64,000 nucleotides of DNA from Pisaster brevispinus (taxonomy: Eukaryota; Echinodermata; Asteroidea; Forcipulatida; Asteriidae): contig JAMKCF010000013.1 in NCBI GenBank assembly GCA_023634235.1, positions 5,803,827 to 5,867,826 on the forward strand, in the 5' to 3' direction. Both the position numbers and the translations under genes were made by a program. Positions within the stretch are counted from its first letter, which is position 1; each line of letters begins with the position of its first letter. Positions 1 to 64,000 of this stretch are shown one piece after another. The notes beneath the pieces were generated by a model. The model saw only the letters and a list, made by a program, of their open reading frames with translations, was not told where the DNA came from and did not search any database.

Positions 1-76
1 AGGTCGTGACCTCTTCAAGAATGACCCGGATACCGAGTATCACCCGGAACTGAAAGAGTTCAACACCAAGCTGTGA
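1..76 (+). CDS. 3' end of an unidentified gene (partial)
   Basis: An open frame enters from the left edge at base 2 and runs for 24 codons to a TGA at 74-76. The peptide is hydrophilic (it begins GRDLFKNDPD and ends KEFNTKL), and its third codon positions are rich in C and G, unlike the AT-rich DNA that follows, which makes it look like a real terminal exon. No splice acceptor is visible, so the exon starts outside the window. I do not recognise the protein from so short a tail. No canonical AATAAA signal was seen close downstream. The gene would converge tail-to-tail with the NAGLU gene that ends at 2567. Confidence 0.5.
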   Translation, partial: GRDLFKNDPDTEYHPELKEFNTKL

Positions 77-1449
77 GGTTGTCAGAGCGATACCGAACAA
101 AAGTGGGACACCTGTTCCAATCCCGAGTGTGATAACAGTATAAAATGGTTTTAACAACAATATAATCGTTTAATTTCCAAATTAAGTATGACGAATGGTG
201 TAAGAAATGAGATTTTAATGTTTAATAATCAGTTTTAATAAGTGTGTTTCGCGTTTGCATTGCCAAATATTTTTCTCGAATAGTTACACAACCACAACGC
301 AATTGGCTAAAAATATGAAACATTGATGTCATATTGATCCAGCGAAGGCTTCTCCTCACTCTGTTTATTTTCATACAATTTCTGCTAAGAAGGTACCAAA
401 AAACAAGCTATCGGACAAACTACTTTTTATCTGTTCCCCCATAGGTTCATTTGGCGTCCAATCATACAGCAAGGACGTTGCTCATTGTTGGTACAATAAT
501 AAGCAACTAGTATCCTAGCTAGTTTTTTTCCACAGAAGCGCAAAGGATACGTTCCACAATTTTCTTCTAATAATTTTGATAATTATTCATTTGTGTTACA
601 AGCAAGTTCATAGGGAAAATGTAACAGGATTTAATAAATGTGTGTATAATCTAAAACAGGGTAAAAGGAAACAACAGTTAATAATTATAGCCCGTAAAAA
701 TATTATACTTATACACTATATTATAACTGTATATGTACCCAGTCACTTTAAATTGTTGTCTATTGCTTAAAACTTAAAGGTTGCATAGGCCTAGAGCTAA
801 CAAATAATTTTTTTATATCAATTGGGTACACAAGAGAGAGGAAAAAGTTACAATTCTAGGACAATCTTACAGACTAATCTTTAAAATAATCATTGATTTG
901 TCACTTACATGATTTCTTGCTTAGTTTTATCAATATAAAAGCTGATTAGAACTGCATTATAATAATATATCACATCGCAACAAGGACAACGTATTTTGTA
1001 AAAACAGCATTATATAGTCCACGGACAAATACTTTCATTTTGATATACGTACTTTTTTTTATTGCAACGCAGTGGTGTGTTATTTTACTTATTTTTTTAT
1101 TTGCGTGTTTATTTATAATATTTTTTGTTTTTTACGGTTGCAGCTTTTGATACGATTATGTTTTGATATAAAATGTGTATACCCCCACTGTGAATGTTCA
1201 AGAAAATATTGTTTATTTAAAAAACATGGATTTGTGTATATCATTGGTCTTAAATATGGTATAGTGTCACCTTAGAACTATTTTTTATATGATGGTTGCA
1301 GTATACAGTTATTAAACAGTAGTCTTGTAATTGCATCTGCATAAATTATTTGTTCTTCAATCATCAAAACAGTTCAATAATTACACTATGTAATACGCTC
1401 TGGACGTGGCCCACTTTTGTTATCTTTCCTGAAAGTACCCACGAAGTGA

Positions 1450-1835
1450 GTGGAGGAAACACTTAATCGTGGCACATTTTATGAATTATTTCACTGTTTT
1501 CTCCAAAGTGCATTACTCTGATGGAGTCAAAGTCCTTGATATCCTAGACTGGACCGTTCCACATTTAAGAGGGGGTCAGGTCCAAGAGTTGTGTAGGTTT
1601 TGGGTGGGGGTTTCTTTTCTTTTTGAGGAGCTGACTCTTTTTTCACTCATATACTTCGTGCAACAAATTGTACCGACATACAGACCTACCCTGATCCAAA
1701 CCCTCCGATAAAGTGGTGCCATTTGTTCTTTGTAGCAGGCTTCCAGATTTCTTGCTGACAGCCTGTTTTAGGTTCTGAGGTTTCCAACACCCCTTCCCCT
1801 GCCAATCAAACTTTTTAGCTTACTGTGAATTATGA
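1450..1835. repeat. Dispersed repeat, family A, copy 1
   Basis: This block matches about 24705-25040 over several segments: the shared phrases TTTTCTCCA, GGAGTCAAAGTCCTTGATAT and CCTAGACTGGACC, then a second part with TTGCTGACAGCCTGT and GGTTCTGAGGTTTC. The second part also recurs near 14115-14240. It carries no ORF with coding character. The class of element is not recognised. Confidence 0.7.
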
Positions 1836-1929
1836 AATTAGGCACAATAAGTCCATCATTTTGGTCGCGCCATTTTGGGAGTCGGTTGTTCTATCTGTTT
1901 AGAATTTACACGCCCACCATGAACCTTAA

Positions 1930-2058
1930 GGCCGTGTCCGAAACGGCGACTTCGGCTACAGCTACGACTAGATCAGCGCGTCTGTCAGTGTTAAAGAATA
2001 GGCAGACGCGCGCGATCTAGCCGTAGCTGTAGCCGAAGTCGCCGTTTCGGACACGGCC
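1930..2058. mobile_element. MITE with TTAA target duplication (piggyBac-like ends)
   Basis: Two arms of about 50 bases are nearly perfect reverse complements: the left begins GGCCGTGTCCGAAACGGCGA at 1930 and the right ends in its complement at 2058. They are separated by a short centre. TTAA flanks both ends (1926-1929 and 2059-2062), which is the target-site preference of piggyBac-type transposases. The element is too short to code for a transposase, so it would be non-autonomous. Related degenerate sequences built from GGCTACGGC-like words occur near 5054-5185, 10755-11030 and 51400-51535. Confidence 0.85.
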
Positions 2059-2566
2059 TTAACGTGCAATATTGACTCCCAAAATGGCAGACTGTGTGCA
2101 GACGACTGAAGCCGAGTGTGACGTCAGTGAAAGGGACCAATACTAGCAACTATAAAATGCTTTCTTCGAAGTGAAAACTACGATATTGCTTACCTTTTCC
2201 TAAAGGCTGTGCAGATCTCGCGAGGATTCAAACGTTGGAACTCGTCAAAGTGTAAGAATTCGTTTCCTCCACACGCTAAAGAATTGTACGTGGTGGAAAC
2301 CAACCCGATGTTCACACAAGCGTACGGATTCGCGCAAGACTTGCACATTACATGTAAATAAGGAAATTGTTTACAGGCAACTTGGAAGCAACCAACTGCA
2401 CTGCATGCACAAGGAACACTTCGGCAGCACTAGATACATAACTTTAGCCGTAACCAACTTTCTCCAGGAAAATGATGATTGCAATTTGTTAGCGGAGTTT
2501 GCCTGGAACTGGTTGCCTGTAAATTACCACGTGTGGCGTGGCCTTCAGATTAAGATGATGGGCGGG

Positions 2567-5500
2567 CTATAGGCGGGAATAACTGAGACCGTCCCCGCTG
2601 GTAGCATTCATCATGGTGATTGGGCTGCGGTGTTTGGCATAGAAACTCAGATCCTCCTGGTACTTCGCATACAGCAACTGTGACACTTCAAATGTATCCC
2701 CTGGAAAAAATGGCGGGAACAAAGTGAGAAGAAAATGCAGCTTTTGGTTTCCAAGAAACCCGATTTCAAATAGCTTTTATTATGCTTCATCATGGTGCAT
2801 CAGCCGAGCGATCTTGGAACTCAATTTCCGGGCCCAAATTCATAGAGCTGAATAAGCAGCAAAGATTGATTAACAAATTTTCTGCTGAGCCGAAAAGAGC
2901 AGGATACCAGTCACAAATTAAACATGTGACATGGTACTTTAACTGGTAGCCTTATTCTGGTTAGCATATTTGTGTTTTTGCTTTAGCTACTTTCTGTGCT
3001 TAAAGCAGCCCTATGAAACTGGGCCCTGGTGGCCACAAGTCATCAAGTGGTGTGGGTTCGAATCCATATAAACCATGTTAACCAGTGACAATACGTGTTT
3101 ACAGAAGAGCCATATAAAATACACAGTTTTGAACAGTCTTCTCGTTTTCATTGATGGCAAGAAAGTGGGAGACGCCAAGTATTGTCTAACAATGAAATAA
3201 CCTTAATATTGTTTTTAATCTTTACCTATGGGGTTGGCAGTAAATGTAGTGGTCTCTGTCGTCCATGGTTTTTCAATGAGATTAAAACAGAGCTTCTGGA
3301 AACGGGCTGGGTCAAAGGGTGTCTTGGTGAATAGAGCTTCCTCGACTTGGAAGGCGAACAGCTCCCATCTGCGGTAATAGAATCTGCAATTGAAATTACA
3401 ACACGTGCATTATCGTTTTGCAATAAACTCAGTCAGTGGCAACCACTGCTTCGAATCGCTCATGTAGTCATAATGAATAATGAGTCGAAACCCACCTCTC
3501 TATCCAATGTGTGCATGCTTTATATTGATAGAATAGCGCCGTATAACGGGAGCGCTAGGTGATAGCAGCAGACTTACCAGGTAAATTTCCATTGTACGTA
3601 GTTCTGAGCATGCGCACATAACAATGGATTTACTTGGTAGGTCTGCTGCCACCTAGCGATCAAAAGTCCCCAATTGTTCTGCAATGTTTTGTTACGTCAT
3701 GTGGATATCTAGTATATAAATTGCAAGGTCCAGTGGCACAAATTGCTGCCAAAACACGCCAGAAACACACAGCCCTCCTTTTCTACAATGATTACACTTG
3801 TTTCTTAGTTAATATTCATTAGTAAAACAATCACCATACCTCCAGTAGTTAAAATGTCTGGAAATTCATACGAAGCAGGATCGTAATTTTAAGAAAATGA
3901 GCTTGAGTCGGGTGCATTTGCTCAAAATAAATATAAATAATTTAACAAGGTTGTTCAACATTACGTTTTCAGCAGTCCAGCCCAGTGTTTATTGGCGTAA
4001 TCTCGAATCTAAGGAAGGAGCAGGACAATCATTAATAAAATGGTTTATGAAAAACACTCCGTTCAATCAAAGACAACGTTTGGGGGGGTTGTCGATATTC
4101 GCTTTTGGAAATTCTTAGTAATTATAGCGATTGAAACCTATTGTTATAATGACCCAAAACAAAAGTTTATACTATTTCAATTTTATGATTGGGATTAATA
4201 TAGAATTTAGAGCAAAAGATATACGGGGATATGGTAAAGTGCAGTGGTATCCATTTGCCTCATTATATGCAAACTGGAATAAACATACGTCGTGTATTTC
4301 AATCAAAAATAGAAACATCAGAAATTAGTTTGCCCATTACGAACCTCGCCGCTTGGTCCCCATAGTGTTATTTGGTTCCTGGCATTATACTCCAGCCATT
4401 TCTTCTCCTGCAAAATTGCAAAACAATAAATTAATGATTACATCTTTATCCACAATGATAACAGTTTGCCGGCTCTTCGGACTGACCGCCCTCATGTGGT
4501 GACCTTTAGTCACGACGAACACGTCATACCTGTGCAGTTGACCCCATTGCTTTAGCTGCCTCCAGCCAGCCGCCTAACAACCAACGGTAGTCCGTTGACA
4601 ACATCGTATCCAGGTCCAATATCAAGTCCAGAAGTTTATCCAATTTTGTTCTGACAAATGAAGAAGAAGAAAACGAAAAACAAAATGACAAGAACAATAT
4701 TGTTGATAGATGAGGATCTAGCCATTTCAGTCTAGGCAAGCTAGTCAGTATTGACACGGTGAAGCCCAAATTGGTGCAAAAGAGGAACAATAGCGTCTAA
4801 GATGTTTTCTAAATCGCACATTTCAGCTTCTGTTTTTACAGGACCAACGCGTAATAATATAGTTTCGGAAACTAAACAAAACATTAATTGAACTCTAAAA
4901 CCCAATAAAGGCCGACATAATCTACAACAAGTAAATAAATGTACACAATGATGGATTGTACGGTTTGCTGTGGTGCCATTTATAGTGGAAATCAAATTAA
5001 TGGCTTGTAATGTTTGTACCGGCAAAAGTATTTACCCAGTCGTTGTTTCAGAACCAACACAGCTTGATAGATTCGGCAGTGGCTATAGCCAGAACACTGG
5101 AATTGCTATATTTCAACGGTGTCGTTGCCAGCCATCGGCCAGCTGCCGTAGCCGTAGTCGCTTGATTCGGATACATCCTTTTATGGATTGACTTCCATTG
5201 CGTTTTACTGCACATGCTAGATAATTATTACGGTAGCCCAGAGAAACCATTCATAGAATCCATAAATACTGGTCATTGGCAAGAACCTTACATTGTTGAG
5301 TTGAAGTTTCTAGTTTTATAAGCAACCCCGAAGTCGAGATAAACGTGATAAGACAAATCCTGTAGGACTTGGCGTGTGATGTCGACCAGGTCGTACCTGA
5401 AACAAAATATTACAAAAACGAGAAGGAAACTCAATCAATACTTATAATGTTAAATGTTAAAATTAGAGGACTACTGTACCATTGATTTTGTACAGGTTCA

Positions 5501-8500
5501 TTTTTGTGACAAAATATCATAACGTCTTGCGCCAAGCAGCAGGATATTAGTTAGGTACTTTTCGAAACATTGGCGTCGGCTTAGGTCTTATAGGCTCCGT
5601 CAATCGGGGAAATGTGCGCTTTCTTACGGGATTCAACCATGTGGACGTTTTTCTGCCATTTGAAAGAGATATTAAGAATGTTAAAATTACGCATTGGAAT
5701 AGGGGAAAAGGCAACAAATATTCTATGCATGACTAATCTTCTTGTAATAAAGTAAACCAATGTCATGCTTACAACCCTCTGCTCTGGTACATAATAATGT
5801 ACTTTTGCGCGCCTGACAGAATGACTTTATTTCTTATGAACTTCTGCCGGGCACCAGCATCCAAACGTTATATTTATAATCCCTTTTCATATCCTAACAA
5901 ATTACTGGACAAATTCACAATTGTTTTTGAAGTTGAAGTGAGACTGATTTAGGAGCATCGAGTATGCAAACAGTTGACAGAATCTGCTGTACTAATAGCG
6001 CCCTCTATTGGCACCGTCAGATTGGCTTACTTGAATAAGTGATTGTCTTTTAGTTGAGGTGCAGCTTCCAGCATTAAGTTCCAGGCCTTGGCAACCATCG
6101 TCCAGTCATACCAAATCTACGGGGAAAAGAGAGTTAATGTAATATTAAGACGTCACGAAACAACAATAACAACAACAACAACAACATCAAAGCTCATCAA
6201 GGAAACGTATGGCTTGACAAGTCGGTTTGTGTAGTGTAGTGTTTCGCCAATGTTCTGGATCTCAAATGTTGACGTCACGTTTTCTATTGATTCGAAAGGG
6301 GTTTAACAATGAATGGAGATGACTTGCTAACTCCTTCAGCTTACGTATGGTGTGATGCCAGATGTCCGAGGAGTTTTGACTATGGGTCCTTGGTTGTGGT
6401 TACTGTGGGAGTCTGTGCAGTTGTAGACGGTAGCTCTGAGGATGTCCCAGGCCCGCTGAGCCGACAAGGAGGGTCTCCCGTACCGTGCGGTACTGTAGTT
6501 GGCAATCCTAAAAGATACAAACGGGAAATTCAAATGAAACAAAGGCAAAGCTCTTCTATTATACGTAACTTGCCTCACCTCGTTCTGAAAAGATTTGACA
6601 GAAAGAAACCATAAGGTCACTAGTATCTCAGCAGGTATTATCAAGTTTCTTATTTGTCACAAACTGTTAGCAATTCGATCATAACCTTTTGTTTGGGGCT
6701 CATACGTTCTTTCGTTCGTAGGTTTCACATGCGTCACTGAGATCAAAGGAAGACCTACCATTGGCTAAAACTTGTGCGTGTGCGCGTACGCGCGGACACG
6801 CGTGCTCGTTTCCATTGTTCGCCATTGTTCGGCCACTGCAAGGGGTCTTTTTTAAAGGTCAAGTTGTTCTGTTAATCAATTTAAATGACACAAAAAATGT
6901 GCACAAATTTGTGTTTCTTGTAACTTATCAATGCCATATTTTTTACATGAATGTGGCGTCCGTAACCCAGATCAGTGGCGGCAAATACATAATTTAGGGG
7001 CTTTTGAAGCAAGAGGGGACAAGAGGGCAAGGGTTACGTAAGGGTAGCGCCCGTCCCCCTGGTTACGCCACTGACATAGAGCTACTTCCATTTCTCTGCT
7101 TTACGAGCAGGGAAGGCGTGGCTGACTTGAGTTGGAAACCAGAGTGACGTCATGAACCTGGGGAAAGCTTCTCGACAGACACCTTGTAATCGAGATCATT
7201 GGCAGGGGAGGGAAAAAGGCCCTAGTTATAGCGAGTGGTTGATGGACATACCACTGAGAAACAGATGCCACTGGCTTTGACCTCCAGGAAAGATCGTACA
7301 AGAATGTATACATGACGTCATTTTGATTGATTCCTTCCGGGGTTATGCCGGTGCCAACCATAGTTGATCCACTGAAGTTCCGGGCTGCAAATAACCCCTG
7401 ACAAGCAAAACATTAATTCTCATGTTTATATCAGAAGACCATAGCCTAATATTAAACACAAATTAATGTAATTATGAATTACCGACGGACTATTTATTAT
7501 AAAAATTGAAGCCAATCATTCTGAGTACGAGGTTGAAAACGGGACCTTACCAACAGCTCACGTAACATCAACATTGATATTAAACCCTGGCATGAAGACT
7601 AAATTGAATGCATATTATATTCAGTTCAAAGGAGAGAGCCTTGCGTCAAAGTTTATAATTACATATAATTTGTCTAGCTGACTTACCGATGAAGCCTTAC
7701 CAGTGACGGTAGGTAGGTGATGCCTTGGATAATTCAAGCATGCTTGGCACACAGTCCAAGTATGTCATGAGAAAGATATTTGGCTATAGGGACAAAGCAG
7801 ATGTGTCCTTAACACACGATTTCCTAAACTTTCAAAATGGCTGCCAATGCTTGAAATTCTTCCTGTAATTTCTGCCAAAATCCATGCCTTGTATCACCAA
7901 AGGCACTATTCCCCAAAAATATATAGAGCCTATATATATTTTTTTGTTTCCCCTATCTACCCACTGCACAACGAATAGCTGCTCTACCACTTCTCAAATG
8001 AAAGCAATTCACCTGGATTCTACCCTATCCTCCATAGGTTGTTTCTTAGTCAGTGCCTTACCTCATTCACGGTATCAAGCTTTCCATAAAGACCGTGATT
8101 CCCTCCGAAGTTTCCCAGCATGCACCAGATAAATGGCTGACCGTAGAATGACTTCGTTGGACTGTATTGCGGCACGGTGTCGCTGCCTAAGTCCAGAACG
8201 ACCATTCGTCCCTAGTAACAACGACAGTATTCCGACAATGTAACCAAACGAACTTTCAATGGTAGATGTAATAAAGTCAACTTCCTGTACTTCAATTTTT
8301 TTCCGGCCTTAGAATAACCTCTCATCGATCGCCATGTTGTTTTCTCTCACGTGTGGTGAAACAGAGGTTGATGAGAACTAAAGAGTCTGGCCCCAGCCTA
8401 GGATTCAATTTTCAGCACTCATTTAAGCCAATTTGCGCACAATTTTGCACAATTCTTCTTATTTTGTGTCAGTAAATGAACTTGTTTTACACGTACTATG

Positions 8501-11500
8501 TCACCAATAGTGTGAAAGAGAGAAAAACAACAGATTTTGCCGGTGTCACAGAGGTTTTGTCCCCCCCCCCCGCCGCCCGTGATTTCCTTCATACAGCAAA
8601 TTCTTTCGAATTTTTGTCTGATATAGCGCCCTCTTCTGATTGAACTTCCTTCAGCCCATACCGAGGACACACACCGGAAATACAGCGAGACTTGAACCTG
8701 CGACCTCTAGTGGATTAACGTGTCAGCGCTCTACCAACTGAGCTATCTATAGCCCTTATGTTGGCGGTCTCCCTATTTTGTCAATATATTTGTTAGATGC
8801 CGTGTAGCCAGGGATCACACCCAAGTTTACGATACAACCTGGGAAGCGGCAGCCAGGGGATCACTTCGAGGGGACGCTATACCGTTTGGTTACAACTCTG
8901 CCAAAGCCTTTTCTGGCCTTCCTGAAGCAAAGCCAACGACTTTTAAAATACTTACAGAGCCTAAAGCCAGACCGATGCCAAAAAAAAAATTGCGACCTCT
9001 AGTGGATTTCAAAAAAAAAAACTAACTAAAAGAGCGCCCTCATACCTTAGGTACACCTTGGAGATATGCCTTGATGCGGTCTTGCGTCCAGAATCCACTC
9101 TGAAATAACCAGTCTTGCATCAGCCACACGCCTTTGGGATCAGCCTCAACGATAGCATCATACACTGCCTTACTCGCCTGTGCAAGATACTTGGCGTCCC
9201 TGCAAACGTGATGAAAAATTATGTAAACTCGGGTCAAAAGTGTGTGCAGTGGTCAACCACAATATTGCTAGCCGAGCACCTTATGCATGACGTCACAACG
9301 GTGCAAAATGTTATCTCAGTGAACGTCAGTCATTCAATAAAGCACGCACAGCTCAACAATTTGTTACACTTTTCATTGAGGTCTTCGGTCTAAGAATATA
9401 TCGTGCAAGTCTCGCAAGTTTTCTATTGGAACCTTTGGATTCCACGTAGATTTGCTTTAACGCACTTCAAAGCACCGAAACGGGTCCTTTTATTGGGTTA
9501 CGCTCGTAGAATTGAACAGTCTGTAATGCCCTAAAAAGTATTTTATTTGTCCGGACGGAAAAAGAAATACCGCAACCTTATCCTCCTTGGGAATTTCATT
9601 GACAATTAATTGGAAGTCCGTAATTAGCATCATAAAAACAATACGTACGTCATGCCCGGAGAGCCTGGCTTGTGAGCCGCAGTGGTCCACAATAACATCG
9701 CGTTGAATATTTTAATAAGGCCTACAAACTTTACCAACATACCCTTCCTTGGGTGACATCTCATTAAATGTATCTCCATTGTAGATATGGTCTGTCCCGT
9801 TGAACTCTTCGGCCATCTGGGGAAAAAAAACATGCCCCTTGGTTGAAATCGAAGAGAATTCTAGGCCGAAAGCTTGATTCAAAATTTGAAGGTAAAACCC
9901 CGTTTATTGTATACTTCTTTATTTAAAAGTTTTGGCACTATTAAAAAATCCAATTGATACTGAAACGCGACTAGCACTGTATTCTGCGGGCTTGACCTGT
10001 GAGTAGAGAGTATGCTGAAGACAACATGTTCAGTTTTAGACGTGTGGGGAATAAAAGCCTACGTAAACCCTGTGGAGACTTAAAACCAAATCCAAATGCA
10101 AGGTGACGGTGTCATGAGAAATCTATCCCACGGAGATTTTTCTCCCTTTTTGGAAATTAACATGCCTGTGGGTTCGCTCGTCCCCAGCGCCTCTTGCCTT
10201 AAACCAAAGGCGCTGGGATGGGCAAACATATCAAGCACGCTCATTGGTTAGTGCTCAGTCCCATCATGCATCACACTCACACTGCAAGCACTGCACGCAT
10301 GACGTACTTCCTGAACAAGAATCTGTGCAAGCTGATTAGCCCATCCCAGCGGTCCTGGATAGGCCGCTGGGGCCGAGCGAAGCCTGTGGGCTGAAGGAGG
10401 ATGATTCAAAAGAGGGCGCTATCAGAGGAAGTTTGTACACAGACAAACTGATCCATTTCATTTTCAATTCATTTATTAAAATCAGGGCTCTAACGCCAAG
10501 GATTCTCAGAAAAGCCATCTCAATCCCTATACTAGCCAAGAACTCCATGGAGAAAAGACAAGGAAAGAAGTTTCAGTTTTAGATGTAGAGGAAAACTCCA
10601 GAGAATTATTCTAGAGAGAACCCAAGCCATCAGGTAGGGAGTGAAAACCCAATCCACACAGTACCCCCAGTGGGATTTGAACCGGGGTCCCAGAGGTTGA
10701 AGGCAAGGAAAGATACCACTAGGCCAACCTGACCGATCTAAGGATACTGAAAAGGCCGTGTCCGAATGAAAGACTATGGAGGACACTAGGTGGCAGCAGA
10801 CTTACCAGGTAAATCCATTGTTCTCGATATTGTGCGCAAGATCAGAACTACGTCAACCAATGGAAATTTACCTGGTAAGTCTGCTGCCACCTAGCGTTTC
10901 AAAGTCTCCCATTGATGGCTTTGACAGTGGCTGCAGCCGGATTGCTGAAAAGCCGCATTCCACAGCCATACAGCAGTCAGCCATAGCCGTAGCCATAGCC
11001 AAATCCACTTCATTCAGACGCGGCTTTCGATCGAAACTTACGGCTTCAATGAAGGCTTTCCCGATACTTTTGAATAAGGGATCCGTTGGCTCCAAGAGAA
11101 GATTGCTGCAAGATAAAACATCGACCTTACATTGGAGTCATCGTCACTATCAACCGTTTCCATACTGAGCCTCTTAGCCTAAATGTCTGATGTCACACTA
11201 CAAGGCTCGTAAGTAACGCCAGACCGGCCTTTAGAACTGACTGGTTCCTGCCAATGTAGCTTTGACCTTGAATGCCACAATGCTTTGTTTTAACGCTACA
11301 TACGAAGTGTGGACCTGACAACAAAATAGGTAATGTGGGGACTTGAAACACTATGTGGACTCACACACGTCCACACAGTTTGGGTGTTGTTTTTGTTCTT
11401 TCTTTTTTATACAGGGTTGAAGAATTGGATTTTCCTGAAGTGTACAGAACAAAGGAATGTCCGCAGAGTGACTGCACCACACTGGACAGCGTGTGTAGAC

Positions 11501-14500
11501 GTGGATTGTGTGGGATGTGATGTGTGGCATCAGCTATGCATCATGGCATGTATACGTCTGCGGAATGAAAACATTTGAAAGACGCGGGGACCAGTGTAGG
11601 CTTCACTGTACGACTGGGAGACTTTCGGGGGCGCTAGGTGGCAGTAGACTTTACCAGGTAAATTCAGCCTACACGGGATTGTGCGCACGCTCAGTAAACA
11701 CGTAATACACTGGCTTGATTGTGCCACCTAGCGTCCAAAAGTCTCCAGTTATCATACATCCCATTCATTCATTTAAACGAGAAGAATTTCAGGGCGTCTG
11801 CTTACCAACAGTACTGTGGATCTTGAGCGAAATTTCCCCAAGCTGGGCCAACACTGACGCTAGCGTTTGGAAATAATCTGTGGACAAATCGTACAAAGAT
11901 CATATAACATTTTCATTATTGATATTTTCATCGACAAATAAAACACGAGAGCAAAAATTTTTATGAACGGTATTTTTGTCATTCTTTCTTATTCTCTTTC
12001 CTCTCAATATTCTTGCGAGGAAACCCGCAATGAGAAATTGGGTCAATACGTCAATGATTTGAGAATTTAAAGTTATTATAAAACCAAGGGAGTCTCCAAA
12101 AGTTCCAAGAACTTTAACATACTGAAAACGTGAAGAAGAAAAAAACAGATTTATAGGAGGAAAATCATAGTGGTGACAGAAACCGACGACATTAGGTTTA
12201 AAATTATTTTACCCATACTTGGTCTGAGAATCCAATTCGAGGTAGGATTCGAACCAGATTCCGAAACATGTCGTCAAGTACCCGGAAGATGGTCATAACA
12301 AAAGTGTGACCAGCAAATGGTCGTAAGCAATTCACTCTCCAAACGTGTGTTTTAAGAAATCTGAGTGTAAAAGTTTGGTCGTTTTTGCCATTTATATGTC
12401 AATTGGAGGAAAGATAAATTCCGCAAGAGAGAATGGAAAACATCTCTTACGAGTAACTTTAGTAACAATTAAACAGGCATGCTCTCTGGGTTTTTTTTTT
12501 TCAAAAGAGCAATTTCATTGCTTGTGACTTTCTGCTTGGGCAACAAATTTGTATTGTATGTGCCCGGAAAAAAGCTCGTCAGACGTACGAGCTTCTTCCG
12601 GGGACACACCGAAATGCTGCGTGGATTACCGGGTTTGTCTACATGTCCATCCATCCACCACAAAAACATAAACTGCTCACCTTTTGAAGGTCTTTGGGAC
12701 GTGTCCGGCAAACGCCGGCAAGACGGGCGTTATCCCAAGGTCCCTCAATCTCTTCAAGATTTGATGTTGAAGCTGAAGCTGGTTAGCGTGCCATGTGGGC
12801 GTCAGTGGGCCGCCAAAACCGTGCATATTGCCCATGCGAGACCTGAAGAGAATCACGGTCCAAAACATCGTCAAGAATTTAAAAAGGGGCACCAAGGTCG
12901 AATTGTGTTTTGAGGTCCACTCATTTTCCAATAGATAGAGTCCCTTTGAAAAACGGGGGAAAATTTTCAAGTCTCTGCCCTCCCGCTAAAATGGTGTAAA
13001 GATGCTATGTTTAATACCCTTCAAGTGAATATTTTGTTGTCAAAATAGTTTAAAAAAACACTCGATGATGTCATATTTCAAACACATTATGGTTTCTGCA
13101 CTTTTGTACCGAGAATTTTCAGTTCATTCCTAAATTTTTACAGTATTCAATTAAAATGGCATTGAACCCTATCTGTTGACTGGCATAACATTATTTCGCT
13201 CTGAAAGAGTATCAAATAAAATGTAATTTAACAACATTTTAAGGTAAAAGAGAGACTTCCCCCTGCTTTCATGAGGACTCTAGCTATTGGAAAATGAGTA
13301 CAACACAAAACTCAATTGACCTTGGGGCCCTCTTTAACTGTAAATGTGCAACATATCTGGGACCACTTCATCACGCTACTTTCTCAAAAAGACACTGAAA
13401 GCTGTATATTTTTTAGGATTTTGTTTTGAACTGTGTGATAAGTTTTAACAGCACATCGCAAACTTAACATCGTTCTAATTAGTTCGAACCCAATTATACT
13501 AAAATAATAAAACTTAGAACATAACTGTTTTCTCTCGACATAACAGTACTTGTTTTGTTTATTATATTTTACAATTTGATTGATGAAGTCACTTGGAAAA
13601 AAACACGTTGTTTAAATATAGTTTATTCCGACCCTTAAATGGGTTAAGACTACTTCTGTAACACACCTTTTAACTGAACTTTAAAAAGTAATCTTTCGAG
13701 TTTCCAGGACGTACAATCGAGAGGGTATTATTTCAGGTGTGTTATCAGACAAGAAATGCTCTACAATATGTGTCACACGGTCATGAAGAAGGGCTCAACC
13801 CGATATCACGGTTTAACTTAAGGGCAAATTCCCCAGAGTTATGGAGGAAATATCACAAACGCGGGTATGCAACAGGAACACCCTGTACTAATGCACTCTA
13901 AAAACATCCGGGTCAGAGTTGACCCGGATTTCGGGTACCAGGGGGCCTGACCCATTGATAGGTCAGGCTGACACGGAAGGTGATTGACAGGTGTGATTTG
14001 AAATTGGATTTGACTCATTTCTGGGTTATTTTGAAACAGATTCCGGGTCATATTGACCTAGAAATGGGTCAATACCCACGGGACCCAGATACGGGTCAAT
14101 TCTGACTTGTATTGGGTTCTGTGGTTCCCAACACCCCTCCCCACTGCCAATTAAACTCGTTGGCTAGTAATTGGGCGCCTGTAACTAATGGAACGTTCCT
14201 GCGTTTGTGTAATTCCTGGGGTTACTCCCCCACTATAAAAGGTTTTTATTCAACCAAATATTGCTTACCATGCAAGGAAAGCAGGTCCCCCAAAGTGCGT
14301 GTCCAGGTCGTCCTGGGTGAAGCCCATCTTAAGGTAGACCCTCTGCCAGATGGCCTCCTGTGCGTTGAAGGCAAGAGGGAGGTTGATTCCATTCATTGCC
14401 ATCCAGTCTATCTCACGCTCCCAGCGAGTCCAGTTCCAAAAGGCGAAGGAGTAACTGACCGTGCAGACATTCTGGTAGTAACGGAACCTTGTATAAGACA

Positions 14501-17500
14501 AACACATTACAAGACTAGTGATGTCCAAAGCTTGGCATGGTGTGGAAAATAAGAAGCAACTGCAGCTAGTTTACTTGTGGGTACGACCATTGTGTAAATC
14601 AATTTTTGGTAGGAGTTGGCACCGGCTCGTTTCAAAGCCAACACTTATCCCTGTAAGAGATTTACACAGGGCTGTACGCGCAAATCACAAGACGTCTCAG
14701 ACTGTTGCTGAGCATAACGGGTACCTCTGCCCGGGCCCGTTGTACTCGTGGTTTACGTCATCCTCTTCATGCAAAATAAGTTTATTGGTAAGTCGTTTCT
14801 ATCGCACCTTCTAGGTGTAGCATTAGACAGATGTCTGAATTAATACAGTTCTGGTGTTAGAACTTTCTTGGAAAACAAGATTCGGTGTTCATACAATTAC
14901 TCGTACTTCACTTAATCATTTGTCATTTATTATTCTTTGGCACAGATTCACACGTCCATGTAAAGTAATAATGTATGGGTACAGGCCGATACAAATACAC
15001 AACATAAACGATGGAAGACTTTGGAACGCTAGGTGGCAGCAGACTTATCAGGTAAACTACCAATGATTGTTTACGTAGTTCTGAGCATGCGCACATTACC
15101 GAGAACAATGGATAAACCTGGTTAGTCTGATGCCACCTAGTGTCCCAAAAGTCGCCCATTGCTGTAAAGGCTCATTCATTCTCACCTGAGGCTCTGAATA
15201 AAATTTAAGACAGAAGAAGTGAGCATAATACAACAAAATAAGGACACTAAACTATGAGATAAAGGCCACTGACAGGGTGGTTATAGTGGGTGAAAGGAAG
15301 TGCTGTCTCCGGCGCTAAATTATTTGGTAAAGAGGAAGTGGGATTGGAAGGAGTTTTGTAATGAAGACAACATAAATGGTAGTGTGGATTAATGTAAGTG
15401 TCTAGGCTATTTGAGAAAAGATAAAAGCTCACCAAGAAATGTCTTCAGTGTGTGGTGTTATTTTCTACCACTACTTTGTCTGATTTCTGTGTTTATTATA
15501 ATGCAACATGCTGAAATTTTTTAACAAATTATTTGCATAAATAAACTTATGAATTTTCAAAACGTACCTATTGGGGCTGGTGACTTTCAAGGCAGGTTGA
15601 ACTTTTGGTAGCTTAGATGGAATGTTTAGCTGGTCCCCAGCCCACGAGATGTGACATGCGCAGTATTTATTGAGGTAGTGATAGAACCCCCATGCTGCAG
15701 CGACTCCTGTTGTACCAGTGATGTTCACCGTCAATCCATCGGACTCGATCTACACGTTGTTATTATAAAAACGAAACATAGTCAAACATTATTGTAAACA
15801 GCACTCGGTAAACATCATTTGTAATCTCCGAATGTTTGTGTGATTGGCTGTTACAGTGTTTAATTTCGTCTATTTGTCCTTTTTGTTAGAACTATTGTTC
15901 ATTTTGAGTAATGTATTTCCCTTTTTATGCACCTTCTGCCAAGTCTTGTCACTTTGAGTATTTTAACTTGTTGATGAGGGCCCCAAATGATCAGCTGTGC
16001 TGGATGGGTCACCCTCGTCATGGTTTTAAATAAATAAATAAATAAATAAAGACCAAGTTTACATAATGATAACGTGACTGTATCACACGCTGATTCAGAA
16101 GGCGTTGCCAGTTTTGCCTTGTTGCAATGCAAAGGGCTAGATTTTAAGCTAGTTTGGCTGAATCCATTTTGTTGTTGTTGTTTATTTTTATTTATTTTTT
16201 TTTTGGGGGGGGGGTTGTCGTTTGCTAGTTACCCCCGAGTTTAACAGTGTCATACTTGGAAGGTATCGAGGTTGACCGGCCCCAAACTTGCATCGACCGT
16301 GACGTGAAAGGCGTTGGCCCTCGCTGGCACTTTGCGCTGAATCAGGTCCCGCACTGCATCTGCTTGCACTGGCCCCGGTGTCGTCGTGCGGATACCAGCC
16401 AACGGGTCGGACGGTTTTCCTGCTTTGTCGAAGAAGAAACATGTCCATGTTGCTTACTATCTTGGGAAGTGGGTTTCAGGATTGGTAGAGCTGACAAATT
16501 AGTCGCAGACAGTGTTCATGTTTTGTGTGGTCAACCATATACATGAAATAACAAACCTGTGAAAATATGGGCTAAATCCATTGTGCGAGTCTGGAGAAAT
16601 TAGTGAAAAACATGCATTATTTTTAGCATGTAAACTCATTGTCCTTAATTTTGGTTGTAAGAGCTGAAATCAGCTGTTGCGTTTTTTAGGTTTCTCGAAA
16701 ATGATTTCATTTCAGAGGAAAAATGTTTCTCAGGAAAAAAAATGGTTCTAGTACAAACAATGTAACAATCGGTAAGCGTTCTAAAATTTAAAAAGCTATA
16801 TTTTTATCCTTACTAATCCTGTAAATACCTTTAAGCTATATATATTATAATATGCTACGCCCTCAAATAAGTTCAAAGAGATGCAATTGCCTTCATGATG
16901 ACCCGCTACAGCAGAGTCTTTTTTTTTTAAAGAACGAATAAAACAATGAAAAAAGTACACCCTCATTTATGTGTGAAGTCCTTGTTTGAGGTTGTTGTAT
17001 CGTCATGCAGCCGTTGAGGAAAACAACACACTGCTAGGGTGAGGACGGTTTCGCTTGTATCATTCAAACCAAAAAGTCGTTTTAGTTGGTTAGCGGTTTG
17101 CAAAAGCTATTCTTCTTTGTCTTTTTTTCCCTCTCTCTCTCTCTCCCTCTCTCTCTCTCTCTCCTTCTCTCTTTCTATAAAATAATGACTTACTGGCGCT
17201 TGCATGGTGTGACCGCCACGCCAATGAAGTGGCCAGGAAAATGAAGACAAAGACTCTCTGAAACAAATGAGTTTAAAAACAATCAATCAACAAATTACAT
17301 TTCCATTTATTTTTATACTAGTCATAAACAAAGTGATACATTGTACAAGGTAATAATGGAAAAAATAGACTGAGTCGTGATAGACTGGGAAAAGCAAAGA
17401 AAGGAAACAGTGTAGAGGCTGATTTAATAAGCCGCGGCTTTCATAGTATTCAGCATGTGGGCGGACAGAGACAAGACAAACAGACAGACAGAGACAAGAC

Positions 17501-17703
17501 AAACAGACAACAGAGGACGTGCAGAAATAAACAAAACGACCTAGAAACAACAACGCTTTAGTAACTAGAACGGAATGAAAATGGTGTTTCCGAAAAGGGA
17601 CAAACGACCACGATGTTGAAAGAAAGCAATCAAATGTTGTTACATTAAATATAATGTTTAAAATATAAACTCGTGATTAACCAGAATAATAATGACATAC
17701 CAT
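2567..17703 (-). CDS. NAGLU: Alpha-N-acetylglucosaminidase, GH89 (20 coding exons, complete)
   Basis: This lysosomal enzyme removes terminal alpha-N-acetylglucosamine from heparan sulfate. Exons on the minus strand: 17701-17703 (ATG only), 17194-17257, 16256-16452, 15568-15749, 14269-14487, 12681-12842, 11806-11877, 11042-11105, 9743-9816, 9046-9199, 8062-8211, 7252-7397, 6345-6507, 6031-6116, 5292-5396, 4530-4650, 4345-4407, 3965-4008, 3226-3383, 2567-2700. All junctions are GT-AG and all phases agree; the total is 2361 nt, or 786 residues (human about 743). Residues 2-20 form a signal peptide ([13 protein letters not shown]). Family signatures include [37 protein letters not shown] and [20 protein letters not shown]. 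The catalytic glutamates are Glu340 in DTFNEM and Glu468 in TPEGINQN. The stop is TAG at 2567-2569. Exons were joined by hand from homology and splice consensus; the first exon is the least certain. Confidence 0.96.
2830..3026. mobile_element. Palindromic MITE, GGGCCC family, copy 1
   Basis: The block begins GGGCCCAAATTCATAGAGCTG and ends with the reverse-complement form CCCTATGAAACTGGGCCC. It has a partly self-complementary interior that includes ACCAGTCACAAATTAAACATGTGACATGG. Two other copies lie at 20435-20612 and 26488-26649. This copy is in the last NAGLU intron. It is non-coding. Confidence 0.8.
3552..3655. mobile_element. Palindromic MITE, GCTAGGTGGCAGCAGAC family, copy 1
   Basis: The left arm contains AGCAGACTTACCAGGTAAAT and the right arm carries its complement with GTCTGCTGCCACCTAGCG. 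Further copies are at about 10785-10901, 11635-11734 and 15029-15140. All four sit in NAGLU introns. A short conserved flank reading AAAGTC-TCCC extends beyond the arms in each copy. Non-coding. Confidence 0.85.
5054..5190. repeat. Degenerate relative of the TTAA MITE
   Basis: GATTCGGCAGTGGCTATAGCC on the left and CCGTAGCCGTAGTCGCTTG with GATTCGGATACATCC on the right form weak inverted arms related to the element at 1930-2058. It lies in a NAGLU intron. The ends are too decayed to define a target duplication. Confidence 0.5.
8685..8757 (-). repeat. tRNA-derived SINE head (minus strand)
   Basis: On the minus strand the segment reads TAGCTCAGTTGGTAGAGCGC, a good tRNA A box, followed about 35 bases later by GGTCGCAGGTTCAAGTC, a B box. 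The stems expected of a functional tRNA do not close well, so I call it a SINE promoter head. A related decayed copy sits near 62040-62105. Both share the word CCCTATTTTGTCAATA on one side. Confidence 0.65.
10445..10735 (-). mobile_element. tRNA-derived SINE (minus strand)
   Basis: Read on the minus strand, it opens with GGTTGGCCTAGTGGTATC (A box-like) and carries CCCCGGTTCAAATCCCACTG (B box), followed by a body of about 200 bases that ends near an A/T-rich tail (AATAAATGAATTGAAAATG). This is the usual layout of a polymerase III SINE. It is in a NAGLU intron and only tens of bases from the next MITE. Confidence 0.75.
10785..10901. mobile_element. Palindromic MITE, GCTAGGTGGCAGCAGAC family, copy 2
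   Basis: This is the best-preserved copy: AGGTGGCAGCAGACTTACCA on the left is matched by TGGTAAGTCTGCTGCCACCT on the right. The arms also extend inward through AGGTAAAT and ATTTACC. It lies 140 bases downstream in window coordinates from a NAGLU exon (11042-11105). A GGCCGTGTCCGAATG word just to its left looks like the end of a TTAA-family element, so elements may be nested here. Confidence 0.9.
11635..11734. mobile_element. Palindromic MITE, GCTAGGTGGCAGCAGAC family, copy 3
   Basis: The left arm GCTAGGTGGCAGTAGACTTT is intact, while the right arm is partly degraded to TGTGCCACCTAGCGTCC. The centre retains TTGTGCGCACGCTCAG, similar to the centres of copies 1 and 4 (GAGCATGCGCACAT). It is in a NAGLU intron. 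Confidence 0.8.
13893..14110. mobile_element. GGGTCA-rich fold-back repeat, copy 1
   Basis: The segment alternates GGGTCA and TGACCC words: ACATCCGGGTCAGAGTTGAC on the left, CTGACCCATTGATAGGTCAG in the middle and ATACGGGTCAATTCTGAC on the right. A second copy in the opposite orientation is at about 27950-28158, where GACCCGGACGTTTTAACA is the complement of this copy's left end. Non-coding, in a NAGLU intron. Confidence 0.65.
15029..15140. mobile_element. Palindromic MITE, GCTAGGTGGCAGCAGAC family, copy 4
   Basis: The left arm GCTAGGTGGCAGCAGACTTA is paired with TAGTCTGATGCCACCTAG on the right, and the centre holds GTAGTTCTGAGCATGCGCAC as in copy 1. It is in the NAGLU intron between exons 14269-14487 and 15568-15749. 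Confidence 0.85.
16490..16830. repeat. Dispersed repeat, family B, copy 1
   Basis: This block aligns with about 22735-23055. Shared phrases in order include GTTCATGTTTTGTG, AAATAACAAA, CAGCATGTAAAC-type and TGGTTCTAGTA words, and a final TTTTTATCCT-ACTAATC-type segment. In both places it sits beside a coding exon: just upstream of NAGLU exon 3 here, and just upstream of lectin exon 2 there. Element class unknown. Confidence 0.7.
17130..17180. repeat. CT-rich microsatellite
   Basis: Runs of CTCTCTCTCT interrupted by single C or T insertions fill this interval. It lies in a NAGLU intron immediately downstream of the signal-peptide exon on the minus strand. Confidence 0.9.
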
Positions 17704-18793
17704 TCTGCACCAAACTCTAGTCCATACCTATTCCACACAATGAACTTCAGACAACAACCGATTCCAGATAAACTAACAAAAATGAAGGTATATTGTATTT
17801 AGATCGGAGCAAAGTGTAAAGGTTTGAGATGACGTGACAAGGGCAGCATTTCATAAAGTTCACAGCGAAGAAAAAAAAGAAGCTAAGCATAGTTCACTGG
17901 TTACCGAACGACAGCCTTGACATAATGAAGCATATGAAGCATTATATGGACTGCATGAAGAACTAGCGTGCATCTGCTCAACGCCTTTCACGGCGATCTG
18001 TTTGAAACGGGGAAGTCCCTTAAAATTCATGCACCCGGGAGACGTTTTCCTCTGATTCGGGATAGTACTTTTGTTAAACATACAAAGTCGCTCGGCATTG
18101 TTAAGTTTAGGTATTCCTCTTTCTAAAAAGTAAAGTTTCTATTTAATTAGTAGACAGAAAAGAGGGGCACCTTTTGATTACAAAAAGTACATTTTGACTC
18201 AAACAATCAGTTTTATATGGAGGTCACGCCACATTTTGGCATTTTTCCTGGGGGTTGTCCCACTACATTGAATGGCAAATTCCCTAGCAAGCTCGCAGAA
18301 ATGTAAGTCGCACGGTTCAAACCTAGACAAAATAAGCTTTCCATCCATGTAACATGTGTTTTGATTGGTGGACTAAAAAAGGGGCACTTTTGGTGTCAAA
18401 TCATAAAGCCCGTTTTGGACAGCATGACCTTTATAGTCTGGACCACACTCCGTATGGTTAATGGTTTGTGTGAGCGGAAACCAGACCTGCTCAAACCGTG
18501 CGAAGCATGAACAACCTTCAATCGGAAGCAACATTTGTCGTTTGCCTGATTTTGTTGCTGTTTTAAGTCGTCAATTTGTTTTGTCTGAAAAAATATTTTA
18601 TGATTATTAAACCTTTTGGTTGAACATGTACCGTTTGTAACACCCAAAGTCCATACGATTTGTGTGTTTTTCGGAGTTTTTCCGCGACTCACTGTGGCTG
18701 GACCACTGCATTCAATTAATAGGGGTGTTTTCCAGATGTGTTAAGTGCCAACAACGCTACATTTAGTTGAGCAACTTGCCAATTAATTATAGC

Positions 18794-18821
18794 ATGGAGG
18801 TAGAAATGTCTACCTCCATGG
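18794..18821. repeat. Perfect 12-bp stem-loop
   Basis: CATGGAGGTAGA is followed by AATG and then the exact complement TCTACCTCCATG. The flanks (TTATAG and GGTTATAG) are not complementary much further. It is isolated, and no second copy was noticed in the window. Confidence 0.7.
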
Positions 18822-19644
18822 TTATAGAATAACATGACTTCAAAGTGTTTTATTACTTAATTAAAGGGGTCGTGTCTCTTTTTGTAAAATGATGTTCACA
18901 ACGATGATGGGGAATCATGATTTGTTTGTTGTTCAAGTTTGGGGGCTGTTATGAGACCCTAGTACATGTATTTTGACGTACATTTGTATACAACGCCAAT
19001 CATTTTCTGTGTGTAAATCAGTTTACCACAGTGGGCGGCGCTAATCCGTTATGGTTGTTCTAGAATTGTGTTTGAGAAGGCTCTGGAAATCTAAAGTTAG
19101 TTTTAGAACTTTTCAGAAAAGATTATACAATTTGTATATACGGGCTGGGAGAGATTTTCGACAGGACACAAAAATACTCAAGACTGGTGGAAGCTACGAC
19201 TTCTGTGTTTGTATACGACTCGTTGGAGGTGCATTTTGATATAGTTTGCTTTTGACCGAGTGCAGTGATAGCTCATAGTCAACTCAGCAGAGAACTGTTT
19301 TCGCCCCTGGAGTTGATTGTTTTAGTACCAGTGTATATTTGATCCTCGCTGTATCTTCTGTTGCTGCAGTCCTCGCCTGTATCTCATCCCGGTTGATTCA
19401 TTCGCCCATAAGATATACTTATTTTGTATAAGATCTGTTCTAAATGTACACTTGTTTAACTTAATTATTGTACGTTTGTAAACCCAACGGTATGTTGAAG
19501 TGGTTGATATGTAGTTTTATCATTAAATCACTTTGATTCTTTGTTCTTTATATCAGTATCACCTTTTCTTTTTTTTGCATCTGAGAAAATTCAGGCTTTT
19601 TGAGTGATTTATATTCACTGATAGTTTGGAGATTTTTGGATCGT

Positions 19645-19930
19645 AACATAGCCTTGCTCAAGGCGGTCGCTCAAGGCGTTGTGTGTATCACACCGCACGA
19701 CACCCGTACTACTACTGTGCGCAGGTCATCCGCACTCGTATTACTCACCGCATGCGGAGGCCGTCAGCTTGCTCTATACATAATCATCATGCACACAGCT
19801 CGGGCAGGTTGCGCCGCGCAAAGAAAAGTACACACAGCTCGGGCGGTACAGGTATAATAGCGCCGCGCAAAGAAAAGTATTAATAATTGAAAACAAAAAT
19901 GCAACGCCTTGATCAAGGCTAATCATAGTA
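19645..19930. mobile_element. Fold-back repeat with CAAGGC ends
   Basis: The left side reads CATAGCCTTGCTCAAGGCGG then CTCAAGGCGTTG, and the right side reads CAACGCCTTGATCAAGGCTAATCATA, forming inverted ends. Between them a phrase of about 45 bases (CACACAGCTCGGGC followed by GCGCCGCGCAAAGAAAAGTA) occurs twice in tandem, near 19793 and 19832. It resembles a non-autonomous element with an internal duplication. Confidence 0.6.
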
Positions 19931-20434
19931 TTGTTATCAACAAATCTTGTTTTATGTTTGTTATTTATACATGTTATAGTTATAACCTATTCTTTATTTG
20001 GGCAACTTTATACAAATATTGTAAATAAGTTTATAATTCTTTACTTGTAGGTTTTTTGTTAAGTAAGTATCTTGCTTTCTGCCACTTTGTATATGAACCG
20101 GAGTTTTGTCCCCTATAATGTAAATGGGTTAATCCATTTCTGGATGTGCACTCAGCCTTATCATGGGCAGCTCGCTAGTGTGATAGATTATCTGCTCAAA
20201 ACAGGGATAGCATTCTTCAATGACTGTACACATTAAAGGCGTATGGTCCCCGACGTTATTTGTTAAGCAAATTGTTAAATGCTACGTTGAGCGCACATAC
20301 AGTTCAGTCTGTTCAGAATTGGTGGGTGGAGACTAATGTGTGAAGCTAGCAAGAACTATTTTGGTCAAAGTTCAAAAGTCTCAAACTGTTTGCAATTTAA
20401 TGGAAAGGCGGGAAACCAGTCGCTTTGCAGACGA

Positions 20435-20612
20435 GGGCCCAATTTCATAGAGCTGCTTAAGCAAAAAAGTAGCTAAGCACAACAAAATTATGCTCACGTG
20501 AATAAGGTTACCAGCCAAACTACCATGTCACATGTACAATTTGTGACTGGTATCCTGCTTATTTGTGCTAAGCAAGTATTTTCTGCTTAAGCAGCTCTAT
20601 GAAACCGAGTCC
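20435..20612. mobile_element. Palindromic MITE, GGGCCC family, copy 2
   Basis: It begins GGGCCCAATTTCATAGAGCT and ends AGCAGCTCTATGAAACCGAG; the arms continue inward as GCTTAAGCA on both sides. This is the clearest copy of the family also present at 2830-3026 and 26488-26649. Confidence 0.85.
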
Positions 20613-22114
20613 AGGAGGTTTTCAATTATTGAAACCCTTTTTCACTTTAAAGCAAACAAAATGTGACGTCTCAGCTTTTTCCTCAGTTTTGACAAAAGGC
20701 TCTTGACGTATACTTTCAATGGTGTACTTTTTGTAACTCAGACTAAGCTGCCAGGGTGTTAAAGTGGTCAATGTTATTTTTATGTTATGAGAGCAATGGG
20801 AACGAAACAGTTTTAATACAACCTCGTTCACACAGCTGCAGCTCGAGTGATTACAGTTTTACTACTAAACGCACACCCTCTGATCGGCATCGATTGACAT
20901 AATATATTCAGTGATATTATGATTAAACACAGGTCATAACGTATTGCACGTAGACTATTAGTTATCAGCAGCAGAAATGAACCTAAAAATCGGCGGGAAT
21001 AAAGGTGTTAAAACGTTCAAAAATGTTGAAGTAGCTTGAGAAAAAAAAATACATTTAACCTCAGCTGCAGCGTTGCCTTCCAAAAGTCATTCACCAAAAA
21101 AGCAAGCTTAGACTCTAGCCCGAACATTTGACGTCACACTTCGAGGCTCGTGAATAACGCCAGATACCGGCCTTCGTAACCTACAGGTTCCTTCCAAAGG
21201 GTACATTTTGACCTCGCATACCATAACACTGAGTGTGTAAGGTACACAGTACACGTCCAAACCGAGGACTTTAACAAAACGCATCCAATAAAACGACGCA
21301 GTGAGCACAGTCCTCACTTTTATTGTACAAACCCAACGGGGAGTTGCTGAAAAACTAAGTCCAAACAATGGGAGGACAAAGGGAAGACTCAGATTTACGG
21401 CATTTACAAACATATATACGAATGTAGCACACACCCATGTGTGTAGTGTCGGTCTAGTATTTACGCGTCATTGCATGTATATGATTTATCCAAATGAAAT
21501 TATTGGGTTTGTAAGAGCAGTACCTGCTATTTCTTAAAGGGAACCAGTCTGTGGTGGCCCTCAACAGGAATTCTAGCGCCATATTATGACGCCAAATTTC
21601 ACGAACAGTGCCGCTAACCTGCGATTGTTGGCGTCGATATTCACAACTTAGCACAATGAGTCGTGACATTTTGCGTCAATGTTGCGGTCAATAATGTATG
21701 TTGGATGTCATGCACGGTCACCAAAGCAAGCCCTTTAAAAGAAATCAGCGCTTCCTCCGTGATAAACCGAACATTCTTGAAAAAGGTAGGTTACCAAGTT
21801 CACGTTTACGTTATCAAATAAACGAGGATGATTGTATAGTGACGCTATCAGGTTCTGTGCAAACTTGTTCATGGGGCGATAACGGCAGATTTTCACCGAA
21901 TGCAAAGTCCAACTTCCACCCATGCAAAATGCCATCACGGTGTAGTTATAGATATGTATGTCAATATATGCTGATATAATGATATCACTAAAATGCGTGT
22001 ACAAAGCAGTAACCGTAATGGCAACAGTCGGCGATTGCTTCTGAAAATGATTTAAGAAGCCTGGTACTTTCTCGTTTTCCTCGTCTTTGGTGTAACATTT
22101 CTCAACTGTAACCA

Positions 22115-22190
22115 ATGTATTTATTTGTGGCCCACGTCTTAGCATGCCTGTCGCTATTCTCCATTGGAATTTCAGCTGTAGACACCTCGG
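22115..22190 (+). CDS. Exon 1 of lectin receptor: signal peptide
   Basis: ATG at 22115 opens MYLFVAHVLACLSLFSIGIS, a short hydrophobic leader followed by AVDTS, with a GTAAGA donor at 22191. It ends in phase 1, as needed by exon 2. The start context is not a strong Kozak match. I chose it because it is the only leader-like open segment upstream of exon 2 that splices in frame. Confidence 0.85.
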
Positions 22191-25100
22191 GTAAGAACGA
22201 GTTTCTACTCTATTTTGAACTCAGACCTGGTTTAAGTTTATATTTGGTGCGGATTAACTGGACTGTTTGTGCTAAAATAATGTTTTAAGAAATGCTTTGG
22301 AAGAATATAAATATGATTCTTCTCTCAATATTTGTCTACGCAACCTTCTTTAGATTTTCCCGGTCGATTTCAGAAAATACTTTAGTTCAATTTCATTAAC
22401 ACTCATTCAAATTCACGCATGTTTCCCAATCCGTTCGAACTCGGGTTTCTTTCTTGCATTCAATTTCGTTTTCGTGCACACATGATTTCGTTATTCTCAT
22501 TCAGGTTCGGGTTTGGTCATTTTATTGCATTTACCGACATTCAAGACTACATTTTCAACATGCTGCACTTGAGTATTTACAACCTTAATGAGCCAGGTGT
22601 TAAATTTAATAAGATTTTTTTTTAATTAGCAGGGGAAGCCAATGTTAAAACAATGACTTGTTGTGTGTTTTCTTAACATAAATTACGTCATGTTCCCATC
22701 CCACCGTCCCCATTAGAAGGTCTTATACAGGATTGTCGCAGATGTTATTCATGTTTTGTGCGATCAGCCATTTAATACTTAAAATAACAAATCTGTAGAA
22801 ATTTGGGCTTAATCCTTCAAGAAGTGAGTCAGGAAAAAAATAGTAAAATAAAACAAACACAATTTCCAGCATGTAAACACATTGTCCTTTTTAGGTTTTC
22901 AGATACAGTTTTCTCGAATATGACTTCATTTCGGAGGGAAATAATTATTTCACACACAAAGTGGTTCTAGTATGAACTTTTTATAATCAGAACGTTTCCA
23001 GACTAAAATTAAACAATGATGTTTTTTATCCTCACCAATCTTATATAATACCTTTAACCATCAGTCAACCACGGTTTTACCCCCATATCTTCAATAACTT
23101 GTTTTTATTTATGTATCTGTGGCTCATCTTATAGCTGTTTGTCCTGAGGGATACGAAGAAGGCTACAGTGGGGGATGTTATTCATTCGAGACAAACGCAG
23201 TCTCCTGGAGCAGTGCTAGGAATAACTGCAGTCATACCACCGACTCCGATCTGGTCGTTATTAACAACAGAGATGAACTGGATTACATAAAGGACCGTAT
23301 TACAAGTGGGATATGGTGGATAGGTGAGTTAATGTACTAGGTCTGCTTGTCGCAAAGCCACGGCAGTTCGCTTCAATTGACAAAATGGTGACAACGTGAA
23401 CAAGCAAGTCGTAGACAATTTTGGCGCTCGATATGTTGCCTGGTGTACTCCCCCTCCCCCCTTCCTCTCCTTGTATGTCTTCATTGTGTGCTTGGAATCT
23501 CAGGAATTCTTAAACGGTTTTAAGGAGGTACTTTTGTACAAGAGGAAAGGGGTGTGTGTTAAAATATGTGAACCTTTTGTTTTTATTGGGGGACACCCTC
23601 TGCCACATATCGGGCATGGTGTATCATAGACTCTCGAAATGAAAATCTCAAATGAATATTTGACACAAAAATGACAACTTACGGTTTTGGAGCATACAAC
23701 TTTAAACTGTGTCTGCCGGTTTACACAACTCATTGTTTGCATTCTTCTCGGCAATGACATCACTTCAAAATGACCAAAAGTATCTGCTGGAGGAATCAGT
23801 CAAGCTACCCTCTACCTTACAGAGTCCGAATGCTTCCTGAACTCAACAGAAGATTGCCAACAAATGTTCAAAGCTCACCCAACCGTGACAATCACTCTCC
23901 CAGAACAAATAGTATGGCCCAGTGCGCATACTCATTCACCCCACACATGGATTTCCAAACAAGGGATCGTTCAATTGATTGTGCTAGACCTGGATTTTAG
24001 TGAAGAACGAAGTTATAAGCCTAAAACTAAATCAGCCTGACAAACACAAGATAATATAAATAAGTTTTCAAATAAACTGATTTACTCACGACATTGAGTT
24101 GATTTCATACGATTTGATTAATTTAGGGATTACATTTTTTTTTTTCACGCACCAAAACATGAAACACATACAGCTGTCGTCGTTTTTTGTCTGTCTGGTA
24201 TCAGTTGGTATCAGGGTAAGCATGAGTATGTCAATTGATAGGCGAACGAGAGAGTTTGATTTGAAGCTTTATATGAAAGCCTGCCACATTGCTATGAAAA
24301 CTAAACACTTTCCTATTACTGTGGTATGTTCTGTGCCAAGATTACTCGCCATGTAAAAAAAAGAAATATTTAAACAATAGGTTTAAAACAAAGCTGCGTT
24401 CAGATAGATACACTCGTATCAATACATTCTAAAGATAAAGAACCACATCATTGCAAATAAAAACAATGCATTAAAAATACTGAAGGGTACTCCATCCGAC
24501 GCTATAATGCCTTCCTGATAATAGAAGTAAACGCGGCATGTATGGTTCAAATTGATGTGACCTCCATGCTCCCCCAACCAAAAAAAACACCCAAAACAAC
24601 AACAACAAAAATGGGTTATTTGCTCATCAAATAGATGCGAGGAAGAGCATTCAAATAACACCTATTTGGGGTCTGGTGTACGTATTTCTCCAATATAGAG
24701 TGAGCGCTGGTAACACTTTATCGTGACACATTTAATTTTATTTCACTGTTTTCTCCACAGTCCAATGCCCTGGGGGAGTCAAAGTCCTTGATATCCTAGA
24801 CTGGACCAATCCACAAATCTAAGAGGGGGATCAGGTCCCAGGGTTGCGTGAGGTTTTTGTTGAGGGCTGGCAACTAGTTTCACTCTTATACTTTGTGCAC
24901 AAAATTGTTCAGTACCCAGATCTAACCATGTAATAAGGTGAAGCAATCTGTTCTTTTTTGCAGGCTACCAGATATATTGCTGACAGCCTGTGCTGGGTTC
25001 TGAGGTTTCAAACACCCCCTCCCCCTGCCAATCAAACTTTATGGCTAACATGGGGAGCCAGTATTTACTGGAACCTTCCTGCATTTACGTAATTCCCTGG

Positions 25101-28100
25101 GTCATTCTCTCACTTAAATTAAGGTTGTCAAATTACATTGGTATCAATACCGAGGTTTCGTTTTAATGCTTTTAGCTCCCAAGAACTGCCTTTATTTTGG
25201 CATGGGGCTCCAAAGCATTTTTCTTACGGCTGTGTTTTGTTGCAACAGGATTTACAGACCTGTCCGTTGAGGGAACATGGGAGTGGCTCGACTGCAACGA
25301 CACCGGTCTCTTTAACCAATCTCTGTGGGGTCCAAACCAGCCCAATAACGGAGTTGAAGATTGCGGTGCGTTCCAGGCTGTCTCGCAACAACTGGCGGAT
25401 TATGCGTGCAGCCGACATTATAAATTCATCTGTGAAGTATCAGCCAAAGGTAAACAGGCCTTACGTGCACTCATAATGGTAATTGTCAAGCCGATATAAG
25501 CTATGTTAGTTCAATAATGCATTGTGCTATATGGGCATAGGTGTTCGATATTGGTAAATGAATGTAAGCAACGTCACAGCCACGAGTTTTGCCAACCTTG
25601 GTTAGCAAAAGTACGCACGGCCTTGTTTGCACACCTAATACACAACCCCTCTTTGTTAACACAATAGCCTAATACTACCAAATCGTCCATATCACAATCC
25701 AAAACAAAACAAAAAGTGTTCATATTTTTTCACAAAGGTGTTTTAAATGTTTTACTAAAAAGAGCGCATTTTGTGCCAACCCTTTTTTATACTCATCATA
25801 GGGCCGACCATTAAATCTTGTGTTCAATGTTTGCAAACAAAAGAAAATTTAAAGGTACATTGGCAAAAATTGGAGCTGCAACACAAAGGTCAGTAAGAAG
25901 TTGAGTGGTTAAATGGTCTGAGGGGATCCATCTCGGTTTACAAAAATTAGGACTAGCAGAAAATTATGATACATTGCTTCAGTTTATATTGCAAGAGTAA
26001 GTACTCGCTAATGACATAAAGTGATATGGCAAAAGAAAGGTCAGCTCGACCTAATTGACCTTTGTCACTGTGCAGCCATTTTATTACTCTTCTGTACACA
26101 TGGCAAACTTAAACCGTGGGATAGAAACCCCCGCTGTACAGTGCCTATACTTGCCAGTGCCTATAGCGGTATAGTACGAGAATAAGGTAAATATTGGTAT
26201 CATAAGTGCCGTGATTATGGTGAATCTTCCTCTAAATGGTCGCTAAGCAAAACAAACCAGGTGGGGAACCCGTCAAAAAACAGTACACATTGTTTGTCTG
26301 GTCACCATTTTTACTATTGAGTGAAATTGGTCTGTGCTTAGCAAACTTGTGTTGATAGGGCTTAAGTTACAGCTCCCAGAAACCAATCAGATTTTGGCAT
26401 TATGTGGAACAGAACGACAATACATTGGTACGAATACCTTTAAGACCGCGGCACAGCTGAACTCACAAAATACTCAACCAATGACCAGGGCCCGAGTTCA
26501 AAGAGCTGCTGAAGCAGAAAAAATGATGCTAAAAAAATGTCTTGCTCAGCAAAATAGGCATGACACCAGTCACAGATTGTGCATATGACATAGTTTTTGG
26601 GGCTGGTAACCATACTCTGGTAAGCATAATGTTGTATGAAATTGGGCCCAAAGTTGGGCCCAAGGTCAGGGTCGCCAACACGTGACCCTGGTAAGTCTGC
26701 TGCCCCCTCACAACCCCCGAAAGCCTGACTTAGATTCCGATCATTGCAGGATTTTCAGACGAGGATACCAACGTAAGGAATGTCGCCGCTACGAAAGTGA
26801 ATGACACCATAGCTCACGTGACGTGGGATGTTTCGCAGTACAACTGTGACGTCATCGGTTACAGAATTTACTATCAGCTCTATGGCGACCCAAAAACAAA
26901 CGGTAAATCTTTTTTTACAGCATGTTTAATGCATCCATCAATCATTGATGTTCCAAATAGCCTTTATTTAATTAATATCTAAAGAATAAAGAACTCTCAG
27001 ACATAATGTATGAGAGACAATATGAAACATGACATGACATCAGATGGTTACGAAGTGGCCAGAGAGCTTGTACCTTCTCAACGGATGAAGAATCTTGCAT
27101 TTGATGAAGTTGCATTGTACGATTTCTATTGACTGATAATGATTAAGAATATAGGGCCAGAATCTGTTACGCATAATATGTCAGACACGGACCATTTTGT
27201 CCGACAACCGATTTGAACCATTGTGTCCGACACATGTCCGACACATTTTGTCCCACACGCCAATAATTAATGTCCGACAAACCATTATTATTAGAGCCAT
27301 CATACCCATCTCATTGTGCCCAACAAACCTTGGCGGACATAACATTTGATGTCGGACATAACGGTGCATAACACACGTCTCAAACCTTACGCAGCCCAAA
27401 ACAGTCCCCTCACTGAGATCAATGGAGACTCAATACAGTAGAGATTAATGAGAGTTATCATTGGCTGAGAGTCGTGCGCAGCGCGTACACGCGTGCACAT
27501 TTCATTGTTTGACATCAAAGATGGCGGCAAATGCAAGCGGTCTATTCTATCCATGTACTTGTTTGTATTGTGGTATTAAATTGCGATACAAACGACAAGT
27601 GTCTAGTTTCGACACACTGCACTACAACTCACCCGAGAGGTTCTGTCAGGTGTTTCTAGCTTCTCGAGAGCTGTCCCAGTGTGCACATTGTCAAATCCCT
27701 TTGCGATTAGTAGTCTCCTTTCCTCTACATTGATTAGGTTCCGTTCAGGTAGACGGTGGAGACACATCGGAGGTGAATCTGTCTCTAATGCCGGACATGT
27801 GGTGGCAAGTGTATGTAGCTGCAATGAAGATCGATCGGGAATTAGACCTGGTAGGGCCAGCATCTGTGTGGTTAGGTAAGATGAGTTCTGTTCTTTACGT
27901 TTCAGTGTATTATGAGGACAACTGACTCAAGGAGCAATCAGAGCTGGTCACACTCTAACAATTTCCGGGTTGGAATAGACCTGGATCTGGGTCCCGTTGG
28001 GGCCTGACCCATTCCTGTGTCAGTCTCGGAATCTGTCTCAAAATGACCCAGAATTGAGTGACGCAGATTCCGAAGTAAAGTCCCATTTTATTTTTAACCA

Positions 28101-31100
28101 CTCTGTCTGACCCGCAAACGGGTCGGGCGCCCTCTGGGACCCGGACGTTTTAACATCGAGGGAGCAACCGATGTAGCCCGAACATCTGACGTCACACTTC
28201 GAGGCTCGTGAATAACGCCAGATACCAGCCAGACCGGATGTTGCCAAACGTACCTTTGACCTATAGCATTCATTTCACACGGACACTCGCAGAACAAAAC
28301 GACGCTACGTGATGTATCCAATGAAATCATTGGGCCTTAAGACCAGTACCTGTCCTTGCAGATAAAGACAGGGGACCAGTCTACATCATATGAGTCTTTC
28401 CCAAGCTTTTTTATTCAAAACACAAAGACTCAATTAATCAAAACAGAACAGGCATGCTCGAAGGGTCAGGCAGTTAATAATCTAAGATACATACAGCGTG
28501 CGTATATTATTAATAAACCTTGAGAAGAAAGAACTACCTGTTACAAACTGCTTACTAACCAAAAGGACCTGTGGTGCAAATGGATAAAAAGGGTTAGTGG
28601 CCTGACGTTTCGACCCATAGCAGAGTCTCTCTCGAATGACAACACAACACACACATAAACAGGTATGAGTATTTTGATGGAGTTTTATGGAGCTTTGTAA
28701 CAGTTGTACGTAACTATCTCTCAAGGGGTGTGTCCGGGGTGGCATGTACCGGGACTTGACGGGTCTTGCTACTGGTTCCAGTCCGCAGAGAGGGACTGGT
28801 GGTATAGACAGAGGAACCGGTGCACTAGCTACGGCAGTGATTTGGTGATCATCGATAGTCCAGACGAGTTAGAGTACATCTTGAATCGGACAGAGTCAAT
28901 CGCACCTAATGAGACCTGGTGGATTGGTGAGTGAATATTCAAGGACACTCACACATAATTCCCGGGGATGATGCGGCACGAGATTTCAGGTTTAACAAGA
29001 TTCTAAGTAACCATTTCATCGTGTTAAACCAGTTTATTCACCATGATATCCGTCAAGGGTTACGGTATAATAGCTGGTGTGTCACTATGATATTTATAAC
29101 CTAATCAAACTATCCTCAAATCGTTTGAAACCAAGTTACTGTTAAGCGCGGTCTTTATGGCAGTTGGTAGTCTAACATACAGCAACCACATTGAATAACC
29201 AGTTAGTTGTTTAAAACCAGTTTAAGAAGTGTACGCGGAGTACGGAGGAGAAAGTAATTTAAATGTTCTATACAAATTTTTGAGAGTAAATATATTCAGC
29301 AAAGGTATAACCAACCAAAGTAACCGGTTTCTCGCTTTAAACAATGACACTTTTTAAACAGGTTATGGCAGAGGGTCCACTAATGCACAGAGCAAGTAGC
29401 CATTGGCAGTTAATTATAAACTAGTCAAAATAAAAACCAGTAAAATCGTTCTGAACTTGTTTATTTTATGGGAGGGTTTTGCAAGTGGCGTTAAAAAAGA
29501 GAGCAAATTCTTGTAAATTAACCTGCTGATTGTTTCAACCCAAGTTATTACATCCAAGTATATTGCTATAGATTAGATTAAAACTTGTCGGCATTACGGG
29601 TAAACAAATCAAGTAAGCCCGTTATCGTTTCAAACCAGGTTACTACGATGCATCCGTCGAGGGTTTGTGGCAGTGGGTAGATTGTGGCGACACTGACGAG
29701 TGGCAAAGTAATCTCTGGGCACCGGGGGAGCCAGCGGAACTCGATGACTGTGCAACGCTACAGGGAAGCACAGGTCATCTCGAAGGTCAAATCTGCGACC
29801 AGAGATTTCTGTTTATCTGCGAAGTGTCTCCTAAAGGTAACCAGATAAACGAACGAATAGAAATGAAAATTGTAAGCTGTTTCTTATAACGCAAACTTAA
29901 CGTGTCTGTTTTGTCCAATTCAACAGATTTTTCAAAGGAAGATAGCAAGCCGAGTAACTTGACCGCCATTGCCGTGACGTCATTCAGTGTTGAAATAACG
30001 TGGGATGTCTCCATGTTTGCCTGTGACGTCATTGGCTACAGGGTTTACTACAACCCAACGTCTGACCAGGATAACAAAGGTAGGATTTCTCTGTCTGAAA
30101 ATGTTTGTTTGGTTGAGTTGTGGGTACTTCTGTTCGTCTTATATAATATTATATAAGTTGAGAGTGCAGGACACATTGAGAGATTTTCTATCACAACTAC
30201 CACACTATAGAAGCAAGACTTCAAAATAACCAGCCAAAATAAAAAATATATATAAAATCGGAGTTTGAATCCTAAAAAAAATAGATAAGTGCATTAAATC
30301 TAAAAGTCGAAAATTTCATTTCATTTTGGCCTATGAGTTGTTCAACGCTATACTTCATCAAACAACACTATCCAAAGTGTTATTTGTGGTGGCATTGGTA
30401 ACTTTTGCATGACACCTGTTTTGAGAATCAGTCCCAACAATCAAAATAGATCTACAGCCATCTTTTTATTTTTGGTTATCTGATGCTGCAAATAGTAATA
30501 GGACCACGGCACTAAAAGAACATTACTGCAATACTAACTCAGGTGTGAAGAATCAAAGAGAAGAAAGAGAAAAGTTCAATCCGTTTGTCTACATTTAGTT
30601 ACATGACAACATACTGGCAATCGTCATTATAAAGGTGTAAACATTTATTTCTTAAAACACTATTGAAATAAATCGAACATTTGTGAAAGATTAATTGCAA
30701 CAGACAGTGCAAGTCTCGGGCGTATGTGAACATTGCGACTGTTAAAGTGCGCGAGTTTGTTTCCTTCACGCGTTTAAAGTAATGCACCTGCGACCAAAAT
30801 GGTCCCAAATTGTTCAAATACGCGCGAGAATTGCACGGTGTGTGAGATTTGGAAAGATTATCTCCCTGCACATGGGTGGAAATGTGGGTACCAAAGCTAG
30901 CTTTCCCAGTCAAGAAGACAATACTTTGATTTGATTAATGATTTGAAGAAATGTATAAATTAAACCTTTATGGTCTTGTTTTCTTTCAACAGACTGGGTG
31001 TTTATGAACGGTGGAGGGGTAAGCTCAGTGGTCCTGTCGGGGTTAGCTCAAGAGACCAAATACTCCATCGGGGTCGCTGCCCTCACCACCGCGGAGGAAC

Positions 31101-34100
31101 TGGAACAAATTGGACCCGTGACTGTCACAACTCCTTGGGGTATTACTAAACGAAACCATGTGATTTGTAATGTATTTGATGTTGTTTTTTATTGAGTTTA
31201 AAAGACGCTTATTAAAGTCTCTTTTTACTTTAATAATAGTTGCTGTAAGGTCTTCATACCTGCTAGAGCAGGATAGTCGAAAAGTCGACAAAATCAGTGT
31301 AGTTCTTGCAGGAACCATTTCCGATGACGGTTCCCTGTTAAGAACTATTGCGAAACATCACACCCATGGAGGGTGAAAATGCATTCGTCGTGTACCACAA
31401 ACTGAAACCCAAGTTGACTCACAACGATGCAGAGCCTTCGTTTTATTGCACCTTCACCTCAAACTTCAATCTCTTAAATCCAAACACGCAGTCATAACTC
31501 CAAAAGCGCGTGGTGAGCATAGCATGTCTGATTCTTCGGGAACTAATATTAAGCATTATGTTGAAGGTTGTTTTTGTTTTGTTTTTTGTCTAGTTCTTTT
31601 TCGCAGGTATAGCCTTTTTAGAATTAAAACAGGAGATGATGTCTTCTTTACCTGTTGTTGTTGTTTTTCTCAGTGAACCAATAAAGCAAAACGTGTCAAC
31701 CCTAAAGAGACTTTCTACAGTATACGATTTAATGAAGAAGAAAAAACATTCCCTAGAGTTCTTTTTTGTTTCAACCTTTGTCATCGTCCCCAGGTTGCCC
31801 AGCAGATTTCGAGGAGGGCCCTGGCAACAAATCATGCTACTGGTTCCAGTCCGAGAGGAGGGACTGGTGGTATAGACAGAGGAACCGGTGCACTAGCTAC
31901 GGCAGTGATTTGGTGATCATCGATAGTCCAGACGAGTTAGAGTACATCTTGAATCGGACAGAGTCAATCGCACCTAACGAGACCTGGTGGATTGGTGAGT
32001 GAATATTGAAGGGCACTCACACATAATTCCCGGTGATGATGCGGCACGAGATTTCAGGTTTAACAACATTCTACGTAACCATTTCATCGTGTTAAACCAG
32101 TTTATTACCGTTTATCTGTCAAGGACTATGGGCAGTCTAATAACATGTATTTGGAACCAGATCAAATAACCATGCAACCTTGTGTGAAATTTGTTTATTA
32201 AAACCTTAACAGTTTATATTTGTGGGTGGATAGTGGATACAGAATATTTATAACCAAGTCACATTATCCTTAAACCGTTGAAACCAAGTTACTGATGCAA
32301 TCGAGGTCTAACTGAACAGGGTTGCCTCTCAAAGCAGTCTATCAGTGGTGTGAACCAAATGAAATAACCAGTTAGTTATTTCAAAGAAGGTTAAGATTTG
32401 TACAATAACTGGTGGATGTACAATACTAATTGTGCATAAGTTTTGGTTGTACTGCCATTACTGGTAAAAAAACCCAATTAATCTGTTTGTTGTTTTAAAC
32501 CATTGTTCCTAATACTCACAGATTTGTAGAAGGTTTACTAATGGTAACCGAATCAAATAACCGGCTTATCGTTTCAAACCAGGTTACTACGATGCATCCG
32601 TCGAGGGTTTGTGGCAGTGGGTAGATTGTGGCGACACTGACGAGTGGCAGAGTAATCTCTGGGCACCAGGGGAGCCAGCGGAACTCGATGACTGTGCAAC
32701 GCTACAGGGAAGCACAGGTCATCTCGAAGGTCAAATCTGCGACCAGAGATTTCTGTTTATCTGCGAAGTGTCTCCTAAAGGTAACCAGATAAACGAACGA
32801 ATAGAAATGAAAATTGTAAGCTGTTTCTTATAACGCAAACTTAACCGGTCTGTTTTGTCCAATTCAACAGATTTTTCAAAGGAAGATAGCAAGCCGAGTA
32901 ACTTGACCGCCATTGCCGTGACGTCATTCAGTGTTGAAATAACGTGGGATGTCTCCATGTTTGCCTGTGACGTCATTGGCTACAGGGTTTACTACAACCC
33001 AACGTCTGACCAGGATAACAAAGGTAGGATTTCTCTGTCTGAAAATGTTTGTTTGGTTGAGTTGTGGGTACTTCTGTTCGTCTTATATAATATTATATAA
33101 GTTGAGAGTGCAGGACACATTGAGAGATTTTCTATCACAACTACCACACTCTAGAAGCAAGACTTCAAAATAACCAGCCAAAATAAAAAATATATATAAA
33201 ATCGGAGTTTGAATCCTAAAAAAAATAGATAACTGCATTAAATCTAAAAGTCGAAAATTGAATTTCATTTTGGCCTATGAGTTGTTCAACACTCTACTTC
33301 ATCCTCACGTCAAACAACACTATCCAAAGTGTTATTTGTGGTGGCATTGGTAACATTTGCATGACACCTGTTTTGAGAATCAGTCCCAACAATCAAAATA
33401 GATCTACAGCCATCTTTTTATTTTTGGTTATCTGATGCTGCAAATAGTAATAGGACCACAACAATAAAAGAACATTACTGCAATACTAACTCAGGTGTGA
33501 AGAATCAAGGAGAAGAAAGAGAAATAATCTTTCCAAATCTCACACACCGTGCAAATCTTGTGCGTATTTGAACAATTTGGGACCACATTGGTCCCTGTGA
33601 AGGAAAACAAATCTCGCACTTTAACAGTTGCAATGTTTACATACGCGCGAGACTTGCACTGTCTGTTGCAATTTATCTTTCACAAATGTTCGATTTCTAT
33701 CAATAGTGTTTAAAGAAATAAATGTTTACATCTTTACAATGACGATTGCCAGAATGTTGTCACGTAAAAAAGTGTAGACAAACAGATTGAACTTCTCCCC
33801 GCACATGGGTGGAAATGTGGGAACCAAAGCTAGCTTTCCCAGTCAAGAAGACAATACTTGGATTTGATTAATGATTTGAAGAAATGTATAAATTAAACCT
33901 TTATGGTCTTGTTTTCTTTCAACAGACTGGGTGTTTATGAACGGTGGAGGGGTAAGCTCGGTGGTCCTGTCGGGGTTAGCTCAAGAGACCGAATACTCCA
34001 TCGGGGTCGCTGCCCTCACCACCGCGGAGGAACTGGAACAAATTGGACCCGTGGCCGTCACAACTCCTTGGGGTAACTTAACGAAACCATGTGATTTGTA

Positions 34101-37100
34101 ATGTATTTGTTTTACTTTTATATTGAGTTTAAAAGACGGTTATTAAAGTCTCTTTTTACTTTAATAATAGTTGCTGTAAGGTATTCATACCTGCTAGAGC
34201 AGGATAGCCGAAAAGTCGACAAGATCAGTGTAGTTCTAGCAGGAACCATTTCCGATGACGGTTCCCTGTTAAGAACTATTGCGAAACATCGCACCCATGA
34301 ATGGTGAAACTGCATACGTCGTGTAGCACAAACTGAAACCCAAGTTGACACACAACGATGCAGAGCCTTCGTTTTCTTGCACCTTCACCTCAAACCTCAA
34401 TCTTATAAATCCAAACACGCAGTCACAACTCCGAAAGCGCGTGGTGAGCATAGCATGTCTGATTCTTCGGGAACTAATATTAAGCATTATGTTGAAGGTT
34501 GTTTTTGTTTTGTTTTTTGTCTAGTTCTTTTTCGCAGGTATAGCCTTTTTAGAATTAAAACAGGAGATGATGTCTTCTTTACCTGTTGTTGTTGTTTTTC
34601 TCAGTGAACCAATAAGCAAAACGTGTCAACCCTAAAGAGACTTTCTACAGTATACGATTTAATGAAGAAAAAAAACATTCCCTATAGTTCTTTTTTATTC
34701 AACCTTTGTCATCGTCCCCAGGTTGCCCAGCAGATTTCGAGGAGGGCCCTGGCAACAAATCATGCTACTGGTTCCAGTCCGAGAGGAGGGACTGGTGGTA
34801 TAGACAGAGGAACCGTTGCACTAGCTACGGCAGTGATTTGGTGATCATCGATAGTCCAGACGAGTTAGAGTACATCTTGAATCGGACAGAGTCAATCGCA
34901 CCTAACGAGACCTGGTGGATTGGTGAGTGAATATTGAAGGGCACTCACACATAATTCCCGGTGATGATGCGGCACGAGATTTCAGGTTTAACAACATTCT
35001 ACGTAACCATTTCATCGTGTTAAACCAGTTTATTACCGTTTATCTGTCAAGGACTATGGGCAGTCTAATAACATGTATTTCGAACCAGATCAAATAACCA
35101 CGCAACCGTGTGTGAAATCGGGTTATTAAAACCTTAACAGTTTATATTTTTGGGTGGATAGTGGATACAGAATATTTATAACCAAGTCACATTATCCTTA
35201 AACCGTTGAAACCAAGTTACTGATGTAATCGAGGTCTAACTGAACAGGGTTGCCTCTCAAAGCAGTCTATCAGTGATATGAACCAAATGAAACAACCAGT
35301 TAGTTATTTCAAAGGTTAAGATTTGTACAATAACCGGTGGATGTACAATACTAATTGTGCATAAGTTTTGGTTGTACTGCCATTATTGGTAAACAACCCA
35401 ATTAATCTGTTTGTTGTTTTAAACCATTGTTCCTACAACTCACAGATTTATAGAAGGTTTACTAATGGTAACCGAATCAAATAACCGGCTTATCGTTTCA
35501 ACAGGTTACTACGATGTATCTGTCGAGGGTTTATGGCAGTGGGTAGATTGTGGCGACACTGACGAATGGCAAAGTAATCTCTGGGCACCGGGGGAGCCAG
35601 CGGAACTCGATGACTGTGCAACGCTACAGGGAAGCACAGGTCATCTCGAAGGTCAAATCTGCGACCACAGATTTCTGTTTATCTGCGAAGTGTCTCCTAA
35701 AGGTAACGAAATCAACGAAAAAATAGAAATCGAAGTTGAAAGATTTTATCTTATAACGCAAACTGAACAGGTCTGTTTTATTCAATTGTAAAGATTTTTC
35801 ACAGGAAGATACCAAGCCGAGTAACTTGACCGCCATTGCCGTGACGTCATTCAGTGTTGAAGTAACGTGGGATGTCTCCATGTTTGCCTGTGACGTCATT
35901 GGTTACAGGGTGTACTACAGCCCCACCTCCGATCAAGATAACACAGGTATGGGCCCTTTTTCCTTAAACATTTCGTCGACTTGACGGTGTGTTGGAGGTT
36001 TTCTTGTTTTTTAACTCGAGTCGCATCGGAAAATACCTGTAACAATCACCACACCTTATAAGCAAAACTTTTATTAAATGTTAATCATTAATATATTTTT
36101 AAAATGCAAGCATAAGTCGGTGACCTGACGACTCTTCCTCTCTCTCTCTCTCTTTTTGTTTTATTTTTATTTATTTTGTTTTGTTTGTTTGTTTGTTTGT
36201 TTGTTTGTTTGTTTGTTTGTTTGTTTGTTTGTTTGTTGGGGTGTTGGGGTGTTGGGGTGTTTGTTTGTTTGTTTGTTTGTGTGGGTTTTTTTTTTTTTTT
36301 TTTTGGGGGGGGGGGGGTTGGGGGGGCTTTCGAGAAAGACTCTGCTAGGGTCGAAAAGTCAGGCCCCTAACTAAACTAATTTTGGTTGGTAAGCAGTTTG
36401 CAACGCCTAATTCTATGTTCACATCAGATGTAACATCTGAGATCGACGGCTCAAAATCGATAGCTGCTTTAAAAAATATAATTTGCTTTAAAATCTGTAA
36501 TTCGAAAATTAAATTAAATTTGGGCCTGGCTTTAAAACAACATTTCAATCCTCTCATTGGTTCTCACGTCGCATATTTGTCAAAACTGTTGTTTATGGTG
36601 ACGTTAATAATTTAAGCATGAATTCACATGCACTGAAAAGACGGATCCCACATCTATTAAATCATATTTAGGCCATATTTCCGGGGGGGGGGTATTCTCT
36701 GATTAGTAAATAAACAAACCTAACCCATAATGACAGCAATGCGATTGGAAGACTGGGAAAAATTTCATTCAGTTCACAAGCATTAATTTCATTTCAAAAT
36801 ACTAAAAGTTACACAGATTGTTGCTGAAGCAGGACAGTGTAACAAAACATCAAGTGGATGTAGTGGCAACTCGAACAACTGTGACAGATTTAATGCAATG
36901 AGAAAAGGAAATATGTGGCAATGGACAGACGACAAAAACAAAAAAAGCAACAGGTTACAAGACAATGAATTTGTTAAGTATTAATAAAGAAGAGTGTCTA
37001 TAACCTATATTGTGGGGTTTTTTTTCTTCTTCAACAGACTGGGTTTTTATTGACGGTGGAAGGGTAAGCTCAGTGGTCCTGTCGGGGTTAGCTAAAGAGA

Positions 37101-40100
37101 CCGAATACTCCATCGGGGTCGCTGCCCTCACCACCGCGGAGGAACTCGAACAAATTGGACCCGTGGCCGTCACAACTCCATGGGGTAACTAACCTTAAGA
37201 CCTTACTGGGTCAACCCAAAGCGACTTTAAGACTATACGAAACTATAATTATTCCCCGGGTCCTTGTTTGCTAAAAGTTCTGTCATCGTCCCCAGGTTGC
37301 CCACCGGGTTTCGAGGAGGGCCCCGGCGATCGCTCTTGCTACCATTTTTACAACGGCACCGAAACGTGGGCCTCAGCGAGGGGAGGATGCCGTGGGATCG
37401 AGGATGGAGATATCGTCATCGTCGATGACGAGGATGAGTTGAAGTACCTGGTGAGGAGGATGGAAGAGGTCAACCCGGGTCAAATGTGGTGGATAGGTAG
37501 GTCGACTAGATTTAAATACAAGCATTGCGAGATGTGCACTGTCCGAAGACCCCAGTTCATGGCTTCCCCCATTGTACCTACTTTCAAGAGAAAGGGTACG
37601 GTATGGGTGCAAACAAAATAAGGCTATTGGCGCCAAAAGACAGCAATATTTTTAGAAAGTAACTGAACCGAACATCACGTTGGTCAAACTATGGCTGGAC
37701 AACTGTGGCGTTAAGTATCGCCGGCAGTTCAAAGTGTAGACCCAACCCTTGTGTCAAAACCTAGCGTATTTAGCCATGGCTTTGACTGAACTAGTTTTAA
37801 CGGCCTGTGATAAAAGAGATCGATACAGCCAAGGTCGTCTCTCTAGTCCCAGTGTCCGTTATAAGCCTGTCAACAGACCCAACATACACCTGACGATTTA
37901 TAGTTTTTTTGGAGCGAAGAGAGTTTGGATACATCGATAATCCAGACCCAACTGTAGATATTTTGCAGGGTGTGATAGCTATGATGGTCACCAGAGTCGT
38001 TTCCATCACTGCAGGTTATTACGATGTGTCGGTAGAGGGCGTCTGGAGATGGGTAGATTGCCAGCCGACTGCCGATTGGCAGCTGCCTCTCCGGCCAGAT
38101 GATGAGCCCATGGTGGGTACTGGGGACTGTGGGTACCTCATCGGTGTGCCAGGGGACGACGAGGCGGAGATCAGAGCGTCGGTTTGTGACGACAGGAAGT
38201 ATTTCATCTGTGAAGTCATCGAGAACAGTAAGAGAAATCCGTACCAGCTAGTTGAACTGACCCTTTCATCTTATAGTATTTTTTCTGGCGTGGTTCAGCT
38301 GCAAACTGTATCACATGCTATTATCTTGCGATTCTTACAGTACTTAAAATAGGTTTAGTCGTCTAAATGTTTGTAACATGTTGACAAACAGTGAGACCTT
38401 AGGGCCCGTAGACAAGGAGATAATTATAAGTATTACGTAACTTTTATAATATACTGTACAAAATAAGCCTATTTTGATGCATTCCTGTACAATCAAAGTT
38501 GTGAAATATTAACGCACAGTCCTTGCATCATGGGTCTCAATACGGTTGTTAAGATTATTCGGCACCGTTCGAAAGGAAGCACTTTTTAAACAGAACAACA
38601 ATCCCAAATGTGTTTTTTTTTTCAGGAGTTTTCCCCAGTGATGCAAATGCTCGAAATGTCGCAGCCATTGAACTGACACCGGGTAGCTTTCTGGTCACGT
38701 GGGACACTTCTCCTGACAACTGTGACGTCATTGGTTACAACGTGTATTACCAAAAAGAGTCACCATCGGCCATGGAAGGTATTCAACAGATTTGTAATTA
38801 TCTATAGTAGACTCGAATACTATATCATCTTTATTTTATTTTTGTAAGAAAACATAATGTGCTTCCAATCGAGTTTCTTGATGGAGCTGCATTTGAAAAT
38901 TCCCTAAAACGAGGCACGTTGTCAGCACACGCTGGCATATTGTAATATGTTCATTATCTTAACCACATCATACACACTAGTCAGCTCATACTCCATAAGA
39001 TCCTAAGCTGGACTGTGCCGCATGGCCTATAGAGGGGGTGTCAATCAACATGGGGAAGTGGTTTGGTTAGAAAAGGCAGGACAGAACTCTGCCGGCACCT
39101 TTCGTGTACAAAATCGGTCCGTGAATAATGGTGTGTCAATAACTGTCAATGGTAGATGAACCAAATTAAACAAAATATAATTAATTAAGCAAACGATTAA
39201 GCATTCATTTACCCAGGCAATACATGGACTGTTAACAACATAAAGAAATTGTTCAACAATATGAAAACAAACCGTTTTTCCCCCCTACAACAAACATTTT
39301 CAGTATGTGATAACAACGTACCAGTGTTAGGTTTGCCCCAATTATTAGGTGCTTCGTTTGAGGATTTTAATGTGTATAACACTCGTTCCTTTTTTTCCTT
39401 TTTCTAGCAACAGGTGTTAAAAGTATGTTCACTTATCCGACCCCAAAAAACAACCACGTTTTTGACCAAAAATCATGTATCATACAACACAAACACTGAC
39501 ATTTCTTTTACATATTTGTCTAGAATTTCTCACCGTAGATGGCGGCAATGTCAGTAACGCTGAGGTGGTGGTTTCAATGGTAACGGAGAGCACCGTTTAC
39601 TCGGTCTCCGTGGCTGCACTGAACACAGTGACGGCGTTAGACCGCGTGGGCCCGGTCAGTGTCACTCTGAATCCCGGTAAGACACCCCCATTCGCTGATC
39701 ACCTTATGTTGTAAACCCAAAGGTTGTAAGCCCACTAAGTGTTCAACATGAAACTAAGGTTGAAAACACAAGTTAGAACTTCGGTTTGATTTGTCTAGTT
39801 CATGCAGTTTAATTTCAGCAGGAATAACTTTATAGTGAGTGAACTTTCAGAACTATAGTCTTTTTTTATGAAGATAACGTACGATCCTACTTCTGCGAAC
39901 TCTACTTCAGCGAGGATTGGGCTCTATTTGCATGAAAAGAAGTGCAAACCCAACTAGACAACTTCCCCGAAAGTCATACTCGACTGTGAGTGACGGCTAC
40001 AGATAACTTCTGATCCTGTGCATTTTCTCGACAGGAGATCCTGTCACGACCCCAGCTTACAGCTCTGCCGATGCAGTGCTGTTTATTGTCTTCAATCAGA

Positions 40101-43100
40101 CTGTTGGATGGGTGAGTGGTCGGCATATTTGTCTTGGTTTTGTTTTCATTGACATTTTTGTAATGCACCGGTTTGGCTCCCGTCTTCACCACATCACTCA
40201 TGGAGGCAAGAGCCTTGTAGAACACTCGATGCTCTATCAAGATGGCATGATAATATCATGAGCGTTTTATAAGCGAGGCAGTAATGCTTGACAACCTTTA
40301 CTTAAAGGTGAAGGTGGCTAGACACGCGAATCGACTGTTCTACGGGAGGTGAGATAGATAAGGGGAAAGCGACACCGGGTTTAATGTCCGCCGAGACCCA
40401 CTAGGATCTCCCGACGTTTGCCCTCAGGCCCGGGGAGCCCCATTATCTCTCGGTCGGTTTGCCTGCTTCCCCGGACTCGGGCTCCTGAACCCTCTGATCA
40501 ACCAAAAATGCCAACATAGCTGAAACCAAATGAGCATAATAAAAAAAGAAAATGTTTTGCTCGTCTCGTCCTCCAAGATAAATCCCCGTCGCTCTTTTGT
40601 TTATCAATTAGCTTATCGGGTACTTGTACTTTAACCATTAAACAAATGTTGTTTTATTTTGCAGTTTACATCGATGATGCAAGTCCAGTTAGCAACAGGC
40701 ATTGCAAATGTACTCAATCGATATACACCAAATCAACAAAGAGATTCATCTGAAGCGTTTGGGTAAAGTTATGGAGGTTTTTTTCTTCAGATATGTTTTA
40801 CCCTGTTTTGATTTCTTCTCTTCCTGAAGATTCTGTATAGAATTCGAAAGTTCAAGGAATAAAGTCTGAATTAACCTGGCTTGTATTACAGCAGCGTATT
40901 GCTTCAACTCATTACAAATGCACAATCGTTCGTAGGTATGAAGTATGTACATGTAGTGAAGTGACCAAATTGATTGGAGCTTATCTTTTGGCATGCAAAC
41001 TCTCCAGGCTTTGGCACTGGGGGCAACTTGTTGCGTCATAACTCGGCTGTGGCAAATGTCTTCTTTGTCGCAACCGTTGATCTTACAATATGATGCTGAC
41101 ATCACAAAACCCTTCCATGGGACGGACCAAGCTCAAACAGCGCCCTCACTGGGAGCAAAGGAAGACCTATCGCTTGCTGACTGTAGTCGGTGGCGTTTCG
41201 TACATGCGTATACATTTCATTCTCCGTGGCTAATGAGACACATTCCATGACGAAAAAACTGTCATGTTTTAACTTCCAGTCTCGTTTTGAATACAGTGCT
41301 TTCTGGTAGAAAGAAAACCACACCGAAAAGCTTTGTTTTAAACTTCCTTTCAGACCATCTGACGTCATTTTCATCTCTATCTACAATACCGGGAATGATC
41401 TTCACATTGTGACGTGGGTACGAGATGCCACATCCTCCAAACCAGGGGTACCCCTCGACCCCAACAAGGTCCTCAGTGCAATCTCAGCGGAGCAAACCTA
41501 CTTCCAAGACTTCATGGGGCCGACGTTTCAATACGCCGTGAGCCCCGTGCCGAGTCCTACATCGACTACAACCGCGCCACCAGCCGGCCTGGACGACTGG
41601 CTGATCGCAGTGATTGCCGTGGGGGCGCTTCTTCTACTGATCCTGCTGGGTTTAGTTATATTCAAATGGTGAGAATCAACAAATCAGGCTTGTTAAACAA
41701 ATAGAAGTTAGGCTGTTTTTGGTGCCATACAAATAACTAACCATTTAATAATCACACTTTCTGCAAGTTATACAAAGTGTCCCCTATAATGGTGACAAAC
41801 AACACCATTGATTCATAGAACAGGCCTAGTGGTCGGAAATCTGCTCTAGCAGTGCAAAGGTCGTGGGTTCGAATCCCACCCGAGTGGCTTGCCTGTGGGT
41901 TTTTCTTCACAGAACTCGGGAAAGTACTGAGTATACAGAGCTTAACATCGGTGTAAGGGTAAAAAAAAAATATAAAAAAAATCATTGTATAGACCCCCTT
42001 GCATATGACGTCACACTCTCAAAAAACGCCATCCCCGAGGCCAACAATTTGAGGCAGATCATTGGACGATAGCTGTCCTTTGTGCGTAAACCGTGTGCGT
42101 CACCTCAGCGTACCTTTTGCGTTTCTCGTGCAAGGGGTCTATTGATTTGTTTTAGACCCCTTGCACAAATGCGCGGAACACACCTCCTAACAATGCGCGT
42201 AATTCTAAGAAACAAAATATTCGACTCCCAAAATGGCGGACAAGATAGGCATGTGTGTGTACGCTGCGCGTTGTGCAAGGGTTCTATACGGCATAATGCG
42301 CGATACTTCATGACGGAGGTCAAATGACTTATAGACTGTGCAAGTCTCGCGCGTATTCAAGTATATCTGGGATCCGTTAAAGCGCGTGAGTTTGTTTCTT
42401 TCACGCGTTAAATCAATGTACGTGGGACCACAGTGGTCCCAAAAACGTTCGAATACGCGCGAGACTTGCATGGTCTATTCTGAAGGGTACAGACATCTAA
42501 CCAACTTTTCTATCATTCAATTTCAGTGGTTCAAATCACAAGACGGCAGAGAGACGGATAGATCTACACAGTAAGTGCGAATGTAAATAATGGTTTTGTA
42601 ACTGACATGGTGATCTCGTGTAGGGCGCTCTCTGTTTTTAACGAAGTGGATTTGTTTGTTTTGTCTTTGACAGATGAATACGCTGGTGGCAGCGTCTATG
42701 AGAGATTCACTCCGACATCTTTCTCTTCCGATGGAACGTGGTAAGAGACAATTATTGCTGTTTTTTCTTGTGTTTTTTTTATCTTCAAAGTAAACATTTA
42801 CATTTACTGAAAACCACTGCATATCTAAAATGCCAATATAGCACTGCAGTTTAATATGTAGGGTAGTTATTATTATGTTCAAATAGCAAGCTTGTTCAGG
42901 ATTGAAGGAAACCGTAAATATGGAAATTTGTACATATTATTTGATGGTAACTGAACACACGATGTTGCTTGTCAGGCTCTTGCCTCGACCCCTTGCCCCC
43001 GCCCTGACCCGCCCCCGAGAGATCCTAAGTAAACAAAAGGATGCTAGTCGCAAACGTCAGTATTGCTGAGCGGTGCTACGTCTGACTAACCAGCAATCCT

Positions 43101-43394
43101 ACGACCCAATCCGTAAGTTAGTGTTACTTGAGTGTGTATATAAGTAAATGAATGTAATCACTGCACTCGACTACGAGTCCGTGGGACTTTTAGCGTATTT
43201 TCGTCACGAACAAAGGCTACAGACCTGCGATCAAAATAATGCAGAATACCGTTTATATCACGGAGTGGCGTAGATTGGGTTCTGGCTGTTGACGTGAAAA
43301 GACAATGTTGTGTTTTTCTTTTCTTTAATACAGGAATCCTGCATTCATGTCGATGCAAGAAATTCAAAGGGATAACTCAGTAACAACATTATAA
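22115..43394 (+). CDS. Type I membrane receptor with five C-type lectin/FN3-like modules (27 exons, complete)
   Basis: I joined 27 exons with GT-AG junctions: 22115-22190, 23135-23323, 25249-25449, 26750-26902, 27738-27875, 28726-28926, 29639-29836, 29927-30079, 30993-31139, 31794-31994, 32583-32780, 32871-33023, 33926-34072, 34722-34922, 35505-35702, 35794-35946, 37038-37184, 37296-37496, 38015-38227, 38626-38778, 39524-39676, 40035-40111, 40665-40762, 41354-41668, 42527-42570, 42674-42740, 43334-43394. They sum to 4236 nt, or 1411 residues. All exons from the first module to the last begin and end in phase 1. Order: signal peptide (1-20), five lectin+FN3 modules (26-1191), SEA-like region (about 1198-1315), Thr/Pro linker, membrane span (1332-1353), 57-residue tail. 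It probably binds a ligand at the cell surface. I do not recognise a named orthologue. Confidence 0.92.
22735..23055. repeat. Dispersed repeat, family B, copy 2
   Basis: This is the second copy of the block at 16490-16830, in the same orientation and diverged by point changes and small indels. It occupies intron 1 of the lectin gene and ends about 80 bases before exon 2. Confidence 0.7.
23135..27875 (+). CDS. Lectin receptor module 1 (C-type lectin + FN3-like; four exons)
   Basis: Residues 26-155 are a long-form C-type lectin domain: the first cysteines are in AVCPEGYEEGYSGGCYSF, the WIG motif ends exon 2 (GIWWIG), and the second half carries EGTWEWLDC, WGPNQPNNGVEDC and the closing FICE. 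QPN is close to the sugar-specificity triplets of known lectins, but the usual WND loop before the penultimate cysteine is absent (LADYACS). Residues 156-252 form a fibronectin III-like unit in two exons (TWDVSQYNCDVIGYRIYY, then a strand-rich half ending VGPASVWL). This module is clearly diverged from modules 2-4. Its last exon has no overlapping open frame with an ATG and was found by matching the other modules. Confidence 0.88.
24705..25115. repeat. Dispersed repeat, family A, copy 2
   Basis: It matches 1450-1835 with the same order of blocks and continues further, through a segment also shared with 14115-14240 (GCCAATCAAACTT, then GGAACCTTCCTGC and GTAATTCC words). It lies in the intron that splits the first lectin domain. 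Confidence 0.7.
26488..26649. mobile_element. Palindromic MITE, GGGCCC family, copy 3
   Basis: The ends are GGGCCCGAGTTCAAAGAGCTG and TATGAAATTGGGCCC, with the shared internal phrase GACACCAGTCACAGATTGTG. It is inserted in a lectin-gene intron about 100 bases before exon 4. A fragment resembling the GCTAGGTGGCAGCAGAC family (CCTGGTAAGTCTGCTGCCCC) lies just beyond it. Confidence 0.8.
27170..27375. repeat. Degenerate array of TGTCCGACA words
   Basis: TGTCCGACA or close variants (GTCAGACAC, TGTCCCACA, GTCGGACAT, TGTCGGACA) appear about ten times, in both orientations, spaced irregularly at 10-35 bases. It lies in the intron that splits the FN3-like unit of module 1. Confidence 0.6.
27950..28158. 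mobile_element. GGGTCA-rich fold-back repeat, copy 2 (inverted)
   Basis: It has the same alternation of GGGTC and GACCC words as 13893-14110, but in reverse orientation: the right end GGGACCCGGACGTTTTAACA mirrors the left end of copy 1. It is immediately followed by GCCCGAACATCTGACGTCAC, a repeat fragment also found at about 21117 and, more weakly, at 11176. Confidence 0.6.
28170..28250. repeat. Dispersed repeat fragment (CTGACGTCACACTTCGAGGC)
   Basis: A phrase of about 60 bases reading ACATCTGACGTCACACTTCG, then AGGCTCGTGAATAACGCCAG, is almost identical at 21121-21175 and recognisable at 11180-11235. Its element class is unknown. Confidence 0.7.
28726..31139 (+). CDS. Lectin receptor module 2 (C-type lectin + FN3-like; four exons)
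   Basis: Exons 28726-28926, 29639-29836, 29927-30079 and 30993-31139 encode residues 253-485. The first 15 residues (GVCPGWHVPGLDGS) are unlike modules 3 and 4, but from CYWFQS onward the protein is almost identical to them, so a homogenisation boundary falls inside the exon. The second lectin half has WAPGEPAELDDC and CDQRFLFICE, with neither EPN nor WND. The FN3-like half carries TWDVSMFACDVIGYRVYY and SSVVLSGLAQETKYSIGVAA. Confidence 0.92.
30573..30861. repeat. Intron segment that is inverted in the next module copy
   Basis: This segment of the module 2 FN3 intron is the reverse complement of 33525-33794 in module 3, while the DNA on both sides aligns in direct orientation. It includes a degenerate palindromic MITE (about 30699-30845) whose arms contain GCAAGTCTCG and CGCGAGAATTGC. 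Confidence 0.85.
31794..34072 (+). CDS. Lectin receptor module 3 (C-type lectin + FN3-like; four exons)
   Basis: Exons 31794-31994, 32583-32780, 32871-33023 and 33926-34072 encode residues 486-718. The module opens with GCPADFEEGPGNKSCYWFQS and then repeats module 2 with only a few changes (for example Ala-Glu to Glu-Arg after WFQS). Introns are also nearly identical to those of modules 2 and 4, apart from the inverted segment at 33525-33794. Confidence 0.92.
33525..33794. repeat. Inverted copy of the module 2 intron segment
   Basis: Read on the minus strand, this interval matches 30573-30861 (for example the minus strand reads GACAACATTCTGGCAATCGT where the module 2 copy reads GACAACATACTGGCAATCGT). 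The flanks (AATCAAGGAGAAGAAAGAG on the left and GCACATGGGTGGAAATGTGG on the right) align directly with the module 2 intron. Confidence 0.85.
34722..37184 (+). CDS. Lectin receptor module 4 (C-type lectin + FN3-like; four exons)
   Basis: Exons 34722-34922, 35505-35702, 35794-35946 and 37038-37184 encode residues 719-951. The lectin exons are near-identical to modules 2 and 3 (one visible change makes RNRCTSY into RNRCTSY with a CGT-TGC context at 34814, another changes the CDQRF to CDHRF). The FN3-like first half has diverged slightly (FSQEDTKPSN, YYSPTSDQDNT). Its internal intron (35947-37037) is unrelated to those of modules 2 and 3 and holds microsatellites, so the duplicated tract ends near 35946. 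Confidence 0.92.
36135..36320. repeat. Compound microsatellite (CT, GTTT, poly-T, poly-G)
   Basis: A CTCTCTCT run is followed by about 14 GTTT units (36178-36236), three GGGGTGTT units, more GTTT units, a run of T and a run of G. It lies in a lectin-gene intron. Open frames here translate to repeated FVCL and are artefacts. Confidence 0.95.
37296..39676 (+). CDS. Lectin receptor module 5 (C-type lectin + FN3-like; four exons)
   Basis: Exons 37296-37496, 38015-38227, 38626-38778 and 39524-39676 encode residues 952-1191. This module is as diverged from 2-4 as module 1 is. The lectin half reads GCPPGFEEGPGDRSCYHF, then TWASARGGC and MWWIG; the second half has VEGVWRWVDC, DDEPMVGTGDCGYL and CDDRKYFICE, again without WND. 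The second lectin exon is 15 bases longer than in modules 2-4. The FN3-like half contains VTWDTSPDNCDVIGYNVYY and a strand pattern ending DRVGPVSVTLNP. The intron between modules 4 and 5 is only 111 bases. Confidence 0.9.
40035..43394 (+). CDS. Lectin receptor C-terminus: SEA-like region, membrane span and tail
   Basis: Six exons (40035-40111, 40665-40762, 41354-41668, 42527-42570, 42674-42740, 43334-43394) encode residues 1192-1411. Residues 1198-1315 alternate predicted strands and helices (AVLFIVFNQTV, MMQVQLATGIANVLNRY, DVIFISIYNTGNDLHIVTWV, LDPNKVLSAI), a pattern resembling SEA domains next to membranes; the call is inference. A Pro/Thr linker (SPVPSPTSTTTAPP) leads to the span WLIAVIAVGALLLLILLGLV at about 1332-1353. 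The 57-residue tail holds VYERF, a possible YxxPhi sorting signal, and ends in TTL-stop, a possible class I PDZ ligand. The phases switch away from the uniform phase 1 of the modules. Confidence 0.88.
41819..41981 (+). mobile_element. tRNA-derived SINE with A-rich tail
   Basis: The head reads GCCTAGTGGTCGG (A box-like) and GTGGGTTCGAATCCCACCCG (B box with flanking stem), followed by a body GCCTGTGGGTTTTTCTTCAC and a tail of A and AATA at 41961-41981. It lies in the intron just after the exon that encodes the membrane span. Confidence 0.85.
41984..42290. mobile_element. Two adjacent fold-back elements with AGACCCCTTGCA ends
   Basis: The first runs from TAGACCCCCTTGCATATGAC at about 41984 to GTGCAAGGGGTCTA at about 42134. 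The second starts TAGACCCCTTGCACAAATGC at about 42155 and ends GTTGTGCAAGGGTTCTA at about 42286. A weaker relative (AGACCTTATGCACATGACGT ... TATAAGGTCC) is at about 43698-43834. All are non-coding. Confidence 0.7.
42332..42477. mobile_element. Palindromic MITE, TAGACTGTGCAAGTCTCGCG family, copy
   Basis: The left arm TAGACTGTGCAAGTCTCGCG continues through CGTATTCAAG, and the right arm is its complement (TTCGAATACGCGCGAGACTT, GCATGGTCTA). The centre holds GGGACCACAGTGGTCCC, itself a palindrome. The same element is at 50107-50249, and degenerate copies are at about 30699-30845 and 33541-33669. Confidence 0.9.
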
Positions 43395-43564
43395 GTTCAT
43401 AAATGTAAAGAGAGCAGCGTCAAAGTCAAAGTAAACTATTTTGGCCGTAGTTTTAGTTTAAGCCTAGAGTAAAAACACACGCTGCCGTACTGTTGAACAA
43501 CTAAACGAAGATGTTGTTATACACAGAGTATTTTGTAATATATTTTTATTAACCATCAAATGTT

Positions 43565-43570
43565 AATAAA
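43565..43570 (+). promoter_or_regulatory. Probable poly(A) signal of the lectin receptor gene
   Basis: AATAAA lies 171 bases beyond the TAA stop at 43392-43394. It is followed by TTTTTGTAAAC and a G-rich tract, a plausible cleavage region. Confidence 0.6.
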
Positions 43571-44429
43571 CATTTTTGTAAACTTAGGGGGGGGGAAGCC
43601 GAAAACTTAGTTAGTATACGAGAACAAAAATCACGAAAGTATAAGTGTGAGTAAACTCACTGTATTTATTGAGAGTCGATTAATTTCCATCCTGTAGAAA
43701 GACCTTATGCACATGACGTCATTGAGTAGGGCGCCCTCGGCTAGAGGTCAAACGAAGGCTGATTCTGCGCGCCGCACGTACATAGCTGAGCGTTGTTCAT
43801 TGTATCGTCACCACTGACGTCAATGTATAAGGTCCATTATCAAACCATACAAATCGTCGCCGTTTTCACGAAGTGGCGAATCCGTCCAAAATGATGCCTT
43901 GAGGCATTTTCGTTTTTTTACATTTTCTTAATGTATTTAGTGTCCTCAACATTCCTGCAAAATGTTAAGGCTTGAAAATGTATAGGGTACTAATTACGCT
44001 AATTACCAAAGCGGCGAATCGTCTGCAATCACTGTTTTGCGTTTTCACGAACCGGCGAATAACCTTTTCCCCAGGGTTAAATTGTATTACAACTTGCTTG
44101 TTGAGTTGTCACCTCGGATCCACATTGGAACGTGTATTAAAGCCACACACTGTGTGTGGTAGTCTTTAGTCAAGGCGCGCGCGCCACCCCATTACTGTAT
44201 AAACAATACCAACGCGCGCTGGTCTTTTATTGTGTGGGAAAAAGCAGTCACGAAAAGGAGGCGCAGAGGTAAGTGCCACTCTCCCTCTGAGTGAGAAAGC
44301 AGGAGACTAGACTTTCCCCCGTCCTTCTCCTTCTCACTTCGGCATTAACCCATTTGAATAAAACTGAGAGCAACTACATTTTGCTTCCGTTGTATGTTCT
44401 TACAGCTGTGTGGTTTGTGAGCGTGTCTA

Positions 44430-45720
44430 CTATTTAACAACAGGGATCCGGGTGGTGTGACACATAGAGGGTGCCTTCGGTTCAATTTTGTGTACAAATC
44501 CAAAGGGGACGATGACAAAATTAAGTCCAACAAACTGGAGAACAATGACTACTTTTGTCCTCGATGTACCTTTTCGACCAACTTTTGTGTAGGGGTGTCT
44601 ACCCGTTGAAACGAGGACTTTAGCAACAGGGATCTGCGTGTTTTGACAGTGTAAGGACGTCCTCGCTTCGCTTTCGTATACAAAACCAAAGGGGACCTTG
44701 CTAAAAAAAAGACTAAGACCAAACAATTGGAAAACAAAGAGAGTTCATCGATTTTATACTGGGTCGACAAACAAACACAGACACACACACACCCACCCTT
44801 ACATATGGCAGTTACGGGATACTTCCATTGTTGTTCTATTATTCCCTTTCTGAAGAAATCCTCTGTGGGGTACCACTTGAACAAAGAAAATCTTGCGGGG
44901 TAGCTTTGTTCTATTGTTAAAAATACCCCGTAAGTTGGCGTGTGTAAGGGCACCATTCTGCGTTGCAGTCACTGTGTGGGCATTCCTTTCTTTTTTTACA
45001 CTCAAAACTGTAAATTACGCTGTGTGAACGTGTGTAAGTCCACATAGTGATTCAAGTCCCTACATTAAATGGACCTCTTTTGTCCTCAGGTCCACTTCGT
45101 ATAAAGCGTTATTAAAACATCTACACACGCACCCGTACATGTTTGTAAATCCCGTAAATCGAGGACTTCTCTTTGTTCTCCCATTGTATTTTAGCGACGT
45201 CCCCATTGGTTTTGTACACGACAGCGAAGTGAGGACGTCCTCGCTCTTTCAAACACCCAGGTCCCTTTTGTTAAAGACCTCGGTTTCAACGGGTATGTGT
45301 GCTCACACACACACACACACATTCGTTTTTTGCATCCATTTGGAGACATCTTTTGTTCTTTTCTTTGTCTCTGTAGTTTAGAACCTCCCATAGACTTTGT
45401 ACACAAAATTCCTTGTGGAGCAACCCAGTCTTTAGAATTTCCGTTGTTTTCTATTTTCTGTTTTGTTCTCGAACTCCAAAAGGTAGTGAGAATGAAATCA
45501 ACCTTACGGATCCGGTTTGTATGTCCTGCTATTGTTGGTCTATTATTCCCTTTTTTAAAGAGTTATCTTGTGGGGTCCAGGTTGAACGAAGAATTCCCTT
45601 GCGGGGTCCATTGTTCCTTTGTTGAAAGTAACCTGTAAGTTGGCGTGTGCAAGGGCATAATGTGTTTGTAAATCCCGTAAATCGAGGACTTCTCTTTGTT
45701 CTCCAATTGTTGGAGGAATT
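44430..45720. repeat. Cluster of dispersed repeat units (CGAGGACTT / TTGCGGGGT family)
   Basis: Related blocks occur several times in both orientations: one with CGAGGACTTTAGCAACAGGG and AAGGGGACC words (44440-44720, inverted near 45160-45290, and a third copy near 21265-21400), and one with TGCGGGGT and GTAAGTTGGCGTGTG (44800-44955, 45490-45655, inverted at 63675-63830). The phrase GTAAATCCCGTAAATCGAGG, followed by ACTTCTCTTTGTTCTCC, appears at both 45147 and 45669. The element class is not recognised. Confidence 0.6.
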
Positions 45721-46616
45721 ACATGTGTTGCTCATGCACAAATCGAATGGGCTGTGCACAAAGCAATTGGTCCTCTATCTTCTGTAGGCGGCCAATGGGG
45801 CAAAAAAGACAACTAAAAAAATAAAAACATTGCCAGAAATAAATCAATCCCCAGAAATAAATCAATCCCGAGAAATACAGATCAATCCCCAGAAATATAT
45901 CGATCCCCAGAAATATATCGATCCCCAGAATAAATCATTCCCCAGAAATATATCAATCCCGGAAATAGATCAAGCGGTGATTTTGTACACGGCCTACGGA
46001 GAAAGTTGAGCCCGCTTTACGAGCATATTATTCTTAGACTTGGAGTCCCCCAAGCATTGGGCACATGAATAATAACCATATCCCGGGTCCACCATTGCAC
46101 ATATTAATTTTGTGAACTTTCCAGATTTTTTTGATTTTTTTTTTTTTTGGGGGGGGGTTAATTGTGACAAAATCTTTTTCACTTCCACTCACAAAATATT
46201 TGGGTTCCTTCTTTCTGATTGTTACCATGGACGGTTTTTGTTTAAACAGGTTTTTTTTTTGTTTTTTTGCTTTTTTTTTGTTGCAGAAAACAAGTTTTCT
46301 AAATTTTTATTAGTAGAAAATAATAACAGAGTTGCTATTTAGCCCTTGTATTAAAGTTGTATGTTGCGACATTGTTTAAATCCCATTACTGTTTCATAAG
46401 TTACCAGTATAGTATTAAATTCAATCACAGAGAGATTTATTTTGAGTTATGCACTACCGGCGTCGGATGACCCCTGTGGCCACCCTTTTCAAGAATTTTA
46501 ATCAGACAGTAATGGGTAGGGCTGCATGCACGATATGCAGATTGAAATAACAGAGTATGAAAAAGTCGGCGAGAAGCAACTGTGGGTAGAACCCTGCACC
46601 ATACTGGTTTTTCAAT

Positions 46617-46754
46617 TTATTTAAAGGCCTCTTCCTCTGCGACTCTGACGCTTTTGAGCTGCTCTGCTGAAAGGTGGTCGGCGCCCTTTTTGTCGAGCTG
46701 TTCAACCGTGGCCCAGCCGGCCTTGCTCCCGTCGGCTATTCTGATCTTGAACAT
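46617..46754 (-). CDS. Small ORF of unknown function inside a repeat element
   Basis: A 45-codon frame starts at ATG 46754-46752 and ends in TAA at 46619-46617. It is strongly hydrophilic (FKIRIADGSKAGWATVEQL, then KKGADHLSAEQLKSVRVAEE) and uses GC-rich third positions unlike its surroundings. The IADxSxxGWATV pattern recalls short conserved segments in mobile-element-associated proteins of marine invertebrates, but I cannot name the family. It may be an exon or the decayed remnant of a longer element protein. Its position inside the inverted-repeat block favours an element origin. Confidence 0.35.
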   Translation of the reverse strand: MFKIRIADGSKAGWATVEQLDKKGADHLSAEQLKSVRVAEEEAFK

Positions 46755-47524
46755 TCCTCAGAAGGCAGGAATAATAGTATATAGGGCAAAGGATAAGTGA
46801 ATTGTATAATAGGTGTAGCTCAATAGTCTCTCTGCCAAACGAAACTTCTTCATTGGAAAGGTGAGCATTTTAGCCTTACTTAATTTCAAATAGACAAAGG
46901 AATCTTACAGTTTTGGAAAGCCTTTTTTCTTTTAGATGATTTCAGCTTCAAAATTGTGACATTCTTGTTTTGAAAAGTGCGGTCGTCCGTGTAATTCGTT
47001 AACATTTATGAAAATGTTCATTCATTGTAGAATTTACAAGACTTGCTGGAACCTGCCTGTCCTTGCTGGCTTTTTCAGACACTCCGATTTGTTACAGACT
47101 CTGGAATATTCTGCACATTACCGGTGTATCAAGACAGAAAAGTCTCGAAATAAGCAAATGCAACAATCATCATGTAATTTACAACAACTGTACCTTCCTA
47201 TGGAGGACGCCTTGCTTTGTTGATGTTTTACACCCACAATAATAGGTCACGTGGCATTGGTCACACATTTGGTCTATTTTCCGTGTTATTAAAAACAATT
47301 ATATTGCTGCATTCTATAGTAGTTTAATAGTAAGTGGTGATTTTCAAACTCTGACAAACTTCTGGCGCTTGATAGGGCGCTTCAAATCCACAAAATGTGC
47401 AATGGTGGACCCGGGATATGGCCATATTCTTGTTCCCATCATCCTCGTACCCAGGGGTGATCGATCTCGCCGCGCCATTTTTTCCCAGCATGCCTTGCTC
47501 GATCATAACCCCTGGAATTGGTTC

Positions 47525-47557
47525 ATTAAAATGTGCTAGAATCTAGCACATTTTAAT
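47525..47557. repeat. 33-base perfect palindrome
   Basis: ATTAAAATGTGCTAGA is followed by a single A and then by its exact complement. It could be the fused ends of a small element or a cruciform-forming site. A single occurrence in the window. Confidence 0.75.
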
Positions 47558-49998
47558 TAGGCCTGGGCCGATCCGTTCTACGCGCGCGCTCAAGTACGGT
47601 AACCCATAAAAGAGGCATCAAGTCAAAAAGCGGCTGGTCCTCTGTCATTCTTCTTTGATTCTCGATATGTCTAACTGTATGCAGTTAAGGGTGACCGTGT
47701 AAAAACATGATTCATTTGAAATGGAATCGCGTCAAAATACTTGCATTTTCACACGCGCGTACTAAGCGTCCTACAAGCGCCATACATGCGCTCGAAAGTT
47801 TTTAACAAGCGTGCACGCAAAGTAGTCACCCTTGGGAGCCAATCAGCGTTGTTTCTCAGTGCATCCCTACCAGGGGTTAGTGACGAGAGGTATCGATACG
47901 GCGCGCTGCCCATGGTAGCGAGGCTGTGTTCCCATTGCTTGTGCACAGTGTAAGGAGACTCCGCGTCTATAAGAATATGCTCCATAGGCCGTGTACAAAA
48001 TAACCGCATAGGAAATCACCCGGGTCCTGGGCCGCTTGATATATTTCCGGGATTGATAAATTCCTGGGATTGATAAATTTCTGGGAAATGATTTATTCTT
48101 AACTACCCCTCATATAAATAAACAGGTCTCACAAGTTAGTACATAGTACAACGAAACAACCATGTATATTATGGAATAGGTCTCACTATTTAATACGTAA
48201 AGCGATCAAACCACAGGTTTCACAAGTTTTACGTAAAGCAAAATCCCCTCATATCATGGAATTAACAAGATTCAAAGTTGTATAGCGAACATAAGCCCTT
48301 ATATCGAGGACAGGTCTCACAAGGTAGCATGTAAAGATTGGTCTATGCTGCTGTGTTAAAATCGGAGTTGTAACATTTGTCTTGTCTTTTTAAAACCGTG
48401 TATTTTATTTTTGATGCGATACAATATTTAATGCTGTATAAGTTAATAGGTTAGTAAGTAAAGGTATAACTACCACTTAAATCAAGGAATTATGAATTCG
48501 AAACGAATTCACGAATTCGAAACAAATTATTAATCCGTTACTACGCCTGCTTTCCGGTGATAACATCTCAGTGCAGCCACGACAGGGCTTTAGTAGCACA
48601 TAATAATTAAAGGTTGATGATTTAAATTTTGGTCTATGCTATTGTACTAAAACCGTAATTGTAACATTTGTTGTGTCTTTTTAATACTGAATATGTTCTT
48701 GTTTGGCTAAAATATGGGATATGACTATGGGCTATTGTTAGTTTTGCCTCTTCAGTCTCATGCAAAACAATTTCTTTTTTACACCTTTCCCCATTCAGCT
48801 CTAATTCCCGCCCTATTGTAACCCACCAAGTTCTGTGTTTGCACAAGAATCCTAAAACGTGTGCTTTTCAGGCTAATGGGTTATCAGCGCGAACAAGTCT
48901 GCTACACCTGCTGCACGCCCTCCCAAAACCCAGGCGGTCTGTTTTCTACGTGTATTCCTGAAGTAATGCGTTAGCACAAGAACCTTTCCTCATTCAGCTC
49001 TAATTCAGCTCTAATTCCCGCCCTATTGCAGCATCCAACCAAGTTTTTTGTTTGCTACACGGTGATTTCCCGAAAACTAATGCAATCGCACAAGAACTCT
49101 AAAACGTGTGTTATTCAGGCGAATCGGTCCCCAACGCAAACAAGTCTGCTACACCCGCACGTCGTCCCATGGCGGTCTTTTTTTTTATGCATTCACGCTG
49201 TCGCATTCACACACCGTTCGTTGGTACACACGACGCTGAGAGCTAGACAAGTCTTCTCAAATTTTTAGAATGAACTTAGACTCGTGTAAGTCGGCGTACG
49301 TAAGGACTCTATGTACAATATACAAAAGACGCAACAACACTGGTCATTAATAGGACTAGTACTTGATTTGTCTAGAATTTTACAATTTTTCGACAATACA
49401 AGTCTAATTTTACGCTGTACCCGTGAATTTTGCCGGGGAATCCAAGGTTGTTCTGCTGACATTGTTTGAATAAATTGTGATGTTTTTAAAGTGGCCGTTA
49501 ATGAGAAAAATTATGATCAATTTCTGCAATCTAGGACATGCAATTTAAGCTAGAAGTCGGATTTGTTTGCACTCTTCCCATCAGTTTTGTACACGGGTGA
49601 AAACGCTCAATAAATGATGTCATGGTGACGTCGTTCGTTATTTCAGGCCGGCAAACACATCTACAGCATCCCATTAATGAAAAACTGAAGAAGAAAACAA
49701 TTTACGATCGGATTATACTTTTTTGCGATATGGTACCAACAAGGTTGGCTAATTAAATATTCACCTCGTTGAAAAATGGCTAATTAGTTAAGAGTATAAC
49801 CATTATTAAATTAAATTTTAAGTTTATACACTGAGCTTCAATGTTATATAGGGTCTGACTCTTTCATTTTACTAATTTAAGTGTTAAGGAGTAAATAAAT
49901 TCCTGTACAAATGCTATGGGGATTTAGGCAGAAACAAAGAATAATAATAATTTTAAAAAATAATAAAAATTTAAAAAAAATCTCGAGGAAAACAAAAC

Positions 49999-50023
49999 CT
50001 GTTCCGACAGTTAGTCGGAACAG
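49999..50023. repeat. Short hairpin
   Basis: CTGTTCCGAC, a five-base loop AGTTA, and GTCGGAACAG form a perfect 10-bp stem. It follows a poly-A/T-rich stretch. No run of T follows that would suggest a terminator role. Confidence 0.5.
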
Positions 50024-50106
50024 CTAACAAACAATAACAACAAAAACAGTTTGTCTTCTTAATAACTGGCGTCCGAATCAATGCTGGCGACGTTTGGCTG
50101 CTGCAA

Positions 50107-50249
50107 TAGACTGTGCAAGTCTCGCGCGTATTCGAACATTGGGATCCGTTAAGGCGCGTGAGTTTGTTTCGTTAACGCGCTAAAGCAATGTACTTGGGAC
50201 CACAGTGGTCCCAAAAATGTTCGAATACGCGCGAGACTTGCACAGTCTA
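50107..50249. mobile_element. Palindromic MITE, TAGACTGTGCAAGTCTCGCG family, best copy
   Basis: The arms TAGACTGTGCAAGTCTCGCG and CGCGAGACTTGCACAGTCTA are exact complements, extending through CGTATTCGAAC. GGGACCACAGTGGTCCC is in the interior. Flanks are CTGCAA and TGGTAA; no clear target duplication is visible. Confidence 0.9.
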
Positions 50250-52309
50250 TGGTAACACTGAGAGCAGGATATAGCCGTATCCACCACCGACGCAATCAAC
50301 TCTGACATGCCCTTACTTCTATAATAAGGCTAAATCGTCCTTCTCCCCAAATAATATATTAGAATGACTCTTTCTTCCCAAAATTCAGCTATTGCGCACC
50401 GTGCACAAACACACATACACACACGCGTGGGTTGAAGGAAATATCACCATCAACCGGTCTGCCGATCAAAAAACTCGGTCAGGTTCAGACGTCAACAGTA
50501 GGCGTTAAAAATTCACGGGGAAATCCCGATAGATAGTGTTGACGTCGTATCTTCTGGGAATCATCCTACATTGATAATGCGCTCCTCTCAGTTTGAATGG
50601 ATCAGTACTCATGCAGTGCTCTGCTTTCTGCGGAAATTTGAAATTTGAAATTTAAAGGTATAACGTTATCAGTTTGGCATACCTTGCGCTTAAGTTCTTT
50701 GTAAGTTAACCAACCGGGCTTGTAAACTGTGTGTTTTACTTGGCCGCAGGAAGTTTTAATAGCCCAGATGTTAAACATGTACTGTCATTAATGGTAGCAA
50801 CCGCAGCCAGTTTAATGGTCAAATGATGCTACATGCACACACACAAACACATTTTGTTAATGTATTATTGACATCTAAAAAGGAGAATTATTGAAAAATT
50901 CAGCATCCTCGTCCCAAGTTTCTTATTTTGTTTCGATGTAGATTTTAACAAATTATTTGAAATACTCAATCAAATTCAATGTATTTATACAAACTTGCTA
51001 TGGATATTTTTAGCTTAAAAAAATGTTAATAGATGATTTGATTTCATAAAAGACTGTTCGTTCAACTTTTTTCTTCGTCTTCGATACACGAGAGACTCCC
51101 TCGGTCTATTATGACTCCCCCCCCCCCAACCTGATCACCCTGGATCCGCCTTATTATTCACAGTCGCATATTCCACAACATACGTCAGTCTAACATTTCA
51201 TTTCAATTACTTTGAGAGCTGCAGTCAACATTCGAATATTTACCCATGTAGCAATAGGCCTTATGAGTAACAAACTATGTAAAAAGTATGATGATATTAT
51301 AAATAGGGTTGGGTTTTTTTATTAAAAAAAGTTAAAACACACAGACAAACATCCGGGTACTTCAAAATATCCGCAAAGAGCAAACGCTGTCATGTATTCA
51401 GTGCGTTGCCTGAGCGGCTACGGCTTCGGCTGGATCACTGCGTTGTCACTCATTGAAGTACAGGACGTCCTTAGCAACACCTTTAGCCACAGTCGTAGCC
51501 GTAGCCATAGCCGTCAATTTGCATACGGCCTTGTGGCGCTCAGTGTACATTATAATAATTTGAAGGTTTGTCATACAGCCTACGTGCAAGGACCGGTCGA
51601 CATTCAGCTAAAAAGTGACTGGCCGATAAGTTTCATATAGGTACTTCAGTGTTGTTTGGCACTAAATGTTACAATCGAGACCGTGTCAAGGCGAGCAATT
51701 AGTCGAAGTAAGCTAGAGAGACTAAAGGCCTATAAAAAGAGAGAAGTGACTATATTTAACCACAATACGCATTTCAGAGAGCACCTCATCAAGTGTGTTT
51801 CACAATTCCCGGTGTGCTGTGTGGTACAATTTTAAAGGTAAGGGTTTTTTTAAATGAATTTTCATGACGTGACTCATCATACCAGTCAGGGCGGTACGGC
51901 GAATCAAGGTTTGAAGTTGATAGTGGGAATGTTCCCGCCATAACTCTGACAGTACACTTTGGCGTCGTACCATATGTAATGTACGGATGCTCAAATTTAT
52001 GGTGGCTCATATTTGCCAATTCCTAGAGAAACCATCATTTTTACGGCGTTATATCGCCGAACTATATACGACGATTAAGCGCCGTACTATTGCGTTAAAT
52101 CGCCGTACTATTGCGTGATATCGCCGGACTATTCGTGCTTAAACCTCAAACGGTCTAATAAGAATCATATTTTTAATAACTTAGCGCTAGACAGTGAACG
52201 TTTCATAACAAACCTATTATATCCAAGTTAAATCTTTCCACAATTGAGAAAATTGCCTTAGAGAAAAGGACTCAACTTTGTTCCAAACACTCACTAAGCC
52301 CAACAAAAA

Positions 52310-52636
52310 ATGATTTCATATCATCCGTACATCAACCATGGTGACCTAAACAAAGCAATCAGGAAACACTGGTCTTTAATACAATGCAACAAAACACTCT
52401 CGGGTTTCCCAGAACCCCCAATGCATACAGAAAAAAATAAAAACATAAGGGAAAAATTGATCAGAGCTAAATTAAACCAGAGTCCAACCTACTCATCCTC
52501 TCAATTGCTCGATCATATTTCACACGACTCTGGATTTTTTTATGATGAAACGCTTAACATCCTAATTTCCTTACTAGAGGAACAGTTCATCCATGGTCAT
52601 GATTTCACTCTTACAAACTCACAACCCACACCCTGA
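52310..52636 (+). pseudogene. Fragment resembling the post-RT segment of a retroelement
   Basis: A 108-codon open frame reads ISYHPYINHGDLNKAIRKHW, SLIQCNKTLSGFPEPP and NIREKLIRAKL. The pattern KHW..L......L...FPEPP....R..N.R..L.R.KL is one I associate with the region after the reverse transcriptase core of Penelope-like and some non-LTR elements. A stop lies four codons upstream of the ATG, and no RT catalytic motif is present, so this is a remnant captured inside the surrounding element. The family assignment is from memory of the pattern and is tentative. Confidence 0.4.
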
Positions 52637-53104
52637 ACCTATCGGCAAAAACCTAAAACGTGTCTCTCACGAGACTTGAGACCCATGGATTCATTAAGAA
52701 TCACCCACACCCGCAACTGAAGATTGCTCGCAATTGAGGCATGAAAACATGTTATTGCTAACAGAGGATCTGAGAAAATATCATCGCGGTCTCACTCCAC
52801 CACCCACACCTCTAATGACGCAATCGTCAAAATGGCCCCTTTGGTCACCTCGATATATTCGCCCACCACATTCCCCGATCACAATGACAAACATGGCGGA
52901 TTTAATTTTAATAAACTGACACGGACCCCACCCATAAAACTTGTAACATTTATTTTGCAAACCTATTGTTTTTTAAGTCAACAGTCATAAGTGTCACTGA
53001 ATTGGACAGCGCCATCATTTATTAAAGTTTTACTATTACCATAAAAAAATACGGCGATATAACGCAACAGTACGGCGATATAACGCAATAGTAACGCGAT
53101 ATTA

Positions 53105-53265
53105 TACAAATAATGAATGTTTATGAGTGCAATGGTGCGAATATTTTCATGAGTTGAAAGATGGAATGTTCTTTTCAACGAGGCGGAGCCGAGTTGAATG
53201 GAACATTCCACGAATGAAAATATTCTCACTATTGCACGAATGAAAAACATTCATTATTTGTTTTA
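53105..53265. mobile_element. Nested palindromic MITE (CAAATAATGAATGTTT ends)
   Basis: CAAATAATGAATGTTTATGA at the left and TCGT-like GAAAAACATTCATTATTTG at the right are inverted. The arms extend through GTGCAAT, GAATATTTTCATG and GGAATGTTC, and meet at TTTTCAACGAGGCGGAGCCG. The flanks TTATA and TTATATA suggest a TA-rich target. Confidence 0.8.
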
Positions 53266-54639
53266 TATAACATCCAAGTAGATCTTTGTCATTTTGATTG
53301 GAAGAAACAACTTTCAAAACAAACAAAGCGTACAATATTTAATTGTGACATTACACCCATTTCTTTTGGTTCGGCTCGTTTGGATTCAACAGTGACTAAG
53401 TGTTTTCTGTACTGCTATTTTGAGACACGCGGGCGCCGTAATGTAGTAGTGCCTTGCATTAACTGTACTGCTGCATTATCAAAGACACGCGCACACAATG
53501 ATGCGATATAACAGCGATATAACGCAGTAGTACAGCGAAATATCACCGTAAAATAAAACATGGTTTCTATTGGCGAATATGAGCCACCGTAAAAATGTGA
53601 GTGAGATCAACACAAAGTATTGTTCCGGACTTACATTTTTAACACAAGACCAGACTATATTTGGTCCATATATAAATATCCAGATACAAACAATTGAGTA
53701 CCTTTTAAACACGTGTCTCTGCAAATTCTGTTTCTTCGTGTCGGAAACGGAAGCGTAGCCTGATTGTACCATCGGATATAAAGGTTAGTTTTCACTTTCG
53801 GCTTACTGCTTTCGTTTAATTAATGGTTGTTTGGGTTCTGCGGGAATCTGGTTTTGTCGGGTTTTTTTGCACATTAATTTAGTCAGACACTGACAGAATG
53901 TTTTGATTAGATTCTGGTGAAACCTCGCAGATTTCTGTAGTTTGTTTGATTGCTTTTTTTTTTTTTTTTTTGCTTTTTTTTATGGATCTGATGTTTCCCT
54001 TTGACTCAGTGTCATGTGGAAAGCAAGGTAACGTCTGAATTCTTTTCATTCAAATGAAGTGCAAACTCATGTCAACGTGACAAAAATACATGTGAATAAC
54101 TATTTAGTTTGTAGTCATTTATTTCGTTCCGTAACCGAGAGAGCAACCTTTTGGTGTATAGCCAACCATGTCAACTTAAATCCATGCAATGAATCTGCAA
54201 CTCTCTGATGTCTGAATAACCAACGTGAGATTGTCTGAAATTTGTTCAGTGTAACATTCGCAAAGTGTGCAGCCATCTGAATTTATTTGGCCACACTGGA
54301 ATCACACTCAAGCCTACTGAGTCAGCAAGTGAAAACTACAAGACCACGAGTTTACTACACAGTTTAATTGAATGACTTGAAGTTAGATCGTAAAAAGGAT
54401 ACCACCAGTGTTATATTCACCATTGAACTAAAGCCATACTCGTGCATATCTTTTTACTTTATGAGTCAGACACATTGGATATAATTGAAGGATCTTATAT
54501 TTGACATTTAGTTCAGAACTTTTAACTCCAAGTGGTCTATACATCGCAAAAACATGTACGTGCAGGTTCTGTGCAGAAGAAAAACAAATCGGGAAGTTTA
54601 AATGTTACACCCTTTTTTCTTTTATTAATCTTTTAGAGC

Positions 54640-57600
54640 ATGACGCCCGAGGACGGAGATCGAGACCGGTCTTCTGGGACAGAATATGGCTGCGGTGTAT
54701 CAAAATTCCTGTCTGGACTTTCAGATTTCGGCAAAAGGAGTACCAACTTGAGCATACTCGTGAACGATCAGCCCCTTAGAAAGGCTTACTCGACAGCAGA
54801 GGCCGAAGGGGAACTTCCCACCAACCGGGCACGAGTCCTAATCCTAGGCGAGCCACGTGCTGGTAAAACCAGCTTGCTCAACCGTCTTCTAGGACGAACG
54901 TTTGACCTCCATGAGCAGCCGACACACGGCATCGAGACGCGTATGTGTCACGTCACTAATGTGGATAAGCAATGGAACGAGGCGGGTAGTGCTAAGGCAG
55001 ACGACATTCGAGAATGTGCCGCAGCTATTGCTTTGCTTGAGGAAGCTCCATCGGTTGAAATTAAGAAAGGGTCGGAGGGAAGCGTCCATAGATTGCCATC
55101 CATCCCTCAAACATCACAGCAAGGTTCTGATTTAGTCAAAGTCGCCTCACAGCTCTCAGTGGTTATGGTAATGCTAACGATCATCGCTGCAGTGTATACA
55201 CTGGGGATCTTTCAGCGTGGGTACGTTGTGTTTGTTCTGTTGTCAGTCGGCGCATTGGCGGTTATAACAGACTACAACATAGCCATAAAGTTTGGGACGA
55301 CAGCATCATTGAATTTTGCTCTTTTTGAAGCCACCATTCGAATCAATCGCCCACTAGAAGAACTAGCCTGTAAAACCGACGAGCCTTCAGACTATAGTAC
55401 AACTCAATTCATGTGTGAGAATGTCTTGTTCACTTTGATGACCTCCGTCCTGGTAGGTGCATCAACAGGTTTTGGCTTTCGCACCGGCGTTGTGGTGGCC
55501 TTCTCGGTGTGTGAGCACCCTTGGGAGTCAGAGAAGCAAACTGTTCGTTCGTTTGTTTCCTGGAACTTGTTGATACTTTTCGCTATGCTACTCACAGGAG
55601 GAGCTATTGGTATGGGAAGCTATAAATATTGTACAGTGGATAATCGGTGGCATCCAAAAAGAATTTTTGTCTGCCTGCTTTTTATGCTTATTTTACTGTC
55701 AGTGTATACTCAAATTAACTGCAGTTACCGACTCCATTATTTCATTTTCCTTCATGGGTTCGTCGTGCACATTGCGACAACGTGGGCAATAATCTTCAGC
55801 AGCAGGCTCGTTCTCAAATATGATTTTCACGCCAGTTATGTCACCAAAAAAACCATTGGTTTGGTAATCGGCTTTTACCTTGCCCACGTGTGTGGATGGA
55901 CTCTCAGAGTACCGGACACCTCTTTTAAATCCCTTGTCTTCTATACTTTCTCGGTTGTCATATTTCCATTGTTTGACCTCTACACCGCCTATAGGATATG
56001 GAGTACGGAATCTATTTTCCCTGTGAAGACGATCCGAAACCAAATGAAGGCTCTGGTCCACGGACAACCTCTTCTCGAGACTAAACTGAGTCTGTGGGAC
56101 TTCGCAGGAGATCCCTTGTACCACTGTACCCACCATGTGTTTATGCCCGATCGAGCCTTGTACGTAATTGTCTTCAACCTAGAGGCAGCTGTCTCTGACG
56201 AAGACGTACAAGTTCAGAAACTCCTCTTCTGGCTCCACTCTGTCTGTGCGCACGCGCGGCATCCAGACGCTGTCGTCATGATTGTCGGTACCCATAAAGC
56301 CAGCGTCCCAGAGGCAGACAGAAAATATTTCACTGATAATCTTCACAATCGAATCACTTCCAAATTCTGCGACCGGCTTGTTCTGAACCCGGTCGACGAC
56401 AGGCCTTTGTTTCTGGTAGAGAATTCGGATTTCTATGATCAAGACTTTCGACAGCTAAGAGCAGAGATATTTAGACGTGTCGAGAGTGCAGAGTACGCCC
56501 AGGAGAAATATCCTATCAAGTATTTGCATTTTTACCAGGAGGTCCAAAATAGACGGAAACTTGCCCAGGCGTCCGATTGTGCCAAGAACGTAGCCACGCT
56601 ACAAGAGATCCACGACTTGGCAAAGGACACATGCAACGTAGAGGGCGAGGATCAGTTAATGAAAATGCTGAGATATTTCTGTGAGGCAGGCGAGATCATC
56701 TACAGAGAGGAAGACGAAGTACTGAGACAGCATGTGGTACTCGATCCTCAGTTTCTGGTGGACGTCATGAAGAAGTTAGTTGACATCCCACGTGGCTACC
56801 ATCGCTCACATCGCCACGCAATTGAGTGGAGAAACTACGAGAACACTGGAATTATTTCAGAGGAACTGCTGCAACATATCTACTGCGATATGCCTCATCT
56901 TATCCCGTTGCTAGTCAATCTACTTCAAGCATTCGATCTCATGGGCTCAGTGGAACCCACTCGAGACACAAGCAGTTCCCAGCCTTCGTTTTTGGTGCCT
57001 GCCATGTTGCCTCCTTTCGAAGGTGAGGGGGCGAAGTTTTGGGAATCACAAGACAAAGAGGACGTCTTCTACTTTGACTTTGGCTTCTTTGATCCAACAA
57101 CTATCTACTACCGTCTGTTGACAAGGTGCCTGACACATGCCAGCAGGAATAACGAAGAACCTCACACAAAACCGCTCATCTTCGCAGATCGTTGTTGGTT
57201 CCACATTGGAACTAGTTTAATCTTCAAGCTCCAGTTGGAGAAGAGATCCTCCCAACAGCAGCTTATTTCGGTCGCCATTTTAAGGTTTGAATCTGACAAC
57301 GCGAGCGTAGAGTTATTAGAGTTTTTGGTAGATGCTGTGAGGACCATTACTGCTAGGGATTATTCACATCTTAACTTTACATTTGGTCCCCGATGTCCGT
57401 TCTGTGACGGACCTCCTCCCTCGAATGAACTAATGGACGTCGAACAACACGACGAGGCTATACATGTCCTGAAAATGGCGGGAAACGACAAGTCATTTCC
57501 CACAAAGTCATCGACCGTAATGTTCTGTGGAGTAAGGCGATACAATATGAAACTGAGCAAATCAATGGTAAGTACATACTTCAAATTAACCATTTGCTAA

Positions 57601-58260
57601 GTAGTTGTAGATGCTCATTTGTCATCGAGTCTCGACAAAAACAAAAACCAAAACCCACATTTTTTCAAGTTGTCAGGGTTTCTGGACATTAACAGTGCCC
57701 CGATAAAATTCCCGCTCTGAGCAGATTTTCATTAATGATTTACCACTTTAGGAGAACCTTCCAGGTACCTCCCATCCACCACAGAGGGTAGTTTTTGGCC
57801 CGGAGACACTTATCACCAAGATACCACCAGACCTATTTGACAAGGTGTGCTGTCTCCTCAACGCACTGGGGCAGAGGAGCTGGAAGACACTGGCAGGTGA
57901 GGACACGACCATGGTTAATATACGTAAATCTCTCGTGAAAACTTTAAAATTAACAATCCTTGGTTGTTAAAGAGCAATGCAGTTTTTCGATCATCGCGGT
58001 CCTCATTTAGGACAGAGACTCTGAACTCTGAGAGTTCTTTAACAGTATCCTAACTTTCTGTTTCTTCAGGTGAATTGGGTAAAGATGTGGAATTCGTAGC
58101 TGCGTTAGACAGTGAGGGGGTGACCAACCCCAGCGAGTATCTCCTCAAGGAATGGGCGATGGAAGGAGGCGTCACAGTGGCTGATCTACTTGAGCTTCTG
58201 GACAGACCGTGTCTGGATAGGAAGGACATCATCCAAGAAGTCAGAGCTCAAATGCATTGA
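54640..58260 (+). CDS. Roco-family GTPase with intra-domain membrane helices, COR and Death domains (complete, 3 exons)
   Basis: Exons 54640-57567, 57752-57896 and 58070-58260 join in phases 0 and 1 to give 1087 residues. Residues 66-110 start a Roc GTPase: P-loop GEPRAGKTS (70-78) and QPTHGIE with the G2 threonine (Thr95). The G3 motif DFAGD appears only at 487-491 and the G4-like GTHKAS at 550-555. Between them residues 170-450 form about eight hydrophobic spans (approximately 172-190, 194-212, 262-290, 306-328, 342-358, 366-388, 404-424, 431-449). A COR-like region follows (about 625-910, for example HVVLDPQFLVDVMKKLV). Exons 2-3 encode a Death domain (about 1004-1087: LFDKVCCLL, RSWKTLAGELG, EWAMEGGVTVADLLELL). 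No leucine-rich repeats or kinase. The ATG lies three bases after a CTTTTAG acceptor, so a 5' UTR exon probably precedes it. Likely a signalling protein that recruits Death-domain partners. Confidence 0.93.
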
Positions 58261-58433
58261 TGATTTTTGAGCTGTCCCCGGGTCACGAGACAAAAGAAAT
58301 CAATTTAGTACACTGTAAACAAAACTGTTAAAATGCAGGTTTTGGGGGGTTTTGTTGCTGTATAAGTACAGCATGGCAACGTTATTTTGGTTTGACGAAA
58401 TTTTGCATCTTAAAGAATGTCATACTCACTGAG

Positions 58434-58439
58434 AATAAA
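58434..58439 (+). promoter_or_regulatory. Possible poly(A) signal of the Roco gene, inside a mobile element
   Basis: AATAAA lies 173 bases after the TGA at 58258-58260, within the TIR element that begins at 58309. A second AATAAA is at about 58646 in the duplicated unit. No earlier signal was seen between the stop and the element. Confidence 0.45.
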
Positions 58440-59355
58440 CAAAACGCCGTTTAATAACACGTTTTAAAAAGCACCCTGTAAATTTAAGTTAAAGGCTGTT
58501 TTTTCCAGGATTATTCCCGTCAAAACAAAGGGAACAGTGCAAACAAGCTGTAAATATACAAGATTTGTTGGCATAACAATTACAGCACCAAAAACGTTTT
58601 TTGGTTCGACGAGGTTTTCAAATGAACATCATACGTACTGTTAATAAACAAAACGCCGTTTAATTACACGTTTTAAATATCATCCTGTAAATTCAAGTCG
58701 AATGCTGTTTTTTTCCAGGATTATTCCCGTCAAATCACAGGTTTCCGTGTACCACGGTGAAGTAAACCTGTAAAATGCAATCATTGGGGTATGAAAATTA
58801 CAGCGCTACAACATTTTGTTTGACGAAGTGGATGGTAATTAAACGCCGTATTTTTAAACAATATAAACAATTTGCAGTTTATTTACATAATATTGAGATA
58901 AGGACCTAAACCTTATTGATGGCCTAAGTTGATTTAACGAACTTGAGCCACCCCCCCCCCACCATTTTTTTTCTTCTTTTTTATACTGGATTTTATTGTG
59001 GGTTTTTTTTTTGGGGGGGGGGGTTGTCGTTCAGATGGGGGTGTTTATTTGTTTTTGTTTTTTGGTGTGATTACTATGCTTGTGTTGGCCTACTATACTA
59101 TATCTACTTTAGTTTCATTGTCAAGGTGAGATTCTCAAAATCAAATTTCCCAATAGAATCCTATAAATTTACATTGGCTTGTGTGTAAGCAGCACGTGGA
59201 AACTGGTACCCTGATTTTACATTCCGATATACACCAAATGCTTTTCGATAACCAGTGATTCTTTAGGAACCAGTCTGTCCTCGCTGTACTGTAAATAACA
59301 TAAGCTATAGTTTTGGGAGCCAGACAACAAGGAACATGTGCGCGCGTGGTTTGGA

Positions 59356-59501
59356 CCAGGGGTCGATTTCACAAAACCCTTCCTAACTTAGGACTAGTCC
59401 TAGGCAATGCTAGGAGATATGACTTGTCCTAAGTTAAGACCAGTTACTGGTCCTAACTTCAGATAAGACTAGTCTTATCTCTTTGTGAAATCGACCCCTG
59501 G
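59356..59501. mobile_element. Palindromic MITE (CCAGGGGTCGATTTCACAAA ends), nested
   Basis: CCAGGGGTCGATTTCACAAA and TTTGTGAAATCGACCCCTGG are exact complements. The interior is also self-complementary in TCCTAACTTAGGACTAGTCC and AAGACTAGTCTTATC words. It is inserted in the larger element at 58309-60426. The loosely similar CCAGGGGT-AACCCCTGG pair at 47453-47515 may be a distant relative. Confidence 0.9.
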
Positions 59502-62389
59502 TTTGGTTACACGCTGCATGCTGAAACCAGCTGCTGTATGTAGTGTTGGTTCTCTCGTCTTCGCTTTCGCTTCACATGTGACTGAGCTGTCAACCGAGGT
59601 TGTACTTTTTGTGGTTTGAAGATGTTGAGTGCTAAATTTTAAAAAATGGCAGCCTAATACTGATGTGTTGTGGTAAAGTTCTTTGTTGAACGATGGAGCA
59701 CGATTTAACTACTGTGACTGAAACACTAAAAAATGCCTCTTCACTACAACAACTAGGAGAGTACCTTTAAATAATCCTATAGATTGTAAATTAACATGGA
59801 AGTTTGCATTAAATCACTTTAATGGGGCCTTAATTTAAGGAATACAATGGTAGCATGACAACTGAAACCCCTATGTTAACTGAAATGTTTCCGCTGTTTG
59901 ACTGCCGTGTAAATTAACGTAAAACGACATTAGTGGGACCGTGATTGTACTGGGATAATTTTGTACAATTTTTCTTAAAACGTGGTTTTACAAGCATTAT
60001 TATGTAAAATCATTGCGGGCCTATCTACATTTTACAAGGCCCTCTTGGTAAAATTACAGTAGCGGGGCATTTATGTGGCAATTCCGGTCTGTGGTTAAAC
60101 AGTGTGGAATGTAAATTAGCTGAACCTCCAAAGTTAAGATACATTTGTAGGGCCGTGATTTTACAGCAATAACTTCGTGAATTCATTTGTGGGAAACGCT
60201 GTAGTTTTACGAGAAAAATTATGTTAAAAAACTGTGGGGCTATCTTAGTTTCACAAGACCCTTCTTGTAAAATTACAGCAGCTGGGCATTTTTTAACGAC
60301 CCCTCCTGAATTGTGATTTAACAGCGTGCCCGACTTTTACAGTTTTCTGTTTTTTTACGGGAAAGTTCTGGCGTCCAAACTGCCAGGAAAATCCCGTAAA
60401 AATACGGTGGTTTTTTTTACAGTGTACCGACTTATCCAGATTTCGTACGTTAAAAGGCAAAATTATTTCGTTTCAGGACCTTCGGTACTTTTTAAGTCGA
60501 CTGTCTTTTTCGCGCAGAAAACTCGAGAGCTGCTTTTCAATACTTTACTCGTTAAGAAAAAGAAAACCAATGTAAGATTTGCTTTAGTCCGTCTGACGGA
60601 ATTTGTAAGAGACACTGGAGAAGTATCCGAACAACTGTTTTCAGACATTTGGTATTAGAATAAAGGTTCTGTGAGATGTGTATCGACCTCCCCATACCTT
60701 ACACAGTAATCTAAACATGGCATAATTAAGTTTTAAGCTTTCAGGACCCCAGTTGCGAATTGGGCGAGAGTTCATAATTCCATGTACAGCAATGCAAGTC
60801 TACTTTGATCAAGACGACTTAGCACCTTTACGTGTATCTCGTTTTATGACATTGAGAGTCGACTTTATCCTGAAAATCGCATTTTGAAGACTGAATAACA
60901 TTTTAACGTAAGCCCCGATTTGACCATGGAAACATGGAGTGAAATCAATTAACGTCTCCCAGGTGAAATTTAAATCACAAAGTAGAAGGAAAAAAACCGA
61001 GATCTCACGTTACATTCATTTTCACTGTAGTACATAGGCCTACGACGGTAAAGGTCCTCGGGTCATGTACCCGTCTTATAAATGTCACGGGTCACGGGTC
61101 AGTCCATTAGTTTATATTATCGTAGGTGGCGCCTTTTAAATGTAATCAGATGAGGGTTTTGATTTGAACTCTTTCCTTTTGACCCACGGCACTGTCTGAC
61201 ACGCCCGCCATTTTAGGACTCAAATTGCGCGTCGAATTATATGGTAAGCGTGCAGACGCCGCGTCGCCTTAAACGCACAATAGACTGTACAACACACAGG
61301 GTTATTGACCCCCAAAATAGCGCCATCGAGATAAGTGTGATAATGACGTGTGGTGAATTGGGACAATAAAGCAAAATCTGCATCACGGGGCTAACTCCTT
61401 TAAATACCATTGTATTTTTCTCAGCTAAATTTGTAGTGAACTTCAGCTAATTCCGGAACTATCTTGGTTGAAACTTTAATTGTAGGTTTTATAGGCTTTT
61501 TTGCCTTTAACCCACAGTTAGCAGTCACTACACCCGTGCGTCTTTTAGCACAAGTTCACTAGTTTGTTTTGTAAAGACGGTTTTAATAAGTCTTTGTCTT
61601 TTAGCCGTCGACATAGTTTACTGGCAAGCAATTAGTGCACTGAGCCTGTCGTATATTTTGACATAATAAAACAAATGTACACTGGTAATCAACTATAAGC
61701 TCAGTGTTCAGTTGATAAAATAAAACGTCCTCCCAGCCGGAAGATTGACACTGAACCTACATTTAAAGTCTCCTGCGAACGTTTCAGCTGAATTGGGTCT
61801 GCTTGTTCAGAAAACAGCAGCAACAACAACGGTCACAGTATTTTTTATCAAGAACGTCGAATCCATCCATGTTTTGCGAGCTGAGGTGACAGCGGGTACC
61901 AACCGCATCTCTGGCCGCTGAATTCACGAACAGACACCCAAAAGTTCGCGTCTCCGAAAGTTGCTCTTTGGATGTTTAAATTTTTCCGACCTATTTTTAT
62001 TGATGTCTAATCGATAGGGGCACACAAAATAATTTCGCTGACGTTCTACAAACTGAGCTATACAGACCTTTTGTTTGCGGTATCCCTATTTTGTCAATAG
62101 CTTTGTTCGGGGTGCCAGTCAGAAGCTATTCAACCTGTAACTGCCTTCATTACTATTACAATCGTTGATGAGTGGCGTTCATCGTATTTTATTTTAAAGT
62201 GACAAACAAATTCGATTCTAATTTCGAAATTTACAGAATATTATGTTTGTTCGGTGTTTCCAACCCTCCGTATAAGCTACGGTACGGACAAGGAGAACGT
62301 TCACATTATAAAACAATACACATAAAACACGTTTCAAAAGCTTTGCACATGCATATTCCCAAAGGGCATCGCCCGACTGAGAATTCAAT

Positions 62390-62700
62390 TCGATTCAACA
62401 CGGCAAGAGCGCGACGTGCTACACGGCAGTGTTGAACTTAAATCAAAAGTTTGTGCTAAAGGTTGCTCTTTTGTCGAATTTAATTCAAAATTTTCTTATT
62501 GTTTGAGTTCGACACGGCAAAAGTGCGACGTTTAGCGTACGGCTAAGACTGAATCGATTTGACACGGCAAGGACGCAACGTTGTCACCACGACGTGCAGC
62601 TACCGTGTATAGCGCGGCAGAGCCTGCCACGCTTCACGGCAGTGTTTAACTGCTAATTATTTGAGTTCGGCACGGCAAAAGTGCGAGTCAGCGCAGGCAA
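62390..62700. repeat. Degenerate repeats of CACGGCAAAAGTGCGACG
   Basis: TTCAACACGGCAAGAGCGCG (62394), GTTCGACACGGCAAAAGTGC (62507), TTGACACGGCAAGGACGCAA (62559) and GTTCGGCACGGCAAAAGTGC (62667) are variants of one phrase. CACGGCAGTGTT also occurs twice (62422, 62636). Spacing is irregular at about 50-110 bases. Confidence 0.6.
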
Positions 62701-64000
62701 ACATATACATGTAGGTGGTTTTATTGAACACGGGAAGATCGGAGCCAGCACTTTTTTCTAACTTTTTTTTCTCTTCAAAACTTTCATCACAGATGGACAC
62801 TGTATGTGCCAATAACAATATTGTTCCTTTCTGGGATTTCCCGGTACGTTGAAATTCGTCTCACATTAGAGTGCGTTGATCTTTTACATACTTCCTCATT
62901 TAGCTGTCAACAGTTTGGTTTTTTTCTGTTCCGAGAAAGGAGTTGACACTGCTTCATTTTCAAGTTCAACATTTTGTGTGTTGATCGATCGGTCGACAGT
63001 TATGCAAACACGAAATGATTCCTGGTGTTTTTTGCCGGATGTTGATGCAAATATAAAAGAAAATCGCCAACTGATTGATAAACAACTTTAAGGTACAATA
63101 TTATTGTACCATCAAATCAGAAACGAGCGAGCAAAACCTTATTTTGAGAGAAAAAGTGTGTGTGCTTTGTTTTTCCGTTGTCAATATTGTATTTGTCTTT
63201 TATACATTATTTTAATTTGCTTATAGGCAATTAAGTTGAAATAGAAAACATGTGTTCCACCGGTACAATGTGTGCTTGCATTATATCGACTTGTAAATGA
63301 CAATGTATCACATATCGTCAATGTTACTATTTATAGATTGTAGGGAACCCAAGTGCGCCCTCAGTGTTCAAGTGTCTGATCCAGCTTTGCGATTAGCATA
63401 TTTTATTATAAAAAGTTAAGTTTGGGGTCACGACCTTTGGGCTCACTCTCGTTTTCCATTTTAGCTTTGAGCAAGAGAGAGCAAAGCCTATTTTCTGTAG
63501 GCTTTTCTCTCTATTTCGTGTGGAGCAAATAACATTAATCTGGGAAAGATAAGGTTCTAGAACTGTCTGTGAGTATCACTTTTATTTTAAATTATATTTT
63601 GATTAGAGAAACACCGTCTTTTATAAGGCTGTTTGAATCGGTATATTGTAAACTTGTGTGTGTGAGTGTGCCCTTACACATGCCAACTTACGGGGTACTT
63701 TTAACAATGGAACAATGGACCCCACAAGGTGATTTCAATAGGAACAATAGGGCCCACAAGGGAATTCTTTAGAAAAGGGAATAATAGAACAACAATAGCA
63801 GTACCCCACAAACCGGATCCGTAAGGTTGTGTGTGTGTGTGTAGCCAGCCTGGTGTTGTGCTGACCTGTTGACCTTTAACTTTAGTCTTTACATAAGTGA
63901 CTGCTATTTTGTATTGTATGCTGTTTTGTAGTCAATGTGTTGTTGCATTGAAGCGTTAAATCAGTACAGGAGATTATTTTATATTTTACACGTCATCTTA

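What the first reader, a model, noticed from the sequence alone, without database searches (positions are those of the whole stretch)
54640..58260. Multi-pass membrane cassette inserted inside the Roc GTPase domain of a Roco-Death protein
One uninterrupted 976-codon exon encodes the P-loop (residues 70-78) and G2 region (Thr95), then about 280 residues with roughly eight hydrophobic spans, and only then G3 (DFAGD, 487-491), G4 (GTHKAS) and the COR region. The insert falls between what should be strands 2 and 3 of the GTPase fold. The Roco proteins I know (LRRK1/2, DAPK1, MFHAS1, slime mould roco kinases) have compact Roc domains and are not polytopic membrane proteins. If real, the GTPase would be assembled around a membrane domain with the Death domain free to signal, possibly coupling a channel- or sensor-like unit to a GTP switch. 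The reading frame is open throughout, so this is not an intron artefact.
Basis: partly seen in the sequence, partly recalled or inferred. Interest (0 to 1): 0.88.

Follow-up and report, generated by a model that had tools for sequence, protein, structure and literature searches.

The report
GTPase split by a membrane cassette
Sea stars and an acorn worm share a family of proteins whose GTPase-type domain is interrupted in the sequence by a long hydrophobic stretch, predicted to cross the membrane 8-10 times, and which likely act as membrane sensors that would pass a signal through a GTP switch to a Death domain.

Summary

It is not a one-off: 16 near-full-length proteins (10 sea star, 6 from the hemichordate Ptychodera flava) share it, and the cassette itself is homologous across the two phyla. 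It matches no Pfam or NCBIfam family above cut-off and no PDB sequence.

Limits: charge bias puts the G3 side inside but does not decide between even and odd pass numbers; sequons favour 8-10 passes only weakly. G4 Asp is kept in 2 of 16, and the Gln61 position is Asp in 10 of 10 sea star proteins, so GTP switching is open. The sensor function is inferred. KAP NTPases are the precedent for such inserts. A new variant of a known kind.

The parts
54640..57567 (+). Exon 1 coding sequence (976 codons): Roc first half, membrane cassette, Roc second half, COR
   Evidence: open frame, splice donor GTAAGT at 57568
54811..54951 (+). Roc first half: predicted beta1, P-loop, alpha1, switch I, beta2 (residues 58-104)
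   Evidence: Ras profile 65-110, 4wnr match 56-110, model 2 pLDDT 87-94 in the ten-residue blocks 61-100
54847..54870 (+). G1/P-loop GEPRAGKT (residues 70-77)
   Evidence: G70, G75, K76, T77 invariant in 16 of 16 family members and 54 of 54 prokaryotic rows
54922..54924 (+). G2 Thr95
   Evidence: invariant in 16 of 16 and 54 of 54
54952..55116 (+). Linker 1 (residues 105-159); W112, D121, C126 invariant, then a variable low-confidence stretch
55117..56007 (+). Membrane cassette (residues 160-456): ten predicted helices of ten or more residues: 160-187, 195-209, 212-235, 251-278, 281-290, 308-331, 339-358, 361-394, 400-417, 429-456
   Evidence: model 2, hydropathy, homology across phyla, no known family above cut-off
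55456..55488 (+). GxxxGxGxRxG-like segment (residues 273-283) in the cassette, proposed bottom of a re-entrant hairpin
   Evidence: G273, G277, G279, G283 invariant in 16 of 16; position 281 is Arg except Lys in P0027 (read)
56008..56082 (+). Linker 2 (residues 457-481), basic, predicted cytosolic
56083..56490 (+). Roc second half: predicted beta3 to alpha5 (residues 482-617)
   Evidence: Roc profile 472-552, model 2 pLDDT 81-97 in the ten-residue blocks 481-620
56098..56112 (+). G3 DFAGD (residues 487-491)
   Evidence: D487, F488, A489, G490 invariant in 16 of 16; 491 is Asp in 10 of 10 sea star and Gln in 6 of 6 hemichordate proteins
56290..56304 (+). Degenerate G4 THKAS (residues 551-555)
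   Evidence: canonical Asp position 554 is Asp in 2 of 16; Ser555 invariant
56548..57009 (+). COR-A (residues 637-790)
   Evidence: Pfam PF16095, 48.6 bits
57010..57399 (+). Rest of COR, COR-B-like (residues 791-920)
   Evidence: alignments to LRRK1/2 and C. tepidum RocCOR run to model residues 916-976
57752..57896 (+). Exon 2
   Evidence: GT/AG borders, phase kept, homologous to P0001 etc.
58070..58260 (+). Exon 3 with stop codon
   Evidence: GT/AG borders, homologous in relatives
57842..58248 (+). Death domain (residues 1007-1084), split by intron 57897-58069
   Evidence: Pfam PF00531 25.2 bits, cut-off 22.6

Best explanation
The gene encodes a Roc-COR-Death protein whose Roc GTPase domain is interrupted, in what is predicted to be the beta2-beta3 (interswitch) turn, by a conserved hydrophobic cassette of about 300 residues that is predicted to cross the membrane 8-10 times, and the protein likely works as a membrane sensor in which the cassette would move the interswitch hairpin, change the nucleotide state or dimerisation of Roc-COR, and so expose or cluster the Death domain. 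Shown: the frame, the split Roc, the COR and Death matches, the conservation of the cassette in two phyla, and the invariant G1, G2 and G3 residues. Predicted: one intact Ras-like fold around the insert, hence both halves on one side, the cytosol. Inferred: outer loops as the sensing surface, the Death domain as the output, and an immune or cell-death setting (several paralogues per species). Untested: that it binds GTP. G4 is degenerate, and in sea stars the Gln61 position is Asp, so hydrolysis is probably slow or needs help in trans.
Against: No experiment of any kind. G4 Asp is kept in only 2 of 16 and the Gln61 position is Asp in 10 of 10 sea star proteins. Model 1, from 13 family sequences only, failed to fold the first Roc half (pLDDT under 50 for 52-125); model 2 succeeded only after prokaryotic slices already matched to both halves were added, so it is not independent of the alignment. 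Both linkers are low-confidence, so tight coupling is not shown. Topology: odd models with N outside score +5.0 and +6.6 on charge, close to hairpin models A (+7.2) and D (+5.6); model B (8 crossings) has the best charge score (+11.6) but splits sequons 16 in / 15 out. Sequons are also common where I assume cytosol: 12.7 per 1000 residues in 111-166 and 14.4 in 1-57, against 23.0, 13.7 and 52.1 in outer loops 1, 2 and 4, and 389-404 has them in 3 of 16. Outer loop 2 (0.35) is no less conserved than helix 1 (0.35) or helix 342-360 (0.37), loops 3 and 4 are middling (0.50, 0.49), and the cytosolic linker 129-166 is as variable (0.29): weak constraint fits as well as sensing. The Death profile is weak in sea stars: 5 of 13 A1 members match at E up to 1; P0009's model lacks most of it.
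Confidence: 0.5

Rival explanations
1. Passive anchor: the cassette only holds a Roc-COR-Death scaffold at a membrane and takes no part in switching. A polytopic segment happened to land in a loop that tolerates insertions.
For: The stretch between P-loop and G3 is already expanded by soluble inserts in other Rocs: K-to-D spacing 160 in P0013, 185 in P0016, 191 in P0021. The linkers are flexible in the model (pLDDT under 50 at 105-162 and 453-473). The cassette is the least conserved of the large parts.
Against: A single helix would do for anchoring, yet about ten helices are kept across two phyla with 14 invariant residues within 160-456, nine of them glycines plus R336, Y400, K403, P443, L447.
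Confidence: 0.28
2. Nucleotide-gated pore or transporter: the cassette conducts an ion or solute, with a re-entrant hairpin (251-290, GxxxGxGxRxG) as its filter or gate, and Roc-COR opens or closes it; the Death domain only assembles it.
For: Invariant G273, G277, G279, G283 lie between two loops that each carry sequons in 7 of 16 proteins, so both ends of the hairpin may face outside. Model 2 shows a long helix 251-278 followed by a short helix 281-290.
Against: No Pfam or NCBIfam match above cut-off and no PDB-sequence match. The cassette fold was not searched alone. Glycines may only pack helices. Sequon evidence is weak.
Confidence: 0.11
3. Pseudo-GTPase scaffold: Roc no longer switches, and the protein signals by ligand-induced clustering alone.
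For: G4 Asp in 2 of 16; Gln61 position Asp in all 10 sea star members.
Against: G1, Thr95 and the G3 Asp and Gly are invariant in 16 of 16 and in 54 of 54 prokaryotic rows; the Roc halves are among the most conserved parts. Loss of selection on nucleotide binding would hardly leave this.
Confidence: 0.1
4. Annotation or topology artefact: the cassette is intronic, or an odd number of passes puts the two Roc stretches on opposite sides so that they never meet.
For: One Acanthaster gene model (P0010) skips residues 243-762 of the window numbering. Odd models with N outside score +5.0 and +6.6 on charge.
Against: One open frame through 976 codons; same cassette at the same place in 15 other proteins of two phyla; P0010 and P0029 lose Roc parts too, as truncated models do. 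P-loop and G3 residues are invariant together in 16 of 16, which separated halves would not keep.
Confidence: 0.04

Closest known systems
Roco proteins (LRRK1/2, DAPK1, MFHAS1, prokaryotic Roco)
   Same: Roc-COR tandem by profile and predicted fold; Death domain at the end as in DAPK1 (group description in PMC6337361, passages)
   Different: Roc split by a polytopic cassette; no kinase and no LRR match, so it fits none of the three groups of PMC6337361; G4 degenerate
KAP P-loop NTPases (Kidins220/ARMS, PifA, TmnA; names partly recalled)
   Same: Transmembrane segments inserted within a P-loop NTPase domain: the title of Aravind et al. 2004, seen only in reference lists of PMC8195603 and PMC11846954. 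Works-alike precedent.
   Different: Called KAP ATPase in PMC8195603, and Tmn has two transmembrane domains (PMC11846954, passage); here it is a Ras-like Roc domain with about ten helices, COR and Death. No KAP profile among the families listed for the 13 members
Aplysia TLR-like and MyD88-like proteins with ROC-COR domains (PMC9334734, passages)
   Same: Roc-COR joined to putative immune receptors or adaptors in a marine invertebrate
   Different: There Roc-COR stands beside TIR and LRR domains; the passages seen describe no membrane cassette inside Roc
Rocs with long soluble inserts (coral P0013; P0016 and P0021 with a caspase-fold domain and P0024 with a PH domain, organisms not named)
   Same: Insert between P-loop and G3; P0013, P0016 and P0021 keep a Trp shortly after the switch I region like W112 here (read)
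   Different: Inserts of roughly 95-150 residues, not hydrophobic (maximum 19-residue hydropathy 0.39 or less); in P0024 the insert lies before switch I (read)
Death receptors (TNFR/p75NTR type; recalled)
   Same: Would place a Death domain under a membrane sensor
   Different: Those are single-pass with a large ectodomain and no GTPase; here the outer loops are short

Membership tests
Roco | Roc GTPase domain | tested here: met
Roco | COR directly after Roc | tested here: met
   PF16095 48.6 bits at 637-790; 12 of 13 A1 members at E up to 1; precomputed lists show it in P0001-P0009 but in only 1 of 6 Ptychodera proteins
Roco | G1, G2 and G3 motifs | tested here: met
   key residues invariant in 16 of 16
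Roco | G4 [NT]KxD-type guanine-specificity Asp | tested here: not met
   Asp in 2 of 16 (P0002, P0028); Ala in this protein. Lowers the claim that it is a working GTPase, not that it is of Roco descent.
Roco group 3 (DAPK1) | Death domain | tested here: met
   PF00531 25.2 bits, cut-off 22.6 for this protein; 5 of 13 A1 members and 9 of 10 A6 members at E up to 1, the window row in both lacking exons 2-3
Roco group 3 (DAPK1) | kinase domain before Roc-COR | tested here: not met
   no kinase family in the Pfam scan; only about 57 residues precede Roc
Roco groups 1 and 2 | LRR before Roc-COR | tested here: not met
   no LRR family in the Pfam scans
KAP NTPase | KAP domain profile | tested here: not met
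   not among the 20 families matched by the 13 A1 members at E up to 1
KAP NTPase | transmembrane segments between Walker A and Walker B | tested here: met
   by analogy only and by prediction: cassette between G1 and G3
Known channel or transporter family | sequence or fold match of the cassette | tested here: inconclusive
Polytopic membrane protein | experimental topology | not testable with these tools
   only hydropathy, charge and sequons

The most novel reading that the evidence does not exclude
A GTPase built around a membrane domain: an ancient ambulacrarian receptor or channel class in which an 8-10-pass sensor is wired into the interswitch hairpin of a Roc domain, so that a signal from outside flips the nucleotide switch inside the same polypeptide and fires a Death domain, with no separate G protein or exchange factor.
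Probability: 0.33. Interest if true: 0.92.

Novelty: new variant of a known kind. Interest (0 to 1): 0.77.

Why it matters
Roco proteins are known, as far as I know, as soluble or peripheral multidomain switches, and debate about their GTPase function goes on (PMC6337361, start of abstract). Here evolution has put a hydrophobic cassette into the switch region itself and kept it in sea stars and an acorn worm. If coupling is real, this is a one-piece receptor-GTPase-Death protein and a natural experiment on how the interswitch hairpin controls Roc-COR. It also adds a family to the likely immune or cell-death repertoire of echinoderms and hemichordates that automatic naming hides: several members are labelled 'serine/threonine protein kinase' although no kinase profile was found. 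And it would show that the KAP-like trick, a membrane insert inside a P-loop NTPase, also arose in the Ras-like class.

Tried and rejected
Intron or assembly artefact: rejected by conservation in 15 further proteins. Truncated models P0010 (skips window residues 243-762) and P0029 (starts in the last cassette helix) were left out of family counts after reading them. P0009 was kept although its model lacks most of the Death domain.

Model 1 (13 sequences) left the first Roc half unfolded (mean pLDDT 62.3). It is kept as a result against easy confidence; model 2 (66 sequences) was used instead.

Cassette identity: no Pfam match above cut-off (best bPH_10, E 0.29), no NCBIfam match above cut-off (best E 1.8), no PDB sequence at E up to 10, none in phage records, and no confirmed relative in viral contigs (56 pattern matches, 0 confirmed). 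The VIA-align rows shown are Roc-COR and small GTPases, so the cassette fold is barely tested and I do not call it new.

Topology: a first comparison assumed N inside. A check with N outside showed that charge alone does not separate even from odd pass numbers; I lowered the main explanation from a planned 0.55 to 0.5 and the novel case from 0.35 to 0.33 for that. An exhaustive ranking by charge alone preferred 6-segment models that drop clear hydrophobic helices; not used.

Breadth: three protein searches; searches scored only the 7993 candidates sharing most words, one search scored 6136. Absence from other echinoderm classes, other acorn worms or amphioxus is not shown. The window's own genome could not be searched.

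Literature: of nine answered searches (open-access papers only), seven (all but 20 and 76, which were on KAP) looked for a Roc or GTPase domain with a membrane insert or for this family, and no title or abstract start listed showed one. Passages were seen in PMC8195603, PMC9334734, PMC6337361, PMC11846954 and PMC7159879; none was read whole. The KAP founding paper is not held.

Full report
What is there. The window carries, at 54640-58260 on the + strand, a three-exon gene. Exon 1 is one open frame of 976 codons. Exons 2 and 3 follow with GT/AG borders and complete a 1087-residue protein. Profiles give Roc (64.8 bits, two stretches), Ras (34.2 bits, two stretches) and COR-A (48.6 bits) in exon 1, and a Death domain (25.2 bits, cut-off 22.6) in exons 2-3. 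No kinase or LRR family is matched.

The insert. About 377 residues separate beta2 from beta3. The hydrophobic part, 160-456, is predicted as ten helices of ten or more residues. By hydropathy alone this protein holds eight non-overlapping 19-residue windows above 1.3 and the 16 family members hold 5-9. Linkers on both sides are low-confidence. Charge bias puts the G3 side inside in all five models tried. It does not fix the N side: even models with N inside score +5.6 to +11.6, and odd models with N outside score +5.0 and +6.6. Sequons occur in loop 236-256 in 7 of 16 proteins, in 291-305 in 7 of 16 and in 423-430 in 5 of 16. With a hairpin at 251-290 the split is 22 outside to 7 inside, the best of those tried. 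But sequons are also frequent in stretches I take as cytosolic (12.7 per 1000 residues in 111-166, 14.4 in 1-57) and occur at 389-404 in 3 of 16, so this is weak. Same-side placement therefore rests mainly on the single Roc fold. I take 8-10 passes, unresolved. Cys361 is kept in 15 of 16 and Cys244 in 10 of 16, both in predicted outer loops; a disulphide is possible and untested.

It is a family. Searches found nine further sea star proteins (Asterias amurensis, A. rubens, Patiria miniata six copies, Acanthaster planci) and six from the hemichordate Ptychodera flava (lineages of A. amurensis, P. miniata and P. flava checked). Two more hits, P0010 and P0029, are truncated models and were left out of counts. 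The cassette alone is 20-22% identical to this protein's in the Ptychodera members compared, yet aligns by profile with probability 97.6% and score 86.9; 60 block-shuffled controls reached at most 23.8. Twenty residues between 111 and 479 are invariant in 16 of 16, 14 of them within 160-456: G194, G273, G277, G279, G283, G320, R336, Y400, K403, G407, G411, G419, P443, L447. The unrooted tree separates sea star from hemichordate members by one long branch with support 1.000, so copies multiplied in each lineage after the split or were homogenised. The simplest reading is that the split Roc existed in the common ancestor of echinoderms and hemichordates. Absence elsewhere is not shown, because the searches were capped.

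The other domains across the family. Roc matches in 13 of 13 A1 members and COR-A in 12 of 13 at E up to 1. The Death profile is weaker: 5 of 13 A1 members and 9 of 10 A6 members at E up to 1, the window row in both being exon 1 only. P0009's model lacks most of the Death region; the other family rows align across it.

Where the insert may have come from. Other Rocs carry soluble inserts between P-loop and G3: K-to-D spacing is 160 in P0013 (Porites), 185 and 191 in P0016 and P0021 (with a caspase-fold domain), and 137 in P0024, which has a PH domain before switch I. P0013, P0016 and P0021 also have a Trp shortly after the switch I region, like W112 here (sequence reading). The cassette probably landed in a loop that was already long. 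It has no match above cut-off in Pfam or NCBIfam and none in PDB sequences, phage records or viral contigs.

Is it a working GTPase? G70, G75, K76, T77, Thr95 and the G3 Asp and Gly are invariant in 16 of 16 and in 54 of 54 prokaryotic rows. The G4 Asp position is Asp in 2, Glu in 3, Asn in 4, Ala in 6 and Thr in 1 of 16, against Asp in 43 of 54 prokaryotic rows. The Gln61 position is Asp in 10 of 10 sea star and Gln in 6 of 6 hemichordate proteins. Phosphate and Mg contacts are thus kept; guanine specificity and hydrolysis are in doubt.

How it most likely works. The interswitch hairpin is the part of Ras-like proteins that links switch I to switch II and moves with nucleotide state in Arf proteins (recalled). 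Membrane helices tied to both ends of that hairpin could read or drive the switch. Outer loop 1 is the least conserved part of the cassette (identity 0.29 within sea stars and 0.23 within Ptychodera, against 0.69-0.90 for the Roc halves). Loop 2 (0.35) is no lower than helix 1 (0.35), loops 3 and 4 are middling, and the cytosolic linker 129-166 is as variable (0.29). So a sensing surface is possible, but relaxed constraint fits too. Species hold several copies, as sensing proteins of immunity often do. A Death domain at the end suggests recruitment of death-fold partners. Related 'AP-GTPase' switches are described in animal and bacterial death and immunity proteins (PMC8195603 and PMC7159879, passages), and ROC-COR domains in TLR-like proteins of Aplysia (PMC9334734, passages). 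I commit to a membrane sensor with Roc-COR as switch and Death as output, at 0.5. A passive anchor is the main rival.

Against the known. It is of Roco descent but fits none of the three groups in PMC6337361 (passages). Its insertion is like that of KAP NTPases, which carry transmembrane segments within the NTPase domain (title of Aravind et al. 2004, seen only in reference lists); no KAP profile was matched. Nine answered literature searches in open-access papers, two of them on KAP (20, 76), showed no description of this family in their listings.

Noticed in passing
window 25176-25496, 32561-32830, 35423-35788, 37894-38349 (+): A run of C-type lectin-like exons upstream: three above the Pfam cut-off (29.2, 27.3, 27.1 bits against 22.6), one below it (15.8 bits).
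   Followed up: partly
window 31377-31673 and 34308-34604 (+), with lectin exons 32561 and 35423: Very similar 99-codon frames about 2.93 kb apart, with the lectin frames spaced about alike: perhaps a recent tandem duplication (read).
   Followed up: no
window about 7104-15749 (-): Exons of an alpha-N-acetylglucosaminidase (NAGLU) gene: four of the ten frames scanned match PF05089 or PF12971 above cut-off.
   Followed up: partly
window 58412-58504 and 58621-58713: Two 84% identical 93-base copies just after the gene, each with AATAAA: possible duplicated poly(A) region.
   Followed up: no
window 54615-54640: Pyrimidine-rich stretch and AG just before the ATG: perhaps a splice acceptor, hence a 5' non-coding exon upstream (read).
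   Followed up: no
P0024 (709 aa, organism not named): Roc with a PH domain (precomputed PF00169) that by reading lies between P-loop and switch I: another membrane-linked domain inside a Roc.
   Followed up: partly
P0016 and P0021 (organisms not named): Proteins with a caspase-fold domain (precomputed PF00656) and a Roc with soluble inserts giving 185- and 191-residue P-loop-to-G3 spacing.
   Followed up: no
P0005, P0008, P0009, P0029: Databases label cassette-family members as serine/threonine protein kinases or 'roco4'; no kinase family is among those listed in the scans that held them.
   Followed up: partly
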